DNA of 64,000 bases. Origin: Phaeodactylibacter xiamenensis. Its GTDB lineage: Bacteria > Bacteroidota > Bacteroidia > Chitinophagales > Saprospiraceae. The notes below the pieces were generated by a model, which worked only from the letters and a program-made list of their open reading frames with translations, ran no database searches and was not told the DNA's origin. A program made the position numbers and the translations under genes. Of this stretch, positions 1 to 64,000 are shown piece by piece. Positions within the stretch are counted from its first letter, which is position 1. Every line of letters starts with the position of its first letter. The stretch lies in assembly GCF_000759025.1 (NCBI RefSeq), contig NZ_JPOS01000079.1, forward strand, positions 62,001 to 126,000, read 5' to 3'.

Positions 1-126
1 AGAGATGGAAACAATACCGGGCGCGAAGTCCGTCAACGCTTCCACGTCGATCTCATCCTTGGTACAGCTAAAGGCAACGAGCCCCGCCAAAACCAGGATG
101 GAAGATATTTTAAGAAAATTTTTCAT
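1..126 (-). CDS. Lipoprotein of the SusCD operon, N-terminal part only
   Basis: The gene starts at 126 and runs off the left edge, so only 42 residues are visible. They show a lipoprotein signal peptide: MKNFLK, a hydrophobic stretch, then a lipobox ending FSC with the cysteine at residue 21, followed by TKDEIDVEAL. It lies 80 bases downstream of the SusD gene on the same strand, the usual place for a surface glycan-binding lipoprotein (SusE/SusF or an IPT-type protein). That role is inferred from position only, because no domain beyond the signal is in the window. Confidence 0.75.
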   Translation of the reverse strand, partial: MKNFLKISSILVLAGLVAFSCTKDEIDVEALTDFAPGIVSIS

Positions 127-205
127 GTCTTAATCTGATTGAAAATTTGATAAATTTTCGAATGGTCGGCGGACTGCTAAGGCAGCCCTACCGATCCATA
201 AAGAT

Positions 206-1783
206 TTAATAGCCCTGGTTTTGCTCCAGGTTGTCATTAGCCAGCAGTTCTTCCGCCGGGATAGGGTAGAGGTTGAGGTGAGGCGACGTTGTTCTGCCTT
301 CCTGAACATTACCTTTCCATGCCCATACACCGTTTTCGGTAAATTGCCCGAAGCGGATGAGGTCTGTACGGCGTACACCTTCCCAGTACAATTCACGGCT
401 ACGCTCATCGAGGATGAAATCCAGGTTGAGGTCTGCTTCTGAAATGTTGCCAGCATCATTATTGTATGCCCGCTGACGCAGGGCATTGATGTAGGCTACA
501 GCTGTACCCAGGTCACCGTTGGAAGCGCCACGGAGGACCGCTTCAGCATAAGTCAGGTGCACTTCTCCAAAACGGAACATCGGATAATCCGTGTCGGCAA
601 AGGTAGGGTCAGAACCCGCAACACCTTCAGACGTAACGTTCTGGTATTTTGGCACGGTATAGCCATTAGTGAACTCATTGATGGCCTCTACGGCTTTGGT
701 TTGCCCTTCTGTAAAGAAGATCGCCCGCTCATCAATATTGCCGGTTTCATCGGGGAAACGGTCTACCAGGGAAGGCAGTGTGCGCAGTCCACCCCAGCCG
801 TTGTTCACGCCGTAGTCTTCCGCATTCATTGCACCACCGATAGCCGCATGCACGAGGTACGTGGTACCGCCGAACGTCTGAGTCGCATCACCATCGAAGT
901 TCACAGACCAGATAATCTCCGTTGAGCGGTCGTTATCAGCCAGGAAGTTGTGGTGGTACTCGTCCATCAGGGTGTAAGCACCAGATTCGATGATCTTGTT
1001 ACAGGCTTCCACTGCCTCATTCCAGTAAGTCTCCCCTCCGGTATAGACTTCACCATTTAGGTAAAGCTTGGCTTGCAGCATCCAAAGTGCGCCTTTGTCT
1101 GCGCGGCCATATGGTGCTGTGCCGGCTTCAAGCATGTCACTCTCAATTTCGTTGAGCTCATTCACGATGAAGTTGAATACCTCCCGGCGGCTGAACTGAG
1201 TAGGCGCGGTAGAACCGATCACCTGATCTTCAGTATAGAATGGAATGTCACCGAAGAAGTCAATGCCATGCCAGTAGCTCAGGGCACGCATAAAACGGGC
1301 TTCTGCGCGGTAAGTGACCATTTGATCAACTACCTCTTTGCTGACACCACGTGCGTCCAGCTTTTCCGGTGTGGATTCCCGCAGGAACTCGTTTGCCAGA
1401 GAGACCTGGAAGAACACCCGATAGTACATCGCACGTACAAACTGATTGGTGCTGCTCCAGCCCTGAGTAACCAGGTCAGGCAGGCCATCGTCATTCCACG
1501 CGATAATAGCTTCATCCGTTGGGAGTTCCTGCAATTGCCAGTACTGGCGCAGGTAGCTGGAGAAGCCTTCATCCAGTGATTTGATATCCGCGTTACCAGC
1601 AGGGCCTTGTTGGCCAGTGACTGCGAGTCCGGCATAGATACGGGTCAGAAAACGCTCGTAGGCAGCATCATCTGAAAAGAAAACATCAGGAGTCAGATCG
1701 TTCCTGGGCTGTACATCCAAATCTGTACAGGCAGACATCATAGCCAGGACGGCGATCAACCCTATATTAATTATTTTTTTCAT
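206..1783 (-). CDS. SusD/RagB family nutrient-binding lipoprotein
   Basis: Length is 525 residues, normal for SusD. The N terminus is a lipoprotein signal (MKKIINIGLIAVLAMMSAC, lipid cysteine at 19), followed by the typical post-lipobox start with DLDVQPRNDLTPDVFFSD. The middle has the helical TPR-like region (AEARFMRALSYWHGIDFFGDIP), and the C-terminal half carries the family block with ILDERSRELYWEGVRRTDLIRFG and ends near LYPIPAEEL. SusD proteins sit on the outer face of the outer membrane, cap the SusC transporter and bind oligosaccharides or peptides. It is 27 bases downstream of susC, so the two are co-transcribed. The substrate cannot be read from the sequence, and no glycoside hydrolase gene is in view to suggest one. 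Confidence 0.95.
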   Translation of the reverse strand: MKKIINIGLIAVLAMMSACTDLDVQPRNDLTPDVFFSDDAAYERFLTRIYAGLAVTGQQGPAGNADIKSLDEGFSSYLRQYWQLQELPTDEAIIAWNDDGLPDLVTQGWSSTNQFVRAMYYRVFFQVSLANEFLRESTPEKLDARGVSKEVVDQMVTYRAEARFMRALSYWHGIDFFGDIPFYTEDQVIGSTAPTQFSRREVFNFIVNELNEIESDMLEAGTAPYGRADKGALWMLQAKLYLNGEVYTGGETYWNEAVEACNKIIESGAYTLMDEYHHNFLADNDRSTEIIWSVNFDGDATQTFGGTTYLVHAAIGGAMNAEDYGVNNGWGGLRTLPSLVDRFPDETGNIDERAIFFTEGQTKAVEAINEFTNGYTVPKYQNVTSEGVAGSDPTFADTDYPMFRFGEVHLTYAEAVLRGASNGDLGTAVAYINALRQRAYNNDAGNISEADLNLDFILDERSRELYWEGVRRTDLIRFGQFTENGVWAWKGNVQEGRTTSPHLNLYPIPAEELLANDNLEQNQGY

Positions 1784-1810
1784 GGCTTAATTTTTCTTGT
1801 GTTCAACAAA

Positions 1811-4800
1811 TTAAAGGCCCAGGCTTGCGCCGAAGATAAAGCCCATCGGACGTGGGAATGGCGCATTATCTATACCACCCACGCCTACTTCCGGATCAAG
1901 TCCGCTGTACTTGGTGAAAACCAGCAGGTTTTGACCGGTAACGTAGAAGCGCAGGCTTGAAATGCCACGCTTAGGCAGTAAGGTGTAGCCTAAAGTTACG
2001 TTGTCCAATCGCATGAAAGACGCATCTTCCACATAGTAATCAGAGAAATACTGAGGGGCGACGAACTGCGTCTCCAGTACAGACTCGTGAACGTTGTTGA
2101 GGAAGAACTGGTCATTGCCAATATTTACACCTTGTACCCGCTGATAATAACCACGGTTAGAGGCATTATTGTTGTAAACATAGTTGCCTACGGCGCCACG
2201 TATTGTCATAGCCAGGTCAAACCCTTTGAATTGGAAATTAGAGGTCAAACCGTAGAGGATGTCCGGTGCTGGATTTTGGAAAATCCGGCGGTCCAGTTCA
2301 TTGATCTGTCCGTCTCCATTTTGGTCAACATACATCATAAGATCGTCCTCATCAGAAACAGGTGTGCCATCATCATTGAGGATATGCTCATAGACGTAAA
2401 ATGCGTCCACAGCATGACCGACCCGGAGAATCTGTACGTTATTGCCCACACCTCCGGCAATACCGCCCCGAAGGATGCCTGCATCACCAGCAATATTGGA
2501 CAGCCCCAGTACTTCGTTACGGTTGTAAGCTATGTTACCGGTAAGGTCCCAGCTCATATCCGATGTTTTGAGCAGATTGGCGTTCAGCGTCAGTTCCACA
2601 CCCTGGTTTTGCAACTCACCGATATTGGTCAGTACGCGGTCAGAAAGGTTAGTACCTGCTGGTACGTTGACTTCGAACAGCAATTGGTTCGTATTCTGGG
2701 TGTAATATTCTAAAGCGCCATTGATACGGCCATTGGCAAAGCCAAACTCAAGTCCCACGTTGAGAGATGCCGTTTCCTCCCACTGTAGCCCCGGGTCATA
2801 GGCATTGGGACGGGCAGTATTGATAAAGATAGGGTTGCCATCTGCATCTGTACCGATTTGGTAACGCGCCCGCTGATCACTAAAGGCGTACTGTGGGAGA
2901 TAGCGGTAGTCACCAATTTCCTGGTTACCTGTGATACCGTAGCTCACACGGAGTTTCAGGTCCGAGAAAATATTGTTTAGGGAACCTGCCCAGTCTTCCT
3001 GTAGGACACGCCAGGCAACGGCTGCTGATGGGAACAAGCCCCAGCGGCTTTCCGGACCGAAGCGGGTGGAACCGTCACGGCGCAGGGTTGCTGTCAGTAC
3101 ATAGCGCTCATCGAAGTTGTAAATCGCACGGCCCCAGAAGGAGATCAGGCGGTTTTCAAAGACGGAATTGGCAGGGAATACGTCTTCGGCTTGTGCCGGC
3201 CCGTTAATTCCGAACTGATCAGTTGAGAGATTCTGCCCCTCAAACAGCGGATATTGCTCGTAGAAGTCCTGATAGGAGTAACCCAGTGTAAGTTTCAGGT
3301 TGTTGCGGTCATTGAGTGACTTGTCGTAGTTGAGGTACGCATCAAACAGGTAGTTGGTCCGCGTGTAATTCTCGATTTTCACCAGACCATTGAAGTTAGC
3401 CACCTGCGTGTTCGTGTAGGTGGTGGGTTCAAAGGTGTTCCGGTCGCCCTGATTGACATCAAAACCCAGGTTGGTTTTCACGCTGAGGCCATCAATAAGG
3501 TCACCCAGTGAATACTCAATTTCCATATTACCAATGGTACGGAAGGATTGCCCTTCGTCAATACGTTGCTCAGCGGCAGAGACCGGGTTACGCGGAGCCA
3601 GGCTGTTCCCGTAGGAGAAGAAACCACCGAAGGCTTCATTGTCCGGATCCAGTACGGGCTGTGTAGGATCAAAATCCCAGGCCGCACCTATGCCCGGATC
3701 AAAAACATCGCGTGTACGTGCACCGCGCAGGTTGGTATTGATCTTCAGCTTATCATCAAAGAATCTGTGGTTATAGTTAAGGCTGAAACTCGCCCGCTCA
3801 GTCTCCGAGCCACGGATGATACCTTCCAGTTGCTGATAACCGGCAGATATGCGGTAGCCAAAGTCTTGTCCGCCCCCGGAAACGCTCAAAGAGTGGTTCT
3901 GGCCCTGAGCCTGACGCAGCATTTCATCAAACCAGTTGGTATTATTACCTCCCAGGGAGTTCAGTCGGCTTGGCGCGAAGAACGTAACTACATCACGGAA
4001 GTTATCTGCATCGAGCATCGCAGGTTCACCGCGGATTTCATTTACGGTGTAGTACCCATCGTAATTCACCCGCGGGCGGCTGCCGGACTGCCCTTTCTTA
4101 GTGGTGATGATAATCACACCGTTCGCACCCCGTGAACCGTAGATCGCCGTTGCAGAAGCATCTTTCAGTACGGTAAAGGATTCGATGTCGCTTGGATTGA
4201 GGAAGTTCAGCGGGTTACGCCCGCCGGCAAAACCTTCATTGTCGATAGGCATACCGTCAATAACGAAAAGCGGCTCATTACTGGCATTGATAGAAGTACC
4301 ACCCCGGATACGAATGGCAGAGCCACCACCTGGAGAACCATCGCCAGGCGCAATCTGTACACCCGCTACTTTACCCGTCAGCAGTTGTTCCGGAGATACA
4401 ATGGCTCCCCGGTTGAAGTTCTTGTCATCAATTTTCGCGACTACCCCGGTCGCATCTTCCTTGCGCACCGAGCCATAACCGATGACCACCACTTCCTCCA
4501 ACACTTCGGCGTCTTCGCCCAGTTGGAAGTCAAGCGTAACGGTTTCTCCGTCTCTTACGGTAATGGTTTTAGTAAGGTCTCCGTATCCAGTATAGGATGC
4601 CCGGAGTTGCTGTTCGCCGGCCGGCACATTTTCGAGGACGTAGTTACCGTCAAAGTCGGTAGCCGTTCCCCGGCTGCTGCCCACCAGCAGAATGGTAGCC
4701 CCGATCAGGGCCTCGCCATTTTCGTCGATCGCTTGGCCTTGTACAGTACCCTGAGCATACCCCTGTTGGACCAGGAGCAGCGCAGCTGCAAAAGCCACGA

Positions 4801-4822
4801 CCAATCGCAGAATGTTTTTCAT
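1811..4822 (-). CDS. SusC/RagA family TonB-dependent outer-membrane transporter
   Basis: The product has 1003 residues. A signal peptide (about 1-23, ending in GYAQ) is followed by a carboxypeptidase-regulatory-like domain (about 25-110: GTVQGQAIDENGEALIGATI), then the TonB plug (about 115-245) with the SusC hallmarks RIRGG, PLFVIDGMPID and ASATAIYGSRGANGVI. The rest is a 22-strand-type barrel ending in a terminal aromatic/leucine motif (FGASLGL). It imports oligomers handed over by SusD, powered by TonB. It is the first gene of a minus-strand operon with SusD and a lipoprotein. A palindrome TAGTGT-N7-ACACTA lies 57-75 bases upstream and may be its operator. No anti-sigma-interacting (STN) domain precedes the regulatory-like domain, so classical FecIR-type control is not indicated. 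Confidence 0.97.
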   Translation of the reverse strand: MKNILRLVVAFAAALLLVQQGYAQGTVQGQAIDENGEALIGATILLVGSSRGTATDFDGNYVLENVPAGEQQLRASYTGYGDLTKTITVRDGETVTLDFQLGEDAEVLEEVVVIGYGSVRKEDATGVVAKIDDKNFNRGAIVSPEQLLTGKVAGVQIAPGDGSPGGGSAIRIRGGTSINASNEPLFVIDGMPIDNEGFAGGRNPLNFLNPSDIESFTVLKDASATAIYGSRGANGVIIITTKKGQSGSRPRVNYDGYYTVNEIRGEPAMLDADNFRDVVTFFAPSRLNSLGGNNTNWFDEMLRQAQGQNHSLSVSGGGQDFGYRISAGYQQLEGIIRGSETERASFSLNYNHRFFDDKLKINTNLRGARTRDVFDPGIGAAWDFDPTQPVLDPDNEAFGGFFSYGNSLAPRNPVSAAEQRIDEGQSFRTIGNMEIEYSLGDLIDGLSVKTNLGFDVNQGDRNTFEPTTYTNTQVANFNGLVKIENYTRTNYLFDAYLNYDKSLNDRNNLKLTLGYSYQDFYEQYPLFEGQNLSTDQFGINGPAQAEDVFPANSVFENRLISFWGRAIYNFDERYVLTATLRRDGSTRFGPESRWGLFPSAAVAWRVLQEDWAGSLNNIFSDLKLRVSYGITGNQEIGDYRYLPQYAFSDQRARYQIGTDADGNPIFINTARPNAYDPGLQWEETASLNVGLEFGFANGRINGALEYYTQNTNQLLFEVNVPAGTNLSDRVLTNIGELQNQGVELTLNANLLKTSDMSWDLTGNIAYNRNEVLGLSNIAGDAGILRGGIAGGVGNNVQILRVGHAVDAFYVYEHILNDDGTPVSDEDDLMMYVDQNGDGQINELDRRIFQNPAPDILYGLTSNFQFKGFDLAMTIRGAVGNYVYNNNASNRGYYQRVQGVNIGNDQFFLNNVHESVLETQFVAPQYFSDYYVEDASFMRLDNVTLGYTLLPKRGISSLRFYVTGQNLLVFTKYSGLDPEVGVGGIDNAPFPRPMGFIFGASLGL

Positions 4823-5313
4823 AAGAGCTACAATTTAATTTTGGTTGTATGGTAAGTTTAGATTACCCGTGTCAATTTTAGTGTACACTTTACACTAATT
4901 CAATAGTTTGAGTGGTAGGCGTAAATCCCTGACGACTTGGCATTTGTCGTTTTTGAGTAACAGTAAGCAGTGGGGGTTAATGTAGTTTTTATACCAAGTC
5001 CATCGGCAAATATATTCCTTGATTCGCAATTGCCCTATTTAATTTTGGAATAAATTTGAGCAAAACCCGACTTTCGTGAACCATTTGCTAAGTTTTCTGA
5101 TTACAATTGGTTGTTTGTTTCGATAGCCACAAAAGAAATCATCTTGCCTGTGCTATACCATGACCTTTGTCACTCCCGGGCTTTTTGTGCTTTGATCTTT
5201 ATCATTTGAGTTGAAAGCAGGGACAGGCAGGGGCCCGCCACGCTCTCGGAGGGGCAACCATACAGCAAGCACTGAGACCATACTTTCGGATACAATAGTC
5301 CTGTCGGCGGGAA
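4823..5313. other. Intergenic region upstream of susC
   Basis: This 491-base gap separates susC from the convergently positioned end of the exonuclease gene. The only structure I can defend is the palindrome at 4879-4897. The part from about 4900 to 5313 shows no open frame of note, no tRNA-like arms and no strong hairpin followed by T residues. Its length suggests that it holds the leader and control region of the sus operon. Confidence 0.5.
4879..4897. promoter_or_regulatory. Palindromic operator candidate upstream of susC
   Basis: Perfect inverted repeat TAGTGT-N7-ACACTA (8-base arms if counted as TTAGTGTA/TACACTAA, 4878-4898). It lies 57-75 bases upstream of the susC start codon, a position where a repressor or activator would act. 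The same arms with the same 7-base spacer occur at 50850-50868 upstream of a porin-like gene. Binding by a regulator is inference. Confidence 0.45.
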
Positions 5314-5931
5314 TTAAACCGCGGGGTCAACCTTTAGCCGGTCAATCATTTTGTTCAGTTCGATAAAGCAGCGCCCGGTCAGCACGGCATCTTCCAGCGC
5401 ATTGTGCTCCTCGGTTTCCCGCTCCAGGTTGAAATAAGCGGCAATAGCGGTGAGGCTTTGGCGCTCGGGTACGGCTTCTCCGGCGGCTTTGAAGATCGGG
5501 AACAAGGCGTGGGTCAGGGACTGCATATCCAGCATGTGGTAGCTGAAGGGCCAGCGGCGGTTGATGATGCCGTAGGCGGCGCGCAGAAAAGCGAAGTCAT
5601 TGACGATGCCCAGGCCCGAAATCATGGTGTGCCGCAGCGCCCGGCTGTTATCAAAGGGGTCCGGCTTGAGCTTTCTCAGCCCCAGCATCCAGGCTTCAAA
5701 TTCAGGCAGGACATCATCCAGCATGGGCGCGTCTTTTAACTGCTCAAGGCTGATGCCATGAACTTCTTCAGAGGGTTTAGAGAACGCTTCCTCGTTTTCC
5801 GGGTATACGTAGGATTGATACCTGCCCAGTTCCATCCAGTTATCGGTGTAAAGCACTGCACCGATTTCGATCACATCGTGATAGCTCGGGTCGTCGCCCG
5901 ACATTTCGAGGTCAATTACCAAATATTCCAT
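5314..5931 (-). CDS. DEDDh 3'-5' exonuclease domain protein
   Basis: From the ATG at 5931 the product has 205 residues and begins directly with the exonuclease core: MEYLVIDLEMSG, with D7 and E9 as the first metal ligands. Longer in-frame starts would add 42 residues without family character, so I chose this one. The third motif HNALEDAVL (His and Asp of the ExoIII/DEDDh type) is near residue 178, and NDFAFLRAAYG supplies the middle Asp region. Such proteins resemble DNA polymerase III epsilon or oligoribonuclease-like nucleases and act in the cytoplasm on 3' ends. The exact substrate is unknown. It is transcribed alone, divergent from yebC. Confidence 0.85.
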   Translation of the reverse strand: MEYLVIDLEMSGDDPSYHDVIEIGAVLYTDNWMELGRYQSYVYPENEEAFSKPSEEVHGISLEQLKDAPMLDDVLPEFEAWMLGLRKLKPDPFDNSRALRHTMISGLGIVNDFAFLRAAYGIINRRWPFSYHMLDMQSLTHALFPIFKAAGEAVPERQSLTAIAAYFNLERETEEHNALEDAVLTGRCFIELNKMIDRLKVDPAV

Positions 5932-6042
5932 AATGAGGTTTGTTGGGCTAAAATAAGGGATTTTTGCCGCTTTGGAAGCATCCCTATGGCGATTGGCGGA
6001 AAAATATTGAGAAGTAAATATGGCAGGCTGATTTGTAAACGC

Positions 6043-6050
6043 TAATTTTG
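6043..6050 (+). promoter_or_regulatory. Promoter -7 element candidate for yebC
   Basis: TAATTTTG matches the Bacteroidota -7 consensus TAnnTTTG and lies 72 bases upstream of the yebC ATG. No well-spaced TTG (-33) element is seen, so support is partial. Confidence 0.35.
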
Positions 6051-6121
6051 CAAGCATTCTGAAGCAGGGCAGCCAGGTTAAGCTAAGCCTGCTTTATTGA
6101 TTCAAATTTAAATTGCAGATA

Positions 6122-6835
6122 ATGGGACGCGCATTTGAATACCGTAAAGAGCGGAAAATGAAGCGCTGGGCCAATATGGCCAAGACTTTCACGCGTATCG
6201 GCCGGGAGATTGCTATTGCTGTTAAGGAGGGTGGGGCGGACCCTGAGTATAACCCCCGCCTGCGTCTGGCTATACAGAATGCCAAGACGGCTAATATGCC
6301 TAAGGCTAACGTCGAAAATGCCATCAAAAAGGCGACTTCAAAGGATGCGGAAAACTACGAAGAGCTGGTTTACGAAGGGTATGCCCCACACGGTGTAGCT
6401 CTTATGGTGGAAACGGCAACGGACAACCCAACCCGTACCGTAGCCAGTGTCCGCCACATCTTCTCCAAGTACGGGGGCAACCTGAGTACTTCCGGCTCGG
6501 TAGATTACATGTTCTCCCGCAAGGCCAACTTTAAAGTCAAAGCCGAAGGGCAGGACGGAGAAGAACTGGAGCTGGGCCTCATCGACTTTGGACTGGAAGA
6601 ACTGAGGAAGGAAGACGATAAAATTGTCCTGGTCTGCGCTTTTGAAGATTACGGCAACCTCCAGAAAGGTATCGAAGAATTCGGGCTGGAAGTGACGGAG
6701 TCTGAACTCGTACGCATTCCCAGTCATTATAAAGAGCTTACAGACAGCGAAGTAGAGGATGTCATTAAGCTAATCGAAATCATGGAAGACGATGACGATG
6801 TCAACGCGGTCTTCCACAACATGAAAGAAGACTAA
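6122..6835 (+). CDS. yebC: YebC/PmpR-family regulator
   Basis: The product has 237 residues, the usual family length. The start ATG at 6122 gives MGRAFEYRKERKMKRWANMA, the form common in Bacteroidota (others begin MAGHSKW). A TTG three codons upstream is not supported. Family hallmarks include TRIGREIAIAVKEGG near residue 30, NPRLRLAIQNAK, the VYEGYAPHGVALMVE segment and DNPTRTVASVRHIFSKYGG. YebC proteins are reported both as DNA-binding regulators and, more recently, as translation factors that help ribosomes through proline stretches. Nothing here separates the two roles. The stop codon overlaps the start of the next gene by one base (TAATG), so the two are translationally coupled. Confidence 0.95.
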   Translation: MGRAFEYRKERKMKRWANMAKTFTRIGREIAIAVKEGGADPEYNPRLRLAIQNAKTANMPKANVENAIKKATSKDAENYEELVYEGYAPHGVALMVETATDNPTRTVASVRHIFSKYGGNLSTSGSVDYMFSRKANFKVKAEGQDGEELELGLIDFGLEELRKEDDKIVLVCAFEDYGNLQKGIEEFGLEVTESELVRIPSHYKELTDSEVEDVIKLIEIMEDDDDVNAVFHNMKED

Positions 6836-7170
6836 TGGATTTTTACAAAATCAACCGCACGGCACTTGTCGTGAAGCCCAAGCCAGCTCTGATCGAGTGG
6901 GCTAATGAAGTTTTTCCGGAACAGCCCCTGGATTATGCTGATATGGATCAGCACGATGAAGCGGATATTTTTCTGTTGCCAGATTTCGAGGATGTGGAGG
7001 ATGTCCTTTCTCATCTTAAAGCCAATGTGGAGGACCTGCTCAGTGTTCTGCTGGAAGGCTGGAGCCTGGACGAGAACGATTGGCCGGAAACACTGGACTG
7101 GGCGCTGTTTGAGCGGTTCTACGACTACCACGTTGAAACGATGGTGACGGATACCATCGAGGAGGATTAA
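6835..7170 (+). CDS. Small acidic protein coupled to YebC
   Basis: The 111-residue protein has no family I recognise. It is strongly acidic (runs such as DFEDVEDVLSHL and a tail ending TIEED), has no signal peptide or membrane segment, and contains two predicted helices rich in Leu, Asp and Glu. Its ATG uses the last base of the yebC stop codon, so translation is probably coupled and the products may be made in fixed ratio. A nucleic-acid mimic or a YebC partner is conceivable, but that is speculation from charge and position. Confidence 0.75.
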   Translation: MDFYKINRTALVVKPKPALIEWANEVFPEQPLDYADMDQHDEADIFLLPDFEDVEDVLSHLKANVEDLLSVLLEGWSLDENDWPETLDWALFERFYDYHVETMVTDTIEED

Positions 7171-7251
7171 AAAACGGGCTGGTTTCAGCCTGCTGCATAC
7201 TTCAGGAACATACAGGGCTCTTTACGGAGCTGGCAACTATTATTAGGGTTA

Positions 7252-9531
7252 ATGACGGATCGAGCAAGGGTTTGGGCTAGCCGCAAGGGGCTAACTGTTT
7301 TATTTTGTTGTGTTTTCAGCAGCTTAGCTATAGGGCAGGCGTCAGAGGGGCTGGATATCCGTTCTGCTGCAACGCCCATACGGCTGGACGGGGTGCTGGA
7401 TGAAGCAGCCTGGGAAAATGCCGGGGTGGCGACTGATTTCTACCAAAACTTCCCGTTTGATACCTCTTACGCTGAACTGGATACGGAAGTCCGTGTCACC
7501 TTCGATGAGACAGCCCTGTACATTGGTGCGGTCATTTATCAGTCACAGGAAGATTACATCGTCACCTCCCTGCGCCGGGACTTTGAACTTGGCCCTTCTG
7601 ATGAATTCGCTGTCAATATTGATCCCTTCCAGGATAAAATCAATGGTTTCCATTTCGCTGTTACACCTTTGAATGTACGCCGGGAAGGCCTCATCGATAA
7701 CGGCAACAGTATTTCCACCGACTGGGATAATAAATGGTACGCCGAGGTGTCCAATCACCCGGAGTACTGGGTGGTGGAAATGGCGATCCCTTTCAAAACG
7801 CTGCGTTACAAACGATCTGAAGGCGCCAATCAGTGGCGGATCAACTTCAGCCGCATATCTGTCAAGCAAAACGAGCGTTCTACCTGGAATCCGGTGCCCA
7901 GGCAGTTCGGGATCAATAACCTCGCTTTCACTTTGCCAATGCGCTGGGTTACGCCGCCACCGAGCCCGGGCTTAAACGTTTCGCTTATCCCGTACGCTAT
8001 TGCGGGTGTGGAGCGGGATGAAGAATTTCGGCTACCCGCAGAGCGCAACTTCAATGCCGGGGGGGATGCCAAGATTGCCATAACACCCTCTCTGAACCTG
8101 GACCTGACCTTTAATCCTGATTTCAGTCAGGTGGAAGTAGACCGGCAGTTGACCAACCTCAGCCGTTTTGAGCTCTTTTTTCCGGAACGGCGGCAGTTTT
8201 TTCTCGAAAATGAGGATTTGTTTGGCAAGTTTGGTTTCCCCAGCAGCCGTCCTTTTTTCAGCCGTAGGATTGGCCTGGCGCAGGGCACGCTCCGGCGTAC
8301 CACAACCGGTGGGGACGAGATCGAAGTGCAACGCAGTTTTAATGTGCCGATTTTGGCGGGCGCCCGGCTCAGCGGTAAGCTGGACAACAACTGGCGGGTG
8401 GGCCTGCTGAATATGCAGACCGGCGCTGTCTCCGATGCAGACCTGGCGCCTGCCAACTATTCCGTCGGTGTACTGCAGCGCAAAGTCTTTGACCGGTCCT
8501 TTGTCGGCGCCATTTTTACCAACAAAGTGAACTACCGGCCGGACGGTGCGGGCGGTTACGAAGTCGACCCTGATGCTTTCAACCGGGTGGCAGGACTGGA
8601 ATACAATCTTTTTTCAAAGGATAATAAATGGGAAGCCGAGGCTTTCTACCACCGCTCTTTTACCAGTGATAATCATGTGGATGCGCAGGCGGCCGCCCTC
8701 TTCGTGGGCCATTACCTGCGCAACTGGCGTATCTTTTTTCCAACCCACTACATCGGGCGCAACCACGAAGCCGAAATGGGCTTTGTACCGCGCCGGGGCT
8801 TCCTGTCCACCTCTCCGGGCATCACCCATTTGATCTTTCCAAAAAAGAAATGGTGGGCAGAGCGGGTCATCGCCTTTGGGCTCAGCGCAAGGACAGAGTT
8901 TATTTTCAACCAACCGGACTATCAACTGACGGACCGGGAGCTGAGCGCCGGGGCATTTGTGGAGTTTCCCGGGCAAAGTGAGCTTAGCCTGGACTATACA
9001 GAGAATTATACTTTCCTGTTCTTCCCATTCGACCCTACCAATACCGGGGGCGTAGAACTGCCGGAAGGGACAGATTATACCTATCCTACCCTTAATTTGA
9101 GCTACAGCTCGGATGTACGTAAGGACTTTTACTATGGCGTGGAAGGCAGCTACGGGCGTTACTTCAACGGGGATTTCTCCCGCCTGCGATTTCAGCTGAA
9201 CTACCGCTGGCAGCCATTGGGGATTCTGGCCCTGGATGCGACGTACACGGATATTCAGTTGCCCAGCCCCTACAACGACGCCGGTATATGGCTGGTCGGG
9301 CCAAGGGCGGAGCTTTCCTTTTCCAGGAGTGTTTTCTTCAGTGTCTTCCTGCAATACAACACCCAGGCCGACAACGTCAACATCAATACCCGTTTGCAGT
9401 GGCGCTTTAAGCCCGTATCGGATATCTTTCTGGTGTACACCGATAACTATTTTTCGGACCAGTTTCTGGCGAATCCACGTGGCAAAAACCGGGCTATTGT
9501 GCTCAAAGCCACCTACTGGCTCAATTTGTAG
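7252..9531 (+). CDS. DUF5916 outer-membrane protein with CBM9-like domain
   Basis: The product has 759 residues. A signal peptide (about 1-29, ending AIGQA) is followed by a carbohydrate-binding family 9-like sandwich (about 35-215: ATPIRLDGVLDEAAWENAG, then EFAVNIDPFQD and WVVEMAIPFKTLRY). The remaining 530 residues are the DUF5916 region, rich in alternating aromatic strands (FELFFPERRQFFLENEDLF is the family signature) and probably a beta barrel. Members are widespread in Bacteroidota next to proteases and sugar-uptake genes, but their substrate is not established. It stands alone on the plus strand, and its last 11 bases overlap the convergent acyltransferase gene. Confidence 0.9.
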   Translation: MTDRARVWASRKGLTVLFCCVFSSLAIGQASEGLDIRSAATPIRLDGVLDEAAWENAGVATDFYQNFPFDTSYAELDTEVRVTFDETALYIGAVIYQSQEDYIVTSLRRDFELGPSDEFAVNIDPFQDKINGFHFAVTPLNVRREGLIDNGNSISTDWDNKWYAEVSNHPEYWVVEMAIPFKTLRYKRSEGANQWRINFSRISVKQNERSTWNPVPRQFGINNLAFTLPMRWVTPPPSPGLNVSLIPYAIAGVERDEEFRLPAERNFNAGGDAKIAITPSLNLDLTFNPDFSQVEVDRQLTNLSRFELFFPERRQFFLENEDLFGKFGFPSSRPFFSRRIGLAQGTLRRTTTGGDEIEVQRSFNVPILAGARLSGKLDNNWRVGLLNMQTGAVSDADLAPANYSVGVLQRKVFDRSFVGAIFTNKVNYRPDGAGGYEVDPDAFNRVAGLEYNLFSKDNKWEAEAFYHRSFTSDNHVDAQAAALFVGHYLRNWRIFFPTHYIGRNHEAEMGFVPRRGFLSTSPGITHLIFPKKKWWAERVIAFGLSARTEFIFNQPDYQLTDRELSAGAFVEFPGQSELSLDYTENYTFLFFPFDPTNTGGVELPEGTDYTYPTLNLSYSSDVRKDFYYGVEGSYGRYFNGDFSRLRFQLNYRWQPLGILALDATYTDIQLPSPYNDAGIWLVGPRAELSFSRSVFFSVFLQYNTQADNVNINTRLQWRFKPVSDIFLVYTDNYFSDQFLANPRGKNRAIVLKATYWLNL

Positions 9532-10423
9532 CTGATTTAGTTTCCAGTTTCCAGCCTTCCGGTCGGGTATGTTTCCAGCGGCGGTGGCTCCACAGCCAGT
9601 ATTCAGGCTTTTGGCGGATTTCCTCTTCCAGCAGCCGGGTGTGGGCTTCTGAAATGGCACCGGCGGGCAGGCTGGCCGGATCCTCAGAAATGACTTTGAA
9701 CCGGATTTCGTAATACCCCCGCTTTACCTTGTCAATGTAGCCAAAGACAACCGGGTAGTTGTACTTTCGGGCGTAGGCCTCCGTTCCGAAAAGCACCGCC
9801 GTATCCTGGTTTAGAAACTCGGTCCAGTACGCCCGGTTGGGGTTGGAGGGCGCCTGATCGGTAGCAAACAAAATGATGCTTACCCCATGATCAGCCTCAA
9901 AGAACTCCCGGGTTTTGCGGATGGAAACCATGTCCATACCAAACCGGCTGCGGGAAACTGTGATTTTTTGGTTAAAGAACTGGTCTTTCAGCGGTTTGTA
10001 AAGGCCCACAACCCGGTGTTTGATATACATAGGCATAGCTGTGGCGGTCATCTCCCAGTTGTTGTAGTGGCCGGCACAAAGGATGACAGGCTGCTGACGC
10101 TCGTAAAAAGGCTCCAGGATTTCCGGATTGACCATTTTCCCCCGGCGCTTGATCTCTTCTTCCGGGATACTGAAAGATCGCACCGCTTCAACTACGAGAT
10201 CGCACAAATGCCGGTAGTACTCCCGGGCGATGCGGTCGATCTCTTTTGCTGGTTTTTCGGGGAAAGAGCGCTCCAGGTTGCCCAGAATCACCTTTTTGCG
10301 GAAGCCAAAAACCCGGAACAGCAGCCAGGAGAGGGCATCAGAAAAACGGTGCATTACGGGCAAAGGCACGTACGAGAGGGGCTTGATCAGCAAGTAAAAC
10401 AGGACTATGTTCATATTATTCAT
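9521..10423 (-). CDS. LpxL/HtrB-type lipid A acyltransferase
   Basis: The product has 300 residues with one N-terminal membrane segment (about 4-22) and the lysophospholipid acyltransferase core. The catalytic HX4E motif is visible in AGHYNNWE at about residue 117, and a second conserved block is RFGMDMVSIRKTREFF. The C-terminal block YWLWSHRRWKHTRPEGW is the usual LpxL end. It transfers a secondary acyl chain to Kdo-lipid A (or to an aminolipid) at the inner membrane. Either of two in-frame ATGs three codons apart could be the start. The 3' end overlaps the DUF5916 gene by 11 bases. Confidence 0.9.
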   Translation of the reverse strand: MNNMNIVLFYLLIKPLSYVPLPVMHRFSDALSWLLFRVFGFRKKVILGNLERSFPEKPAKEIDRIAREYYRHLCDLVVEAVRSFSIPEEEIKRRGKMVNPEILEPFYERQQPVILCAGHYNNWEMTATAMPMYIKHRVVGLYKPLKDQFFNQKITVSRSRFGMDMVSIRKTREFFEADHGVSIILFATDQAPSNPNRAYWTEFLNQDTAVLFGTEAYARKYNYPVVFGYIDKVKRGYYEIRFKVISEDPASLPAGAISEAHTRLLEEEIRQKPEYWLWSHRRWKHTRPEGWKLETKSATN

Positions 10424-10516
10424 CGATTCGTTAATGCCAGCCGTGCGATGAGCAGACTTTCAGTGGCGGCACAAAGGTAATATTAAACCATATACTGCGT
10501 TTTGCTTCAGGTTGCC

Positions 10517-10524
10517 TAACTTTG
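10517..10524 (+). promoter_or_regulatory. Promoter -7 element candidate for the SprB-repeat gene
   Basis: TAACTTTG matches TAnnTTTG and sits 26 bases before the start codon at 10550. A clear -33 TTG at normal spacing is not seen; a TTTG lies only 12 bases upstream. Confidence 0.4.
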
Positions 10525-10549
10525 CGCCGAAAATGTAGAAAACCATACC

Positions 10550-13500
10550 ATGAGCAGAAGCTACCTACTATCGCTTGCTTTGATTTTGCTGGGCTTTGCC
10601 GGAAAGGCACAGGAAGAGAATCTGGAGGTGATCCGGAGTACGGCCCTACCGTGGGGCAGCCCGGTCAAAAATATATTTGTTGATACCGATAATACCAAAT
10701 GGGTGGCCAACACCCGGATTATTCAAAAAGTCAGTGGTGCCCGTTCTGCAGACCCTATCACGCTTCAGCCCGGAGAAATGGGCCTGTTCCAGTTTTCAGG
10801 CGGCAATGCCGACATCCGCTGGCAGCAGCAGGAGCTCACGGAAGCGATCGGGGATATCATAGACGAAGACAACTACATCACTACCGCTTTTTACGATGAG
10901 GTCAATCAGGATATCTGGCTGGGTACTAGCCTGACCGGCGCCTACCGCCTGAAAAAAGAAAATGGCAAGTTGGTTTTCAAAGAGCAGTTGTCGATGGACA
11001 ACACCAAACTGAGGTCCAACTTCGTTCATGAAATCGCTAAGGACGGGCCTGGCCGTATTTGGATTGCTACCAATGATGGCGCTTTGGTCGGCCGGGATGG
11101 CAAATGGGACCTGATTGAGAAGGGGCTAATCATTGAGTCTGTTGCGGTGGCGAATGGGGAAGTCTGGCTGATGGGCGACGGGTTGGTTGGAAAAGTAGAC
11201 CGCAAGGACCGTTGGGAGCTTATCGATATCCCAACCGACGCAGTGGAAGGCAGCATTACCGATATTGCATTGGATGCGAAAGGCAGGCTCTGGATTGCTT
11301 CCCGCATCATTGCCTCCTACAACCCGACCAGTGGGGAAACCAGCACTTTTGGAGGAGCGGAAGAATATACCAGTGAATTTGCCAATTACCTGGCCGTAGA
11401 CCTGGACGGTGCAGTCTGGATTGGTACAGAAGACAAAGGTGTCTACGTTATTCAAAAAGGCTCGTCTCTGGTTGCTACCGTAGAGCTTGTCAGCCCGGTC
11501 ACCTGCAATGGGAATGGCTCAGATGGTGCCCTGCGGGTAAAAGTAACCGGCGGTGCTCCACCTTACACCTTCAACTGGAGCGGCAATGCAACAGGTGACA
11601 GCCCCGACCGTCTTACGCCAGGTACTTACCGCCTGACCATCACGGATACCAAGGGCAACAGCCGTTTGACGGATATCAGTGTCCCGGACCGCAGGGTTAC
11701 CCTTCGGGCAGAGGCCCGCAGTGAGGTCAGTAGTGCTGGTGCTGCCGACGGGCAGGCAGAAGCAAGAACCACGGGAGGCATGCCCCCGTATAAATACGCC
11801 TGGGACAATGGAGAGACAACACCCATCGCCATGCAGTTGTCAGAAGGCGCACATACGGTGACCGTGACGGACCGGCAGGGCTGTGAAGTGTCAGCTGTGG
11901 TCAATATTTCGCGTACCCTTGAGGAATTGGCCGTTCAAATTGAGCAGGTTAAGCCCATCAAATGTCAGGGTAATAAAAGTGCTGTGCTGAAAGTAAATGC
12001 AGAAGGCGGCGCCAAGCCTTACACGTACAAGTGGAGTGCAGCCGATGCGCTCACCCCTCAGCTGACCGGACTGCTTGCCGGCGATTACGGCGTCACGGTT
12101 ACGGATGCGAATGGTACGGTTGCATCAGCAACTTATACGGTGGAGGAGCCCTCCGCTTTTCAGGTACAAGCTCAAGTCACACAACCGGCTTCTGCTAATG
12201 GCAGCGATGGCACTGCAGAGGTGGAAGCGTCCGGAGGCGTGTCCCCTTATCAGTTTGCTTGGAGCAGCGGTGGTAATGCTGCAGCGGTGACTGGTTTGCC
12301 TGCGGGTAAACATACCGTTACCGTAACGGATGCCAACGGATGTGCCACTACCGCCGAGGTGACCGTGAGCGAAGACATTCTGCCCTTATCGCTGAACATT
12401 AGTCAGGATGCTACTATTGATTGCCAGGGTGCCGCAGCCGGCGCGCTTTCCGCCAAAGTTACGGGCGGCAAAAGCCCCTTTACTTACACCTGGAGTAACG
12501 GTGGTGCAGGAGAAGTCCTCAGCGGCCTGACCGCCGGAGCCTATACCCTGACCGTTACGGATGCAACAGGAACTGCCGCTGAGGCTTCTTTTACCATCGA
12601 AGAACCAGCCGCTTTAAAAGCCCGTGCAGTTCAGGTGACACCTGCGAATACCGGCGCTTCCGATGGGGCTGCAAAAGCAGAGGTTAGCGGAGGTGTTACG
12701 CCTTATGCTTATTTGTGGACCAACGGTGCCAGTACAGCCGAAATTAAGCGCCTGTCCTCTGGTGCCTACACCGTTACCGTAACCGATGGCAACGGCTGTC
12801 AGGCAACAGCCAAAGTAGAAGTCACAGAAGATATCGCTCCCCTTCAGGTGCAGTTGGAGATGAGTCAGCCCGTAAGCTGTACAGAAGGCGCTGATGGGCA
12901 ACTCACGGCAGTAGTGGACGGCGGCAAAGGCCCCTTCGCTTACGCCTGGTCGAATGGCAGCACATCCGAAAGGCAATTAAAAGCCCTCCCGGCGGGCACC
13001 TATAGCCTGACGGTGACTGATGTAGTAGGCAATACCTCAAACGCCACCGTCGAAGTGACGGCACCGCCCAAGCTTAAAGTCGGCGTGGAAGTTACTGGAG
13101 AAGCCAGTCCGGGCCAGGCAGACGGGCGTGCGGTGGTAAGCGCTTCCGGTGGAAATGGAGGCTACGAATACCTCTGGATCAGTGGCGAAATCAGTGCTGA
13201 GGCTACCAAGTTGCCGGCCGGTATGCAAACCGTAACGGTTACAGATGCGAAAGGGTGCACGTCTTCCATTTCGGTGGAGATGATAGAGGATATTTTACCG
13301 CTTCAGGTCACTATAGCTCCTGAAGCTTCCATTACCTGCGCCGGAGCAGCGGATGGCGTTTTGGTCGCTACCTTGAAAGGCGGCAAAGGGCCTTACCGTT
13401 ACACCTGGAGCAACGGCAGCACTACAGAAACCCTTGCGGAGCTGAGCGCAGGATCGTACGCCCTGACCGTCACAGATGCACAAGGGACGACCGCGGAAGC

Positions 13501-15496
13501 TACCCTTTCGCTTGCTGCCCCCGAGCCCATACAGGCAAAAGCCACTGCTGTACAGCCCGCCAGTACCAATAATGCAGATGGTATAGCCAAGGTCAGTGCC
13601 ACCGGCGGTACGCCGCCTTATACCTATGCATGGAGTACGGGGGCATCCACAGAAGTGGCAGAGTCCCTTCCACCGGCTGATCATACAGTGACCATTACGG
13701 ATGCCAATGGGTGCACCGCTACCGCTACGGTGGGCATTACTGAAAACATCCTACCCCTGCAAGTATCGCTTACGGAGACAGGTCCTGTTAGTTGTAATGG
13801 AGCAGCGACGGGTGCCATTGCCAGCGAGGTCACAGGCGGCAAGTCTCCATTCAATTATGCATGGAGCGGCGGGCAGAACGGGCCGGAAGCAAGCCAACTC
13901 ACAGCCGGAGATTATTCACTTACCGTAACAGATGCAGCCGGCACTACCGCTACCGCCACGCTTTCGATTGGCGAACCGGCAGCTTTATCGGTTGAAGTAG
14001 TAATCATTCAGCCCGCCAGTACGAATGCTTCAGATGGCAAAGCGAAGGCTTCCGGAAAGGGGGGCACCCCACCTTATTCCTATGATTGGAGTACCGAAGT
14101 CTACGCCGACCTGGCGGATAACCTGCCACCGGGCAACCACACTGTAACCATTACGGATGCCAATGGGTGCACCGCAGAGGAAAGCGTGGAAATTACGGAA
14201 AACATCCTACCCCTGGCTTTAAATTTGGAAGTTTCCGCTCCCATAAGCTGTAAGGGTGGAGTAGGCGCTCTGAATGCCGCCATCACCGGTGGAAAGCCAC
14301 CGTTTGCCTATGCCTGGAGCAATGGCGCCACTGAGCCCCAGGCAGCAGGTTTATCCGCTGGGGCTTACCAGCTCACACTCACCGATGCGGCAGGGACAAC
14401 GGTAGAGGCCGAAACAACTCTGACAGAGCCGGCAGCGCTTTCCGCGAAAGCCACAGCGGTGCAGCCAGCCAGCACGAACAATAGCGATGGCGTTGCCAAG
14501 GTAACTGCGACCGGAGGTACTGCTCCTTATACCTACGCCTGGAGCACAGGAAGTACGGAGGCACAGGCAGCCGGACTTCCACCGGCTACCCATCAGGTAA
14601 CCGTTACAGATGCCAGGGGCTGTACGGCTGAGGCGTCGGTTGTGATTTCCGAGAATATCCTCCCACTGGAAGTGGAATTGTCCGCAACCCAACCCATTTC
14701 CTGCAGCAGCGTTTCGGATGGTGCCGTACAAGCAGCTGTGAGCGGAGGCAAACCACCTTACACCATCACCTGGAGTGATGAAAGCACCGCTGGTGAAAAC
14801 CGTACGGGACTAGGCGCGGGCAGCTACGAGGTGACCGTGACCGATGAGGCGGGGAACGAAAAAACAGCCGCTGTTTCTATGTCCGCACCAGAGCCTCTCA
14901 CTGCTGAACTGGGACGCGTAGAGCCTGCATTCAGCGATACCAGTGAAGATGGGAAGGCAGAAGCAAGTGGGAACGGAGGTACACCGCCTTACAAAATCAC
15001 CTGGGACAACGGGGCTGCGGGCCCTAAAGTGGAAAACCTTGGCCTTGGGCAGCATAGCGTCACCGTTACAGATGCCAACGGCTGCACCGCAAGTGCCAAC
15101 TTTGAAATTACGGAAAGAGTATTGAAGGAACTGACCAGCGCCGTGAGCAGTGGCCAGACGATTCAGATGCAAAAGCTGCAGTTCGAAGCGGACAGTTCCA
15201 CGATTCAGGAATCGGTGAAGCCCTTGCTGAACGAGATTTACATTTTCCTCAAAGACAACCCTTCCATCGTCGTGGAAATCGGCGGGCATACGAATAACCT
15301 GCCTCCGGACGAGTATTGCGATCAATTGTCGACTGCCAGGGCCCGAGCTGTAGCCGAGTATATGGTAGCTAAAGGGATCCCTTCAGACCGGGTGTTCTAC
15401 AAGGGTTATGGCAAACGAAAACCACTCTTCTCTAACCGCACCGAGGATGGCCGAAGGCGGAACCAACGTGTGGAAATTAAGATATTGAGATTATAG
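10550..15496 (+). CDS. Giant SprB-repeat protein with propeller and OmpA-like anchor
   Basis: The product has 1648 residues. A signal peptide (1-20, ending GKAQ) is followed by a propeller of sensor-kinase type (about 25-305) with blades carrying IWLGT, RIWIATNDG, RLWIAS and VWIGTEDKGVY. Sixteen SprB-type repeats of about 76 residues fill 311-1523, each with GG.PPY.Y.W and a T.TD..G end. The C terminus (about 1525-1648) is an OmpA/MotB-like peptidoglycan-binding domain (VEIGGHTNN, LSTARARAVAEYM, RRRNQRVEIKIL). SprB repeats are known from the gliding adhesin of Flavobacterium. Here there is no T9SS sorting domain, so the protein is more likely exported by Sec and held to the wall. An intrinsic terminator follows at 15504. 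Adhesion or envelope bridging is inference. Confidence 0.9.
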   Translation: MSRSYLLSLALILLGFAGKAQEENLEVIRSTALPWGSPVKNIFVDTDNTKWVANTRIIQKVSGARSADPITLQPGEMGLFQFSGGNADIRWQQQELTEAIGDIIDEDNYITTAFYDEVNQDIWLGTSLTGAYRLKKENGKLVFKEQLSMDNTKLRSNFVHEIAKDGPGRIWIATNDGALVGRDGKWDLIEKGLIIESVAVANGEVWLMGDGLVGKVDRKDRWELIDIPTDAVEGSITDIALDAKGRLWIASRIIASYNPTSGETSTFGGAEEYTSEFANYLAVDLDGAVWIGTEDKGVYVIQKGSSLVATVELVSPVTCNGNGSDGALRVKVTGGAPPYTFNWSGNATGDSPDRLTPGTYRLTITDTKGNSRLTDISVPDRRVTLRAEARSEVSSAGAADGQAEARTTGGMPPYKYAWDNGETTPIAMQLSEGAHTVTVTDRQGCEVSAVVNISRTLEELAVQIEQVKPIKCQGNKSAVLKVNAEGGAKPYTYKWSAADALTPQLTGLLAGDYGVTVTDANGTVASATYTVEEPSAFQVQAQVTQPASANGSDGTAEVEASGGVSPYQFAWSSGGNAAAVTGLPAGKHTVTVTDANGCATTAEVTVSEDILPLSLNISQDATIDCQGAAAGALSAKVTGGKSPFTYTWSNGGAGEVLSGLTAGAYTLTVTDATGTAAEASFTIEEPAALKARAVQVTPANTGASDGAAKAEVSGGVTPYAYLWTNGASTAEIKRLSSGAYTVTVTDGNGCQATAKVEVTEDIAPLQVQLEMSQPVSCTEGADGQLTAVVDGGKGPFAYAWSNGSTSERQLKALPAGTYSLTVTDVVGNTSNATVEVTAPPKLKVGVEVTGEASPGQADGRAVVSASGGNGGYEYLWISGEISAEATKLPAGMQTVTVTDAKGCTSSISVEMIEDILPLQVTIAPEASITCAGAADGVLVATLKGGKGPYRYTWSNGSTTETLAELSAGSYALTVTDAQGTTAEATLSLAAPEPIQAKATAVQPASTNNADGIAKVSATGGTPPYTYAWSTGASTEVAESLPPADHTVTITDANGCTATATVGITENILPLQVSLTETGPVSCNGAATGAIASEVTGGKSPFNYAWSGGQNGPEASQLTAGDYSLTVTDAAGTTATATLSIGEPAALSVEVVIIQPASTNASDGKAKASGKGGTPPYSYDWSTEVYADLADNLPPGNHTVTITDANGCTAEESVEITENILPLALNLEVSAPISCKGGVGALNAAITGGKPPFAYAWSNGATEPQAAGLSAGAYQLTLTDAAGTTVEAETTLTEPAALSAKATAVQPASTNNSDGVAKVTATGGTAPYTYAWSTGSTEAQAAGLPPATHQVTVTDARGCTAEASVVISENILPLEVELSATQPISCSSVSDGAVQAAVSGGKPPYTITWSDESTAGENRTGLGAGSYEVTVTDEAGNEKTAAVSMSAPEPLTAELGRVEPAFSDTSEDGKAEASGNGGTPPYKITWDNGAAGPKVENLGLGQHSVTVTDANGCTASANFEITERVLKELTSAVSSGQTIQMQKLQFEADSSTIQESVKPLLNEIYIFLKDNPSIVVEIGGHTNNLPPDEYCDQLSTARARAVAEYMVAKGIPSDRVFYKGYGKRKPLFSNRTEDGRRRNQRVEIKILRL
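11480..15118 (+). repeat. Sixteen in-frame SprB repeats in eight A-B pairs
   Basis: The coding repeats alternate between two forms. Odd-numbered repeats begin with a cysteine block (such as PVSCNG, ITCAG or PISCKG) and end without cysteine (VTDAAGTT). Even-numbered repeats begin with PASTN.SDG and end with DANGCTA. Each pair of about 152 residues therefore carries one cysteine near its start and one near its end. Repeats 5-16 are the most alike. Confidence 0.85.
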
Positions 15497-15503
15497 GGCA
15501 TGG

Positions 15504-15535
15504 GGCGGTGCCTGGTAACGGTGCCGCCTCTTTTA
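15504..15535 (+). terminator. Intrinsic terminator after the SprB-repeat gene
   Basis: GGCGGTGCC and GGTGCCGCC form a 9-base-pair stem (two G-U pairs) with a 7-base loop, followed by TCTTTTA. It begins 8 bases after the stop codon. Confidence 0.7.
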
Positions 15536-15563
15536 TGTGTACTTTTTGAATTTGGGTTTCACC

Positions 15564-16367
15564 TTACCCATTGCCAAGCTCCACCGCCCGGTCAAGTGCG
15601 GCCTGTGCGCCTGCAATGATGTCATCACGGACCAGGTTCTTATCGTAGGAAGCCAGGGCGGCTTCGGTGGTGCCCCCCCTGGAACAAACCTTCTCAATCC
15701 ACTCTTCGCAGGTGAAATCTGTCTTGTTAAAGAGTTCAATAGCACCCCGGAACGTCTGGCTGACCAATAGTTCTGCCTCAGAGTAAGAAAAGCCCATATT
15801 ACGGGCGGCATCCATCATAGATTTCATGAAAAACCAGACGTAAGCCGGGCCACTGCCGGATATTGCAGTAGCCGCATCAATGGCTTCTTCCTTTTCAACG
15901 TAGACAGTTTTGCCAGTGGTGTTCAGGAGGTTTTGAACCATGACGAGCTCTATCCGGGTGACTGCATCAGAAGACGTAAAGGCGGTCATGCCCATGCCAA
16001 TCTGTGCAGGCAGGTTGGGCATAGCCCGGATCACCTTCTCCGCGCCCAAACTACCGGAGATGGTCGAAAGCTTCACACCGGCCATTATAGACAGAAAGAC
16101 CTGTTGCGGGTCGATAAGTGGTTTGATGTGCTCAAACAACACAGATGAGTCCTGAGGCTTTACTGCAAAAATAACAAGATCAGACTGCTGGATACAATCC
16201 TCAGCTCTGCCGTAAACGGTACCAATGTCTCTTTTAGCCAGCTCTGCCGCTTTTTGAGGCGATTTTTCCAGAATCATCATGTCCTCCTTACTGGCGATGT
16301 GAGATCGCAGGAAGCTTTGGGCATAGGTAAGCCCCATGTTGCCGCCGCCAATGATCAGTATTTTCAT
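15564..16367 (-). CDS. proC: Pyrroline-5-carboxylate reductase
   Basis: The product has 267 residues, the normal length. The N terminus has the Rossmann nucleotide site MKILIIGGGNMGLTYAQSFL. The C-terminal half has the ProC signature around AISGSGPAYVWFFMKSMMDAA, with FSYSEAELLVSQTFRGA, and CSRGGTTEAAL near the end. It reduces 1-pyrroline-5-carboxylate to proline with NAD(P)H in the cytoplasm, the last step of proline synthesis. It is a single gene, convergent with the SprB-repeat gene. Confidence 0.95.
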   Translation of the reverse strand: MKILIIGGGNMGLTYAQSFLRSHIASKEDMMILEKSPQKAAELAKRDIGTVYGRAEDCIQQSDLVIFAVKPQDSSVLFEHIKPLIDPQQVFLSIMAGVKLSTISGSLGAEKVIRAMPNLPAQIGMGMTAFTSSDAVTRIELVMVQNLLNTTGKTVYVEKEEAIDAATAISGSGPAYVWFFMKSMMDAARNMGFSYSEAELLVSQTFRGAIELFNKTDFTCEEWIEKVCSRGGTTEAALASYDKNLVRDDIIAGAQAALDRAVELGNG

Positions 16368-16449
16368 AAAGTTGAATTTTTCAAAGGTGCTCCAGATGAG
16401 GCGTAAAGCTACAATTTAGCAGGAATAAGCAGAAATTTTCATTTTGATG

Positions 16450-16480
16450 TTGCAACTTTGATTTAGAGCGCCTATATTTG
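16450..16480 (+). promoter_or_regulatory. Promoter for the yceI-like gene
   Basis: TTG at 16450-16452, 20 bases, then TATATTTG at 16473-16480: a full match to the Bacteroidota housekeeping promoter (TTG-N17-23-TAnnTTTG). It predicts a leader of about 70 bases, which includes a small GGGTA/TACCC stem near 16508-16522. Confidence 0.65.
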
Positions 16481-16555
16481 CACCAATTAAAGTTTAAACA
16501 TTAACAGGGGTAGCGTTGTTACCCTTTCCATAAAAAACAATCAAACCAAACCATT

Positions 16556-17164
16556 ATGAAAAAGGCAAGTATTTTCTCTGTGCTGCTGGCAGCTGTAGCA
16601 ATGATCGGCATGAGCTTTACTAATCCTGTTGAAGGCGAAAAAGAACGCCGCACGGTAAGCGTGGCGGAAAGCAACATCGTATGGAACGGCTACAAAGTGA
16701 CTGGCTCCCACACCGGCAACATTCAGCTGAAGTCTGGCGAGTTGGAATTCGACGGCGATATGCTAACTGGTGGCAGTTTCGTGATCGATATGACCTCCAT
16801 GACGAATACCGATTTGGAAGGAGAGTGGAACGAAAAATTAATGGGGCACCTTAAGTCTGATGACTTTTTCAGCGTGGATAAATTCCCAACAGCTTCGTTC
16901 AATATTACTCAGGTGGTATCTCGGGGTAAGCCAGGCGAGTACAAAATTGTTGGTGATCTGACCATTAAAGATATTACCAAGGAAATTAAGTTCCAGGCCA
17001 ACCTGGAAGATATGGGCGACAAGGCGAAAGCAGTGGCTGAAGTTGTAGTTGACCGCTCTGAATTCAATGTTCGTTATGGTTCAGGCAGCTTCTTTGACAA
17101 CCTGGGAGATAAGACGATTTACGATGAGTTTGACCTGCAGGTAAACCTTGTTGTGAATAAGTAA
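16556..17164 (+). CDS. YceI-family periplasmic protein
   Basis: The product has 202 residues with a signal peptide (about 1-22, MKKASIFSVLLAAVAMIGMS). The rest is a YceI lipocalin-like barrel: SNIVWNGYKVTGSHTGNIQL, the block GGSFVIDMTSMTNTDLEG, HLKSDDFFSVDKFPTASF, and RSEFNVRYGSGSFFDNLGD. YceI proteins bind polyprenyl or other long lipids in the periplasm, and some members are stress-induced. It has its own promoter (16450-16480) and ends at a two-way hairpin (17191-17220) shared with the convergent kinase gene. Confidence 0.93.
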   Translation: MKKASIFSVLLAAVAMIGMSFTNPVEGEKERRTVSVAESNIVWNGYKVTGSHTGNIQLKSGELEFDGDMLTGGSFVIDMTSMTNTDLEGEWNEKLMGHLKSDDFFSVDKFPTASFNITQVVSRGKPGEYKIVGDLTIKDITKEIKFQANLEDMGDKAKAVAEVVVDRSEFNVRYGSGSFFDNLGDKTIYDEFDLQVNLVVNK

Positions 17165-17182
17165 TCGGATCAGAAATGATCG

Positions 17183-20100
17183 TCAATTAGAAAGGGGAGT
17201 AGCGAGAGCTGCTTCCCTTTCTTCGGTTATGCGGCAGGTGAAGAGGAAGGTAGCGCCTTTCCCCTCCTCTGAGGACAGCCCGATATGGCCATTTTCCTCT
17301 TCAATGATTTTCTTGCAGATCGCAAGGCCAATACCGGTACCTGGGTATTCAAGGCTGGTATGCAGGCGCTGGAATATCTTAAAGATTTTTTCCTGATACT
17401 GTGGGTGAATGCCGATGCCATTATCCTCAACGAAAATATAAGGCTTACCCATTTCCTCCCTGGCCCCCACACGTACCTTCAAATTGCGGTCCGGATGCCG
17501 GAACTTAGAGGCGTTGGACAGCAGGTGATAAAAGAGCAATTGCCCGTTTCGGGTGTTGATCCAGATCTTGTGGTTGGGCGTAAGGAGGCTCACCTGGCCT
17601 TCTTTCTGAAGGGCTGGGATTTGCCCGATGGCATTCTCAACCAGGTTTTTTACAGTATTCCAGCTTCTTTGCTCAGCGTATGCGGTAATTTGGGAATAAG
17701 CCTGCAAGTCATCGATAAGCCGCTCCAGTTGCTGCGTCCCCTTCACTGCAAAGTCAATAAACTCCAGCTCTTCCTGGTTCAGCTTGTCATAGGCACGGCG
17801 GCGCAGCAGCTGCACGAAGCTTGAAATATTGCGCAGAGGCGACTTCAGGTCGTGGGCGGCTACATAAGCAAACTGGTTGAGCTCCTGATTGGACCGCCTA
17901 AGCTTGGCGTTTGAAGCTTCCAGTGCCTGGTTTTGCTCCTTCAGGGCTTTGGTCTTTTCTTTTACCAGCTGATTGAGTTCCCGGTTTTTAGCCTTTCGGT
18001 TGAAACTTTGGAGAACAAGCAGCATCACTGCCAAAGCACCTATGAAAAGCAGCCAGTAAAAGGTTAGCGACTGAGTAAAAGGACGGTTGATCTTGAAGTG
18101 GAAAGGGGTGGAAAGGTAGCTGACCTGACCTTTGTCAGTAAGGGCCCTGAGCTCAAAAGTATAGCTTCCGGGCTGCAAACCTGCATACCTCGCCTCTGGG
18201 GTTTTCGTAGAAGCCCATTCCTCGTTCAGCCCCTTTAGACGGTACTGAAAGGTGATGGTTTGGCGGTCCTGGAAATTCAGAGATGCGAACCTGAATTGGA
18301 TATTGTTTTCATTCGGGGCTAGACTGGCCACAGCAGCCTTAATTACCATAGTGTCATTTACTGCCGGCGGGTAAAGCACCAATTTAGGAGATTGTGAAGC
18401 ATTGATGATTTCGCTGGGCTTAAAGTACATTACGCCCTCATTAGTCGCAATGAATACCTGTCCCTGCCATAGTGCAATATCATTGATGCTGTTGGACAAT
18501 AATCCGTCGGACGTACTGTAAGTCACGAGTTGGGCGCGGGGCCCATCAAAAGAGGGTGCAATCCAATTGGTAAGCCCTTTATTCGTTCCAATCCAAAGGC
18601 TTCCGTGCGGGTCCTGGTAGAGGACATTAATGAAGTCACTGGCCAGCAGGCTATCTTGATTGAGTATCCGGTATTCGTTGTTTTTGATCAGGACCAGCCC
18701 GTCTCCTCTGGTGCTGGCACAAACCGTACTGTCTGCCAGGATTTCGAAGTCTGTGATCTGACTGGAAAAAACAGGGTGGCGGTTTTTCCAGAAAATAGTA
18801 TCTGTTGGAGTGATTTGCATTAAGCCATTGGTAATGGTATGGGCCCAGATTGTCCCGCCATGGTCTACTGTGCTGGCGTAGGACCGGCCGGGGAAAACCG
18901 ACTCGATTTTTACAGCTTTTTTATTGAACATCTCCCACGGAGCAGTCATTTGGTCTATTTGGGCAAGGTCAGCTGCCGCTATCTTCCTTATGCCTTTATG
19001 ACTGGAAATAATGAGGTCTCCATTGAGGCCAATATCCAGGTTTTTGATGGCCTCCTGAAGTAGGAGCTGCTCCCTGTTTTGGCCGTAGTAAATCAAGCCG
19101 ATGTCGGTAGCCAGAAAGTAATGGTCCGGAAGGGGCATGGCAATTTTTAGAACCCGGTTGGTGATATGAAAGCCAGGTTGGTCCTCCAGGGTTTTCCTGC
19201 CCGTTACTGCTACCTTGCCGGAGCTGTCGGATGTGAAGAATTCAAGGATGTTACTACGGTTGCCGGCAACCAGGTACTGATCGGTAGCTAATATACTGTT
19301 GATCGTATTTTCTGTAAGGCCATTTGCTTTGCGCACCACCTGAATTGCACTGGCTTGCCGGGGCAAAAAGTAGAGCCCGTTTCCGAGCGTAGCGATCCAG
19401 GCATTGCCTTCTTTGTCTAATAGGACGCTGGAAGGTTGCTGGCCCTTTAAAAGTGTTTGTTGGTAAATAGCCGCCGTATCGCCCTGAATGGCGTATATTT
19501 CAACACCATTTCTAGGTTGTATGATCCATAGATTGTTGTCTTTCAGCCGGATGTGGCTGTTGAGGTCCCGCCCCTGAATTATCTTCTTCGCCGTTTCGGT
19601 GTCCGTATTGATGACCAATACATTGCCCTTAAAGTGGCAATAAAGCAGAGGGCCTTTTGAGGCATAGTAGAAGTAAAACACATCATCACTTGGGTCGCCA
19701 ACTTCGAAGCAGGTGTTGACTTGATTACCGGCTATTTGGAGCAGCTCTGTTCTGTACCCTTTCTTTTTTCTAACCATCCAGGGTTGATCCTGATGTTCGA
19801 AGACCCAATAATAGGTGCTATCTTCCCGGAGGAGTTCCGGGGCCACAGGCATAATGTCCAGGGCATCGTTGAGCCTGAAAAGGTCATTTGAACGGCTGAT
19901 CCAAAGCGCACTTTCCGTTTTTACAAACTGATGGTCAATGTAGGAAGAAAAGGTAGAGGAAGAAATAGGGGCAATTTGGACCTTAAAGTCAGGGGTGAGG
20001 TAGGAGAGGTGGCCAAGGGTGTTTACCCAAAGCCGGTGGTCCACATAGTCAGTGCCAATTACGTCATTACTCGGCAGTCCGTCCTTTGTGGTCAGCGTGT

Positions 20101-20329
20101 GAAATTCAACCCCATCAAAGTAGGAGAGGCCAACATCGGTGGAAACCCAGATGAATCCGGAACTGTCTTGCTCAACGCCATAGATTACTTTAGAAGGCAG
20201 CCCGTCCTCAATATCAAAATGCACAAGTTGCTCTTCACTGATCTGGCTATGAAGAAGGCAGCAATTCGAAAAAAGCGCAAAAAAAAGAACACACCTGAGC
20301 AGGCAATCACCTTTTTTTAGCTTAGACAT
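17183..20329 (-). CDS. Propeller/Y_Y_Y sensor histidine kinase
   Basis: The product has 1048 residues. A signal peptide (about 1-29) is followed by two-component-regulator propeller blades (for example DSSGFIWVSTDVGLSYFDG, HGSLWIGTNKGLTNW) to about 640, then the Y_Y_Y domain (about 670-745: YRLKGLNEEW, LQPGSYTFELRA). A membrane helix at about 755-775 leads into a coiled coil. The HisKA H-box AAHDLKSPLR has its histidine near 824, and the ATPase domain has LLSNASKF, VEDNGIGI and GTGIGLAICKKI. Unlike classical Bacteroides hybrid systems it has no receiver or AraC domain, and no response-regulator gene lies nearby, so its partner is elsewhere. A terminator hairpin overlaps its last codons. Confidence 0.93.
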   Translation of the reverse strand: MSKLKKGDCLLRCVLFFALFSNCCLLHSQISEEQLVHFDIEDGLPSKVIYGVEQDSSGFIWVSTDVGLSYFDGVEFHTLTTKDGLPSNDVIGTDYVDHRLWVNTLGHLSYLTPDFKVQIAPISSSTFSSYIDHQFVKTESALWISRSNDLFRLNDALDIMPVAPELLREDSTYYWVFEHQDQPWMVRKKKGYRTELLQIAGNQVNTCFEVGDPSDDVFYFYYASKGPLLYCHFKGNVLVINTDTETAKKIIQGRDLNSHIRLKDNNLWIIQPRNGVEIYAIQGDTAAIYQQTLLKGQQPSSVLLDKEGNAWIATLGNGLYFLPRQASAIQVVRKANGLTENTINSILATDQYLVAGNRSNILEFFTSDSSGKVAVTGRKTLEDQPGFHITNRVLKIAMPLPDHYFLATDIGLIYYGQNREQLLLQEAIKNLDIGLNGDLIISSHKGIRKIAAADLAQIDQMTAPWEMFNKKAVKIESVFPGRSYASTVDHGGTIWAHTITNGLMQITPTDTIFWKNRHPVFSSQITDFEILADSTVCASTRGDGLVLIKNNEYRILNQDSLLASDFINVLYQDPHGSLWIGTNKGLTNWIAPSFDGPRAQLVTYSTSDGLLSNSINDIALWQGQVFIATNEGVMYFKPSEIINASQSPKLVLYPPAVNDTMVIKAAVASLAPNENNIQFRFASLNFQDRQTITFQYRLKGLNEEWASTKTPEARYAGLQPGSYTFELRALTDKGQVSYLSTPFHFKINRPFTQSLTFYWLLFIGALAVMLLVLQSFNRKAKNRELNQLVKEKTKALKEQNQALEASNAKLRRSNQELNQFAYVAAHDLKSPLRNISSFVQLLRRRAYDKLNQEELEFIDFAVKGTQQLERLIDDLQAYSQITAYAEQRSWNTVKNLVENAIGQIPALQKEGQVSLLTPNHKIWINTRNGQLLFYHLLSNASKFRHPDRNLKVRVGAREEMGKPYIFVEDNGIGIHPQYQEKIFKIFQRLHTSLEYPGTGIGLAICKKIIEEENGHIGLSSEEGKGATFLFTCRITEEREAALATPLSN
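17191..17220. terminator. Bidirectional stem-loop between yceI and the sensor kinase
   Basis: AAAGGGGAGTAGC and GCTGCTTCCCTTT pair over 13 positions (two G-U pairs) around a GAGA loop. On the plus strand it is followed by TTTCTTC, and on the minus strand a short T run in the stem end serves the kinase gene, whose final codons lie inside the hairpin. Confidence 0.55.
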
Positions 20330-20397
20330 GATTCGTTCCTGTCAATGACTCTGAAGTTCAGGGTCAAAAGCTACTAAAAAAAATGTTAACTGGCCCT

Positions 20398-21618
20398 TCA
20401 GAAGCTGCCAAATAGTGACAGGGCAATGGTTGGGTTTAAGATTGTTTTTTGATTGCCAGTTGCTGGAAAGCCCGTTACAGGGGCGCTGTAGTTAAGGGTA
20501 GTGAAAAAATTGTCACTTAAATTATACCGTAAACCAGCTGTCCATCCTGTACTCCAGCGGCTTAACCCTGTTACGGATTGAGATCGGTTGGTAATATTGA
20601 AAGCAGGAAGGCTGGCCTCGCTCCCGTCCGTTCCGCCGCTATTGTCCGGTGCCCCTGTGCCAGCCCACAGATTAACCTTTTGTGCGCTGGTGAGGTAGGC
20701 CATGAAGAAGCCACCTTCCAACCCCAGCCCAGGAGTGATTTGATAGCCGGCACGTAGGGCTGTGTTAGCGAAGTGTGCAACTTCCACCTTTGTAGCCATG
20801 CTGACCACAGCCGGGTTGTTGGAGAAGCGACTGTTGGAAAGCGCAAACTGCCGTTGATCCAGTTGCTGATTCATCCCTAAGCGGAGGTAGCTCATGCTAA
20901 AGCGGCTGTACCATCTTGATTGGTTAGGCTCCCAGGCAAGAAAAACCCCTGCTTCATACCCTGTGCTGCCTTGTTCTGGCACGAAGAGCCCGCTTATGAA
21001 AAGCCCGGGCTGCCAGGGGGAAGTTGTAGCCAAAGTGGTTTTTGGCTGTTCGGGCAGCGACGGAAAGCTTTGTTTTTCCAATGGTTCAGGGCTGAGTGCT
21101 GCAAGAGCGTTCAGCGGGGGAATAGCAGTAAGTGCAGGGGAGAGCGCAAGTGGCCCTTCCTGCTCTATGGATGTCGTTGCACTTGCTGTCTGTCTATACT
21201 GAACCTTCGCATTAGGCTCAGACTGTTTTACGGGGCGGGGAATTGGGGAAGTGTTCAAAGCCGCATTAGGGTAATGAGCTGCTCCTGCTATTGGGGGAGT
21301 ATTGCCTGCAATCGGCGAGGAGTCACCCTGACCAGTAACGTTTGCTTCCTGCTCCAACGGTGAGTGTTCCGGGTTTTGGCTGGCCCTTGCCCATTCGGAA
21401 GGAACCGGCAACTGCCCGATGACTGTATGGTTACCGGCAAAATCATTGAGCAGCCAACCTGTGCCTATGCCAATAGCCAGCAGTGCAGCACTCCACCATA
21501 CCCATACCAACGGGCGGCGCTGTTGAACGGGCATTTCCTGGTCGAGCATTTGCCGCATGCCTGACCAGCCCTCCTCCACCCATTCGGGGTTAATATTCGA
21601 TGTGAAATTATCCTGCAT
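20398..21618 (-). CDS. Probable anti-sigma-like protein with membrane helix and C-terminal barrel
   Basis: The product has 406 residues. The first 37 residues are cytoplasmic-type (MQDNFTSNINPEWVEEGWSG, a length and position typical of sigma-binding segments). One membrane helix follows at about 38-58 (WVWWSAALLAIGIGTGWLL), then a low-complexity linker rich in Pro, Ser, Ala and Gln to about 200, then strand-rich sequence ending ALSLFGSF, a terminal-Phe signal like that of outer-membrane barrels. Its start overlaps the end of the ECF sigma gene by 11 bases, so the two are coupled. Binding and control of that sigma factor is inference. I do not recognise a named family. Confidence 0.7.
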   Translation of the reverse strand: MQDNFTSNINPEWVEEGWSGMRQMLDQEMPVQQRRPLVWVWWSAALLAIGIGTGWLLNDFAGNHTVIGQLPVPSEWARASQNPEHSPLEQEANVTGQGDSSPIAGNTPPIAGAAHYPNAALNTSPIPRPVKQSEPNAKVQYRQTASATTSIEQEGPLALSPALTAIPPLNALAALSPEPLEKQSFPSLPEQPKTTLATTSPWQPGLFISGLFVPEQGSTGYEAGVFLAWEPNQSRWYSRFSMSYLRLGMNQQLDQRQFALSNSRFSNNPAVVSMATKVEVAHFANTALRAGYQITPGLGLEGGFFMAYLTSAQKVNLWAGTGAPDNSGGTDGSEASLPAFNITNRSQSVTGLSRWSTGWTAGLRYNLSDNFFTTLNYSAPVTGFPATGNQKTILNPTIALSLFGSF

Positions 21619-22162
21619 GGTTGTAATGCGTTCTGATTAATTGTTTCAGTTTTTGCCTGGCATTGGAAAGGTGCCATTTTGAGGTGCCGGTGCTGATCCC
21701 CAGCTGCTTTCCAATTTCCACATGCGTGTAGCCTTCAATAGCGTAGAGGTAAAAAACCTCTCTTGTGGCATCCGGTAAATAAGACACCAGCTTGAGGATA
21801 TCCTCCAAATACAATTGGCTCAGGGCGTTGTCAGGTGCAGGCCCGTCCCGGTCTTCCAGATCGAGAAAATGAACCTGATTGTTGTGCTTTTTGAAGTAGT
21901 CTGATAAACTATGGAAGATAAGCCTTCTGATCCAGCCCTCCAGTGACCCGTTGAATGAGTACTTCTCCAGCTTTTTAAAAACTCTGAGAAACCCGGTGTT
22001 CAGGATTTCCAGCGCTATTGATTTATCCTGGGTATAACGCAGGCACATCCGCATCATACTGTTGAAGTACTTGCGGTAGAGCATTTCCTGAGACAGCCGC
22101 CTGTTTTTCAGGCAGCCTTCCACCAGCTCTTCATCGGTATATGCGGATGCGTCCTTTGCCAT
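21608..22162 (-). CDS. ECF-type RNA polymerase sigma factor
   Basis: From the ATG at 22162 the product has 184 residues, normal for an ECF sigma factor. A longer frame would add 38 residues that look like translated leader. Region 2 includes LYRKYFNSMMRMCLRYTQD and FNGSLEGWIRRLIFHSLSDY. Region 4 includes LPDATREVFYLYAIEGYTH and the helix-turn-helix VEIGKQLGISTGTSKWHL. Its 3' end overlaps the next gene (the membrane-plus-barrel protein), the usual arrangement for a sigma factor and its membrane regulator. A 13-base inverted repeat lies just upstream (22180-22274). Confidence 0.92.
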   Translation of the reverse strand: MAKDASAYTDEELVEGCLKNRRLSQEMLYRKYFNSMMRMCLRYTQDKSIALEILNTGFLRVFKKLEKYSFNGSLEGWIRRLIFHSLSDYFKKHNNQVHFLDLEDRDGPAPDNALSQLYLEDILKLVSYLPDATREVFYLYAIEGYTHVEIGKQLGISTGTSKWHLSNARQKLKQLIRTHYNHAG

Positions 22163-22179
22163 ATTAAAATTGGTTCTTA

Positions 22180-22274
22180 GACAAATCTCGTGATTTAGAG
22201 TCAAGCCAAAAAGGAAATCAACGCTCCCGTTGGTTGCTTTTGCTTCCCTTTTCGACTTGACCACGAGATTTGTC
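22180..22274. repeat. Long-range 13-base inverted repeat before the sigma gene
   Basis: GACAAATCTCGTG (22180-22192) is exactly matched in reverse by CACGAGATTTGTC (22262-22274), with extra partial matching outside and inside the arms (TTCTT and GTCAAG). The spacer is 69 bases. It fills the gap between the upstream small barrel gene and the sigma ATG. It could be a leader hairpin, a pair of operator half-sites, or a remnant inverted element. Confidence 0.6.
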
Positions 22275-22282
22275 AAAGAAGG

Positions 22283-22888
22283 CTAAAATTTAACTCCAAT
22301 TTGCAGTTGTATACGCCGGAACTTCCATTCCTGCGTAGTCTGCCGGTCTCCCCACCACCAGCCAAAATGGTCAAATGTTGACTGAGCCGACTGAAACTGA
22401 TAGCCCAGACTCAATAACAGGCCAAGTTCCTGCCGAATGGGTACTTCCAGGCCTATCGCCCCGTGAGCATTAAAGCCTCCTGTTGCATCAACCAGCAAAG
22501 TCTCCTCATCCCTCCGGTTAAGCGCTGCTCCATAACCTGCGGCAAACTGCAAATAGGGCTGCACACCAGTTTGAGAAGGGTCATAAAGCTTGCAAACAGC
22601 CCAAAAGGGGAAGTAGCTGTAGCCACTGTTGAACTGATAGCTTTGTGCCCCAACTCCTCCACCTACCCCAAGATAACGTTTTATCCGGTAGGTGCCAATG
22701 TATTGCAGGGAGGCACCGGCTTGTATTTCTGAATCTGAGGACCCGATCAGGCTGCCGTAGTGCACTTCATGCGCCCACCCGGGCTCGAATATGCTTTCAG
22801 TATCCTGCTGTGCCTCAACTGTGCCCGGCAGTAGCAGCACCAAGACTGTAAATACGGCAAAAGCCCATGCTTTCATATACTGTGCCAT
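22283..22888 (-). CDS. Secreted small barrel-like protein, unknown
   Basis: The product has 201 residues with a signal peptide (1-26, ending GTVEAQ; an ATG four codons in would also do). The mature part alternates polar and aromatic residues in strands (YLGVGGGVGAQSYQF, PYLQFAAGYGAAL, LGLLLSLGYQFQSAQ) and ends RRIQLQIGVKF with a terminal Phe, consistent with an 8-stranded outer-membrane barrel. Its ATG lies one base past the stop of the LVIVD gene upstream, so it is translated in the same operon. I do not recognise a named family. Confidence 0.75.
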   Translation of the reverse strand: MAQYMKAWAFAVFTVLVLLLPGTVEAQQDTESIFEPGWAHEVHYGSLIGSSDSEIQAGASLQYIGTYRIKRYLGVGGGVGAQSYQFNSGYSYFPFWAVCKLYDPSQTGVQPYLQFAAGYGAALNRRDEETLLVDATGGFNAHGAIGLEVPIRQELGLLLSLGYQFQSAQSTFDHFGWWWGDRQTTQEWKFRRIQLQIGVKF

Positions 22889-22889
22889 A

Positions 22890-24167
22890 TTACAGCGATA
22901 AAAGGTTGCTCAAACGGCGTGGTGCCTCCGGATTGCTAATATCGTATTGGTATAAACCATTGTCGCCTATGACTATCGCTAAATGGCCTTGCAGCGTAAT
23001 AATATCATAAGCCTGGAATCCTGTCATTTTTCCAATTTGCTCGTTGCCAACCGTTGCCGGGTCGGTGGCATCAAAAATCTTTACGCCTTGTTCGTTCTCA
23101 CAGATATACAGGGCGTTATGGAGCTTAGACAATCCATGTGGGTTGTGCATGCTAAAGCTGTTGATCAGTACCGGGTCTGTTAGGTTGGTGACATCCACCA
23201 CATCGAGCTGATTGGTAAAAGTCTCACATTCCGTGCCGTTCCGGAGCGTCACGTAGGCAATATTCCCATCTACAAAAACCGGGTCGCAAGCCGTAGCGTG
23301 GCGGAATACCGATAGCTGCTCCGGAGCAGTAGGCACACTGTTGTCAAAAATATACATACCGTCGGCAGCACCAATGAATAGCTTATCTCCGTAAGGGAAA
23401 ATGGTCTCAATACCCCAGCCTATATCGACTACATTGATCTTTTCAGGCTCAGGGGTGGCGGACAAGCCAAATACATGCAGCCGGTGTTCGTCCACCACAT
23501 ACAAGTGGTCCTGGGCGAGGGTGAATCTTGCCATAGAGCCTCCAACACCTACGTCCTGCGCTTGTCCGGCGGATTCATTGGCGAAATCCTGCGCCACACC
23601 GCCTGCCGCCACATCGATGAATAAAGTGCCGTCTCTCCAAAAGGAATTACCGGTATACGAGTCACAGTCTACCTCCTCCGTCATTGGCACCTTCTCGTAC
23701 CGGACCAAATAGCCTTGCTCTTCGTCAAAGCTATGGCTGGGAATGGCTTCTTCGGTCCGTCCGGCAAAAACCGGGCTGTTGGGATTGGTAATGTCAATGG
23801 CGACCAGGTCTACATAGTTGTCAGCGTAGATCATATTGCCACGCACTGCCATATCCACATTGCCCGGAATATTCAGGAACCCAAAGGGTTGGGGGGCTTC
23901 CGGATTGCTGTTGTCAATCAGGTGTATGCCTGCACCACGCTCATTAATCAGGAGGATATCCTGGTAAACATAAATTTTGCCAGGGTTCTCCAGGTCTTTG
24001 GGTGCTTCAAATTCTATAGAGTGGCGGAAGTCAGCGGGTTTCACGTAAACCGGTTCATAAGCCTGAAAAGTACTCGTTGCCTCACAGGTATCCTTTATAC
24101 AAGAAGGCAAAGCCAGCGCAAGGCTGAGCAGGCCTATCAGATAATAGAAAGTCGGGATCGTTTTCAT
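22890..24167 (-). CDS. LVIVD-repeat lipoprotein
   Basis: The product has 425 residues. The lipoprotein signal MKTIPTFYYLIGLLSLALAL ends with PSC, lipid cysteine near residue 23. The body is a series of LVIVD-type blades in which a short location phrase is followed by an Asp-X-Ser/Thr-Asn-Pro block: IHLIDNSNPEAPQPFG, LVAIDITNPNSPVFAG, LDVVDVTNLTDPVLI, VKIFDATDPATVGNE, LYQYDISNPEAPRRL. Such repeats form beta propellers on the surface of marine Bacteroidota and archaea. Partners and ligands are unknown. It is first in a minus-strand run with the small barrel protein and the sigma pair. Confidence 0.85.
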   Translation of the reverse strand: MKTIPTFYYLIGLLSLALALPSCIKDTCEATSTFQAYEPVYVKPADFRHSIEFEAPKDLENPGKIYVYQDILLINERGAGIHLIDNSNPEAPQPFGFLNIPGNVDMAVRGNMIYADNYVDLVAIDITNPNSPVFAGRTEEAIPSHSFDEEQGYLVRYEKVPMTEEVDCDSYTGNSFWRDGTLFIDVAAGGVAQDFANESAGQAQDVGVGGSMARFTLAQDHLYVVDEHRLHVFGLSATPEPEKINVVDIGWGIETIFPYGDKLFIGAADGMYIFDNSVPTAPEQLSVFRHATACDPVFVDGNIAYVTLRNGTECETFTNQLDVVDVTNLTDPVLINSFSMHNPHGLSKLHNALYICENEQGVKIFDATDPATVGNEQIGKMTGFQAYDIITLQGHLAIVIGDNGLYQYDISNPEAPRRLSNLLSL

Positions 24168-24264
24168 AAAGGTAAATTTGTGAAAAGTTTAGAGATAATC
24201 TATTCCCGATGACTTCTCACAAAGCCAGACGTTGGATAAAGCAGGGAGGGTTGGGTTAAAGCCC

Positions 24265-24272
24265 TATATTTG
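24265..24272 (+). promoter_or_regulatory. Promoter -7 element candidate for the esterase
   Basis: TATATTTG is an exact TAnnTTTG match 14 bases before the ATG at 24286. It would give a very short leader and rules out the in-frame TTG at 24232 as start. No well-spaced -33 TTG is visible. Confidence 0.4.
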
Positions 24273-24285
24273 TGTAAAAAAAAAG

Positions 24286-25698
24286 ATGAGGCAAATCATT
24301 CTGTCTACGTTCATTTGGATTGCTTTCGGGATAACGGCACTGGCTCAGGTGACTTTCAATATCACGAGTGTACCAGCTAATACGCCGGACGGGGCGGTCC
24401 TTTATGCGGCAGGCAACTTTAATGGTTGGGAGGAAGGTAGCTCGGATTATGCCTTTACTGCAGCTGCGGATGGTACTTACACCCTCACTTTTGAGCCTGA
24501 TCCGGGCACTCTGATGTTCAAATTTACCCGGGGTAGCTGGGCAACGGTGGAAGGCAATTCGGATGGCGGTTTTCTGCCCAACCGGACTTTGGAGTACGGC
24601 GGGGGGCAGTTGGAGGTCGATCTGGAAATTGTATCCTGGGAAGGAGACGGCCCGGGAAGTTCCACTGCCGCTGATAATGTTACTGTGGTTGCGGAAGACT
24701 TTTATATGCCTCAGCTGGACCGCAACCGTCGTATTTGGGTTTATCTGCCACCAGATTACACGACCTCCACAACGGACTATCCGGTCCTTTATATGCACGA
24801 TGGCCAGAACCTCTTTGATGCCGCTACTGCAGCCTTCGGAGAATGGGAAGTGGATGAATCCCTGAACGCCCTGTTCGAAAATGGGGATGACGGCATAATC
24901 GTAGTAGGCATTGACAACGGCGGGGTCGCCCGGTTAGACGAGTACAGTCCGTGGGTGAACCCAAGTTATGGTGGGGGGGAAGGAGAAGCCTATGTGGATT
25001 TTATCGTGGAAACACTTAAGCCCCACATAGACGAAAACTACCGGACGCTTCCGGGGCGGGCCCACACGGGTATTATGGGGTCGAGCATGGGCGGCCTGAT
25101 TTCACTCTATGCTGCGATAGAGCATCAGGATATATTTAGCAAAGCGGGGATTTTTTCTGCTTCTTTCTGGTTTGCTGAAGCGTGCTATGACCATGTAGGC
25201 GACCGGGGGAAACACGAGGATATGCGGATATATATGATTGCCGGAGCTCAGGAAGGGGCAAACGGGCAACAGGTGGCTGATATGATGGCTATGAAGCAGG
25301 AGCTACTGGCTGCGGGGTTTGAGGAAAGCGAGATTGTTGCTGTAGGGCATCCGGATGGTACACATGCTGAATGGTACTGGAAAAGAGAATTCCCCGCTGC
25401 CTATGAGTGGTTGTTTGGCAATTTGACCACCGGCGTAAGTGAAGATGCCCGCGATTTTATGAAAGGTGTGGAGGTATTTCCGAACCCGGGCGGAGATACT
25501 GTATATATCGAGCTGCCGGAAGAAAAGCCGGGGCTTCAGTGCAGGGTTTTCACAGCAGAGGGTAAACTAGTAAGGCTCATTCAGCCTGATGGTCGGAGAA
25601 TGAGCCTTGCCGGATTGCCGCCTGCTGCCTACCTGATCGGCTTTTACCTGAAAAACGGCCAATGTATAGGCATGAAGCGCCTGATGGTGCAGAAGTAA
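24286..25698 (+). CDS. Secreted esterase (Fes/esterase D type) with T9SS tail
   Basis: The product has 470 residues. A signal peptide (1-20, ending ITALAQ) is followed by a starch-binding-like immunoglobulin-fold domain (about 21-120: AVLYAAGNFNGWEEGS), then an alpha/beta hydrolase of the putative-esterase family (about 130-390). The nucleophile elbow is GSSMGGL (serine near residue 268), VLYMHDGQNLFD lies earlier, and the catalytic His is in HPDGTHAEWYW. The C terminus is a T9SS type A sorting domain (VEVFPNPGGDTVYIELPEE to GMKRLMVQK). It probably cleaves acyl or feruloyl esters from glycans outside the cell or at its surface; substrate unknown. Confidence 0.9.
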   Translation: MRQIILSTFIWIAFGITALAQVTFNITSVPANTPDGAVLYAAGNFNGWEEGSSDYAFTAAADGTYTLTFEPDPGTLMFKFTRGSWATVEGNSDGGFLPNRTLEYGGGQLEVDLEIVSWEGDGPGSSTAADNVTVVAEDFYMPQLDRNRRIWVYLPPDYTTSTTDYPVLYMHDGQNLFDAATAAFGEWEVDESLNALFENGDDGIIVVGIDNGGVARLDEYSPWVNPSYGGGEGEAYVDFIVETLKPHIDENYRTLPGRAHTGIMGSSMGGLISLYAAIEHQDIFSKAGIFSASFWFAEACYDHVGDRGKHEDMRIYMIAGAQEGANGQQVADMMAMKQELLAAGFEESEIVAVGHPDGTHAEWYWKREFPAAYEWLFGNLTTGVSEDARDFMKGVEVFPNPGGDTVYIELPEEKPGLQCRVFTAEGKLVRLIQPDGRRMSLAGLPPAAYLIGFYLKNGQCIGMKRLMVQK

Positions 25699-25734
25699 AT
25701 GCTAGACTGTGTTGGGAAGGTAGTCCGGGAAGAA

Positions 25735-25908
25735 CTACTCTTCAGCTTCTACTTCGTAACCACCGATGACTTCGTACAGGCCATTTTTCACGCGCTTTTC
25801 GAATTCTTTTCGAGGCACGGGCATTTTTCTATTTAAAGTCGTCAGTTGTACCGTAACGGTTTTAGACGTTTCCTTGAGTACTTTGACTTTGATGCTTCGA
25901 TCTATCAT
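25735..25908 (-). CDS. 57-residue basic mini-protein, paralog of the one at 27198
   Basis: The 57-residue frame runs from an ATG at 25908 and is too short for most gene callers. It is MIDRSIKVKVLKETSKTVTV, then QLTTLNRKMPVPRKEFEKRV, then KNGLYEVIGG and an acidic end. It aligns without gaps over 42 residues to the protein at 27198-27374, sharing 13 identities including V.V, the PR..F..R block and GLYE. This conservation argues that it is a true gene. The strand-rich pattern suggests a small barrel or OB-like fold. Function is unknown. Confidence 0.65.
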   Translation of the reverse strand: MIDRSIKVKVLKETSKTVTVQLTTLNRKMPVPRKEFEKRVKNGLYEVIGGYEVEAEE

Positions 25909-25996
25909 AATAGCTGTCGATTAAAATGTTGAAGAAAGTAGTTGTCCGGTAAGTTCGGGTAAACGGCTACCGTTTTATGGTCAAATAAAGGCACAC

Positions 25997-26383
25997 TTAG
26001 ATGTTAATCAGGGTGGCGTTAATATCATGTTGTTTTACCAGCCGGTCTGCAAAAGCACGGTGCCCATGCGGTGTAAAGAGGAAGAACTTTCCCTCTTTGA
26101 TTGAAGCCAGCCGGTCAAGCAGTTTCCATTTAGTGATGAGGTCTTGTTTTTGGTCTGATTTCATGGCGATTTCAAAGTAGCATTTGTTGCCCCGCATCAC
26201 TGCGGTAATATCAGGAGTGATATACGACTCTTCCTCATCGGGGGAGGAGGGGGGCTGCTTGAAAGACGTGGGCTTGTCGATTCCCTCGTCTTCTACGTTG
26301 GCTTTTACTTTGGAGTAACCTCTTTGCCTGACCCAGGTAATAGCCTTTTCGTAAACTTTTTCATCTTTCTCAGACGTAACCAT
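25997..26383 (-). CDS. Hypothetical protein with a weak nuclease-like motif
   Basis: The 128-residue cytoplasmic protein is not recognised. The central strand pair reads ITPDITAV then CYFEIAMKSD, resembling the PD...(E/D)xK core of restriction-like nucleases, but the spacing between Glu and Lys is three residues rather than one, so the match is weak. The N-terminal third is charged (MVTSEKDEKVYEKAITWVRQ) and precedes a low-complexity linker with PPSSPDEEE. It belongs to the minus-strand cluster of small genes around the cold-shock gene. Confidence 0.7.
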   Translation of the reverse strand: MVTSEKDEKVYEKAITWVRQRGYSKVKANVEDEGIDKPTSFKQPPSSPDEEESYITPDITAVMRGNKCYFEIAMKSDQKQDLITKWKLLDRLASIKEGKFFLFTPHGHRAFADRLVKQHDINATLINI

Positions 26384-26677
26384 ATCATGGAGGCTTTTAA
26401 TTATTGGAACGATATCTAATTGCGTCTTCCCTGATAAAACCAGGGAAGAGGTGTGAAGTGCGATAGAATAGGCAAAACTTTATTTCGAGTGGCGACCAGG
26501 ATTCATGATTAGTATACTGAATGCCAGGGGCGCAAGTTTCAAAAAAGCAGATTAATGTTTGGTCAGCACGGGCTGCAAGACTGATACGCGCAAATGTTTG
26601 CACTTAAAAGACATCAATAAACGGAACTGACCGGGAACAACTATAGCCGCTTGGGCTTTGCTTTCTATCCGGGCAGA
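26384..26677. other. Spacer within the small-gene cluster
   Basis: I see no supportable gene in these 294 bases. A 68-residue frame on the minus strand (26397-26603) has no signal, domain or paralog and overlaps nothing. The stretch is AT-rich and probably holds control sequence for the 128-residue gene. Confidence 0.4.
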
Positions 26678-26893
26678 TCAGGAAGCCAGGGCAGCAGGTA
26701 TGGAGTTGTCCACAAATTTTTTGCCGTCCCATTTGCCAAGCCACTCGATTTCCTTTCCTGCTTTCTGATACTTCTTGAAAGTAGAAATAGCAGCGTCTTT
26801 TGATTTTCTGAAAATGGTAATATTGTTGGGGACGGATTTTATCGTAAAGTAGTACTTGCCTTTACCCATTGCAAAGTTCTTACGCAATTTCAT
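26678..26893 (-). CDS. 71-residue hypothetical protein
   Basis: The 71-residue product is basic (MKLRKNFAMGKGKYYFTIKS) with two strands, a helix (DAAISTFKKYQKAGKEI) and the end EWLGKWDGKKF followed by DNSIPAALAS. It resembles the small YegP-like single-domain proteins in layout (strand, helix, strand, with W..DGK), but I would not assign it. It lies 48 bases downstream of the cold-shock gene on the same strand and is probably co-expressed with it. Confidence 0.65.
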   Translation of the reverse strand: MKLRKNFAMGKGKYYFTIKSVPNNITIFRKSKDAAISTFKKYQKAGKEIEWLGKWDGKKFVDNSIPAALAS

Positions 26894-26941
26894 AGTAATA
26901 GTTTAGTGAATAAAATAGAATGAATCCAAAGCGACCGGATA

Positions 26942-27184
26942 CTAAATCAACCGGACTTTACGAGCTTCCAGTCCCTTATCACTGGCTTCAACCTCGAAGG
27001 CTACTTCGTCGCCTTTTGAAATCTTGTCTTCAAGACTGGTGACGTGGACGAACACATCTCTATCCATATTTTCGGGCTCTATAAAGCCATAGCCGCGCTT
27101 GCGGTTAAAAAATTTGACTTTACCTTTCTTTTCAAATGATTCGTCCTCTCCAGTGAAGTAATTCACAACTTTCTTTAACCACAT
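26942..27184 (-). CDS. Cold-shock domain protein
   Basis: The product has 80 residues: a 17-residue N-terminal extension (MWLKKVVNYFTGEDESF) followed by a complete cold-shock domain. RNP1 is seen as KRGYGFIEP and RNP2 as DVFVHVTSL, preceded by KGKVKFFN. The domain binds single-stranded RNA or DNA and acts as an RNA chaperone. The amphipathic extension is not typical of CspA. Neighbours on both sides are mini-proteins on the same strand, spaced 13 and 48 bases away, suggesting one transcript. Confidence 0.92.
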   Translation of the reverse strand: MWLKKVVNYFTGEDESFEKKGKVKFFNRKRGYGFIEPENMDRDVFVHVTSLEDKISKGDEVAFEVEASDKGLEARKVRLI

Positions 27185-27197
27185 GGTATTCTTGGTT

Positions 27198-27374
27198 TTA
27201 TACTGCAGGTTTCATGAATTCAGGATTCAAAATTTCATACAGCCCCAATTCTTTCCGGTGCAGAAAGGTTAGTCTGGGCAGCTGAATCTGGCAATGCTGA
27301 TCGAGAAAGAGCAATGTAACATATTTCGCGTCGGCTTCGATAACTTGCACCCTGCGGGTTTTAATTTTTGCCAT
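27198..27374 (-). CDS. 58-residue mini-protein, paralog of the one at 25735
   Basis: From the ATG at 27374 the product has 58 residues: MAKIKTRRVQVIEADAKYVT, then LLFLDQHCQIQLPRLTFLHR, then KELGLYEILNPEFMKPAV. A purine-rich AGGAAAAA lies just upstream. An in-frame TTG at 27464 also has a good GGAGG before it and would give 88 residues, but the added part has no match in the paralog. Ungapped alignment to the 57-residue protein at 25735-25908 gives 13 identities in 42, so both belong to one family. Function unknown. It is the first gene before the cold-shock gene. Confidence 0.65.
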   Translation of the reverse strand: MAKIKTRRVQVIEADAKYVTLLFLDQHCQIQLPRLTFLHRKELGLYEILNPEFMKPAV

Positions 27375-27724
27375 GAAATTTTTTTCCTGGTTAATGTGTT
27401 TTCCTGTTTTGGATGTAGCAACATAGATTTTCCAGCGTTTATCAGGGAGTTCCTCCGCTATCAAAAAAAACCTCCGAAAGAAAATTCGATTGAATTGGTT
27501 GTCAGGCGATTAGAGGGGAAATACAAGAAAACCCGAATTAAATACAAACTTTTAAACAACTTGCTACATTATAAGAAACGGCTTTCCCCAATAAATAGTT
27601 CAATTTTGAAAGTTTTGGTTTTTTTGCCTGGCAGGCAAAACAGCGTAAAACTTTGCCCGTTATTTTACGTCCTGGAAAGCATAAGGATACGATTCTACTT
27701 ATCTTTCGGGCCAATAAAGTGCTG
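27375..27724. other. Divergent intergenic region with two dyads
   Basis: This 350-base AT-rich gap lies between the leftward cold-shock cluster and the rightward small membrane gene. It contains a perfect palindrome at 27622-27640 and a second inverted repeat CGTAAAA/TTTTACG at 27644-27669. On the minus strand the stretch could be a long 5' leader, as known for cold-shock mRNAs elsewhere. No other gene is visible. Confidence 0.45.
27622..27640. repeat. Perfect 9-base-arm palindrome
   Basis: TTTTGCCTG, one G, CAGGCAAAA. With arms this close it looks more like a protein-binding dyad than an RNA hairpin. It lies between the cold-shock cluster and the gene at 27725. Confidence 0.55.
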
Positions 27725-27976
27725 ATGTTTACAATATTCCTTCTCATTGCGGCTTACATCGTTTACCGGGCGGTACGGCAAATTCTCCGGGTATATGAAT
27801 GCCCATCGAATGAGGTGCTCACAGCCTTTTGGCGTGGGAAATTAAGACCGGGCAGTGAGCCGCATCGTCACCTGATTACTCACTTGGGTAATTGTGAGAA
27901 ATGCCAGGACCGGCTGCAACTGCTCCGGCATGGGCTGCCGTTGGAAGACCACCTCATCGACAAAGATCAGGACTAG
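27725..27976 (+). CDS. Small membrane protein with CxxC
   Basis: From the ATG at 27725 the product has 83 residues. An N-terminal membrane helix (MFTIFLLIAAYIVYRAV) is followed by a soluble part with a histidine/cysteine pattern HRHLITHLGNCEKCQDRL, which resembles the zinc-binding H..C..C of ZAS-type anti-sigma factors, although the topology (helix first) is reversed. A longer frame from a TTG at 27653 lacks support. No sigma gene is adjacent, so any regulatory role is a guess. Confidence 0.65.
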   Translation: MFTIFLLIAAYIVYRAVRQILRVYECPSNEVLTAFWRGKLRPGSEPHRHLITHLGNCEKCQDRLQLLRHGLPLEDHLIDKDQD

Positions 27977-28019
27977 TGGTCTGTTAAGGCTCAACCCATG
28001 AATTAAGCTTGATGGCCTA

Positions 28020-29690
28020 TTAGAACAAGCCAGAAATCACCCCTTCATCATCAATATCAATATTCAGGGCGGCAGGCGATGCGGGTAGGCCCGGCATGCG
28101 CATCATATTTCCGCTAAGTGGCACCAGGAAGCCGGCACCGGCAGCTATTTCGATGCCTCGTATATGAAGGGTGAAGCCTTCAGGGCGTCCTGTTAGTTTG
28201 GGGTCATCCGACAAAGATTTTTGCGTTTTGGCTATACAAACGGGTAAGCCTTCCAGCTCCAATTTTCGGATTCGCCGTAGATCGCGCTCTGCTTCCCTGC
28301 TGTAGGCTACATCTGCAGCGCCGTAAATGGTTGTGGCAATGGTCTTGATTTTTTCCTTTACGGGCATATTCCATTCGTATAAAGGCTTGAACCGGGTATT
28401 GCCGTTTTCTGTAAGTTCCACCACTGCTTCCGCCAATGCGCGGGTCCCTTCGCCTCCATTAGCCCAGCCATCAGACCGGGCCACCTTAACGCCTTTTTCT
28501 GCGCAGGCGGCTTCCACCGTGGCGAGCTCTTCCTCGCTATCGTAAACAAACCGGTTGATGGCCACCACGACCGGCAGGCCGAACTGCTGTAGGTTTTCCA
28601 GGTGCTTCTCAAGATTGGGGATACCTTTTCTAACTGCTTCAGGATCGGGGTTCTTCAGGTCGTCAAGACTTACGCCACCGTGATATTTTAAAGCCCGGAT
28701 GGTGGCGACAAGCACTGCTGCTTTGGGCGACAAGCCTGCGCTTTGGCATTTGATGTCCAGGAATTTCTCAGCGCCCAGGTCTGCGCCAAAGCCCGCTTCT
28801 GTGACGGCGTAGTCCGCCAGGCTCAGCCCCATTCGTGTAGCCATAACAGAGTTGGTCCCCTGTGCGATATTGGCAAAAGGGCCACCGTGGAGGATGGCAG
28901 GTACCCCTTCCAGGGCCTGTACCAGATTAGGCTTGATGGCGTCCTTAAGCAGTGCTGCCATCGCGCCCTGCGCACCAAGGTCACGGGCATACACCGGTTT
29001 CCGGTCATAAGTGAAGCCAATGAATATATTGCCAAGGCGCGTTTTTAAATCAGTGCGGTTCTCACACAGGCACAGAATCGCCATGATTTCTGAGGCCGCA
29101 GTGATGTCAAAGCCAGTCTCCCGGGGCAGTCCGTTGCCGGTACCGCCCAAGCCTACCACAACTTGCCGCAAAGCCCGGTCGTTCATGTCCATAACCCGTT
29201 TCCAGAGCACAGTCCTTGGGTCAATACCCAGATTGCCCTGTTTGCTTTGGATGTTGTTGTCAATGAGGGCGGCCAACAGGTTGTGGGCCTTCTCAATAGC
29301 GCTAAAGTCACCTGTAAAGTGGAGGTTGATGTCCTCCATGGGCAGGACTTGCGACTGCCCACCGCCGGCAGCACCGCCTTTGATGCCGAAAACCGGGCCC
29401 AGGGAGGGCTCCCGAAGCACCACCACTGTTTTCTTCCCGATCTTTTGCAGCCCCTGGCTCAGCCCGATGGATACAGTGGTTTTGCCCTCTCCAGCGGGAG
29501 TTGGGGAAATGGCCGTTACCAGGATAAGGTTGCTTTGCCTGGCTTTTTCTGCATCAATCAGGGAGAGTGGAAGTTTGGCTTTGTGGTGGCCGTAGCGTTC
29601 CAGGCTGCCTTCAGGCACGCCCAGTTTGGCGGCAATCGCTCCAATATCCTGAAGTGTTGCCTGCTGAGCAATTTCAATGTCTCGATTCAT
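28020..29690 (-). CDS. fhs: Formate-tetrahydrofolate ligase
   Basis: The product has 556 residues, the usual size. The P-loop is PTPAGEGKTT (about 62-71), followed by the conserved blocks LREPSLGPVFGIKGGAAGGG, FTGDFSAIEKAHNLLAAL and EAGFGADLGAEKF. The C terminus keeps the LSGNMMRMPGLP segment. The enzyme makes 10-formyl-THF from formate, THF and ATP for purine and one-carbon metabolism in the cytoplasm. It is a single gene with an inverted repeat (29725-29746) 35 bases upstream of its start. Confidence 0.97.
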   Translation of the reverse strand: MNRDIEIAQQATLQDIGAIAAKLGVPEGSLERYGHHKAKLPLSLIDAEKARQSNLILVTAISPTPAGEGKTTVSIGLSQGLQKIGKKTVVVLREPSLGPVFGIKGGAAGGGQSQVLPMEDINLHFTGDFSAIEKAHNLLAALIDNNIQSKQGNLGIDPRTVLWKRVMDMNDRALRQVVVGLGGTGNGLPRETGFDITAASEIMAILCLCENRTDLKTRLGNIFIGFTYDRKPVYARDLGAQGAMAALLKDAIKPNLVQALEGVPAILHGGPFANIAQGTNSVMATRMGLSLADYAVTEAGFGADLGAEKFLDIKCQSAGLSPKAAVLVATIRALKYHGGVSLDDLKNPDPEAVRKGIPNLEKHLENLQQFGLPVVVAINRFVYDSEEELATVEAACAEKGVKVARSDGWANGGEGTRALAEAVVELTENGNTRFKPLYEWNMPVKEKIKTIATTIYGAADVAYSREAERDLRRIRKLELEGLPVCIAKTQKSLSDDPKLTGRPEGFTLHIRGIEIAAGAGFLVPLSGNMMRMPGLPASPAALNIDIDDEGVISGLF

Positions 29691-29724
29691 GTGTGGTTTT
29701 ATCTGGTTTGGTATTGGTTAGGTC

Positions 29725-29746
29725 ATACCTGTTTAAGGGCAGGTAT
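29725..29746. promoter_or_regulatory. Inverted repeat upstream of fhs
   Basis: ATACCTG, 8 bases, CAGGTAT, located 35-56 bases upstream of the fhs start. Position fits an operator or a leader hairpin; no known riboswitch consensus is recognised. Confidence 0.35.
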
Positions 29747-29938
29747 AATCCACTTTAGTTTTAGCTGTTTCAATGATATATATCAGCAGAAAAGCGAAAA
29801 AACAGGTAAATGGTTAACTATTTGTAAGCCCTTTGCTAATTAAGTGTGATCTTTTATTAAAAATTTTAAAAAAGTGAAACAAAAGCCGGCCTATCGAGTT
29901 AAATTTACCAGAGTTTTTTCATACTAATTAATTTGCTG

Positions 29939-29969
29939 AACCGCATTCTCGTCTGAGTGCGGTTTTTTT
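29939..29969 (+). terminator. Strong plus-strand intrinsic terminator without an obvious gene
   Basis: AACCGCA and TGCGGTT form a 7-base-pair stem with a 12-base loop, and the plus strand continues with T residues to 29969. Both neighbouring genes run on the minus strand, so the transcript it ends is unassigned. On the minus strand the hairpin follows the mscS stop but has no T tail. Confidence 0.6.
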
Positions 29970-30813
29970 ATTCTTTACGGTCTGGGTTTTCCCGCATGCT
30001 TACTACTCGCTGTGGCAGGCCAAAGATAATTCCGGCGGTCTTAAATCGTGACACCAGGCGCTCCATCACATCGCACCCCATGGCAAAGGCACTTGCATTA
30101 TCTTCTGCCCAAAGGTAGGCACGGAGGCGCAATCCGCTTTCCCCCAAATCAATAACCCTGATTCTGACTACAGGAAAGCCCTCTGCTTTCTCTTCCTCCG
30201 AGCGGTTGTCCAGCAGATTGGGGTGGGCCATGGCTTCTTCAGTCAGAATGGACTTGGCCAACTCCAGGTCGGTATCATAGCTTAGCGAGAACTCCAGCCA
30301 CTTGCAGATCGAGTCACCCCCAAAATCAGAATTGATAATCACTTCTTCGCTAATCACCGAATTGGGTATGAGGATACGTCGGTTCTCAAAATCCCGTATA
30401 ACCACATGCCTTAGGCTGATATCTTCCACCGCACCCTGAAGCCCTGACTGGAATTTGAGCCGGTCATTGACCCGGAAAGGCTTAAAAATAATGATGAATA
30501 TCCCGCTGATGATGTTGCTCAGCGCATGCTGGGAGGCAAAGCCAACCGCTACAGCCAAAATGCCAGCGCCAGCCAGCAGCGAATTGGCAATAGCACGCAT
30601 ATTGGGCACGGTATATACTGCCCAGCTTATACCTACAATATAAATGAGCCCGGTGATGGCATGTCTCAGAAAAATATAGTTGGTAGGATCATTCCTGATA
30701 ATGATGGTCGACCGCTTGAGAAACCGCCGGAAAAGCCAGCTGAAAATAGCAGCGAGCACAATGGTGGCAGCTATGATCCCTAAAAAAAGCGCATACGGTT
30801 TGAGTTGCTCCAT
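29968..30813 (-). CDS. MscS-family mechanosensitive channel
   Basis: The product has 281 residues. Three membrane segments are visible (about 9-28, 50-69 and 80-110). The third carries the pore pattern AGILAVAVGFASQHALSNII with small residues, then IFKPFRVNDRL, the start of the cytoplasmic beta domain, and VEDISLRHVVIRDFENRRI. It is a small MscS-type channel that releases ions when the membrane is stretched. Its ATG overlaps the stop of the upstream 477-residue gene (TAATG), so they are translationally coupled. Confidence 0.92.
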   Translation of the reverse strand: MEQLKPYALFLGIIAATIVLAAIFSWLFRRFLKRSTIIIRNDPTNYIFLRHAITGLIYIVGISWAVYTVPNMRAIANSLLAGAGILAVAVGFASQHALSNIISGIFIIIFKPFRVNDRLKFQSGLQGAVEDISLRHVVIRDFENRRILIPNSVISEEVIINSDFGGDSICKWLEFSLSYDTDLELAKSILTEEAMAHPNLLDNRSEEEKAEGFPVVRIRVIDLGESGLRLRAYLWAEDNASAFAMGCDVMERLVSRFKTAGIIFGLPQRVVSMRENPDRKE

Positions 30814-32246
30814 TACGACAGCATGATTTCATCCAGTAATGCCTGATCGTCATCCAGGGACTTGAAGAGGCGGGTGCGGAATTTGTTTTTGGAATTAAAG
30901 AGCTGTATGGACATCTTGTCGATGGCAATCATGGATAATACCGTTTGGATGTAAGCATCCACCAGGTCATCCAGCCCGATACCGAGCTTGTTGAAATCGC
31001 GGCGGTCCATAAGCAGCAGGCGGTTGGTATCTGAGCCCCAGCTGTTGGACCCCTCCTTAATGGAAAGGTTGGTGCCGAGCATGGACCAGGAGTCGGTGCC
31101 CCCTTCGATATGGTCAGCCAGTGGTTCGGCAGCGCGGCGGGCGTAGATAGACAGGGGCCTGATACCTTCTGCAGTGTAGCTCACCATCATGCGGATGTCG
31201 GCCACATAGGCATTGCCTTTACTGCTGGGCACAGTGCCGATGTGGTAAAGCTTCCCCTTGCTGCTAGTGGAGCTCCAGTTGTAGTTGCCGATGAGCGACT
31301 GTACGATGAAGCGGGAGTATTTGAAGTCTTGCTTCATAAAATCCGCCAACTCCTGTTCGTTAACAATAGTGTAAACACCCTGCCCGGCGTTGCTGTATGG
31401 GTTTTTGACCACAGCCTGCCCGCCCAGCTTAGCCACCCAGATGGGCACTTCCTCCAGGCTGACGTCCCAGATGGTTTCCGGCGTCAGGATTTCCAGCCCG
31501 GCTTGTTCCAGTTCGGCATTGAACAGGTCATAGGCTTTGGAGGCCAGCATTTTATTGCGCCCGCCCGCCAGGCAAGCGACAATCGGGTTGAAAATCTGCG
31601 TTTTGCTCATCACCGGCAGCCGGTTCCAGGGGCTTTGGGTGAGGTAGCGGAAAGCCATTCTGATTTTGTGCCATTCCCCATCCGTACCCAGGACATACAT
31701 GACCCCGTCTTTGAAGCGGACGGCCGGGTCTTCGTCCGTATTGTAATACGTTACGGTATGTACCGGCTCCTGGAAAACATCAGCCATGGCTTTAGCGTAG
31801 CCTATGGCCTCCATGGGGTTCTTGTCATAGACCACTGCCAGCTCACCTGAAGGGCCGCGGCGGGACTTGGTCAGGGGTTTGAAAGTACGCTCCATCAGCA
31901 GCCGGTAGCCGCCTTGTTCCTGATTGTCATCGAGCAGCGGCATAGACTTTTGACCGGAAGGGCAGGAGTTGTTCTCAATAACCACCATTTGGCGTTTACC
32001 CTTCTCGCTCGTCACGTGCATGAGGTCAGCGCCCGCCCATACAAAGTGCCTGGGTTTGTATTTGAGCAGCTTGCGCAGTGTATCCGGGCTCACCATAGGG
32101 TGGAGGTGGCAATAACGCTTGATGATGCGCTCCTGGCTCAGGTTGAGGAAAAAGGAGATCATCGGGTGGATGGTAGCGTTCAGGGCTTTGGCGTACCAAT
32201 GGTCTTCCGGTTCAAATTGTCCGGGTTGGAATAGTTGGGACTTCAT
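30813..32246 (-). CDS. ATP-grasp-like protein of unknown substrate
   Basis: The product has 477 residues, no signal peptide and no membrane segment. Blocks resembling an ATP-grasp carboxylate-amine ligase are visible: [19 protein letters not shown] (glycine-rich nucleotide loop, about 290-310), an earlier [16 protein letters not shown], and [15 protein letters not shown] later stretch with RMMVSY could supply metal or substrate contacts. I do not recognise a named family; a peptide or amino-acid ligase is possible. It is coupled to the MscS gene by a one-base overlap, so it may act in the same response (for example osmolyte handling), which is inference. Confidence 0.75.
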
Positions 32247-32315
32247 GCGTTGTGCTTTTCCTGTTTTTGCGGGTAAGGTATGGTTTTCAAAATGGGATAA
32301 ACAAGCTACCCGCTG

Positions 32316-32939
32316 TTATTTTTTTGTAAACGGGCGGCTTTGTCTAATGTTGGTTGGGTGCACTGCAATTACCGGGCCTTCTTCCAGGTCCATCATCGCA
32401 TTGAAGAGCGCGATTTTTTCAAATTGGTCAAGGCTGGCAGCGTGAATGTCCGCAGTGGAAATGCGGCCCTGCTCCAGGAGCCGTGCCCTCCGGGTCCCCT
32501 CTAGCATTGGCTGTCTGGGCGTCAGCCATCGGGAGCCGTCCCACAGGGCGATATTGGCATAGGAGGTGTCGGTGAGCAAGCCATTCTTAACGAATAACAC
32601 ATCATCTGCTGCTCCGCGTTCGGCAAAGGCGGCGTTAATCAGTGCGCGGTCTTCGTACTTGCAGGCGTAGTCGATATGATCGGCATTGGCTAGGGTAAGC
32701 CTGTGCACGGGGCGTATTGCGTAGGGCGTAAATTCAACAGTTTCAATGTATTCCCGATAGAGCACCCGGCACTTGTAACGCCCTTCTTGAAATCGTTGAG
32801 GTATAGTAATGCTGTGGAGATTAGGTAAGGTTGTCCAGCCAAGGGCATGTGCGCTGCGCCGGACGCGGGCCTGGTGAAATACCAGCCCCTTCAGTCGCCC
32901 ATTTTGGCAACAAATGGTTTCGAGCAGGCGTGGCTTCAT
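32316..32939 (-). CDS. pabC: Aminotransferase class IV, probable aminodeoxychorismate lyase
   Basis: The product has 207 residues, on the short side for fold-type IV PLP enzymes (usually 250-290). Visible landmarks are the Lys-bearing region near KYEDRALINAAF, VKNGLLTDTSYANIALWDG (the class IV E/T..SN region, here with Asp replacing Glu), and LTPRQPMLEGTRRARLLE. It overlaps pabB by four bases, which makes 4-amino-4-deoxychorismate lyase for folate synthesis the best call. The shortened N terminus matches forms found beside pabB in Bacteroidota. Confidence 0.85.
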   Translation of the reverse strand: MKPRLLETICCQNGRLKGLVFHQARVRRSAHALGWTTLPNLHSITIPQRFQEGRYKCRVLYREYIETVEFTPYAIRPVHRLTLANADHIDYACKYEDRALINAAFAERGAADDVLFVKNGLLTDTSYANIALWDGSRWLTPRQPMLEGTRRARLLEQGRISTADIHAASLDQFEKIALFNAMMDLEEGPVIAVHPTNIRQSRPFTKK

Positions 32940-33940
32940 ATCAACGGCGCAGTTGCAGGGGCAAAAGGCAAGTAGGCTTTTTGAAGCAACTCTTCGTACT
33001 CCGCTTCCATCCGGCTGCGGGCGGTAATGCCCCCTCCGCTTTTGAAGATCAGTCCATCAGGGGTGGCTTCCACAAAACGGATCATCACACCACTGTCTAC
33101 GGTTTGCCCGTCGTAAATGCCGCACACGCCGGTGTAGTAACCGCGGTCTTGTCCCTCTGCGGCCCGGATGACCTCTACCGTCTTTTGCTTTGGCGCCCCG
33201 CTTATGGAGCCGGCCGGGAGTAGTTTGAAGAACAAGTCACCCAGTTGCTGATGGAAGTCACCGGGCAGTTGCCCTTCAATCTCGGTACTGGTCTGTAGCA
33301 GGCTGCCGGTATGGGTAGTAATAGCCTCCACGTAACGGTAGCGCTTTACCCGGACTTTTTTAGCCACCATGCTCAGGTCGTTGCGGATGAGGTCGACGAT
33401 TGTGGCATGTTCCGCCCGTTCTTTGTCATTGCTCAGCAATTGTTGTTCGGCACCGGGCAGGGTAGCATCGATCGTGCCCTTCATAGGAAAGGAGGCGATG
33501 CGCCCTTCCTGGCTGACTCGCACAAAAGGCTCCGGAGAAAAGCAGGTAAACTGCCCCTTCAGCCAAATCCGGTAACGCGCCCGGTTGAGCAGGAAAATAT
33601 CGTGCAGGCTCAGGTTGGTATCAATGGCAGTAGGGAAGGCCAGGTTGAGCAAGTAGGTATTGCCATCGTGCAAAGCTTTCTGCACTTCTTTGAATGCAGC
33701 AGCATACCGTGCAAGCGATACCGGATGGCGCTCGAAGTGGAAGTCGGTAGCAGAGGGCATGCCCCTGTCATTCCGATGGTTGTGAATGGCAAACTGCAAC
33801 TGCTCCGGGTCTATGGCATCAAGGGGCAGCACAATGGGCCGTTGCATTTCAAAGTCGATCAGGAAGAGAAAAGGCCGGCGGTCTTTACCCAGGTCGTTCA
33901 TACGTTGCTGAGCGGTAAGCCGGTCGGTGGTTATGGTCAT
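32936..33940 (-). CDS. pabB: Aminodeoxychorismate synthase component I
   Basis: The product has 334 residues, a compact chorismate-binding domain lacking most of the N-terminal tryptophan-binding part. Family motifs are clear: SFPMKGTIDA, VDLIRNDLSMVA, LLPAGSISGAPK, YYTGVCGIYDG and FKSGGGITARS. It makes aminodeoxychorismate from chorismate with ammonia supplied by PabA, first committed step to p-aminobenzoate and folate. pabC overlaps its 3' end. No pabA is in the window. Confidence 0.93.
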   Translation of the reverse strand: MTITTDRLTAQQRMNDLGKDRRPFLFLIDFEMQRPIVLPLDAIDPEQLQFAIHNHRNDRGMPSATDFHFERHPVSLARYAAAFKEVQKALHDGNTYLLNLAFPTAIDTNLSLHDIFLLNRARYRIWLKGQFTCFSPEPFVRVSQEGRIASFPMKGTIDATLPGAEQQLLSNDKERAEHATIVDLIRNDLSMVAKKVRVKRYRYVEAITTHTGSLLQTSTEIEGQLPGDFHQQLGDLFFKLLPAGSISGAPKQKTVEVIRAAEGQDRGYYTGVCGIYDGQTVDSGVMIRFVEATPDGLIFKSGGGITARSRMEAEYEELLQKAYLPFAPATAPLI

Positions 33941-34007
33941 GTTCCGGTTTGGGTTCCTTTAGTTAGACGGTTGTGCCAGCCATAGTAACACAACAGGAGG
34001 GATAGAG

Positions 34008-34035
34008 TTGAAATGTACACTTTTTCCTATTTTCG
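34008..34035 (+). promoter_or_regulatory. Promoter candidate for pyrF-gntP
   Basis: TTG at 34008-34010, 17 bases, then TATTTTCG at 34028-34035, one mismatch from TAnnTTTG. It lies 13 bases before the pyrF start, in the divergent gap with pabB. Confidence 0.4.
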
Positions 34036-34047
34036 CTCCAAAAGAAT

Positions 34048-34860
34048 ATGACCCGAGCGGAACTCAGCGCCCAAATCCTGCAAAAGCAATCCTACCTGTG
34101 CGTAGGCCTCGATGCCGACATTGACCGATTGCCCCGCCACTTGCTGGACAAAGAGGACCCGGTTTTTGAATTCAACAAAGCCATTATCGACGCGACCAAA
34201 GATTTGTGTGTGGCTTACAAGCCCAACCTGGCTTTTTACGAGGCACTTGGCAGCAAAGGGTGGGAAAGCCTCCGCAAGACCCTGGAATACATCCCCGATG
34301 AGCACTTCACGATTGCCGATGCCAAGCGGGGCGATATTGGCAATACTTCCCGCCTTTATGCACAGGCATTTTTCGGGGAGATGGGCTTTGATGCGGTTAC
34401 GGTAGCCCCTTACATGGGCGTGGATTCTGTAAAACCGTTTCTGGAGTTTGAAGGCAAATGGGTGATCCTTTTAGCGCTGACCTCCAATAAGGGGAGTCAG
34501 GATTTCCAATTCGATCAGCAGGAAAACGGCCAGCCTTTGTATGAGAAGGTCATGCGAAAGGCGCAGGAATGGGGTACGCCCGGCAATCTGATGTACGTCG
34601 TTGGGGCCACCCACCCGGAGAAGTTTAAGGAAATCCGGGAAATTGCTCCGGACCACTTTCTGCTGGTGCCCGGTGTCGGTGCACAGGGCGGCGATCTTGA
34701 AGCCCTGACCCGCCACGGTGCCAATGCGGATGTGGGGCTGCTGGTCAATTCTTCCCGGGGCATCATTTTCGCCGGGGAAGGGGAGGACTTTGCGGAAAAA
34801 GCAAGAAGTGCGGCTCAAGCTCTGCAAACCTCTATGGCTGCATTGCTTCAAAACCTATAG
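34048..34860 (+). CDS. pyrF: Orotidine 5'-phosphate decarboxylase
   Basis: The product has 270 residues, the size of subfamily-2 enzymes. The active-site pattern DxKxxDI is visible as [13 protein letters not shown] (about residues 90-102). The N terminus has [14 protein letters not shown], and the phosphate-binding end has [17 protein letters not shown] and [10 protein letters not shown]. It converts OMP to UMP, last step of pyrimidine synthesis. The stop is three bases before the GntP-family gene, so they form an operon, an unusual pairing. Confidence 0.96.
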
Positions 34861-34863
34861 TTT

Positions 34864-36201
34864 ATGCTCACCGGAATCCCGTTGCTGCTGGCGATTATTG
34901 CAGCCATTGTACTGATTATTGTGCTGTCTGCCCGGTTGGGCGTGCATCCTCTTCTTAGCCTTTTGAGCGCTACCTTGTTTCTGGGGCTGGCGGCCGGTAT
35001 GCCACTCTCTGGCCTAATTACGGCTATTAACGAAGGCTTTGGTGGACTGATGGGCTACATCGGGCTTATCGTGGTGTTCGGGAGTATCATCGGGTATATT
35101 CTGGAGAAATCGGGGGCTGCCCACCGGCTGGCGATTGCGCTGCTCAGTAGCGTAGGGAAGGGTCGCCCTGCTCTGACGATGTCAGCTATTGGAGCGATAA
35201 CCAGCATCCCGGTATTTTGTGACAGCGGGTTCATCATCCTGTCCGGGCTGAATGACGCGGTCGCCCGGCAGTCGGGCGTTAAAAAAGGCGTGCTGGCGCT
35301 TTCCCTCTCTGCGGGGCTCTATACCACCCACACCCTGGTGCCCCCTACTCCGGGCCCAATCGCCGCCGCCGGTAACCTCGGCGCTGCGGATTATCTCGGC
35401 ACGATTATGCTGCTTGGGCTGCTGGTGGCCCTGCCTACGATGCTGGTCGCGGTATTCCTGGCTAAGCGGCTGGGGCAGCGGCTGGAACTGCCGGAGTTGG
35501 TAGCAGAAGCGCCGGAGACAGGTACATTGCCTTCTCTGGGGCGCTCCGTTTTGCCCATACTGCTCCCGATTTTGCTCATCGCAGCGGGTTCGGTCCTCAA
35601 ACTGCTCGGGTACGATGGTCCAGGCACGTCATTACTGTTGTTTCTCAGCCACCCGCTCATTGCCCTTATGCTGGGCACGGTGGCCGCACTCTGGCTAATG
35701 CCCAAATGGGACAGCGCGCACCTCAGCGGCTGGATAGGAGAGGGCATCAAACTGGCAGGGCCGATTCTTATTATTACGGGTGCGGGCGGTGCTTTTGGGG
35801 GCGTTCTGAAAGCCACACCGGTTGCGGACCTGGTGGAAGGCAGTCTGGGCAGTGGCGGTTATGCCGGAGCAGGTGTGCTGGTGGTCGCTTTTCTGATTGC
35901 GGCGTTTTTGAAGACAGCTCAGGGCTCCTCTACCAATGCGCTGGTGATTACCTCCTCTCTGCTAGCACCGGTCGTTTTACAACTCGGGATGGAGAACCCG
36001 GTGGAACTGTCGCTGCTGGTGCTGTCGATCGGCGGTGGCGCTATGACGGTCTCTCATGCCAACGACAGTTACTTTTGGGTGGTCACGCAGTTTAGCGGTA
36101 TGGAAATGCGGGAGGCGTACCGGAGTTTTACGTTGATTACAGCGGCTCAGGGGGCGACGGTTTTGGTGGGGGTATTGGTGTTGTATTGGGTTTTGGGGTG
36201 A
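34864..36201 (+). CDS. GntP-family permease
   Basis: The product has 445 residues with about 12-14 hydrophobic segments spread over its whole length and almost no soluble part. Family features are the start GIPLLLAIIAAIVLIIVLSA, the HTLVPPTPGPIAAAGNLGA block (about 155-175), and the late AFLKTAQGSSTNALVITSSL with GGGAMTVSHANDSYFW. GntP transporters move gluconate or related aldonates and hydroxy acids with protons across the inner membrane. Its position after pyrF gives no substrate hint. Confidence 0.93.
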   Translation: MLTGIPLLLAIIAAIVLIIVLSARLGVHPLLSLLSATLFLGLAAGMPLSGLITAINEGFGGLMGYIGLIVVFGSIIGYILEKSGAAHRLAIALLSSVGKGRPALTMSAIGAITSIPVFCDSGFIILSGLNDAVARQSGVKKGVLALSLSAGLYTTHTLVPPTPGPIAAAGNLGAADYLGTIMLLGLLVALPTMLVAVFLAKRLGQRLELPELVAEAPETGTLPSLGRSVLPILLPILLIAAGSVLKLLGYDGPGTSLLLFLSHPLIALMLGTVAALWLMPKWDSAHLSGWIGEGIKLAGPILIITGAGGAFGGVLKATPVADLVEGSLGSGGYAGAGVLVVAFLIAAFLKTAQGSSTNALVITSSLLAPVVLQLGMENPVELSLLVLSIGGGAMTVSHANDSYFWVVTQFSGMEMREAYRSFTLITAAQGATVLVGVLVLYWVLG

Positions 36202-36558
36202 ATTGATGTACAGTGAATATTCCAGCCTTTGCTGAATAGGCGGAAGGGAATGAAATGGAGGGGGAATGTAAAACTGCAAACTGCTGAATGTAAAATGTAA
36301 AAGTGTGAGCGAGGCATGGCTCGGGCGGAAGGGAATGAAATCTGTAATGTCTTTAGAGGTGGTTTTTTCACCCGGCGCACTTCCTTCGCCGGGTGTGCTG
36401 TAAAAGTGGCTTTTTCGCCCGGAATACTTCTCGCCGAACCCTGCTTCGAGCCTCATCAGTAGGAGGAATCAGCACGTATGTATGTTTCCATGCAAAGTTT
36501 AGGGTTTCGCGGAACATCCCTGAATTAAGAGTTACTTTTGCCTGAAAACACCTAACTC
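36202..36558. other. Intergenic region with short duplications
   Basis: This 357-base gap holds an 18-base direct repeat beginning GGCGGAAGGG (36239-36256 and 36324-36341), an imperfect duplication of about 32 bases (36359-36391 and 36406-36436), and a perfect 9-base-arm hairpin CACCCGGCG/CGCCGGGTG (36369-36395) with no T tail. No gene is visible. The pattern looks like decayed repeat sequence. Confidence 0.5.
36533..36540 (+). promoter_or_regulatory. Promoter -7 element candidate
   Basis: TACTTTTG is an exact TAnnTTTG match, 18 bases before the ATG at 36559. No good -33 TTG; a TTTCG lies about 24 bases upstream. Confidence 0.4.
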
Positions 36559-37845
36559 ATGCGATACCTATGGCTTAGCTTATTGACCTGTGTTTTCTAC
36601 GTTCAGTCTACCGCACAGCCTTACGTGGAGGGCGGGCAGACCCGTCACCGGTTTGCGCAATTGCTGATTGGGGCGGACGCGGTATTATTTCCGGCATCGG
36701 GGCAGACTTTCGCCCTGGATGGAGACGGCAGCTTGTCGGATTTTACGCCCAATGCGGCGCTTGTCCCGCGCATTAATATCGCAGGGACGCACTTTTGGGG
36801 GCACGCCAATTTCTACATCTCCATACCTGTTGCGAATGTGCTGGACAACAGTGTGCCATTTGGTGGCGATTACACCTTTAATCCCGGTGTGGAAACTGGG
36901 CTGCGGGTATACCCCTGGCGCATAGAGGAAAAGAAATTCCGTCCTTTCGTCGGTGCCGCCTTTGCAATAAGCGACTGGCAACAGAACAGCAACCGGGGCT
37001 CGGGGGCATTTGCGCATCAGACGCGGTTTCCGGTACAGTTGGGGCTGACCTGGCAGCGCAAGCAGCTGTTGTTTGAATTGGGCGCGGGTCAGTTTTTGAA
37101 TAACCAAACGGACTACTACGTCAGCCCGAATGATGCGGTAGAGATTGAGCTCCCCTCCACCTACTTCTGGCTGGGCTGCAACTGGCAGATAGAGACGACC
37201 CTCAGTGCGGAGAAAAGCTGGAAGAGCGGTCAGACGGCTGCAACTGTGGAGCGCCTGGAAGAAAAGCGAGCCCTCAGCGGCTGGTCGGTAGCCGTGGGCC
37301 CTTCATCTGCCTTCATACTAGGCCGCTCACCGCGCAATGATAAACTGTACCCGGCGATAGGCCGCCATAGCGGTGCGGCGATCTTCCCGGAATTTGGGCT
37401 GGGCTACTACCACTATCCCTGGGATGCCCACCTGAACCTGGCTTTCCGGGCGAACCGGTCGGAGCGTTCGGCTTACGGCACTGCTCAGGTCCTGCAACGC
37501 CGGGCCTTAACCCTCGAAGCCTATAAATTCCTCTTTGATTACCATGGCTTCGTACCATTTATCGGCCCCCACCTCAGCCGCGAGTGGCTCAGCATGGAGG
37601 AAACGGTGCAGCGGTCTACGCCTTACGAGGGCAGCGAAGTACAATGGGTGCCGGGGGTGACCTTCGGCTGGGATATCCGCCCCAATCAGCTTCAGGGCTT
37701 TATCCTGCGCACTAATTTGCGGTATACGCCAACTCAAAATATAGGACCTGAGGGTGGAGTCTCCTTCCGGCAGCTGGAGTTCAACTTTATTCAGCTGGTG
37801 CTTTATCCCGGGCGGATAAAGCGGATGCAGCGGGCATTGCGATGA
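36559..37845 (+). CDS. Secreted barrel-like protein, unknown
   Basis: The product has 428 residues with a signal peptide (1-19, ending VQSTAQ). The mature protein alternates hydrophobic and polar residues through most of its length (HFWGHANFYISIPVANVL, RKQLLFELGAGQFLNN, HLNLAFRANRSE) with conserved-looking turns, and ends in a basic tail after FIQLVLYPGRIKR. This fits an outer-membrane barrel of about 18 strands. I do not recognise a named family. It has its own promoter element and no operon partner. Confidence 0.75.
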   Translation: MRYLWLSLLTCVFYVQSTAQPYVEGGQTRHRFAQLLIGADAVLFPASGQTFALDGDGSLSDFTPNAALVPRINIAGTHFWGHANFYISIPVANVLDNSVPFGGDYTFNPGVETGLRVYPWRIEEKKFRPFVGAAFAISDWQQNSNRGSGAFAHQTRFPVQLGLTWQRKQLLFELGAGQFLNNQTDYYVSPNDAVEIELPSTYFWLGCNWQIETTLSAEKSWKSGQTAATVERLEEKRALSGWSVAVGPSSAFILGRSPRNDKLYPAIGRHSGAAIFPEFGLGYYHYPWDAHLNLAFRANRSERSAYGTAQVLQRRALTLEAYKFLFDYHGFVPFIGPHLSREWLSMEETVQRSTPYEGSEVQWVPGVTFGWDIRPNQLQGFILRTNLRYTPTQNIGPEGGVSFRQLEFNFIQLVLYPGRIKRMQRALR

Positions 37846-37945
37846 CAGGGTAGCACAGCGTTTTTTTGAATAAAAAAATGCTGGCGGCAGAACCAAAATT
37901 AAGGTAAGGTGTCAATAGGATATTATTTAAAATTAAAGTAATGCT

Positions 37946-38386
37946 ATGAAAGGTAATTGTAATGCTTTCTTTTGTTTTGCTACCATGCTGGCTTGCTCAT
38001 TGGTGTTTATCGGATGTAGTCAGAATGATGGCAGCGACGTTAGTCCATCAACAAATGATGCTGGCGCTGTTACTTCTTTCTTGATGCATGATGCAGGTTT
38101 AATCATTACCCTTTTGACAGATGATGGAGATGATGAGACCGATTATTTTGAGTCCTATGTTTTTAACTTCAGTTCAAACGGTAATATAGCGGCAGTGGGT
38201 GATAGTGATACTGTTACAGGGACATATAATGTTTTTCGTGATGACGGGAGGGTGGAATTGTACATGGACTTTCCTAATGTCGGAAACTTTGACGAGCTCG
38301 ATGACGATTGGTATTTCATTTCCATTGACCAAAACACGATCCGGTTTAATGACGATGGAGACCGGCTGGAATTTAGGCAACGATGA
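37946..38386 (+). CDS. Small lipoprotein, unknown
   Basis: The product has 146 residues. A lipoprotein signal with MLACSLVFIGC (lipid cysteine near 24) is followed by a Ser/Asp-rich linker and a strand-rich acidic domain with DDGDDETDYFESYVFNFSS and VFRDDGRVELYMDF. The repeated VTGTYNV pattern resembles lipocalin-like lipoproteins of Bacteroidota, but no family is certain. The gene and its surroundings (37860-38440) are more AT-rich than the neighbours, a possible sign of transfer. Confidence 0.75.
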   Translation: MKGNCNAFFCFATMLACSLVFIGCSQNDGSDVSPSTNDAGAVTSFLMHDAGLIITLLTDDGDDETDYFESYVFNFSSNGNIAAVGDSDTVTGTYNVFRDDGRVELYMDFPNVGNFDELDDDWYFISIDQNTIRFNDDGDRLEFRQR

Positions 38387-38441
38387 ACAGGGCTTTCGTA
38401 TATTGTACCGTTGGTTGTCATGAATAAAAAACAACAGGGCA

Positions 38442-39449
38442 ATGGAAGGACAGCATTCTTATCGGATCAAAGAGCTAAATATTGAAAGCTTCCCAAAGGG
38501 GCAGATCAGCGAAGCGTGGTTGCACATCATCAACAATGGGATTGGTGAGCCGGTCCGGATACCCATCATTATTGCCCGGGGCAAGGAAGACGGTCCGGTG
38601 CTTGGGCTGAATGCCGCCCTGCACGGCAATGAGCTGAACGGCATCCCGGTCATCCAGAAGCTCATCAACGACTTAAATCTGGATGAACTCAGGGGTACAA
38701 TTGTGGGCGTACTCGTCGCAAATGTCCCCGGGCTGCTGCTGGAGCAAAGGGCTTTCAACGATGGTGTCGACCTCAACCGGATCAGCCCGGGCAAGCGCGA
38801 TGGTACCCAAAGCGAGCTGTATGTCTACCGGCTTTTTGAAAGGATCGTCAAGAAATTTGACTACCTGATCGATTTGCATACCGCAAGTTTCGGGCGTGTG
38901 AACACCTACTACATCCGCGCTGATATGTCTGATGAAATGAGCTCAAGGATGGCAAGGCTGCAGAACCCCGAGATCATTCTCAACCACACTCCAATCGGCA
39001 TAACGCTAAGGGGGCGGGCCGCCATACATGGCATCAAGACCATCACTATAGAGTTGCGAGATCCTCATTTGTTTCAACGGGATGTGATCAACGACAGTCT
39101 GGTAGGCGTCAGAAACATACTCTGCGACCTGAAGATGCTGCCCGGTGAAATCCTTTGCCCGGCAGATGAAATTACCCTATGCGACTCCTCCTATTGGCTG
39201 TACACTGATGAAGGGGGGATTCTCAATGTCTTCCCGCAGCTCGGGCAGCAATTAAAGAAGGGAGATAAAATTGCCGCCGTAAAGACCATTTTTGGAAAAA
39301 CAGTCAAGGAGTACTTTTGCCCTGAAGACGGGGTTGTCATTGGGAAGAGCGTCAATCCCATCAACCAATCCGGCAGCAGGATTCTGCATTTAGGTATTAA
39401 TACGAAGAAGATACCTTGCATTACTGCGCAGGAGTTGGATCATCAGTAA
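38442..39449 (+). CDS. Succinylglutamate desuccinylase/aspartoacylase-family hydrolase
   Basis: The product has 335 residues. Zinc ligands of the M14-like fold are visible: HGNE in NAALHGNELNGIPVI (His and Glu near 65-68) and DLHTASFG (His near 147). The substrate-binding VDLNRISPG is the family NRxxPG block. The C-terminal third is the beta domain with LLYTDEGGILNVFPQLG-like sequence. It hydrolyses an N-acyl or amide bond of a small molecule in the cytoplasm; the precise substrate is unknown. Members of this family often accompany ATP-grasp ligases, but none is adjacent here. Confidence 0.9.
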   Translation: MEGQHSYRIKELNIESFPKGQISEAWLHIINNGIGEPVRIPIIIARGKEDGPVLGLNAALHGNELNGIPVIQKLINDLNLDELRGTIVGVLVANVPGLLLEQRAFNDGVDLNRISPGKRDGTQSELYVYRLFERIVKKFDYLIDLHTASFGRVNTYYIRADMSDEMSSRMARLQNPEIILNHTPIGITLRGRAAIHGIKTITIELRDPHLFQRDVINDSLVGVRNILCDLKMLPGEILCPADEITLCDSSYWLYTDEGGILNVFPQLGQQLKKGDKIAAVKTIFGKTVKEYFCPEDGVVIGKSVNPINQSGSRILHLGINTKKIPCITAQELDHQ

Positions 39450-39485
39450 TGAAAGTTACTAAATATCGCTGGATATGGTCATAAA

Positions 39486-40775
39486 TCACAGCGCTTTCAC
39501 CCGCTCTGCCTTATCCAGGAATGCCGGGTCAAAAGTGATGCCGAGCCCTGGCGCATCCGGCACACTGATCCTGCCTTCACTGGGCTGCAGGCTCACGCTG
39601 CTCTCTATCGGGATGCCATCTTCGTTCCCTTTAAATTCCTGGTAGGGGCCAATATTGGGTACGAATGACGCAAAGTGCATCATGTAGAGGAAGCCGAGCC
39701 CGTCACCGGAGATGTGTGGCGTACAGGGCTTGCCCACAATTTCGGCCATTTTGGCAACTCTAGCGGATCGGACTAAGCCACCGAAAAAGAGCAGGTCTGG
39801 CTGTACGACCTGCAGGGCATCTTCGGTAAGGAACCACATGAAACGGCGCATGCTAGCCTCTTCTTCTCCACCCGCTACCGGTACGTTCAGGGCATCGGCT
39901 ACGGCTTTGTTTTCGTCGTAGTAGTCGAAGGGGCAGGGCTCCTCAAAAAAGTCGGTCCCGTGCGCTTCCAGTATGCGCCCAATTTCAATAGCCGTGGGCA
40001 CATCGAAGCTTCCGTTGGCATCGGTGTAAATGGTGGCATCACTGCCCAGGGTTTTCCGCACCAGCGGAATGAGCGCTTTGTCGCGGGCCATGCTTTCATC
40101 GGTGTAGTGCATGCGCGCACCCAGGCGGTACTTTACGGCTTTGGCACCGGAGGCTTCCACGAGCTCTAGCAGGTGCTCCATTTCTGCTTCCGGGGCATTG
40201 CCCCGCCGGCCGCTCGCATAGTAGATATCGACTTCATCCCTCACCCGGCTTCCCAGCAGCGTACTGATGGGTACGCCCCCGGCTTTCCCCAGCATGTCCA
40301 GCACCGCAATCTCCACATAGGCTATCGCTACCCAAAGTGCGAGCCCCTGCCATTTGTAGTTCAGCTTTTTGAGGTATAAGTCGTCCAGCAGTTCATCCCA
40401 TTTGCGGGCATCTTTACCTTTGAGAATGGGCGCCACCATTTCGTAAATGATCGGGTAAAGGCGCTCAGCATATTTAGGCTTCATTGCAGCGATGCCTTCC
40501 ACTCCGCTCTTGGAACGGGCACGCAGGAAGAAGTGCTCCCCATTGCGGTAGACACCAATATCACTGATGGGTACCGGATTGGGAATGTGCTGATGCTGAA
40601 CGATGGGCTCTCGCTCAATAGCCTGGAATTGCTTAAGGAGGTCACTGCGGTCGGGCGCATTGCGCGGGGCCTGCCGGAATCCAAAGGAACCACCAAGCAG
40701 GGCGGAAGCGCCAATGGCTTTTTTTAGAAAAGATCGTCTGGGCTGCATTGCTGCGGGATTGGATTGATTCGTCAA
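39486..40775 (-). CDS. Enolase-superfamily enzyme (mandelate racemase type), Tat-like signal
   Basis: The product has 429 residues. The N terminus has RRSFLKKAIGASALLGG, a twin-arginine export signal, so a periplasmic location is likely (rare for this superfamily). Metal ligands are seen in YTDANGSFD (Asp), FFEEPCPFDYYDE (Glu) and VAGGEEE (Glu). VKYRLG replaces the usual KxK, and TPHISGDGLG supplies the acid/base His. It abstracts a proton alpha to a carboxylate, as in acid-sugar dehydratases or racemases. Substrate unknown. Start could be either of two ATGs nine codons apart. Confidence 0.9.
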   Translation of the reverse strand: MTNQSNPAAMQPRRSFLKKAIGASALLGGSFGFRQAPRNAPDRSDLLKQFQAIEREPIVQHQHIPNPVPISDIGVYRNGEHFFLRARSKSGVEGIAAMKPKYAERLYPIIYEMVAPILKGKDARKWDELLDDLYLKKLNYKWQGLALWVAIAYVEIAVLDMLGKAGGVPISTLLGSRVRDEVDIYYASGRRGNAPEAEMEHLLELVEASGAKAVKYRLGARMHYTDESMARDKALIPLVRKTLGSDATIYTDANGSFDVPTAIEIGRILEAHGTDFFEEPCPFDYYDENKAVADALNVPVAGGEEEASMRRFMWFLTEDALQVVQPDLLFFGGLVRSARVAKMAEIVGKPCTPHISGDGLGFLYMMHFASFVPNIGPYQEFKGNEDGIPIESSVSLQPSEGRISVPDAPGLGITFDPAFLDKAERVKAL

Positions 40776-40806
40776 TAGGAATACTCACAAATGCAGGCGT
40801 AACCCT

Positions 40807-42225
40807 TTACCACTCCACTGCTTCCGTCTGCACCGGAATCCGCTTCAGGTGTGGCTTTTTGTTTAGGTAGCGCTGTATGAGGCGTGTGGTTTCCGGATTG
40901 CCCGCGTAGGGCGTAATCGCGTCCCGGAGGTTGTCCATGCTGCCATTCAGCCCTTCCTCATCGAGGTAGCCAAAGCCCTGATAATTGCCATTTTCAACCA
41001 GAATGACTGCCAATTCTCCAGGCTCCCTGCCTTCATCCAGCAGGAAAAAGTCTTCTTCGAATACTGTGGAAAGCACTTCTCTGGCTGCCAGGGCCCGCTC
41101 ATTGTAGTCTTCCACTGATTCCTGTTCAGCGCAGGCACCGTGGCACTGCTTGATGTGGTAGTGAAAGCAGGGACCGCTATTGCCGGGCTGTAGTTTGCAA
41201 AGCCGGGCACAAAGCTCAAAGGCTTCCCGGACGCGGTTGAGGTGGTTGCGGGCGTGGGCAAATTTGGGATACTCCGAAATGACCTGCAGGGTTTTCCGGC
41301 GGGCAGCATTTGCCTGTGTGGCTTCATAGCAAATATAGCCGGCCTCATCTGTAAGGGTATGCACCAGATAAGGGAAGCGCCGCACCCGCTGTGCCCGGTT
41401 GATGGGCGGATGGAGGCGTTTGATCTCGTGGCTTTCCAGCAAAAGGGCCACCAGCTCGCTGCCGGTAATTTCGTAGGTGATATCGTGCACATGCCGTTGC
41501 AGCTTCCCCGCTTTCTCTGTTTTGTCGGCGAAGTGCTCGGCAATGCGCTTTTTGATGTTGATGCTCTTGCCTACGTAAACCACTTCTCCCTGAGCGTTGT
41601 GCAGGTAGTACACCCCGCATTCCTCAGGCAGGGCATGCATCTTTTCCATATCGAAGGACTTGGGCAGCAGGGATTCTTTGATGCCCAGGTTGACCATGTC
41701 CACGACTTGCTTTTGATTGTCCTCTTCTGCCAGAATGCGGCGCAGCAGCTCGGCTGTGGCGAGGGCGTCATCCAGTGCGCGGTGGCGGGCATCGGCTTTC
41801 CACCCCATCCATTTGATGAGGTTGCCCAGGCTGTAGGATGGCAGCCCCGGGAAAGCTTTGCGGCTCAGGCGGACCGTGCACAGGTTCCTCCGGGAATAGG
41901 TATAGCCGAGCCGTTTGAACTCCTCCCTCAGGAAGCTGTAGTCAAAGCGCACATTATGTGCCACGAAAATGGCGCCTTCCGTCATTTCCACTATCTTTCG
42001 GGCTACTTCGTAGAATTTGGGCGCATCTTGCACCATTTCCTGCGTAATGCCCGTTAGTTGTGTGATGCCGTAGGGGACGTAGCACTCGGGGTTGACCAAA
42101 GAACTGTAGGTGTCCAGGACTTGCTGCCCATCGTGAAGGACAATGCCCACTTCAATGATCTTGTGGCGGGAAGCCCGGCCTCCGGTAGTCTCCAGGTCGA
42201 CAATCGCGTAACGCTTGGGTTGCAT
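40807..42225 (-). CDS. Exonuclease-GIY-YIG fusion (DnaQ-like plus UvrC N-like)
   Basis: The product has 472 residues. The first 165 form a DEDDh exonuclease (AIVDLETTGGRASRHKIIEV, HNVRFDYSFLREEF, HRALDDALATAELL). From about 205 a GIY-YIG nuclease domain follows (ECGVYYLHNAQGEVVYVGKS, then INIKKRIAEHF). The rest has UvrC-like C-terminal sequence with a cysteine pattern (CARLCKLQPGNSGPC, HIKQCHGAC). Such fusions are known in Bacteroidota and Mycobacterium and are thought to act in DNA repair beside UvrC or Cho. It is transcribed alone, divergent from the NamZ-like gene. Confidence 0.92.
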   Translation of the reverse strand: MQPKRYAIVDLETTGGRASRHKIIEVGIVLHDGQQVLDTYSSLVNPECYVPYGITQLTGITQEMVQDAPKFYEVARKIVEMTEGAIFVAHNVRFDYSFLREEFKRLGYTYSRRNLCTVRLSRKAFPGLPSYSLGNLIKWMGWKADARHRALDDALATAELLRRILAEEDNQKQVVDMVNLGIKESLLPKSFDMEKMHALPEECGVYYLHNAQGEVVYVGKSINIKKRIAEHFADKTEKAGKLQRHVHDITYEITGSELVALLLESHEIKRLHPPINRAQRVRRFPYLVHTLTDEAGYICYEATQANAARRKTLQVISEYPKFAHARNHLNRVREAFELCARLCKLQPGNSGPCFHYHIKQCHGACAEQESVEDYNERALAAREVLSTVFEEDFFLLDEGREPGELAVILVENGNYQGFGYLDEEGLNGSMDNLRDAITPYAGNPETTRLIQRYLNKKPHLKRIPVQTEAVEW

Positions 42226-42259
42226 AGTTTAATCTCCGTCAGTAAAAAAACAATATGTT

Positions 42260-43483
42260 GTGAAGTTAAAAATTTTGTTTGTAATACTGGGCTTTTTGCC
42301 ACTAAATTGTGCAAAAAGTGTGTCAGAAAAGGCGGTTCAGCCGGTTGATATACCATTGGCTGTGGACATCGATAGCACGCTCGTTCTCGGTGCAGCGCGT
42401 ATGGACGCCTATTTGCCGGACTTGCAGAAAGCCAAAGGCGTGGGGCTGGTCGTCAACCCCACCTCGGTCATAGGCAGCACGCATCTCGTGGATACGCTCC
42501 TGGCTCAGGGCGTCAACGTCCGACAAATCTTCGCACCGGAACATGGCTTCCGGGGCACAGCTGATGCCGGAGAGACGGTGACGGATGGCAAAGACAAACA
42601 AACCGGGCTGCCCATCATTTCCCTCTACGGCGACAATAAAAAGCCGAAACCTTCCCAACTGCAAGGCCTGGATGTCGTGGTATTCGACATTCAGGATGTG
42701 GGGGTGCGCTTTTACACCTACATTTCCACCCTGCACTACGTCATGGAGGCTTGTGCGGAACAAGGCATCAAAGTCCTCGTCCTCGACCGCCCCAATCCTA
42801 ACGGGCATTACGTGGACGGCCCAATCCTTGACCCGGATTTCAAGTCCTTTGTAGGCATGCACCGGGTGCCGATTGTACACGGCATGACGGTTGCGGAATA
42901 TGCCAAAATGGTCAATGGCGAAGGCTGGCTTAAGGGTGGTATCAAGTGCGAACTGGAAGTGGTGCCCTGCCTGAACTATACCCATTCCACACCCTACGAA
43001 TTGCCGGAAAAGCCCAGCCCGAACCTGCCCAATAACCGCTCCATTTACCTTTATCCGTCGCTTTGTTTTTTTGAAGGCACGGTGGTCAGCGTAGGCCGGG
43101 GGACGAACACCCAATTCCAGGTCTATGGTCATCCCGATGCTACCATTGGCGATTACTACTTCACGCCGGAGCCCATGCCCGGCGCCAAATATCCCAAACT
43201 GGAAGGCAAGCGCTGCCGCGGCTTTTCTCTGGCCAGCACTGCACCTGAGCACATTCGTCGGGAAGGCTACCTGAACCTTGACTACCTCGTTGATTTCTAC
43301 CAAGCCTACCCGAATAAGGCGAACTTCTTTCTGGAGACCCTCTTTATCGACAAGCTGGCGGGCACAGATGCCTTGCGCAAAGCCATTGTCGCTGGTCAAT
43401 CGGCGGAGGAAATCCGGGCCTCCTGGGCAGAAGGGCTAACGGCTTACCGGGAGATGCGGGAGGGGTATTTGCTTTATCCCTGA
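42260..43483 (+). CDS. DUF1343 protein, NamZ-type exo-N-acetylmuramidase
   Basis: The product has 407 residues. It begins with GTG at 42260; an ATG five bases upstream is out of frame and stops at once. A lipoprotein-like signal (MKLKILFVILGFLPLNC) precedes the DUF1343 domain: GLVVNPTSVIG, FAPEHGFRGTADAGE, VVFDIQDVGVRFYTYISTL, VLDRPNPNGHYVDGPI and LYPSLCFFEGT. Characterised members (NamZ) remove terminal MurNAc from peptidoglycan fragments, feeding wall recycling. It has a single-gene layout and is followed by a repeat-rich gap. Confidence 0.93.
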   Translation: MKLKILFVILGFLPLNCAKSVSEKAVQPVDIPLAVDIDSTLVLGAARMDAYLPDLQKAKGVGLVVNPTSVIGSTHLVDTLLAQGVNVRQIFAPEHGFRGTADAGETVTDGKDKQTGLPIISLYGDNKKPKPSQLQGLDVVVFDIQDVGVRFYTYISTLHYVMEACAEQGIKVLVLDRPNPNGHYVDGPILDPDFKSFVGMHRVPIVHGMTVAEYAKMVNGEGWLKGGIKCELEVVPCLNYTHSTPYELPEKPSPNLPNNRSIYLYPSLCFFEGTVVSVGRGTNTQFQVYGHPDATIGDYYFTPEPMPGAKYPKLEGKRCRGFSLASTAPEHIRREGYLNLDYLVDFYQAYPNKANFFLETLFIDKLAGTDALRKAIVAGQSAEEIRASWAEGLTAYREMREGYLLYP

Positions 43484-43527
43484 CTTCGCAGCGTGTTAAG
43501 GTGCGCATTCCCTTCGCGCTTTAGTTT

Positions 43528-43910
43528 CAGCTCAGTGCTCTTGTCGTAGAGCTTTCTGCTCTGCGGCAGGTTTCCATGGCGAAGCTGAAGCAGAGCGCCT
43601 GGCAATTGCCGGGTTTAAGCTCTACCCCAGCAGCAAAGCCCTCCTGTTGTGTCCCGGTTTTACCGGGATCTGGCAGGTTCTACCTGGGAAAGCTGGAGCA
43701 GAGTGCCTGGGAAGGACCAGGCTTAAGCTCTACCCCAGCAGCCTAATGCTCCTGTCGTAGAGCTTTCTGCTCTGCTGCAGGTTCTACCTAGGAAAGCTGG
43801 AGTAGAGCGCCTGGGAAGGACTAGGCTTAAGCTCTACCCCAGCAGCCAGTACTCCTGTCGTAGAGCTTACCTCGCGGGTAGTTTACCGGTATCCGGCAGG
43901 TTTCATAGCA
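43528..43910. repeat. Tandem hairpin-forming intergenic repeat, 3.6 units
   Basis: Three units of about 100-108 bases plus a partial fourth start near 43540, 43641, 43749 and 43852, each opening with CTC(C/T)TGT(C/T)GT. Units carry inverted ends GTAGAGCTT and AAGCTCTACCCCAGCAG and inner GCTCTGC/GCAGAG pairs, so each folds into a cruciform-like hairpin. Unit 2 has its first arm replaced by a TCCCGGTTTT/CCGGGA hairpin. A single related copy lies at 50730-50812. The rest of the gap (43484-44045) shows no gene. It behaves like a REP/MITE-type family without coding capacity. Confidence 0.8.
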
Positions 43911-44045
43911 AAACCGTGTAACCGGCAAACGGATAGCTCATCCTACCTTTCAGTTTTCTTCCCCTTAAGTGTTAAAGTTTAGGAGCTTCTGTTTTTTTTT
44001 TGCATCTTACATAGTACATTGTTTAAAACTATAAAAAACATTACC

Positions 44046-44489
44046 ATGCTTAACCTATTGAAAACCTTAACCATTCTTACTCTTTTTTCCTTTTCATTTA
44101 TATCATCACATGAAGTTTTGGCTCATGATTCAAGTGATTCTTCTTGCTCTATGACCTTTACGTATGATCAGATATGTAATGTAACTACAAACGACTGTTC
44201 AGAAGTTGAATTATTAGTACAAAATCTATATAGTATTCCGTGCGGGAGCAATGTAACAGATATAGACTGGACTTTTGACCCGGGAGTTGTTGTTTGCGGA
44301 GGAGGTCCTTGGAGTGGTGTTAGCCCAACTTATACAGTTGACATAGACGTTGTTGCAACCTCGGCTAATAAGCCAGGTAGTAGCAGCGATAACGTGCCTG
44401 TAGGTGTTACTATGACTTATACCTACAACTGCTCAGGAAGTACTTGTACGAACTCTTATTATAGAACCATTTTTGTAACTGTTTGCTAG
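44046..44489 (+). CDS. Small secreted protein with eight cysteines
   Basis: The product has 147 residues from the ATG at 44046 (an upstream TTG is unlikely). A signal peptide (about 1-27, ending HEVLAH) precedes a mature domain of about 120 residues with eight cysteines, including the last residue, and many Thr/Ser/Gly strands (MTFTYDQICNV, VGVTMTYTYNCSG). The layout fits four disulfides in a beta-sandwich. No T9SS tail. I do not recognise a family. The gene is AT-richer than its neighbours and directly follows the repeat array. Confidence 0.7.
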   Translation: MLNLLKTLTILTLFSFSFISSHEVLAHDSSDSSCSMTFTYDQICNVTTNDCSEVELLVQNLYSIPCGSNVTDIDWTFDPGVVVCGGGPWSGVSPTYTVDIDVVATSANKPGSSSDNVPVGVTMTYTYNCSGSTCTNSYYRTIFVTVC

Positions 44490-44564
44490 TGAATATAATT
44501 TCGCCTAGTACACGGTCTACCAGGACGTGCGGTATTAGAGCTCAATTTATTTGCACGCGTTCTT

Positions 44565-45746
44565 ATGACAAAAATTTCGAGAATGATTCCATTAATTCTA
44601 CGGGTAGGTGTTTGCCTGGTAGCGCATGCTCTAATGATTCAGCATATTTCCGCTCAAAACCTGGTACCGAATCCGTCCTTTGAGCTGGTAATTGATGATC
44701 CGGAATTCAGGCCAACAGGGGTCAATCGTTCTGTAGACTGGTTCATATTGCTGTTTACGACAGAGTTTTTTCATCGGTCTTATGCCGCTGTTGCCAGTGT
44801 GCCGGCTAATCATCGTGGATTTCAGGAACCTTATATGGGCGATGGGTATGCAGGTATGATTGTTTATCCTTTGGATGCCCGGGAGTTTCTTGCAGTGCAG
44901 TTGACAGCGCCATTGGAGCCGGGGGAGGTTTATACCCTAAGTTTTCAGGTTTGTCTTTCGGAGCGGTCAAAGTTCCGGACCGATGATTTTGGGGCTATGC
45001 TGTTGCACAACCGGCCTGAACAGGATAGCTTGAGCAGGTATTATTATTCGGTAAAAAACCTTGAAGGTCGTGTCCTTTCGGATACTTCCGGATGGATGGA
45101 AATCCGGGGGCAGTACCTGGCTGAGGGTGGCGAAGAATACCTGCTTATTGGTAATCTATACGATCAGGCACGTACCACTTTTGAGGAAACAGGGGTTGAG
45201 AATGCTTTGCCCTGGGCTTACTATTACGTAGATCAGGTCGTGTTGGAACGATGCGGAGAAACAGGCAGCTCTATCACCCAATTACCTCCAAAGGACACTG
45301 TGATTTGCGATAGTGGCAGTGCAATGCTCGAGGGGTTGCCTGATGCAGATGGCTATTACTGGGTTGGGGAAGGTATAGAACCTGTGCTGCAAACCCGGAG
45401 GCCAGGAAGGTATACGCTCAATCATTACTATGGATGTGATATCCTCCAGCAGTCTTTTACCGTTGAAACCGATGGGTGTTTCTGTGATATAACCTTTCCT
45501 TCTCCCAGCCGGCTGCCTGCCGAATTACGTGCTTTACCTTCCCGTAATGTGGAAAGTTACAAGCTTGAACTCTTCAATGCCGCCGGGCAGAAAGTCTGGT
45601 CAGGCGATCAGGAAAGCCTGAGCCAGACAAAGCTTTCTTTGGCTGCGGGGATTTATTTCTGGCGCGCAAGGCTTGACTGCTTCAGGGAGTTGGATCAACA
45701 GCCGTTTCAGCGTACCACGAGCGGGCGCATATTATTTGTGGATTAG
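44565..45746 (+). CDS. Secreted protein with beta-sandwich and T9SS-like end
   Basis: The product has 393 residues. A signal peptide (about 1-30, ending IQHISAQ) is followed by NLVPNPSFELV, the opening of a galactose-binding-like sandwich (about 31-235) with EPGEVYTLSFQVCLSE and YYYVDQVVLERCG. A second sandwich (about 240-320) has cysteine-rich CDSGSAMLEGLPDADGYYWV. The last 70 residues resemble a T9SS sorting domain (LELFNAAGQKVWSG, AAGIYFWRARL). It is likely a surface or secreted carbohydrate-binding protein; ligand unknown. Confidence 0.75.
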   Translation: MTKISRMIPLILRVGVCLVAHALMIQHISAQNLVPNPSFELVIDDPEFRPTGVNRSVDWFILLFTTEFFHRSYAAVASVPANHRGFQEPYMGDGYAGMIVYPLDAREFLAVQLTAPLEPGEVYTLSFQVCLSERSKFRTDDFGAMLLHNRPEQDSLSRYYYSVKNLEGRVLSDTSGWMEIRGQYLAEGGEEYLLIGNLYDQARTTFEETGVENALPWAYYYVDQVVLERCGETGSSITQLPPKDTVICDSGSAMLEGLPDADGYYWVGEGIEPVLQTRRPGRYTLNHYYGCDILQQSFTVETDGCFCDITFPSPSRLPAELRALPSRNVESYKLELFNAAGQKVWSGDQESLSQTKLSLAAGIYFWRARLDCFRELDQQPFQRTTSGRILFVD

Positions 45747-45962
45747 GGCTAGGGTGAGGAGGTTTGCAGGGCTATAAAGCTATTGTGCTGATCTAAATTT
45801 TTGACGGAGCATCTATCCGGTCTTGGTTTTCCCTTTGCGAGGAGGTTGTGAGGTTTAGCTTCCTTTCGCCTTCCAGCTAAAACGGGCGAGCTCCCAACAT
45901 TGTTTTTCTCCACCCAAATCCGTATCTTACCGATTATTCACTAACCGCAAAAAACGGACCTC

Positions 45963-48623
45963 ATGTTTACACACACACACACACACACATTCCATCCGCC
46001 GAAGCCAACAGGCGAAAGAGGACACACACAAATTCTGCGCACGACATTCTATATTAAGCTTATTTTTTCCATGCTCATGATATCAGGCTTGCATACCGCA
46101 ACCGGGCAAAGCTACGTCACTTATGGTTTGTACGGGGAGTACGAAGAAGACCCCAAGAGCTATTTCCTGCGCGTTCAGTTCAATTTTATAGATGAGCAGG
46201 CAACGAGCGAGGCCAATACCTGGTGGGGTACAGAGGGGTATGACTTGGCAGTCAAGGCTCAAGAAGGGCTGGACAACCTCAATCAGGCGTTCAACCCGCA
46301 TGGAATATTTTTCCTGGCAGACGGGCCAACGCCGGATTGTGCTACGCCAGCTACCTATCGTTCTTATTTTGATTTGCAAAATCAAAATCCGCAAGGGTTA
46401 AGTGTTTTGGAGCTGATTAGGGGGAGCCTCCAAACGGAAGATGAGGTTGAACGGGCCCTGAATATTTACATTAACAGTGGCCAGGGGGAACCTTTGGGCT
46501 TTGCGCCTCAACTGCCTGGCAACCATGTAACTGTCAAGGGCTTGGAAGCTGGCGAACTAGCCACTAGCGGCACTATAACGGTGCACGAGGTAGGGCATGC
46601 GCTGGGGCTGTTGCATACCTTTGCCGGTGATGTACTTGGGGAGTGCAATGAAGGGGATATTCCTGAACCTGTGGGCTTCTGCTCTTCAGAAGAAGACCTT
46701 TGCTATTGCTGTGGCGATTACGTTTGTGATACAGACTACGATCTGAATGAGGATTTTGAGCTTGACCCTACAGATTGCTCTGGCGGTGAATCTATACCAG
46801 CGAGTGTGCGGCGCAATTACATGAACTATATATCCCCGGATAGATGCAGGAATGCTTTTACGGAACAGCAGGCCTTGAGAATGAAAAAATATTTGCGGGA
46901 GCTGAATGCTTACTATTCGGATGACGTATTGGATAAAATCCAGCTTCAGGAAGCAGCCTACCCCGGCACCGTCCCTTCCGGTGTAACAGGGAATTTTACA
47001 GTAGAAGCAGGAGCAGGCGTGCTTGAAATACTGTCGCCCCTGCAGATGCTGCCGGGCGCAACCATTACGGTAGAAACTGGCGCAGCGCTCCACATCAAAA
47101 ACACCTTGACAAGCGCCTGTGATGAAATGTGGCAGGGTATAAAGGTAGAGTCGGGAGGTGCCGTAAAAGTTTTTGGGCAGGGCAATATTGAGCATGCTGT
47201 ATGCGGGATAGATGCGGTAGGCAATAGCTCGGAGGTGACCATCTTTGGAGGTATGCTTATGAACAACAAGATAGGCTTACGCGTAGATGCTGATGATGCT
47301 ATTGGGACTAGCAATCAGGTCTTTTTCGGTAATTTTGAGCTCAACGACCAGTATAAAGGTGCCTCAGACGAACGGCCCTACTTTATTGTCCTGCGCGGTA
47401 ACCGGGGCACCCGGATCAGGTACACCACTTTTGCAGACGAGCGGACAGCTGATTGTTCTGCCCCAAACGGGGCCTGCCCAAAACGTGCCATTGGTATTGA
47501 TGCCCGGGAAGCTGGGTTTTTCTGCCGAGCGAACACTACTTTTTCTAAACTATATCAAGGCATCCGGGCATCCAACCTGGGCATACAGCAGGGCAGCTTT
47601 GCAGTCAGTAATTGCACGTTTTCCAAAAATACAAAGGGCATAGTTTCTAGGTTTTGCAGTAGCTTCGAAATTCAGGACAATCTATTTGAGATGAATGCGG
47701 ACGAGCACCCCACCTATTTTAATGCTGAACTGTCCATTGATAAATCCTGTATCGAAATTTTTGGGTCAGCGCAGGGCTTTACCGTTTCGGGCAATACCTT
47801 TGTCCGCCTGGGGGCCTTGAGCGAGGACTGCAGCTACTATGGTACCATCTGTACTGTTACGGGACATGGGCTGGACAATGAAATCATCAATAATGACTAC
47901 GTTTCGATGGAGGTTGGAAACGCCGCCCGGTTTAATAATGGCAACGAAGAAAACGGGCTGGTTTACCTCTGCAACGACTTCCTGGCAGAGCCTCCCGGCG
48001 TTGCCCCGGGCCCTGAGAATTGTGTGGACATACTGATTGAGCCCGGAGGGACGATTAGAAAGGAGCAGCATGGGATGAATCAGGATAATGAGGTTACGCC
48101 CGCTGGCAATATTTTCGCCTCCTCCATCAGTAATCAAAGCGGGGAGGGACAGAATGATCTGTATGAAATCATTTACTATTTCAAACCCGGAGCGCCATCT
48201 CAGAATCCAGGCTCTTCAACAGGGGTTCTAATTGAGCCGCTAGACGAGGAATTATACTGCGGCGAAGCCCCCTGCTCCCCGCCCTGCCCGGAAGATCCTA
48301 TTCTTATCAAAGCTCGTTTTGAAGACTTTGGGTTCCGGCGGGATAGCCTTCTGGAAGTAGCTTCCGGGCTGTCAGGAGCTCAAAAAGAGGAAGCGGAGCG
48401 GCAAAGCCGGTTATTTGAGCAGGAGCGCCGGCGGGCTGCCAGGCAAATCCTTCGATATTATGCCTTGGATACGGTAGCGGTAGAAGCAGACTCTATCCGG
48501 CAGTGGCTGGAAAACACCCAGACCTTTGGCAGCCTGTACCTGCTGGCCCGGGAGGAATTCTTTTTTGGGATATGGCTTTTTTTAAGGCCCTCTGGAAGCG
48601 CCTCCCTGAGCTGGTTAAGCTGA
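45963..48623 (+). CDS. M43-type metalloprotease with beta-helix, frame broken at the 3' end
   Basis: The first frame has 886 residues. The zinc motif HEVGHALGLLHTF starts at residue 208, and the Met-turn block RRNYMNYISPDRC with EQQALRMKKYL follows, as in cytophagalysin/pappalysin (M43) enzymes. From about 340 to 740 the sequence is a right-handed beta-helix (repeated short strands such as TFSKLYQGIRASNLGIQQGS). The start ATG is followed by an (AC)9 run coding Thr-His repeats, then a plausible signal (YIKLIFSMLMISGL to GQ). No other start would keep that signal. At 48578-48584 a T TTT TTA heptamer precedes an early stop; the sorting domain continues in the -1 frame. Confidence 0.85.
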   Translation: MFTHTHTHTFHPPKPTGERGHTQILRTTFYIKLIFSMLMISGLHTATGQSYVTYGLYGEYEEDPKSYFLRVQFNFIDEQATSEANTWWGTEGYDLAVKAQEGLDNLNQAFNPHGIFFLADGPTPDCATPATYRSYFDLQNQNPQGLSVLELIRGSLQTEDEVERALNIYINSGQGEPLGFAPQLPGNHVTVKGLEAGELATSGTITVHEVGHALGLLHTFAGDVLGECNEGDIPEPVGFCSSEEDLCYCCGDYVCDTDYDLNEDFELDPTDCSGGESIPASVRRNYMNYISPDRCRNAFTEQQALRMKKYLRELNAYYSDDVLDKIQLQEAAYPGTVPSGVTGNFTVEAGAGVLEILSPLQMLPGATITVETGAALHIKNTLTSACDEMWQGIKVESGGAVKVFGQGNIEHAVCGIDAVGNSSEVTIFGGMLMNNKIGLRVDADDAIGTSNQVFFGNFELNDQYKGASDERPYFIVLRGNRGTRIRYTTFADERTADCSAPNGACPKRAIGIDAREAGFFCRANTTFSKLYQGIRASNLGIQQGSFAVSNCTFSKNTKGIVSRFCSSFEIQDNLFEMNADEHPTYFNAELSIDKSCIEIFGSAQGFTVSGNTFVRLGALSEDCSYYGTICTVTGHGLDNEIINNDYVSMEVGNAARFNNGNEENGLVYLCNDFLAEPPGVAPGPENCVDILIEPGGTIRKEQHGMNQDNEVTPAGNIFASSISNQSGEGQNDLYEIIYYFKPGAPSQNPGSSTGVLIEPLDEELYCGEAPCSPPCPEDPILIKARFEDFGFRRDSLLEVASGLSGAQKEEAERQSRLFEQERRRAARQILRYYALDTVAVEADSIRQWLENTQTFGSLYLLAREEFFFGIWLFLRPSGSASLSWLS
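45969..45986 (+). repeat. (AC)9 dinucleotide microsatellite at the protease start
   Basis: Nine AC units begin six bases after the start of the protease gene, with a second short ACACACACA stretch near 46022. A change of one unit shifts the frame of everything downstream. Confidence 0.85.
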
Positions 48624-49141
48624 CGGCATACCAAATGGAAACCTACGAGGTCCTTTCTAAACTGTTTAAGATATTGCAGCCATTTGTATCTGAAAAGGGA
48701 CAGCTAGCCCCAATGGCCAAACCGTTAGTTGAGGAACTATTTAGTTTTACGGTGTACTGCAACGAGGCTGGGTATTTGGCTGCGGAAATTCTGCGGCGCA
48801 ACGGGATAGAAGCAGGGGTACAATGCAACAGCCCGAGCCCGGCAATGGCTCAACAAAACAGCGGAGGGCCCCAGGCAAAGGAGCTGCACCTCAGGCAGGA
48901 CCGTAGGAGTGCTGCGTTTTTCCCTAACCCCACGCAAGGCACCCTTCAGGTCGTCCTTCCGGAAGGGACTGATCAAGCCTCCCTGATACTTTACAACTTA
49001 CAGGGGCAGCCTGCCTTCCAGTCCGTGCTCACTGGCTCGCGCACCACTCTGCAATTGCCGGTGCCAGCGGGCATCTACTGGGCACGCCTGCAAATAGCCG
49101 GGCAGCAGCCGGTGCATCACAAAATCATTGTTTCACGCTAA
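48503..49141 (+). CDS. Second part of the protease: helical segment and T9SS sorting domain
   Basis: This frame is -1 relative to the protease and overlaps its 3' end; a GTG at 48503 or ATG at 48572 could start it separately, but neither is preceded by a signal peptide. It encodes a helical stretch (FFKALWKRLPELVKLTAYQM), a linker, then a T9SS type A sorting domain beginning FFPNPTQGTLQVVLPEG and ending HHKIIVSR. A sorting domain without a signal peptide would be useless, so it most likely is the natural C terminus of the upstream protease, joined by frameshifting or separated by a mutation or sequence error. Confidence 0.75.
   Translation: MAGKHPDLWQPVPAGPGGILFWDMAFFKALWKRLPELVKLTAYQMETYEVLSKLFKILQPFVSEKGQLAPMAKPLVEELFSFTVYCNEAGYLAAEILRRNGIEAGVQCNSPSPAMAQQNSGGPQAKELHLRQDRRSAAFFPNPTQGTLQVVLPEGTDQASLILYNLQGQPAFQSVLTGSRTTLQLPVPAGIYWARLQIAGQQPVHHKIIVSR
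48578..48584 (+). other. Candidate -1 ribosomal frameshift heptamer
   Basis: T TTT TTA is in the correct phase of the protease frame (codons CTT TTT TTA). A -1 slip gives TTT TTT AAG and joins exactly the frame that encodes the T9SS tail. No convincing stimulatory hairpin was found downstream by eye. A missing T in this T7 run, or a missing G at 48567-48569, would explain the break equally well. Confidence 0.45.
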
Positions 49142-49152
49142 ACAAGCCTGCC

Positions 49153-50664
49153 ATGAAGTTAGTGACCAAAGCACTTTTATTGCTGCTGCTGGGGCCTGTA
49201 GGCCTTAGTGCACAGTCTTTTAATATTGCTGAAGATTTGGGGTATCAAAGTAATTTCTTTGAAAGGGTGATGGTTCATAATGATACAGTCATTGCCATAG
49301 GTACCGCTCGCACTGACTCCTTAGAAAGCGGCGTTTTAATTGCTTCATACGATTCCACAGGGCAGCGGTTAGCCAGCCAGCTATTAACAGACTTTGGAGG
49401 CGAAGGTCTATATATGCTTGATAATGCTGGTGGATTTGCACCCGCAAATGGAGGGGGGTATGTTATAATTGCTTACACGATCCGTTTTAATGCCATTTTT
49501 ATTAAACTGGATGAGCAGCTCAACGAAGAGTTCCGTCATGAGTATACTGACATTGAAGATGTTAGCAATTATCACTACCGCAGCCCTATACCTTTAGAAG
49601 AGGGGTATTTGTTGTACGGCGATATAGACCGGGACAATGGGGTGCCCGACCCCTTTGTGCGCATTGTGGACGAGCATGGGCAAACCGTGCGGCTTAATTT
49701 CTACGGGAATTATGAGGATAAGGACATCTACCAGGATGCACAGCTTTTAGGGGATTCTATTTTAGTAGCTGGGGGTCAGCGGCAGGTTAGCCTGGGCTAT
49801 AGCAAAAACTTTTTCCACCGTATCCGGATATCCGATGGTGCGCTTTTAGATAGCTGGGAGTCTTCAGTAAACGCGGACATGGGATGGCTGCGGCAATTGG
49901 TTGCCCTGGAAGATGGGGATATCATCACCTTTGGGCAGCAGCCGCTGGAAATTATCGACTGGAATACTTACATCGTACAGCCTATGCTGACCCGCCTCAA
50001 TAGCAACCATGAGATCGTCTGGCAGCGGCCTATTTACCGTTCTGGCTATCATTCTAGAAATAATGGCCTGCACGAAATCAAGCACGTGTCTGATGGCTAC
50101 TTCGTAGGATCTGGCCACGTAAGTACAAATGTAGATGGCAACTCCACCCGTGCAGGCTGGCTATTTAAGTTCACGGCTTTCGGGGATTCGCTTTGGTCGC
50201 GCTATTACCTTCCTCCATTTGACACCCTTAATAATCCTATCCTCGGGGGGAGCTTTTTCTCCTTTGGAGAGCTGTCCAGCGGTAATTTAGTCAGTGGCGG
50301 AGAAGCTAATGGCGATGGCCCTCGCCGCTGCTGGATCATCAAAACGGATGCCAATGGGTGTCAGGGGGAGACGCCCTGTGAGGTGCTTACGGGTGTGGCA
50401 GAGGCTGAGCCGATGGAGGAGCCGGGTATGCGGGTGTTCCCTAACCCCGCCTCCCGCCACCTTACGGTCGCCTGGCCGGGCGCAGCGCCCACGGGCACGG
50501 GCCACTTCACGCTCTACAATATACAGGGGCAGGCGGTATGGGCAGTGACAAAGCCATCTGCACCAGAAGTACCGCTACAGTTGCCGGAGTTGCCCCCGGG
50601 TGTGTATGCCCTGCACGTGGAAGTGGAGGGGCAGGTTTGGGTGGAACGGGTGGTTATTAAGTAG
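49153..50664 (+). CDS. Secreted beta-propeller-like protein with T9SS tail
   Basis: The product has 503 residues. A signal peptide (1-20, ending VGLSAQ) is followed by about 390 residues of repeated blades in which a phrase such as VIAIGTARTDS, GGYVIIAY or ILVAGGQRQ recurs with GDSLW-like ends, a layout seen in large secreted propeller proteins. The last 80 residues are a T9SS type A sorting domain (RVFPNPASRHLTVAWPGAAP, LPPGVYALHVEVEGQ, VERVVIK). It begins 11 bases after the preceding gene and is probably co-transcribed with the protease. Function unknown. Confidence 0.85.
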   Translation: MKLVTKALLLLLLGPVGLSAQSFNIAEDLGYQSNFFERVMVHNDTVIAIGTARTDSLESGVLIASYDSTGQRLASQLLTDFGGEGLYMLDNAGGFAPANGGGYVIIAYTIRFNAIFIKLDEQLNEEFRHEYTDIEDVSNYHYRSPIPLEEGYLLYGDIDRDNGVPDPFVRIVDEHGQTVRLNFYGNYEDKDIYQDAQLLGDSILVAGGQRQVSLGYSKNFFHRIRISDGALLDSWESSVNADMGWLRQLVALEDGDIITFGQQPLEIIDWNTYIVQPMLTRLNSNHEIVWQRPIYRSGYHSRNNGLHEIKHVSDGYFVGSGHVSTNVDGNSTRAGWLFKFTAFGDSLWSRYYLPPFDTLNNPILGGSFFSFGELSSGNLVSGGEANGDGPRRCWIIKTDANGCQGETPCEVLTGVAEAEPMEEPGMRVFPNPASRHLTVAWPGAAPTGTGHFTLYNIQGQAVWAVTKPSAPEVPLQLPELPPGVYALHVEVEGQVWVERVVIK

Positions 50665-50729
50665 CCAACTTCGCATCTCTACTTGCTATGTCGGCCGTAG
50701 AAGGTTAAAGTGTTTAAAGTTAAAGTTTG

Positions 50730-50812
50730 CAGCTCATTGCTCCTGTCGTATCCCGGTTTCTTCTGGGATCCGGCAGGTTCTACTTGGAAAAACCGGGGCA
50801 GAGCTCCTGAAA
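50730..50812. repeat. Solo copy of the 43.5-kb intergenic repeat
   Basis: CAGCTCATTGCTCCTGTCGT aligns with the start of the array at 43528, then a TCCCGG/TGGGAT hairpin and GGCAGGTTCTAC and CAGAGCTCCTG match unit 2 of the array. With the array it brackets the secreted-protein genes at 44046-50664. The rest of the gap to 50944 holds the operator candidate at 50850. Confidence 0.75.
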
Positions 50813-50849
50813 AGCCATTTTTACTCCAGAATGCTCATTTAGTCGCACA

Positions 50850-50868
50850 TAGTGTAATTTTAACACTA
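50850..50868. promoter_or_regulatory. Palindromic operator candidate upstream of the porin gene
   Basis: TAGTGT-N7-ACACTA, the same arms and spacing as at 4879-4897. It lies 77-95 bases before the start at 50945. Confidence 0.45.
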
Positions 50869-50944
50869 AATCACCCCTCCCCCTGAGATAAGTCACTGCG
50901 GAAGTGTGCTGCCTTTTGTTCCTTGCGGGCAAAAGCATGACGAT

Positions 50945-52228
50945 ATGAAACGGTTCCTGCAAATTCTGGTGGTGTTGATGATGGGATGGAGCGTGCTGCA
51001 AGGACAGGGCGTACTGCGGTACAACCTGGATACCACCGGGCAGACTTACCTCAAAGCCAGTCTTCGCGCCCAGCTCTGGGGGCGGTATACGCAGATGAAC
51101 CCCGGTACCGTTATCTACGGCGAGCCCACCAGTGAGTACTTCGATGTATCCATCCGCCGCCTGCGGATGAACTTCTGCGGGCAGCTGACCCCCGAGCTTT
51201 TCGTTTACGCTGGTTTTGGCAATAACAACCTCAACTACCGCAACAATGCAGACTTCCAAATCGGGGTGTTGGACCTTTACGCAGAGTATGCCTTTCACCG
51301 GGCCCTGGCCGTTGGTTTTGGGAAATCCGGCTACCACGGGCTGAGCCGCCTGAATTTGCGCAGCAGCCGCTCCATGCTGGGGCTGGATGCGCCCCTGTTT
51401 TCCCTTTACTCTGTCAACCAGACCGATCACCTGGGGCGCAACCTGGGCATTTGGGTGAAGGGGCAGGCTGGCAACTGGGATTACCGCGCCGTCATGAACA
51501 ATCCGATAAAGTACGATAGTGGCGACCCCGGTGCCTACGCTGACTGGGCCAATACCCGCCCACGCCTGCGCTGGTCCTTCTACCTCAAGCATCAGTTTGC
51601 TGACCATGAGGGAAACGGGCCCTTTGGAGCCGGTACTTACCTAGGCAAAAAGAAAATCTTCAACCTGGGCGCAGGCTTTGCCTGGCAGCCCCGCGCGATG
51701 TGGACGGGCAGCGCGTTGAGCCCCGATTACCATGATATGTTCCACTTTGCCGCAGACCTGTACGTGGAGTGGCCCGTGTTTAAGGGCACTGCCGATGCCT
51801 TTACGGCTTACCTCGGCTTTTTCAATTACGACTTTGGGCCCGGCTACCTGCGCAACCTAGGCGCCAACAATCCTGCCACCGGCTTATTACTGAGCGAAGC
51901 CAGCTTCAATGGCACCGGCGCTGCCTTCCCAATGATTGGTACCGGGCAGGTGCTGTTTTGGCAAACCGGCTATTTATTGCCAAAAGGGGGCACGCCAACT
52001 CAAGCCCGCCTGCAGCCCAATGCCTCTGTGGAATACGCCCGTTACGACCGGCTTTCCGACCCTATGCTGGCCTATGAGCTGGCGGTCAACCTGTTGTTCA
52101 ACGGGCACAACAGTAAGCTGACGCTGGGCGCACAGAACCGCCCCATTTTCCAGGCCCAGGAAAACGGCGTCTTCGAAACCGACCGGCTCTGGATGGCGGT
52201 CCTGCAGTATCAGGTGGAGATCAATTAG
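50945..52228 (+). CDS. Phosphate-selective porin O/P-like protein
   Basis: The product has 427 residues from the ATG at 50945 (an earlier in-frame start lacks a signal). A signal peptide (about 1-22, ending GQG) is followed by a barrel with 16-18 amphipathic strands: TYLKASLRAQLWGRYTQMN, FDVSIRRLRMNFCGQLTPEL (the conserved R.R..G block of OprO/P-like porins), ADFQIGVLDLYAEYAF, LRWSFYLKHQFADHEG, ending AVLQYQVEIN. It would form an outer-membrane channel for anions or other small solutes. It carries the same palindrome upstream as susC. Confidence 0.85.
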   Translation: MKRFLQILVVLMMGWSVLQGQGVLRYNLDTTGQTYLKASLRAQLWGRYTQMNPGTVIYGEPTSEYFDVSIRRLRMNFCGQLTPELFVYAGFGNNNLNYRNNADFQIGVLDLYAEYAFHRALAVGFGKSGYHGLSRLNLRSSRSMLGLDAPLFSLYSVNQTDHLGRNLGIWVKGQAGNWDYRAVMNNPIKYDSGDPGAYADWANTRPRLRWSFYLKHQFADHEGNGPFGAGTYLGKKKIFNLGAGFAWQPRAMWTGSALSPDYHDMFHFAADLYVEWPVFKGTADAFTAYLGFFNYDFGPGYLRNLGANNPATGLLLSEASFNGTGAAFPMIGTGQVLFWQTGYLLPKGGTPTQARLQPNASVEYARYDRLSDPMLAYELAVNLLFNGHNSKLTLGAQNRPIFQAQENGVFETDRLWMAVLQYQVEIN

Positions 52229-52335
52229 AAGTTGACTTCCAAGATGAAATGCCTTGCCAGAGCCAATTCACGGATTGTGCCGATTTTCTTAAGAAAGAAT
52301 TGCGTACTTTCATTGCATCAATAATGCGCACCCCG

Positions 52336-53994
52336 ATGAAGAAGGTTTTTACATTACTGCTATTTGGCCTCCTGCTCTCTTCCTGCTCCATTGAACAGGT
52401 GCTGCTTAAAGGCACCAAGCCGGTCAGCCACCCGGTCACTCAAACACCAGCTTACAAGGCGCTCAACCCTTATCAGCAAGACTACCTTTTCGCAGCCCGC
52501 CTGATACGTGAAAGTTATCCCGATTGGGAATCTATCCTTTCGCCGGCAGCGTTTGATGCCCTGGAGCAAGCCGGAATCGAAGCGTTAGCCCTGCCATGCA
52601 GCCCACAGGAATTCCGGTGGGAATTGCAGCGATTACTGGCCACCTTCCGTAATGACCATACCCGGCAGCTAAAGTCCTGGTACCCGAAAGAACCTCTGTT
52701 TTATCCTTATCAGCTGAATTATGCCCCCCGAAACGAAGGCTATGGCTGGTATATTGAGCGCATCGATTCCATTTATGGGGCATCCTGGATTGGTTGTTGG
52801 GTGGATCAAATTGGCAACCGTAGCTTGGACAGCCTGTCCGCAGCGTTTGGGGAAATGACGGCCCGGGAACATGAATATGGCATTCGCGACGACCTCTACC
52901 GGCGCTGGCTGTTTTCCCGGCCCCGCCTCCTGGCCCGTATGGATGTCGATACGGCACAGGGCCTATCCCTTGAGTGTTCCTGCCCGGATGGGCCCAGGCA
53001 GCTTAGGGTTGCCCCCGGTCCCAGTAAGTCTTTCAACCTGCAAAGCCAAAAGCCCCGCCGTAGCCATTCCAAACCTCGCCAGGATGGGTTCTGGTATCAG
53101 GCCATCGAAGATAAAGGATACGGGTACTTTCAATTCAATGGTATGTTTGACCGGGAAGTAGTGGTGGATGGCCTGAAGACCTACGTCCGGGCACCTATCC
53201 GCCCGCTCGCCCGACTATTTCTCAGGCGGGAGTACCGGCGGGCAGCAAAGGGGAAATCCACTCGCTGGATCAGGCCCAATGCTGAGGACTTTGATGCCTT
53301 TTTACAGGAGGTATTTACCGATTTAAACGCTAAAAACCTTCGGACCCTTGTTATCGACCTGCGCAGTAACGGTGGAGGTGATCTGGAAATGGCCCGTCCT
53401 TTACTCTACGCTTTGGCCCCGCAGGCAGCTGTGCGCCCCATACAGGACTACATTTACCTTTCTCCCTTATCAAGGTCCCAATTCCAGGAAGAGTGGAAAG
53501 CGTTGGACCGTGCTTGCCAAAAACTCAATCAATCATTGCCCGCCGATGGCACACTCGTGAATGTAGACAGTCTGGAAATCGCTGCCGGATTAGAACAAGC
53601 TGATTTCTTTGCTCCTGTCATGGACCCCAGGTCTCCGGTATACTTTCGGCCGCCCGTACCCGAGTATGACGGGCAGGTTATTTTTCTGGTTGGGCCTCAA
53701 ACTGGTAGCGCCGCTGCCGGTTTGGCTACGCTGGTAAAAGATAATGGCATTGGGCAGTTGGTTGGGACGGTGGTTAGTGAACGGCCGGAAGGGGCAACCG
53801 CTGTATCCAGAGTGAACCTGCCTAACAGCAAGGAAGAAATATCAATTTCGGTCTGGCACAAAAAACGGCCGGCGCCGGAAGCTCCAAAAGACCTGCTTCT
53901 TCCGGATCACTGGGTAGAACCGGACAAGGACAGTTATCTGAATACCGCTGACCCGGTGCTGGATTGGGTGGAAATGCATTTGATCGGTCGTTGA
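52336..53994 (+). CDS. S41-type peptidase-like lipoprotein
   Basis: The product has 552 residues from the ATG at 52336 (an ATG four codons earlier is also possible). The lipoprotein signal MKKVFTLLLFGLLLSSC has lipid cysteine at 17. The middle is a large domain of unknown type. The tail-protease (S41) core follows: TLVIDLRSNGGGDLEMARPL, then the nucleophile region VGPQTGSAAAGLATLVKDN with the serine, and GTVVSERPEGATA. The usual catalytic Lys four residues after Ser is replaced by the sequence AAGLA, so activity is uncertain. It lies on the cell surface or in the periplasm. Confidence 0.85.
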   Translation: MKKVFTLLLFGLLLSSCSIEQVLLKGTKPVSHPVTQTPAYKALNPYQQDYLFAARLIRESYPDWESILSPAAFDALEQAGIEALALPCSPQEFRWELQRLLATFRNDHTRQLKSWYPKEPLFYPYQLNYAPRNEGYGWYIERIDSIYGASWIGCWVDQIGNRSLDSLSAAFGEMTAREHEYGIRDDLYRRWLFSRPRLLARMDVDTAQGLSLECSCPDGPRQLRVAPGPSKSFNLQSQKPRRSHSKPRQDGFWYQAIEDKGYGYFQFNGMFDREVVVDGLKTYVRAPIRPLARLFLRREYRRAAKGKSTRWIRPNAEDFDAFLQEVFTDLNAKNLRTLVIDLRSNGGGDLEMARPLLYALAPQAAVRPIQDYIYLSPLSRSQFQEEWKALDRACQKLNQSLPADGTLVNVDSLEIAAGLEQADFFAPVMDPRSPVYFRPPVPEYDGQVIFLVGPQTGSAAAGLATLVKDNGIGQLVGTVVSERPEGATAVSRVNLPNSKEEISISVWHKKRPAPEAPKDLLLPDHWVEPDKDSYLNTADPVLDWVEMHLIGR

Positions 53995-54012
53995 GTAGCG
54001 CTAAAATTGATA

Positions 54013-54044
54013 TTGTAAAATATGGTATGAAAAATATACATTTG
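54013..54044 (+). promoter_or_regulatory. Promoter of the Septu-like operon
   Basis: TTG at 54013-54015, 21 bases, then TACATTTG at 54037-54044: full match to TTG-N17-23-TAnnTTTG. It lies 32 bases before the start of the ATPase gene. Confidence 0.65.
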
Positions 54045-54075
54045 TCTAATAACTTATAAAGAAAAGCATATATCT

Positions 54076-55308
54076 ATGGAAGTGTTAAAATTGAAAATTG
54101 ATAAGTACAAAGTGTTTAAAGGTTTTGAAGCAGACTTTTCTAATGAAGACGGAACTACCAAGAAAATAATCGTGTTAGCGGGTGTCAATGGCAGTGGTAA
54201 AACATCTCTATTAGAGTTTATCCATAAAATGGTTGTTGACCCTAAGATAGATAGGAAAGGATACGTAGATATCTTAACGGAATTTGGATCAGAAAAAGAT
54301 AACAGGAAGTTAATAGAGTCAGTGGCTTCACTCCGTCTGAATTACCGTCTATTTAAAAATATAACGGCTTTTGAAAAAAAACAAAAAAATGTAGATTCAG
54401 ATGATAATCTAGTATACCTAACGGCTAATGGAACTACAGAAATTATTTTTAAAGATAAAGAAGAAATTTTTGTCGAGGCAATATCCAAATTGAAAAGTTC
54501 AGTTGTATTTTTAAACACAGAGCAATTTGATTTCAAGAATGTTAATAATCTTATTTTCTCTTTTGTGAAAAAGTTAATTTTTAATAAAAATGTTAGCCCA
54601 AAAGATGCATATAATGAAGTTCAAAATATTTTAGATAGTCTATTTGAGGATTTTGACCTTAGGGTTAGATTTGGCAGCATTGATGCTTCGTGGGAGGCAG
54701 GGAAAGAAAGTTTTCTCGTATATTTCAAAAACAGACATTCGGACAAAATACCAATATCTGACCTTTCAACGGGAGAGAAAGAATTAATTACAAGAGCTTT
54801 TTTTTTAGAGGTTGTGACACCTTACAATTCTGTGGTCTTGGTTGATGAGCCCGAGCGATCGCTCCATCCAAAGTGGCAACAACAGATATTTGATGTTTAC
54901 GCAAGAGTTTCTGAAAAGTACGATGCCCAGTTTATTATCGCTACGCATTCTCCTCATATAATTTCCTCCGTTGATCCTAATAGTTTATTTATTTTGAACT
55001 TGGAAGAAAGTGTAGATGAGCCAAATAATTTGAGCATCAGTATAGAAAATATGGAAACACTTAATAAACATACAAAAGGAGTTGAACCCAACAGAATTCT
55101 AAAAGAGATTATGGGGGTGTCAAGGTTGAGGTATGGGGAAATAGATAAAAAAGTTAACGACCTAGTTTCACTTCTAAATATTCATGATTATGATAGTGAT
55201 GATGTAGCGAAGAGAAGGGATGAATTAATCCGTATTTTAGGAGATAAAGACCCTACAATGATCAGAGTTAATCACCAAATTAAGGTTCTGGAAAGAAAAC
55301 TAAATTAG
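54076..55308 (+). CDS. ptuA: SMC-like ATPase, PtuA-type Septu defence protein
   Basis: The product has 410 residues. It has a full ABC/SMC-type ATPase: Walker A GVNGSGKT (36-43), signature LSTGEKEL (about 228), Walker B VVLVDEPERSLHP (about 250-262) and H-loop FIIATHSPHIIS (about 290). The middle insert has coiled-coil character and there is no Toprim domain, which separates it from OLD nucleases. The HNH gene follows two bases later, the Septu arrangement, in which the ATPase holds and controls the nuclease and the complex stops phage. Codon use is AT-rich (AGA/AGG Arg, TTA Leu) unlike flanking genes, indicating transfer. Assignment is by architecture. Confidence 0.85.
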   Translation: MEVLKLKIDKYKVFKGFEADFSNEDGTTKKIIVLAGVNGSGKTSLLEFIHKMVVDPKIDRKGYVDILTEFGSEKDNRKLIESVASLRLNYRLFKNITAFEKKQKNVDSDDNLVYLTANGTTEIIFKDKEEIFVEAISKLKSSVVFLNTEQFDFKNVNNLIFSFVKKLIFNKNVSPKDAYNEVQNILDSLFEDFDLRVRFGSIDASWEAGKESFLVYFKNRHSDKIPISDLSTGEKELITRAFFLEVVTPYNSVVLVDEPERSLHPKWQQQIFDVYARVSEKYDAQFIIATHSPHIISSVDPNSLFILNLEESVDEPNNLSISIENMETLNKHTKGVEPNRILKEIMGVSRLRYGEIDKKVNDLVSLLNIHDYDSDDVAKRRDELIRILGDKDPTMIRVNHQIKVLERKLN

Positions 55309-55310
55309 TA

Positions 55311-56039
55311 ATGAGGTTTGTTTCAAACGAAAATAAATGTGATGAGTGGAGTGAATTCTTAAAATCAGAGGCAAAAAGCTTGAAAGTAAAAAGACCTTGG
55401 GATAAGCTCACAAAAATTTCTCGAAAAGATAAGGTGACAGGTGAACGGATTAAAGTTGGGTCAAATGCAAAAAGAGCATTGCATGAGCATCTTTGGCGGG
55501 AGCAAAAGGGTTTATGCATTTACTGTATGCAGGAGATTCATAAAACCAGGCTCAACTCAGATAGTCACCTTGAACACTTGATGAATAAGTCTCAATTCAA
55601 AGAGCTGATATTTGAGTACGATAATCTTTCAGTATCTTGCAATGGATACGATTGTTCAACCGACCAGGATTCAAAGGGTAAGAATCAGTTTTGCGGTCAT
55701 TACAAGGATAAAAAAAATAAAAAGCCAGAATTTATCGCTGAAAAATATATAAATCCTTGTGAGGATGAAAATATCGAAAGCTACTTTGAGTATGATGTTG
55801 AAGGACGTATTAAACCGGCAAGAAATATAGAGCCTGATATAAAAGGAAAGGCATCTTATATGATTGATTTGATCAATTTGAATGATGATGGGCTTGTTTC
55901 GGCAAGAAAAGCTGCTTATGAGAGCCTGATAGAGTCGGAGATTCAAGAAGGAGAAAAATTTGTTTTAGATTTACTTGATGAAAAGAACAAATTTTTTCTA
56001 GGATATCATTCTATGCTTAAGAGCCTTTTTGGCTTTTAA
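55311..56039 (+). CDS. ptuB: HNH nuclease, PtuB-type Septu effector
   Basis: The product has 242 residues. The zinc-finger HNH domain reads GLCIYCMQEIH (C69, C72), then SHLEHLMNKSQ (H86, H89) and YDNLSVSCN (the Asn/Cys part), with GHYKDKK close behind. This is the TIGR02646-like pattern used by PtuB and by retron HNH effectors. The rest is helical and charged. It starts two bases after the ATPase stop and shares its AT-rich composition. It is expected to cut DNA when phage is sensed. No reverse transcriptase is adjacent, so a retron is not supported. Confidence 0.85.
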   Translation: MRFVSNENKCDEWSEFLKSEAKSLKVKRPWDKLTKISRKDKVTGERIKVGSNAKRALHEHLWREQKGLCIYCMQEIHKTRLNSDSHLEHLMNKSQFKELIFEYDNLSVSCNGYDCSTDQDSKGKNQFCGHYKDKKNKKPEFIAEKYINPCEDENIESYFEYDVEGRIKPARNIEPDIKGKASYMIDLINLNDDGLVSARKAAYESLIESEIQEGEKFVLDLLDEKNKFFLGYHSMLKSLFGF

Positions 56040-56112
56040 CAGTATATTTTCAACTAACATTATCTTGCGACTAAGAAATTTGATTATCATAGGGGAAATT
56101 ATCCCTTAGGTA

Positions 56113-57336
56113 ATGAAAATCATCCACACCTCCGACTGGCACCTTGGCCAGAAACTCTTGTACAACGACCGGGAAGAAGAGCACCGCCTGGCTCTGGACT
56201 GGCTATTGCAGGCTATTGAACAAGAGCAGGCCGATGGGCTTATTGTTGCCGGTGATATTTTTGATATTGGCAATCCGCCCAATTACGCCCGCAGCCTATA
56301 CTATCAGTTTTTGCGCAAACTGCTGAATACCAACTGTCGGCACGTAGTGATCACCGGGGGCAACCACGATTCTCCGGCCATGCTCAATGCGCCCCGGGAG
56401 CTGTTGCAGGCACTGAATGTGCATGTGGTGGGCGCGGCAGGCGAATATGCAGCAGAGGAAATCGTGGTCTGGAAGGACGAAGCCGGCAGGGTAGAGGCGA
56501 TCATCGCAGCGGTCCCTTTTCTGCGCGACCGCGATCTGCGCTACAGTGTGGCCGGGGAAACGGGCTACGACCGGGTGGAGCAAATCCGCGCCGGTATCAA
56601 AAAACACTACGATGACCGGGCGGCTTATATTTCGGAACACTTCGATACCTCGGGCGTGCCGGTGATCGCGACCGGGCACCTCTACGCCACCGGGGCAGGT
56701 GCTTCCGGCAGGCAGGACAACATCTACATCGGCAATACAGAAAACATCGAGGCGCGGCAGTTTCCGGAGCTGTTTGACTACGTCGCCCTGGGGCACATCC
56801 ACCGGGCACAAGTGGTGGGTGGATTGGACCACGTGCGGTACTCGGGCTCGCTTATCCCGCTGAGCTTTAGTGAAACGAAGGACGAGAAAACCATTTATGT
56901 ATTGGAATGGTCTGGCAAAATGCTGGATACGATACGCAGCCTGCCGGTGCCGGTATTCCGGCGGTTGAAGGGCATTAGCGGGAATCTGGAAGAAGTGCTG
57001 GAAAGCCTGTCCCGCTTCGTCCAAAAAGACCGGGAAGGGCTGGAGCCCTGGATTGAGGTCAGTGTGGAACTGGACCGCATGGTGCCGGAGCTGAGCACCC
57101 TTTTGCAGGACGCCCTGGAAGCCAACGGCGGCGGCGCATCCATCCTGAAGATACAGGCCCGTTACCCGCAACGGCAGGAGCTGGCTCAGCAGAACGCCCC
57201 CGACCTCGATTCCCTGGAAGCCGAAGAAGTCTTCAAAATGAAATGCGAACAATACGGCAGCCCGCCCGACCAAATGGACGAACTGCTCGCTACTTTCCGG
57301 GAGTTGCAGTCCTGGATGACCGAACAAAAAGTATAG
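56113..57336 (+). CDS. sbcD: Exonuclease subunit SbcD
   Basis: The product has 407 residues. Metallophosphoesterase motifs in order are HTSDWHLGQ, VAGDIFDIG, GGNHDSPA, TGHLYATG and ALGHIHRAQ. The C-terminal capping domain follows to TEQKV. With SbcC it forms the Mre11-Rad50-like nuclease that opens hairpins and blocked DNA ends. It begins 74 bases after the Septu-like HNH gene and 24 bases before sbcC, so it is an operon with sbcC. GC content rises sharply at this gene relative to the two before it. Confidence 0.96.
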   Translation: MKIIHTSDWHLGQKLLYNDREEEHRLALDWLLQAIEQEQADGLIVAGDIFDIGNPPNYARSLYYQFLRKLLNTNCRHVVITGGNHDSPAMLNAPRELLQALNVHVVGAAGEYAAEEIVVWKDEAGRVEAIIAAVPFLRDRDLRYSVAGETGYDRVEQIRAGIKKHYDDRAAYISEHFDTSGVPVIATGHLYATGAGASGRQDNIYIGNTENIEARQFPELFDYVALGHIHRAQVVGGLDHVRYSGSLIPLSFSETKDEKTIYVLEWSGKMLDTIRSLPVPVFRRLKGISGNLEEVLESLSRFVQKDREGLEPWIEVSVELDRMVPELSTLLQDALEANGGGASILKIQARYPQRQELAQQNAPDLDSLEAEEVFKMKCEQYGSPPDQMDELLATFRELQSWMTEQKV

Positions 57337-57359
57337 CCTTAAATATAGGATCAGAATCA

Positions 57360-60300
57360 ATGAGAATCATCTCTATTCGCTTGCTGAATATTAACTCACT
57401 GCGCACGATGCTGGTGCTTGACTTTAACGAAGCTCCTTTATCTAAAAGTAGGCTATTCGCCATCACCGGAGATACGGGCGCGGGCAAAAGCACCATTCTT
57501 GATGCCCTCACCCTGGCGTTGTACGGGCAAGTGCCCCGGAAGGCAGATGAAGGCGAAATCATGTCCTACGGTGCCGGCACAAGCCTGGCCGAGGTGGAGT
57601 TTGAAGTCGGGCAGGAACGCTACCGCAGCAAGTGGAGCATCTGGCGGGCGCATGAAAAAGCAGAGGGTGCCCTGCAGCCCTCCCGCCGGGAACTGTCCCA
57701 CTGGAATGCCGAAAAGCAGGCCTTCGAAATCATCGGAGAGAAAAAACGGGAGGTCAATGAAAAAATCGTTGAGATCACAGGACTGGACTACGACCGCTTC
57801 TGCCGGTCCGTGCTGCTGTCACAGGGCGATTTTGCTGCCTTCCTCAAGGCAGACGAGCGCGACCGCAGCGAACTGCTGGAGCGCATCACCGGCACCGCTA
57901 TCTATTCTGACCTTAGTAAAGCCGCCTTTGAGCGCCACAAACTGGAAAAGCAGAGGCTGGAAGCCCTGGAACAGGAGCTCGAAATGCTAGACCTGCTTTC
58001 CGAAGAAGAAGCCGCTGCGCTTGATCAGCAATTAAAAGAACTCCAAAATACCGTCAAATCCCGCCGGGCAGAAGAGCAGCAACTCCGGGAACAACTCAAC
58101 TGGCTGCTTCAGCTGGAAAAACTGCAGCAAAAAGAACAACGCCTGCAGCAAGAAGCCAACGACCTGGAAGAACAATCCACCGCTTTCCAGCCCAAAGCCG
58201 GGCGACTTGCCCTCCACCGCAAAGCTCTGCCCCTGCAATTGCCCATTCAGCGCCTGCAGGACGCCACCGGGCAGCTGCAGTCCCTCAACGAAGGGATCGC
58301 AAAGGACGAACAGGCCCTCCCAGCCTTGCAGCAACAGCTCGAAGCGGCCAAAAAGAACAGTGCCGAAGCAGCAGATGCCCTCCAATCGGCCAAAGCAGCA
58401 CAGCAAAAGCAGGCACCGCTGCTGGAAAAGGTCAAAGCTCTGGACCTGACTATTGCCGGTCAGCGCCCCACTTTGGAAAAACAGCAGCAAGCCCTTGCCC
58501 ATGCCCGGGAGGACCTGCAGAAAACAACGCAGCAACAGCAAAAAACAGCCACCGCTTTGCAAACGGCCAGAGAAAAGGCGGAATCGGTTGGCCAATGGCT
58601 GGAAACCCACGCCTCCTGGTCAAAACTGGCCGAAGACCTGCCCGGCATCCGCGAGCAACGGAAACAGCTGGCTGGCAGCTTCAAGGAACAACAGTCCATC
58701 AGCAAAAAGCTGGAACAGCAGGAAAATAAGCAGAAGACAGGTGCCGCCGCTCTGTCCACGCTGCAGCAGCAGGCCAATGATTTAAATCAAAAGAGAGATC
58801 ATGCCCTGAGCCAGTTTAATCAACTGGCGCCCAAGTCTTTCACTACCGATACCAGCTCCCTGCTGGACCGCCTGCACGAGGAAATCACCGGTCTGACCCA
58901 ACGGCAAACCCGCCTGGAAAAACTTCAAACCCTCAGCCGGGATTACGAAAAACTGCTGGCGACCTACAGTCGTCTGGAAACCGAACTGGAGGAGTTACAG
59001 GCCCGTGACCGCATCCTGAACGCCGAAGTCCTGGGTACACTCGATCAGATCGATCAATTGCAGAAAACCCGGCAGTACCGCAGCCGGATTTTTGAGCAGC
59101 AGCAGGCTATTGCCAACTATGAGAAAGACCGTGCCCATTTGGAAGAAGGCGAGCCCTGCCCGCTTTGCCTGTCGACTCACCACCCCTTCCGGGAAAAAGA
59201 AGTGAAGCCCTTTGTGGATGAAGCCCGGGAGGACCTGAAGCGTGCGGAAGCGCAACTGGAAAAAGCCCAGCAGCAGCAACGGCAGCTCCTTACCGAGCAG
59301 CAGCAGATCGAAATGCGCATCGAGCAGTTGCAGGGCGATGAGAAAAAAGACCTTGCCGGCAAATTGCAGGAGCAGTACGAGCAACTCGTGGCCCATGAAG
59401 AGCAGATCGCTGCCCTTCAACCCAAAGAAAGCCAATGGGTGAAAGCTTCGTCCCTGAGTGGCGAGCTAAACGCTTTACAAGCCGAACTGGAACAGCGGCA
59501 GGCCGATCGAAAAACCCTGAGCCAGGTCCTGAAGTCCCTGGATGCGATAAAGGCAGACCTGGAAAAAGCCGAACGCCGCTACCATGATGCCGCCGCTGAT
59601 CAGCGATTGCTGGAAGCCGAAGTGGGTCGATTGCAACAGGAGCAGGCCGAAAAAGCCCGGCAATTTGAGGAAGGCACCGCCCGCATCAATCAACTGCTGG
59701 AGCCCCACGGTTTTGCCTTCGAGCTGAAGACGGCTAAAGCCATGTTTCAAACCCTGGAAGAGCGCAGGGAAGCCTGGGCTGCCCAAAAAGGAGAAGCCGA
59801 TGCCCTGGCAAAAGAAACCGCCGTGCTGGAAGCCCAATTGGAGCAGCTCAATCAGCAGCTGGAAGAACGGCAGGCAGTGGTACAGGAACAGGAAGCTGCG
59901 GTAAAGGAATCTCAATCAGCCCTTGCCCAACTGCAACAGGAACGCGAAGCCTTATTTGGCGACAAAGACCCGGTCAAGGTGGGGCAGGCACTACAGGAAC
60001 AGCAGGAGCAGGCCGAAGCGCAGCGGGACGAAGCACAGGACGCCGCCGTCAAGGCAGAGCAGGCCGTACTTACCACCCAGTCCAGCCTTAAGGAAAAGCA
60101 GGAACAGCAAATCAGCCAGTCTGCCAAAGTTAAAGGATTTGAAGACGAGCTGGTCAAAGCCGCCCGTTCCGCAGGTTTCGAAGATGCCGCTACTGCGCAG
60201 TCTGCCTTACTAACCGAATCGGAAGCCCAGTCCCTCGAAACGGAGGCCGAAACCCTGCGGCAGCAACAACAGCAGCTTCAACAGAGCCTGAAAGAGACAC

Positions 60301-61010
60301 AAGCCGAACTGGAGCAGGAAAAAGCCCGCGCCCTCACGGACCGCCCTGCCGACGAGCTGGAAACGGCATTGGAAGAAGCCGCAGAAGCTTTATCTGCTTT
60401 GCAACAGCGAACGGGCGCACTCACAGAACAACAGCGCCGCTATCAGGCACAACAGGCTAAGGCCGCCGGTCTGGCAGAACAACTGGCGCAACAACGCAAA
60501 GGCTACCAACGCTGGGCCGCCCTCAATGACATCATCGGGCAGGCGGACGGGAAGAAGTTCCGGATGTTCGCGCAGGGGCTCACCCTGCAAAAGCTGACAC
60601 AACTGGCCAATATCCACTTGCAGCAGCTCCACGGGCGCTACCTCATCCAAAAACGGGAAGGCGATACGTTGGAACTCGACATCGTAGACACCTATCAGGC
60701 CGACAACCGGCGCTCCATGAATACCCTTTCCGGCGGCGAGAGTTTCCTGGTGAGCCTTGCTCTGGCCCTCGGCCTCAGCGAACTGGCCGGGCGGGATACG
60801 CAGATTCAATCCCTCTTCATTGACGAGGGCTTTGGCACACTTGATGAAAATACCCTCGACCTGGCTATTGCCACCCTGGAAAATCTGCAGGCAAGCGGGA
60901 AGACCATTGGCATCATTTCTCACGTCAAAGCCCTGAAGGAGCGCATCGCTACGCAGGTGCAGGTGACGAAGCAGGGGAATGGGTTTAGTACGGTGCAGGT
61001 GGTGGGGTGA
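57360..61010 (+). CDS. sbcC: Exonuclease subunit SbcC
   Basis: The product has 1216 residues from the ATG at 57360; upstream in-frame codons lie inside sbcD. The N-terminal ATPase half has MRIISIRLLNINSLRTMLVL and Walker A GDTGAGKST (near 34-42). A coiled coil very rich in Gln, Glu, Leu and Ala follows on both sides of the zinc hook EPCPLCLSTHH (CPLC near 600). The C-terminal half has LSGGESFLVSLALALGLSEL and Walker B SLFIDEGFGTLDE. It works with SbcD as a structural DNA repair nuclease. Confidence 0.96.
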   Translation: MRIISIRLLNINSLRTMLVLDFNEAPLSKSRLFAITGDTGAGKSTILDALTLALYGQVPRKADEGEIMSYGAGTSLAEVEFEVGQERYRSKWSIWRAHEKAEGALQPSRRELSHWNAEKQAFEIIGEKKREVNEKIVEITGLDYDRFCRSVLLSQGDFAAFLKADERDRSELLERITGTAIYSDLSKAAFERHKLEKQRLEALEQELEMLDLLSEEEAAALDQQLKELQNTVKSRRAEEQQLREQLNWLLQLEKLQQKEQRLQQEANDLEEQSTAFQPKAGRLALHRKALPLQLPIQRLQDATGQLQSLNEGIAKDEQALPALQQQLEAAKKNSAEAADALQSAKAAQQKQAPLLEKVKALDLTIAGQRPTLEKQQQALAHAREDLQKTTQQQQKTATALQTAREKAESVGQWLETHASWSKLAEDLPGIREQRKQLAGSFKEQQSISKKLEQQENKQKTGAAALSTLQQQANDLNQKRDHALSQFNQLAPKSFTTDTSSLLDRLHEEITGLTQRQTRLEKLQTLSRDYEKLLATYSRLETELEELQARDRILNAEVLGTLDQIDQLQKTRQYRSRIFEQQQAIANYEKDRAHLEEGEPCPLCLSTHHPFREKEVKPFVDEAREDLKRAEAQLEKAQQQQRQLLTEQQQIEMRIEQLQGDEKKDLAGKLQEQYEQLVAHEEQIAALQPKESQWVKASSLSGELNALQAELEQRQADRKTLSQVLKSLDAIKADLEKAERRYHDAAADQRLLEAEVGRLQQEQAEKARQFEEGTARINQLLEPHGFAFELKTAKAMFQTLEERREAWAAQKGEADALAKETAVLEAQLEQLNQQLEERQAVVQEQEAAVKESQSALAQLQQEREALFGDKDPVKVGQALQEQQEQAEAQRDEAQDAAVKAEQAVLTTQSSLKEKQEQQISQSAKVKGFEDELVKAARSAGFEDAATAQSALLTESEAQSLETEAETLRQQQQQLQQSLKETQAELEQEKARALTDRPADELETALEEAAEALSALQQRTGALTEQQRRYQAQQAKAAGLAEQLAQQRKGYQRWAALNDIIGQADGKKFRMFAQGLTLQKLTQLANIHLQQLHGRYLIQKREGDTLELDIVDTYQADNRRSMNTLSGGESFLVSLALALGLSELAGRDTQIQSLFIDEGFGTLDENTLDLAIATLENLQASGKTIGIISHVKALKERIATQVQVTKQGNGFSTVQVVG

Positions 61011-61128
61011 ACAACTGATGCAACGCTCCAAATAATCGGTTGTCTATACGGGTGTATGTAACTTTTTGGGTAAATCAATCGTCTTCCGGGCGATGATTTA
61101 ATTTAAAAAATCAAAACACCCGACGTTT

Positions 61129-62451
61129 ATGAAAAAGCAGTTTACCTATCTTTTTATGGCCGCCTGTGCCTTTTGCCTGGTCCTGAGCACGCCTTTGCAG
61201 GCGCAGGAGGGCGATCGTTCCATTACTGTAATCAAGACCGTAACCCACGAGGACGGCACCGTAACCACGGTTAAGAAGCGGCTCTCCGGTGATGAAGATC
61301 CGGAAGCTTACCTGGAAACCCTGACCGAAGATGAAGGAGCCGTATCCGTTGATATTCAGGTGGTCATGGGAGAGGAGCCTTCCGGTGAGGCGGACGATGA
61401 GCCAGTCCTGTTTTTCCGCCGTGCCAATTCAGATGATGAAAACGAAGAAATTGAGGAAGTCCGCATTTTTATGAATGGGGATGCCGGCGATTTCACGAAA
61501 GTGATTGAGGAACGCATCCGTGGGCCACACCCCAACAGCCGCACCAAAAAAGTCAAAGCGGTCAAAGCCTTTTTAGGTATTTATCCGGGCAGTACCGATG
61601 ATAATGCAGGGGTTGCTGTACGCGGTGTAGTCGATGGGACTGGTGCGCAGGTCGGCGGCATTCAGAAAGGCGATGTGATTCAGTCGATTGCCGGTTATGC
61701 CACCAATGGCACCTATGGGCTGAGTGGCGTTTTGCAAAAGCTGGAGCCCGGGCAGCAGGTGGAGGTTCAGGTGCTGCGCGATGGACAGCCACAGACCCTT
61801 TCCGTAGTGCTGGGCGAGAAAGAATACATGCGCACGGTGCTCAATGAAGACCGGGAGCCCTGTGATGTGTTTATCGGTGTCTACGTTGGCGGTACCGGCG
61901 CGAATGGCGAGGGCGTGCAGGTGACCAATATTATCGGTGGTACACCGGCTGAGGAATACGGTGTTCAGCCCGGTGATGTCATCCTGGCTATGGATGGGGT
62001 GAAGGTCAACGGCAATGCTGAATTGCTCAAAGAACGCAATAAGCATGAACCCGGCGATGAGTTTATGCTGACTATCAACCGGGGCGGTATGATTAAGGAT
62101 TTAGGCGCAAAATTCTACCTCTGCGAGCGCGTGGAAGAAGAAGTGCCGGCTATTGTTGAGGAGACGATGGACGTACCGGAAAGCACCCTTGAGCTGGGCA
62201 ATTACCGGGCATTCCCGAATCCGAGCTACGGACTGATCCGGGTACAGTTTGCCGCTGAGGAGGCACCGGTAAGCGTGCAAATCACAGATGTCTCCGGCAG
62301 AGTGGTGTATCAGCAGCAGCTCAATCAGTTTGATGGCTATTTTGATGAGGAAATCGACCTGAGTGGCGCTACGCCCGGGAATTTATTCCTGACCATTCAG
62401 CAAGATGGCAAACTCACCACTAAGCAATTACTGCTGATTAACCGGGTGTAA
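61129..62451 (+). CDS. Secreted two-PDZ protein with T9SS tail
   Basis: The product has 440 residues. A signal peptide (about 1-25, ending LQAQ) precedes an acidic region (about 26-140), then two PDZ domains: one near 148-230 (FLGIYPGSTDDNAGVAVRGV, IQKGDVIQSIAG) and one near 245-330 (VFIGVYVGGTGANGEGVQV, VQPGDVILAMDG). The last 80 residues are a T9SS type A sorting domain (YRAFPNPSYGLIRVQF, KQLLLINRV). There is no protease domain, so the PDZ pair probably binds peptides or other secreted proteins on the cell surface. Confidence 0.9.
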   Translation: MKKQFTYLFMAACAFCLVLSTPLQAQEGDRSITVIKTVTHEDGTVTTVKKRLSGDEDPEAYLETLTEDEGAVSVDIQVVMGEEPSGEADDEPVLFFRRANSDDENEEIEEVRIFMNGDAGDFTKVIEERIRGPHPNSRTKKVKAVKAFLGIYPGSTDDNAGVAVRGVVDGTGAQVGGIQKGDVIQSIAGYATNGTYGLSGVLQKLEPGQQVEVQVLRDGQPQTLSVVLGEKEYMRTVLNEDREPCDVFIGVYVGGTGANGEGVQVTNIIGGTPAEEYGVQPGDVILAMDGVKVNGNAELLKERNKHEPGDEFMLTINRGGMIKDLGAKFYLCERVEEEVPAIVEETMDVPESTLELGNYRAFPNPSYGLIRVQFAAEEAPVSVQITDVSGRVVYQQQLNQFDGYFDEEIDLSGATPGNLFLTIQQDGKLTTKQLLLINRV

Positions 62452-62473
62452 AGAACCATCCTTGAAAAAGTGT

Positions 62474-62511
62474 TTTGTGCCCAGGGTGCTGATTAGTACC
62501 TTGGGCACAAA
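62474..62511. terminator. Strong stem-loop between the PDZ and methyltransferase genes
   Basis: TTTGTGCCCAGGGT and ACCTTGGGCACAAA form a 14-base-pair stem (one G-U) with a 10-base loop. It begins 22 bases after the PDZ stop and ends 8 bases before the next start. The tail ATCGTTTGT has only a short T run, so it may be a terminator or a dyad operator. Confidence 0.5.
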
Positions 62512-62519
62512 TCGTTTGT

Positions 62520-63461
62520 ATGAGTTCTTTTGACTTCGACAGCTTCGCCAACCGCCTGCGCAAAATGGACAAGCACCTGCGCAAGTGGGCGCGTAAGAAA
62601 AACATCACCTGCTACCGGGTGTACGATGCTGACCTGCCGAGCTTCCCTCTGGCGGTAGACCGGTACGAGGCCTATCTTCACGTTGCGGAGTACAAAAAAG
62701 ACCACGGCATGGATGAGGATTCCTACCGGTTGTGGCGGGCCGGCACCCGCCGGGCACTGAGCGAAGCCCTGGAGGTGCCCAATGCCAACATTTACTACAA
62801 AGAGCGCAAGCCTCAGAAAGGCCGGGAGCAATACGAAAAGCTGAGCAAACAGCAATCAGAAATCATCGTACAGGAAAACGGGCTACTGTTCATCGTCAAT
62901 CTGGCCGATTACCTGGATACCGGGCTGTTTTTGGACCACCGCCCCACCCGGGAAGCCGTCCGTGCTCAGGCCGAAGGTAAACGCGTACTCAACCTTTTTG
63001 CCTACACCGGCTCCTTTACCGTTTATGCGGCAGCGGGCGGCGCAACCGCAACCACCACCATCGACTTGTCGAATACCTATCTGGAATGGGCCAAACGAAA
63101 TCTGGAGCAGAACAACCTCACAGGGCCTCAACATGAGTACGTCCGCGCGGACGTCAAAGCCTGGCTGCAACAGCCGGTGGCGCAAATGTATGACCTCATC
63201 GTACTCGACCCGCCTACCTTTTCCAATTCCAAAGCTATGTATGACATCCTTGACACGCAGCGCGACCACCCCGAGCTCATCAACGGCTGCCTGAAGCGCC
63301 TGTCACCGGAAGGGCTGCTGTATTTCTCCACCAACTTCCGGAAGTTTAAACTGGAACCGGAAAAGTTGCACGCCAGCCGCATCAAAGACATCACCGGCGC
63401 CACCATCCCCAAGGATTTCCGCAATCCTAAGATTCACCACTGCTGGTTGTTGCAGCATTAG
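62520..63461 (+). CDS. RlmK-like class I methyltransferase
   Basis: The product has 313 residues. It lacks the N-terminal THUMP half of RlmKL but matches the RlmK part: FANRLRKMDKHLRKWARKKN, ITCYRVYDADLPSF, ALEVPNANIYYKERKPQKG, then the SAM motif VLNLFAYTGSFTVYAAAGGA and the catalytic-region LIVLDPPTFSNSK. RlmK methylates a guanine of 23S rRNA (m7G2069 in E. coli). Assignment to rRNA is by family resemblance. The next gene, on the opposite strand, overlaps its last four bases. Confidence 0.88.
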   Translation: MSSFDFDSFANRLRKMDKHLRKWARKKNITCYRVYDADLPSFPLAVDRYEAYLHVAEYKKDHGMDEDSYRLWRAGTRRALSEALEVPNANIYYKERKPQKGREQYEKLSKQQSEIIVQENGLLFIVNLADYLDTGLFLDHRPTREAVRAQAEGKRVLNLFAYTGSFTVYAAAGGATATTTIDLSNTYLEWAKRNLEQNNLTGPQHEYVRADVKAWLQQPVAQMYDLIVLDPPTFSNSKAMYDILDTQRDHPELINGCLKRLSPEGLLYFSTNFRKFKLEPEKLHASRIKDITGATIPKDFRNPKIHHCWLLQH

Positions 63462-63757
63462 GACGCCGCCCGTCTGAAGCGGTCCAACAGGTAAAACAGC
63501 GCCCCAAACGGGATAAGCGGCAGCAGCCACAAAATTTGAGCACCGTTTAGCCCAAGAGCTTCCTTTAGCAGGAATAGCACGCCCATCCATACCGTAAATC
63601 CAAGGGCTACCAGCAACCGCCGTTTGCGGTCAAAGCGGAGGTCCGTCCCACACTCCGGGCAGGGCCAGGTGTCCCCCAGGCTACGGAATAGCATGCCGCT
63701 GAGGTACGCTTTGGGGCTGTATCGGTATTGGCAGTTTGGACAAGTTCTCGCATCCAT
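63458..63757 (-). CDS. Zinc-ribbon membrane protein
   Basis: The product has 99 residues from the ATG at 63757; a longer frame adds 26 residues without family character. The N terminus has two CPxC knuckles (TCPNCQYRYS and WPCPECGTDLRF) forming a zinc ribbon, followed by two membrane helices (LLVALGFTVWMGVLFLL and ILWLLPLIPFGALFYLL). Similar small proteins are common in Bacteroidota with no known role. Confidence 0.75.
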   Translation of the reverse strand: MDARTCPNCQYRYSPKAYLSGMLFRSLGDTWPCPECGTDLRFDRKRRLLVALGFTVWMGVLFLLKEALGLNGAQILWLLPLIPFGALFYLLDRFRRAAS

Positions 63758-64000
63758 AATTAGTGAAATTTGATTTTTTCTGCTAGATTCCCGGAGAATA
63801 ACCGGTAAAGCCGGTAAGGTTATTTTTGAAAACAACGGTTGGGCGTTTTGGATGACCGTCTTTTCGTTTTTACCGTCTTTTTGAGGTATCCTAATGAGGG
63901 AAACCGGTAACGGTTGCAGCTGAATCCTTAGCAGCTATGCTTAGTTGCAAGCCTCTGCGACCTTTGCGAATACCTTTGCGGTCTTTGCGTGACCCCCTCC
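63758..64000. other. Right-edge intergenic region
   Basis: I see no gene in these 243 bases. The last part has three CTTTGCG heptamers (around 63959-63988) and short GGTAA/CCGGTAA repetitions, which look like low-complexity intergenic sequence. Confidence 0.4.

Follow-up and report, generated by a model that had tools for sequence, protein, structure and literature searches.

A stand-alone Septu-like ptuAB gene pair, apparently gained horizontally, next to sbcDC in Phaeodactylibacter xiamenensis

Organization of the ptuAB locus

The window analysed here is a stretch of 64,000 nucleotides from a contig of Phaeodactylibacter xiamenensis (NZ_JPOS01000079.1). It contains the following features around a predicted ATPase-nuclease gene pair:

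52285-56112, no strand assigned: segment with an S41 peptidase gene and ptuAB, missing in the closest congener, G002 (blastn of L005)
54013-54044, forward strand: Bacteroidota-type promoter-like motif TTG-N21-TAnnTTTG upstream of ptuA (pattern scan and shuffles)
54076-55308, forward strand: ptuA, ABC/SMC-type ATPase of 410 aa (best PADLOC model PDLC00289; Pfam AAA_21 and AAA_15; fold matches)
55311-56039, forward strand: ptuB, HNH nuclease of 242 aa, TIGR02646 family (PDLC00332, TIGR02646, PDB PtuB 8ee7_C)
56017-56039, forward strand: terminator-like hairpin overlapping the end of ptuB (terminator scan; fold of 56010-56060)
56113-57336, forward strand: sbcD, starting 73 bases past the end of ptuB; sbcC is next

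According to the ORF list of the window, ptuA and ptuB are co-directional, with ptuA first and a gap of two bases between them, and the original prediction of a 410-residue ATPase and a 242-residue HNH protein is borne out by the ORFs, their spacing and the presence of all the ABC motifs. The 2.1-kb segment contains a stop-to-stop frame of 425 codons, compared with a maximum of 199 across 2000 mononucleotide shuffles. The GC content is 0.33 in ptuA and 0.35 in ptuB, and the GC3 values (0.29 and 0.33, versus 0.56–0.73 in the five nearest listed genes) are the two lowest among the 39 non-overlapping ORFs of at least 200 aa in the window, in agreement with the earlier claim of AT-rich codon use unlike that of the flanks. 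The two 1-kb bins across ptuAB have a GC content of 0.318 and 0.344, against 0.418–0.596 in the remaining 62 bins.

The pair had also been credited with its own consensus promoter, which holds only in part. The motif TTG-N21-TACATTTG at 54013-54044, with the ATG of ptuA 31 bases downstream, fits the pattern TTG-N21-TAnnTTTG, which we take to be the Bacteroidota promoter consensus; when the 81-base stretch upstream of ptuA was shuffled 20,000 times, 76 of the shuffled sequences contained such a motif, and the pattern has nine further matches elsewhere in the window. The sigma-70-like sites before ptuA, on the other hand, are weak (score only 9/12), and the region contains 13 such sites where shuffles give 6.8. 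Judged from the sequence, the start signal of ptuA would be better described as Bacteroidota-type than as sigma-70. At the opposite end, the stretch 56010-56060 folds with -13.8 kcal/mol (z -4.96), while the terminator scan taken alone is not significant, with one site in the region versus 2.6 expected in shuffles. The evidence that a terminator-like hairpin closes ptuAB before sbcD is thus suggestive only, and ptuAB has the appearance of an independent unit that ends upstream of sbcD.

Identification of PtuA and PtuB

Our profile searches identified the ATPase as a member of the PtuA family and its partner as PtuB. The best of the 150 PADLOC models matching the ATPase at 0.01 or below is PtuA1 (PDLC00289, E 3.2e-77, residues 1-404), with the next PtuA model at 1.6e-32. 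The HNH protein, matched by 41 models at this threshold, is best described by PtuB1 (PDLC00332, E 5e-39) and scores 85.0 bits with TIGR02646, above the cut-off of 52.15. Pfam AAA_21 and AAA_15 match PtuA, in which we assign the Walker A (35-AGVNGSGKTSL), signature (230-LSTGEKEL), Walker B (253-VVLVDEPERSLHP) and His-switch (286-FIIATHSPHII) motifs; the residues of these four motifs are invariant in the PtuA alignment (n=13). PtuB has C69, C72, H86-L-E-H89, N105, C110 and C128, of which H89 and N105 are invariant in its alignment (n=13).

Comparison with solved structures points in the same direction. A PDB sequence search with PtuA returned retron I-A and Septu PtuA chains at about 3e-10 (top match 9n69_A, a retron I-A entry), with AriA, transporters and one OLD-family entry weaker, and in the search with PtuB the top match was Septu 8ee7_C (E 2.7e-16), with retron PtuB next. 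An alignment of 17 sequences gave an AlphaFold2 model of PtuA of moderate quality (mean pLDDT 67.2, below 50 at residues 56-132), and the PtuB model is poor (pLDDT 53.5). Foldseek nevertheless placed 8eea_C from the Septu PtuAB complex on top for the PtuA model (E 7.2e-16), and the best 50 of 640 PDB fold matches (E ≤0.001) all belong to Septu or retron I-A (Ec78/Eco7, Ec83) structures, though their TM-scores stay at about 0.4–0.5. PtuA is at most 32% identical over its length to the relatives found. The profiles, the sequences of solved structures and the PtuA fold therefore agree on a Septu-like defence pair, as originally proposed.

Phylogenetic distribution and probable horizontal gain

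The closest genome found, G002, belongs to the same genus, and its sbcD and the left neighbour are 97% and 99% identical to those of the window. In blastn comparison, window positions 51621-52284 and the sequence from 56113 (the start codon of sbcD) onward align with G002, and nothing between them does. The G002 genome has a completeness of 61%, but a single contig spans the site. Another gene, on the opposite strand, occupies the interval from the left neighbour to sbcD there, so this is not a clean empty site. PtuA has no match below 1e-7 in five congeners and none below 1e-8 when three family members are added (best 2.6e-8, G025); the single weak PtuB match in these eight genomes (6.4e-4, congener G004) lies near a PtuA-like match. 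With the genome under study counted in each case, 20 of 199 family genomes and 21 of 395 phylum genomes contain relatives of PtuB (E ≤0.001). The relative with the lowest E-value shares 35% identity across residues 4-208, and another shares 39% across residues 51-208. The best family PtuB match, in G179, has an open frame of 209 aa; the two stops in the matched stretch are upstream of its ATG. PDLC00289 was detected at 1e-25 in at least seven of 395 class genomes (own genome counted; scoring limited to a few top candidates from each genome) and, among 14 control genomes, in Bacteroides ihuae only. No close relative or donor was found in plasmids, phages, viral contigs or genome contigs, where the best full-length PtuA is about 28–32% identical.

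Because the pair is absent at the G002 site, has only weak matches in the five congeners and deviates in composition, horizontal gain of ptuAB appears well supported, which upholds the earlier proposal. AT-richness is nonetheless partly a trait of such Septu pairs: in a comparison of the window pair with 21 relatives hand-picked from 40-odd loci, 21 of the 22 pairs are AT-richer than their own flanks (mean difference -0.057), and the window pair is the most extreme (-0.208). The S41 peptidase gene has a host-like GC content (0.53) and only weak or partial matches, in 7 of 38 relatives, and for these reasons it may represent a change separate from the gain of ptuAB. Neither edge of the AT-rich block carries a repeat; it is straddled by three imperfect repeats of 14–20 nt (D2, D3 and D7; 85–93%), which lie within flanking coding sequence. 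No integrase or transposase was identified among eight neighbouring proteins, three of them without a Pfam match. The presence of a close congener without the pair at the same site provides a natural plus/minus comparison.

Comparison with known Septu systems

Among the closest known systems is the E. coli Septu PtuAB (8ee4, 8ee7, 8eea and 8sux, which we take to be the structures of Li et al. 2024), like the window pair a two-gene system of a PtuA ATPase and a PtuB HNH protein. It supplies both the best fold match of PtuA (8eea_C) and the best sequence match of PtuB (8ee7_C), although its PtuA is longer (465 versus 410 aa) and only about 17% identical over the fold alignment. The closest PtuA found, with 30–32% identity and the same best model PDLC00289, comes from the Arcobacter cloacae plasmid pACLO. 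Unlike the stand-alone window pair, the pACLO genes lie within a type I-B CRISPR-Cas operon, and their PtuA as annotated carries about 145 extra N-terminal residues.

The pACLO pair (L101:7566-9805, NZ_CP053834.1) is located between cas8b and cas7, co-directional with the operon, and is annotated merely as an AAA family ATPase and a hypothetical protein; a literature search for PtuA with cas8b found no paper. By sequence reading, a related two-gene ptuAB cassette (L185:9840-11515, G714) sits inside an apparent phenylacetate degradation cluster, with phenylacetate-type, coaD-like and gpmI-like genes as neighbours, and the pair in L142, likewise a near relative in the subfamily, neighbours a leuA-like gene.

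According to PADLOC's authors (PMC8565338), ptuAB preceded by a reverse transcriptase (RT) gene constitutes Septu type II, which equals retron type I-A. In our case the gene upstream of ptuA encodes an S41 peptidase and not an RT, and no RT match was found on the 292-kb contig of the window (the eight RT matches of the genome sit on seven other contigs); hence ptuAB is classified as stand-alone Septu (type I). It has the PtuA profile, the TIGR02646/PtuB HNH protein, the gene order, the catalytic residues and the RT-free upstream region of Septu type I, and lacks the adjacent RT gene that defines retron type I-A. We conclude that ptuAB is very probably a stand-alone Septu type I system, a horizontally gained two-gene cassette that came to lie beside sbcDC by chance. 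As such it is a divergent yet standard Septu pair, an ordinary example of a known system, and adds a divergent, apparently intact pair from a Bacteroidota host.

Predicted mechanism

The report on Septu EcB88 (PMC13096335) describes a stand-alone ptuA-ptuB pair like that of the window. Its immunity requires the Walker residues of PtuA (mutation of K43 and D316 in Walker A/B abolished it) and H75 and N91 of PtuB, and upon infection it cleaves tRNA-Tyr, in the variable loop. Matched by motif and spacing, with the sequences unaligned, K42 and D257 of the window PtuA fit K43 and D316, and the H89-N105 spacing of PtuB (16 residues) equals that of H75-N91. Retron-Eco7 PtuAB likewise depletes tRNA-Tyr (PMC11555353), and Septu of E. 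coli ATCC 25922 is cited in the same paper as attacking nicked DNA. Because of the EcB88 and Eco7 literature and the shared 16-residue H-to-N spacing, infection would be expected to release HNH cleavage under ATPase control: PtuA would form an oligomer that controls the PtuB nuclease via ATP binding or hydrolysis. For the window pair, control by the ATPase, the trigger, the target and an abortive outcome are putative and derive from relatives; the target within the PDLC00289 subfamily cannot be predicted.

A different view would be that the PDLC00289 subfamily forms a mechanistically distinct Septu branch, with lone cassettes inserted into housekeeping loci and, in pACLO, into a type I-B CRISPR-Cas operon; trigger and target may therefore differ from both studied Septu modes. 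We regard this possibility as unlikely.

Retrons and other ATPase-nuclease systems

The retron-Eco7/Ec78 and Ec83 PtuAB proteins (type I-A, Septu type II) are an effector pair homologous to window ptuAB, which might be the effector module of such a retron whose RT was lost or is encoded elsewhere. Both proteins match the PADLOC retron models (ATPase_I-A, 1.1e-30; HNH_I-A, 3.2e-30), retron I-A chains resemble PtuA in fold and provide its best PDB sequence match, and PtuB attains 114.2 bits with the retron Ec78 PtuB model NF041761. This score is, however, below the cut-off of 150, as is that of PtuA with the corresponding model NF041760 (98.9 bits, cut-off 500), and the best PtuA profile is the PtuA1 model. 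The window PtuA (410 aa) is shorter than the retron PtuA chains among the PDB matches (542–552 aa), and unlike these retrons its contig has no RT match and its locus no Rfam RNA match (none above the gathering score in 48000-64000, although Rfam may lack such retron msr-msd RNAs). We therefore find a retron origin very improbable. It is likewise very improbable that the pair is another two-gene ATPase-nuclease system (AriA, OLD, HEC or AbiLi type) with only a likeness to Septu. AriA models do match PtuA, as does AAA_21, but the best of them (7.7e-24) falls short of PDLC00289 by over 50 orders of magnitude; the partner gene encodes an HNH protein of the TIGR02646 family, and the best fold matches are those of Septu and retron I-A noted above.

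Proximity to sbcD and sbcC

The stand-alone Septu pair directly adjoins sbcD on the same strand, and the original prediction considered a functional link possible. In such a partnership PtuB would make ends in invader DNA, SbcCD would process them, and the adjacency would have been selected. The case illustrates that a place beside a repair operon does not in itself demonstrate a shared role. Matches to sbcD occur in three of five congeners and, with the genome under study counted, in 34 of 59 genomes. We examined 20 sbcD loci (19 of a set of 20 stretches, and G002) and resolved sbcD in 19, that is, in 18 besides G002; neither these 18 nor G002 have ptuAB among up to six upstream genes (the contigs of L065 and L074 end early). 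The upstream genes differ widely among the loci, and variability is a general feature of the block preceding sbcD. A tblastn search of these loci with the window PtuA and PtuB gave only two weak PtuA matches, both in L076, a locus with ATPases that score best as HEC-04 and HEC-01A.

The Septu side gave the same picture. From 49 non-self PtuB places we took 40 as regions of 4–20 kb (648,403 bases; six below 10 kb and thus truncated); PtuA and PtuB are both matched in 33 of them. Neither sbcD nor sbcC had a match at 1e-4 in these 40 regions and seven further loci, nor was there one in five additional PDLC00289 regions. The window SbcD and SbcC queries do recover relatives in the sbcD loci, with slightly different settings. 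In the titles and abstract openings among the literature matches listed, with subscription literature mostly outside the search, there was no Septu-SbcCD link and no Septu within a cas operon. Apart from the adjacency itself, a partnership with SbcCD could appeal to the defence cluster upstream of sbcD in G046 (L076), which has type III restriction and HEC-01- and HEC-04-like genes. Given that the arrangement recurs neither in the sbcD loci nor in the Septu regions examined, and given the terminator-like hairpin at the end of ptuB, we reject such a partnership as highly improbable; on balance, the adjacency of ptuAB and sbcDC looks accidental.

In the cluster of G046 (L076:740-8829), genes for a type III restriction methylase and nuclease stand on either side of HEC-04- and HEC-01A/B-like genes. 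A defence hotspot before sbcD was also considered and not retained: we scanned up to four genes upstream of sbcD in 19 loci (70 genes) with PADLOC at 1e-15, a set that left out the G002 gene adjoining sbcD and loci L071 and L013. Among the matches listed (25 of 63 matched families, given by family and not by matching gene) are restriction, HEC and AriA matches fitting G046, DpdF and PsyrT with one gene each, DEDDh and PDC-S48 with three each, and PDC-S03 with one. The DpdF and PsyrT matches are tentatively taken to be a RecQ helicase, and the DEDDh and PDC-S48 matches an exonuclease/GIY-YIG protein such as that at window positions 40810-42225.

Two further observations concern the surroundings of sbcD. 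The stretch from the NamZ-like gene to sbcD varies between genomes: a NamZ homologue adjoins sbcD in G005, G006 and G025, while in the window about 12.6 kb (43480-56113) separate the NamZ-like gene (42260-43480) from sbcD. The sbcC ORF as listed begins inside sbcD (57243-57360); because the profile matches start only at residue 40, the real start of sbcC is probably a methionine near 57360.
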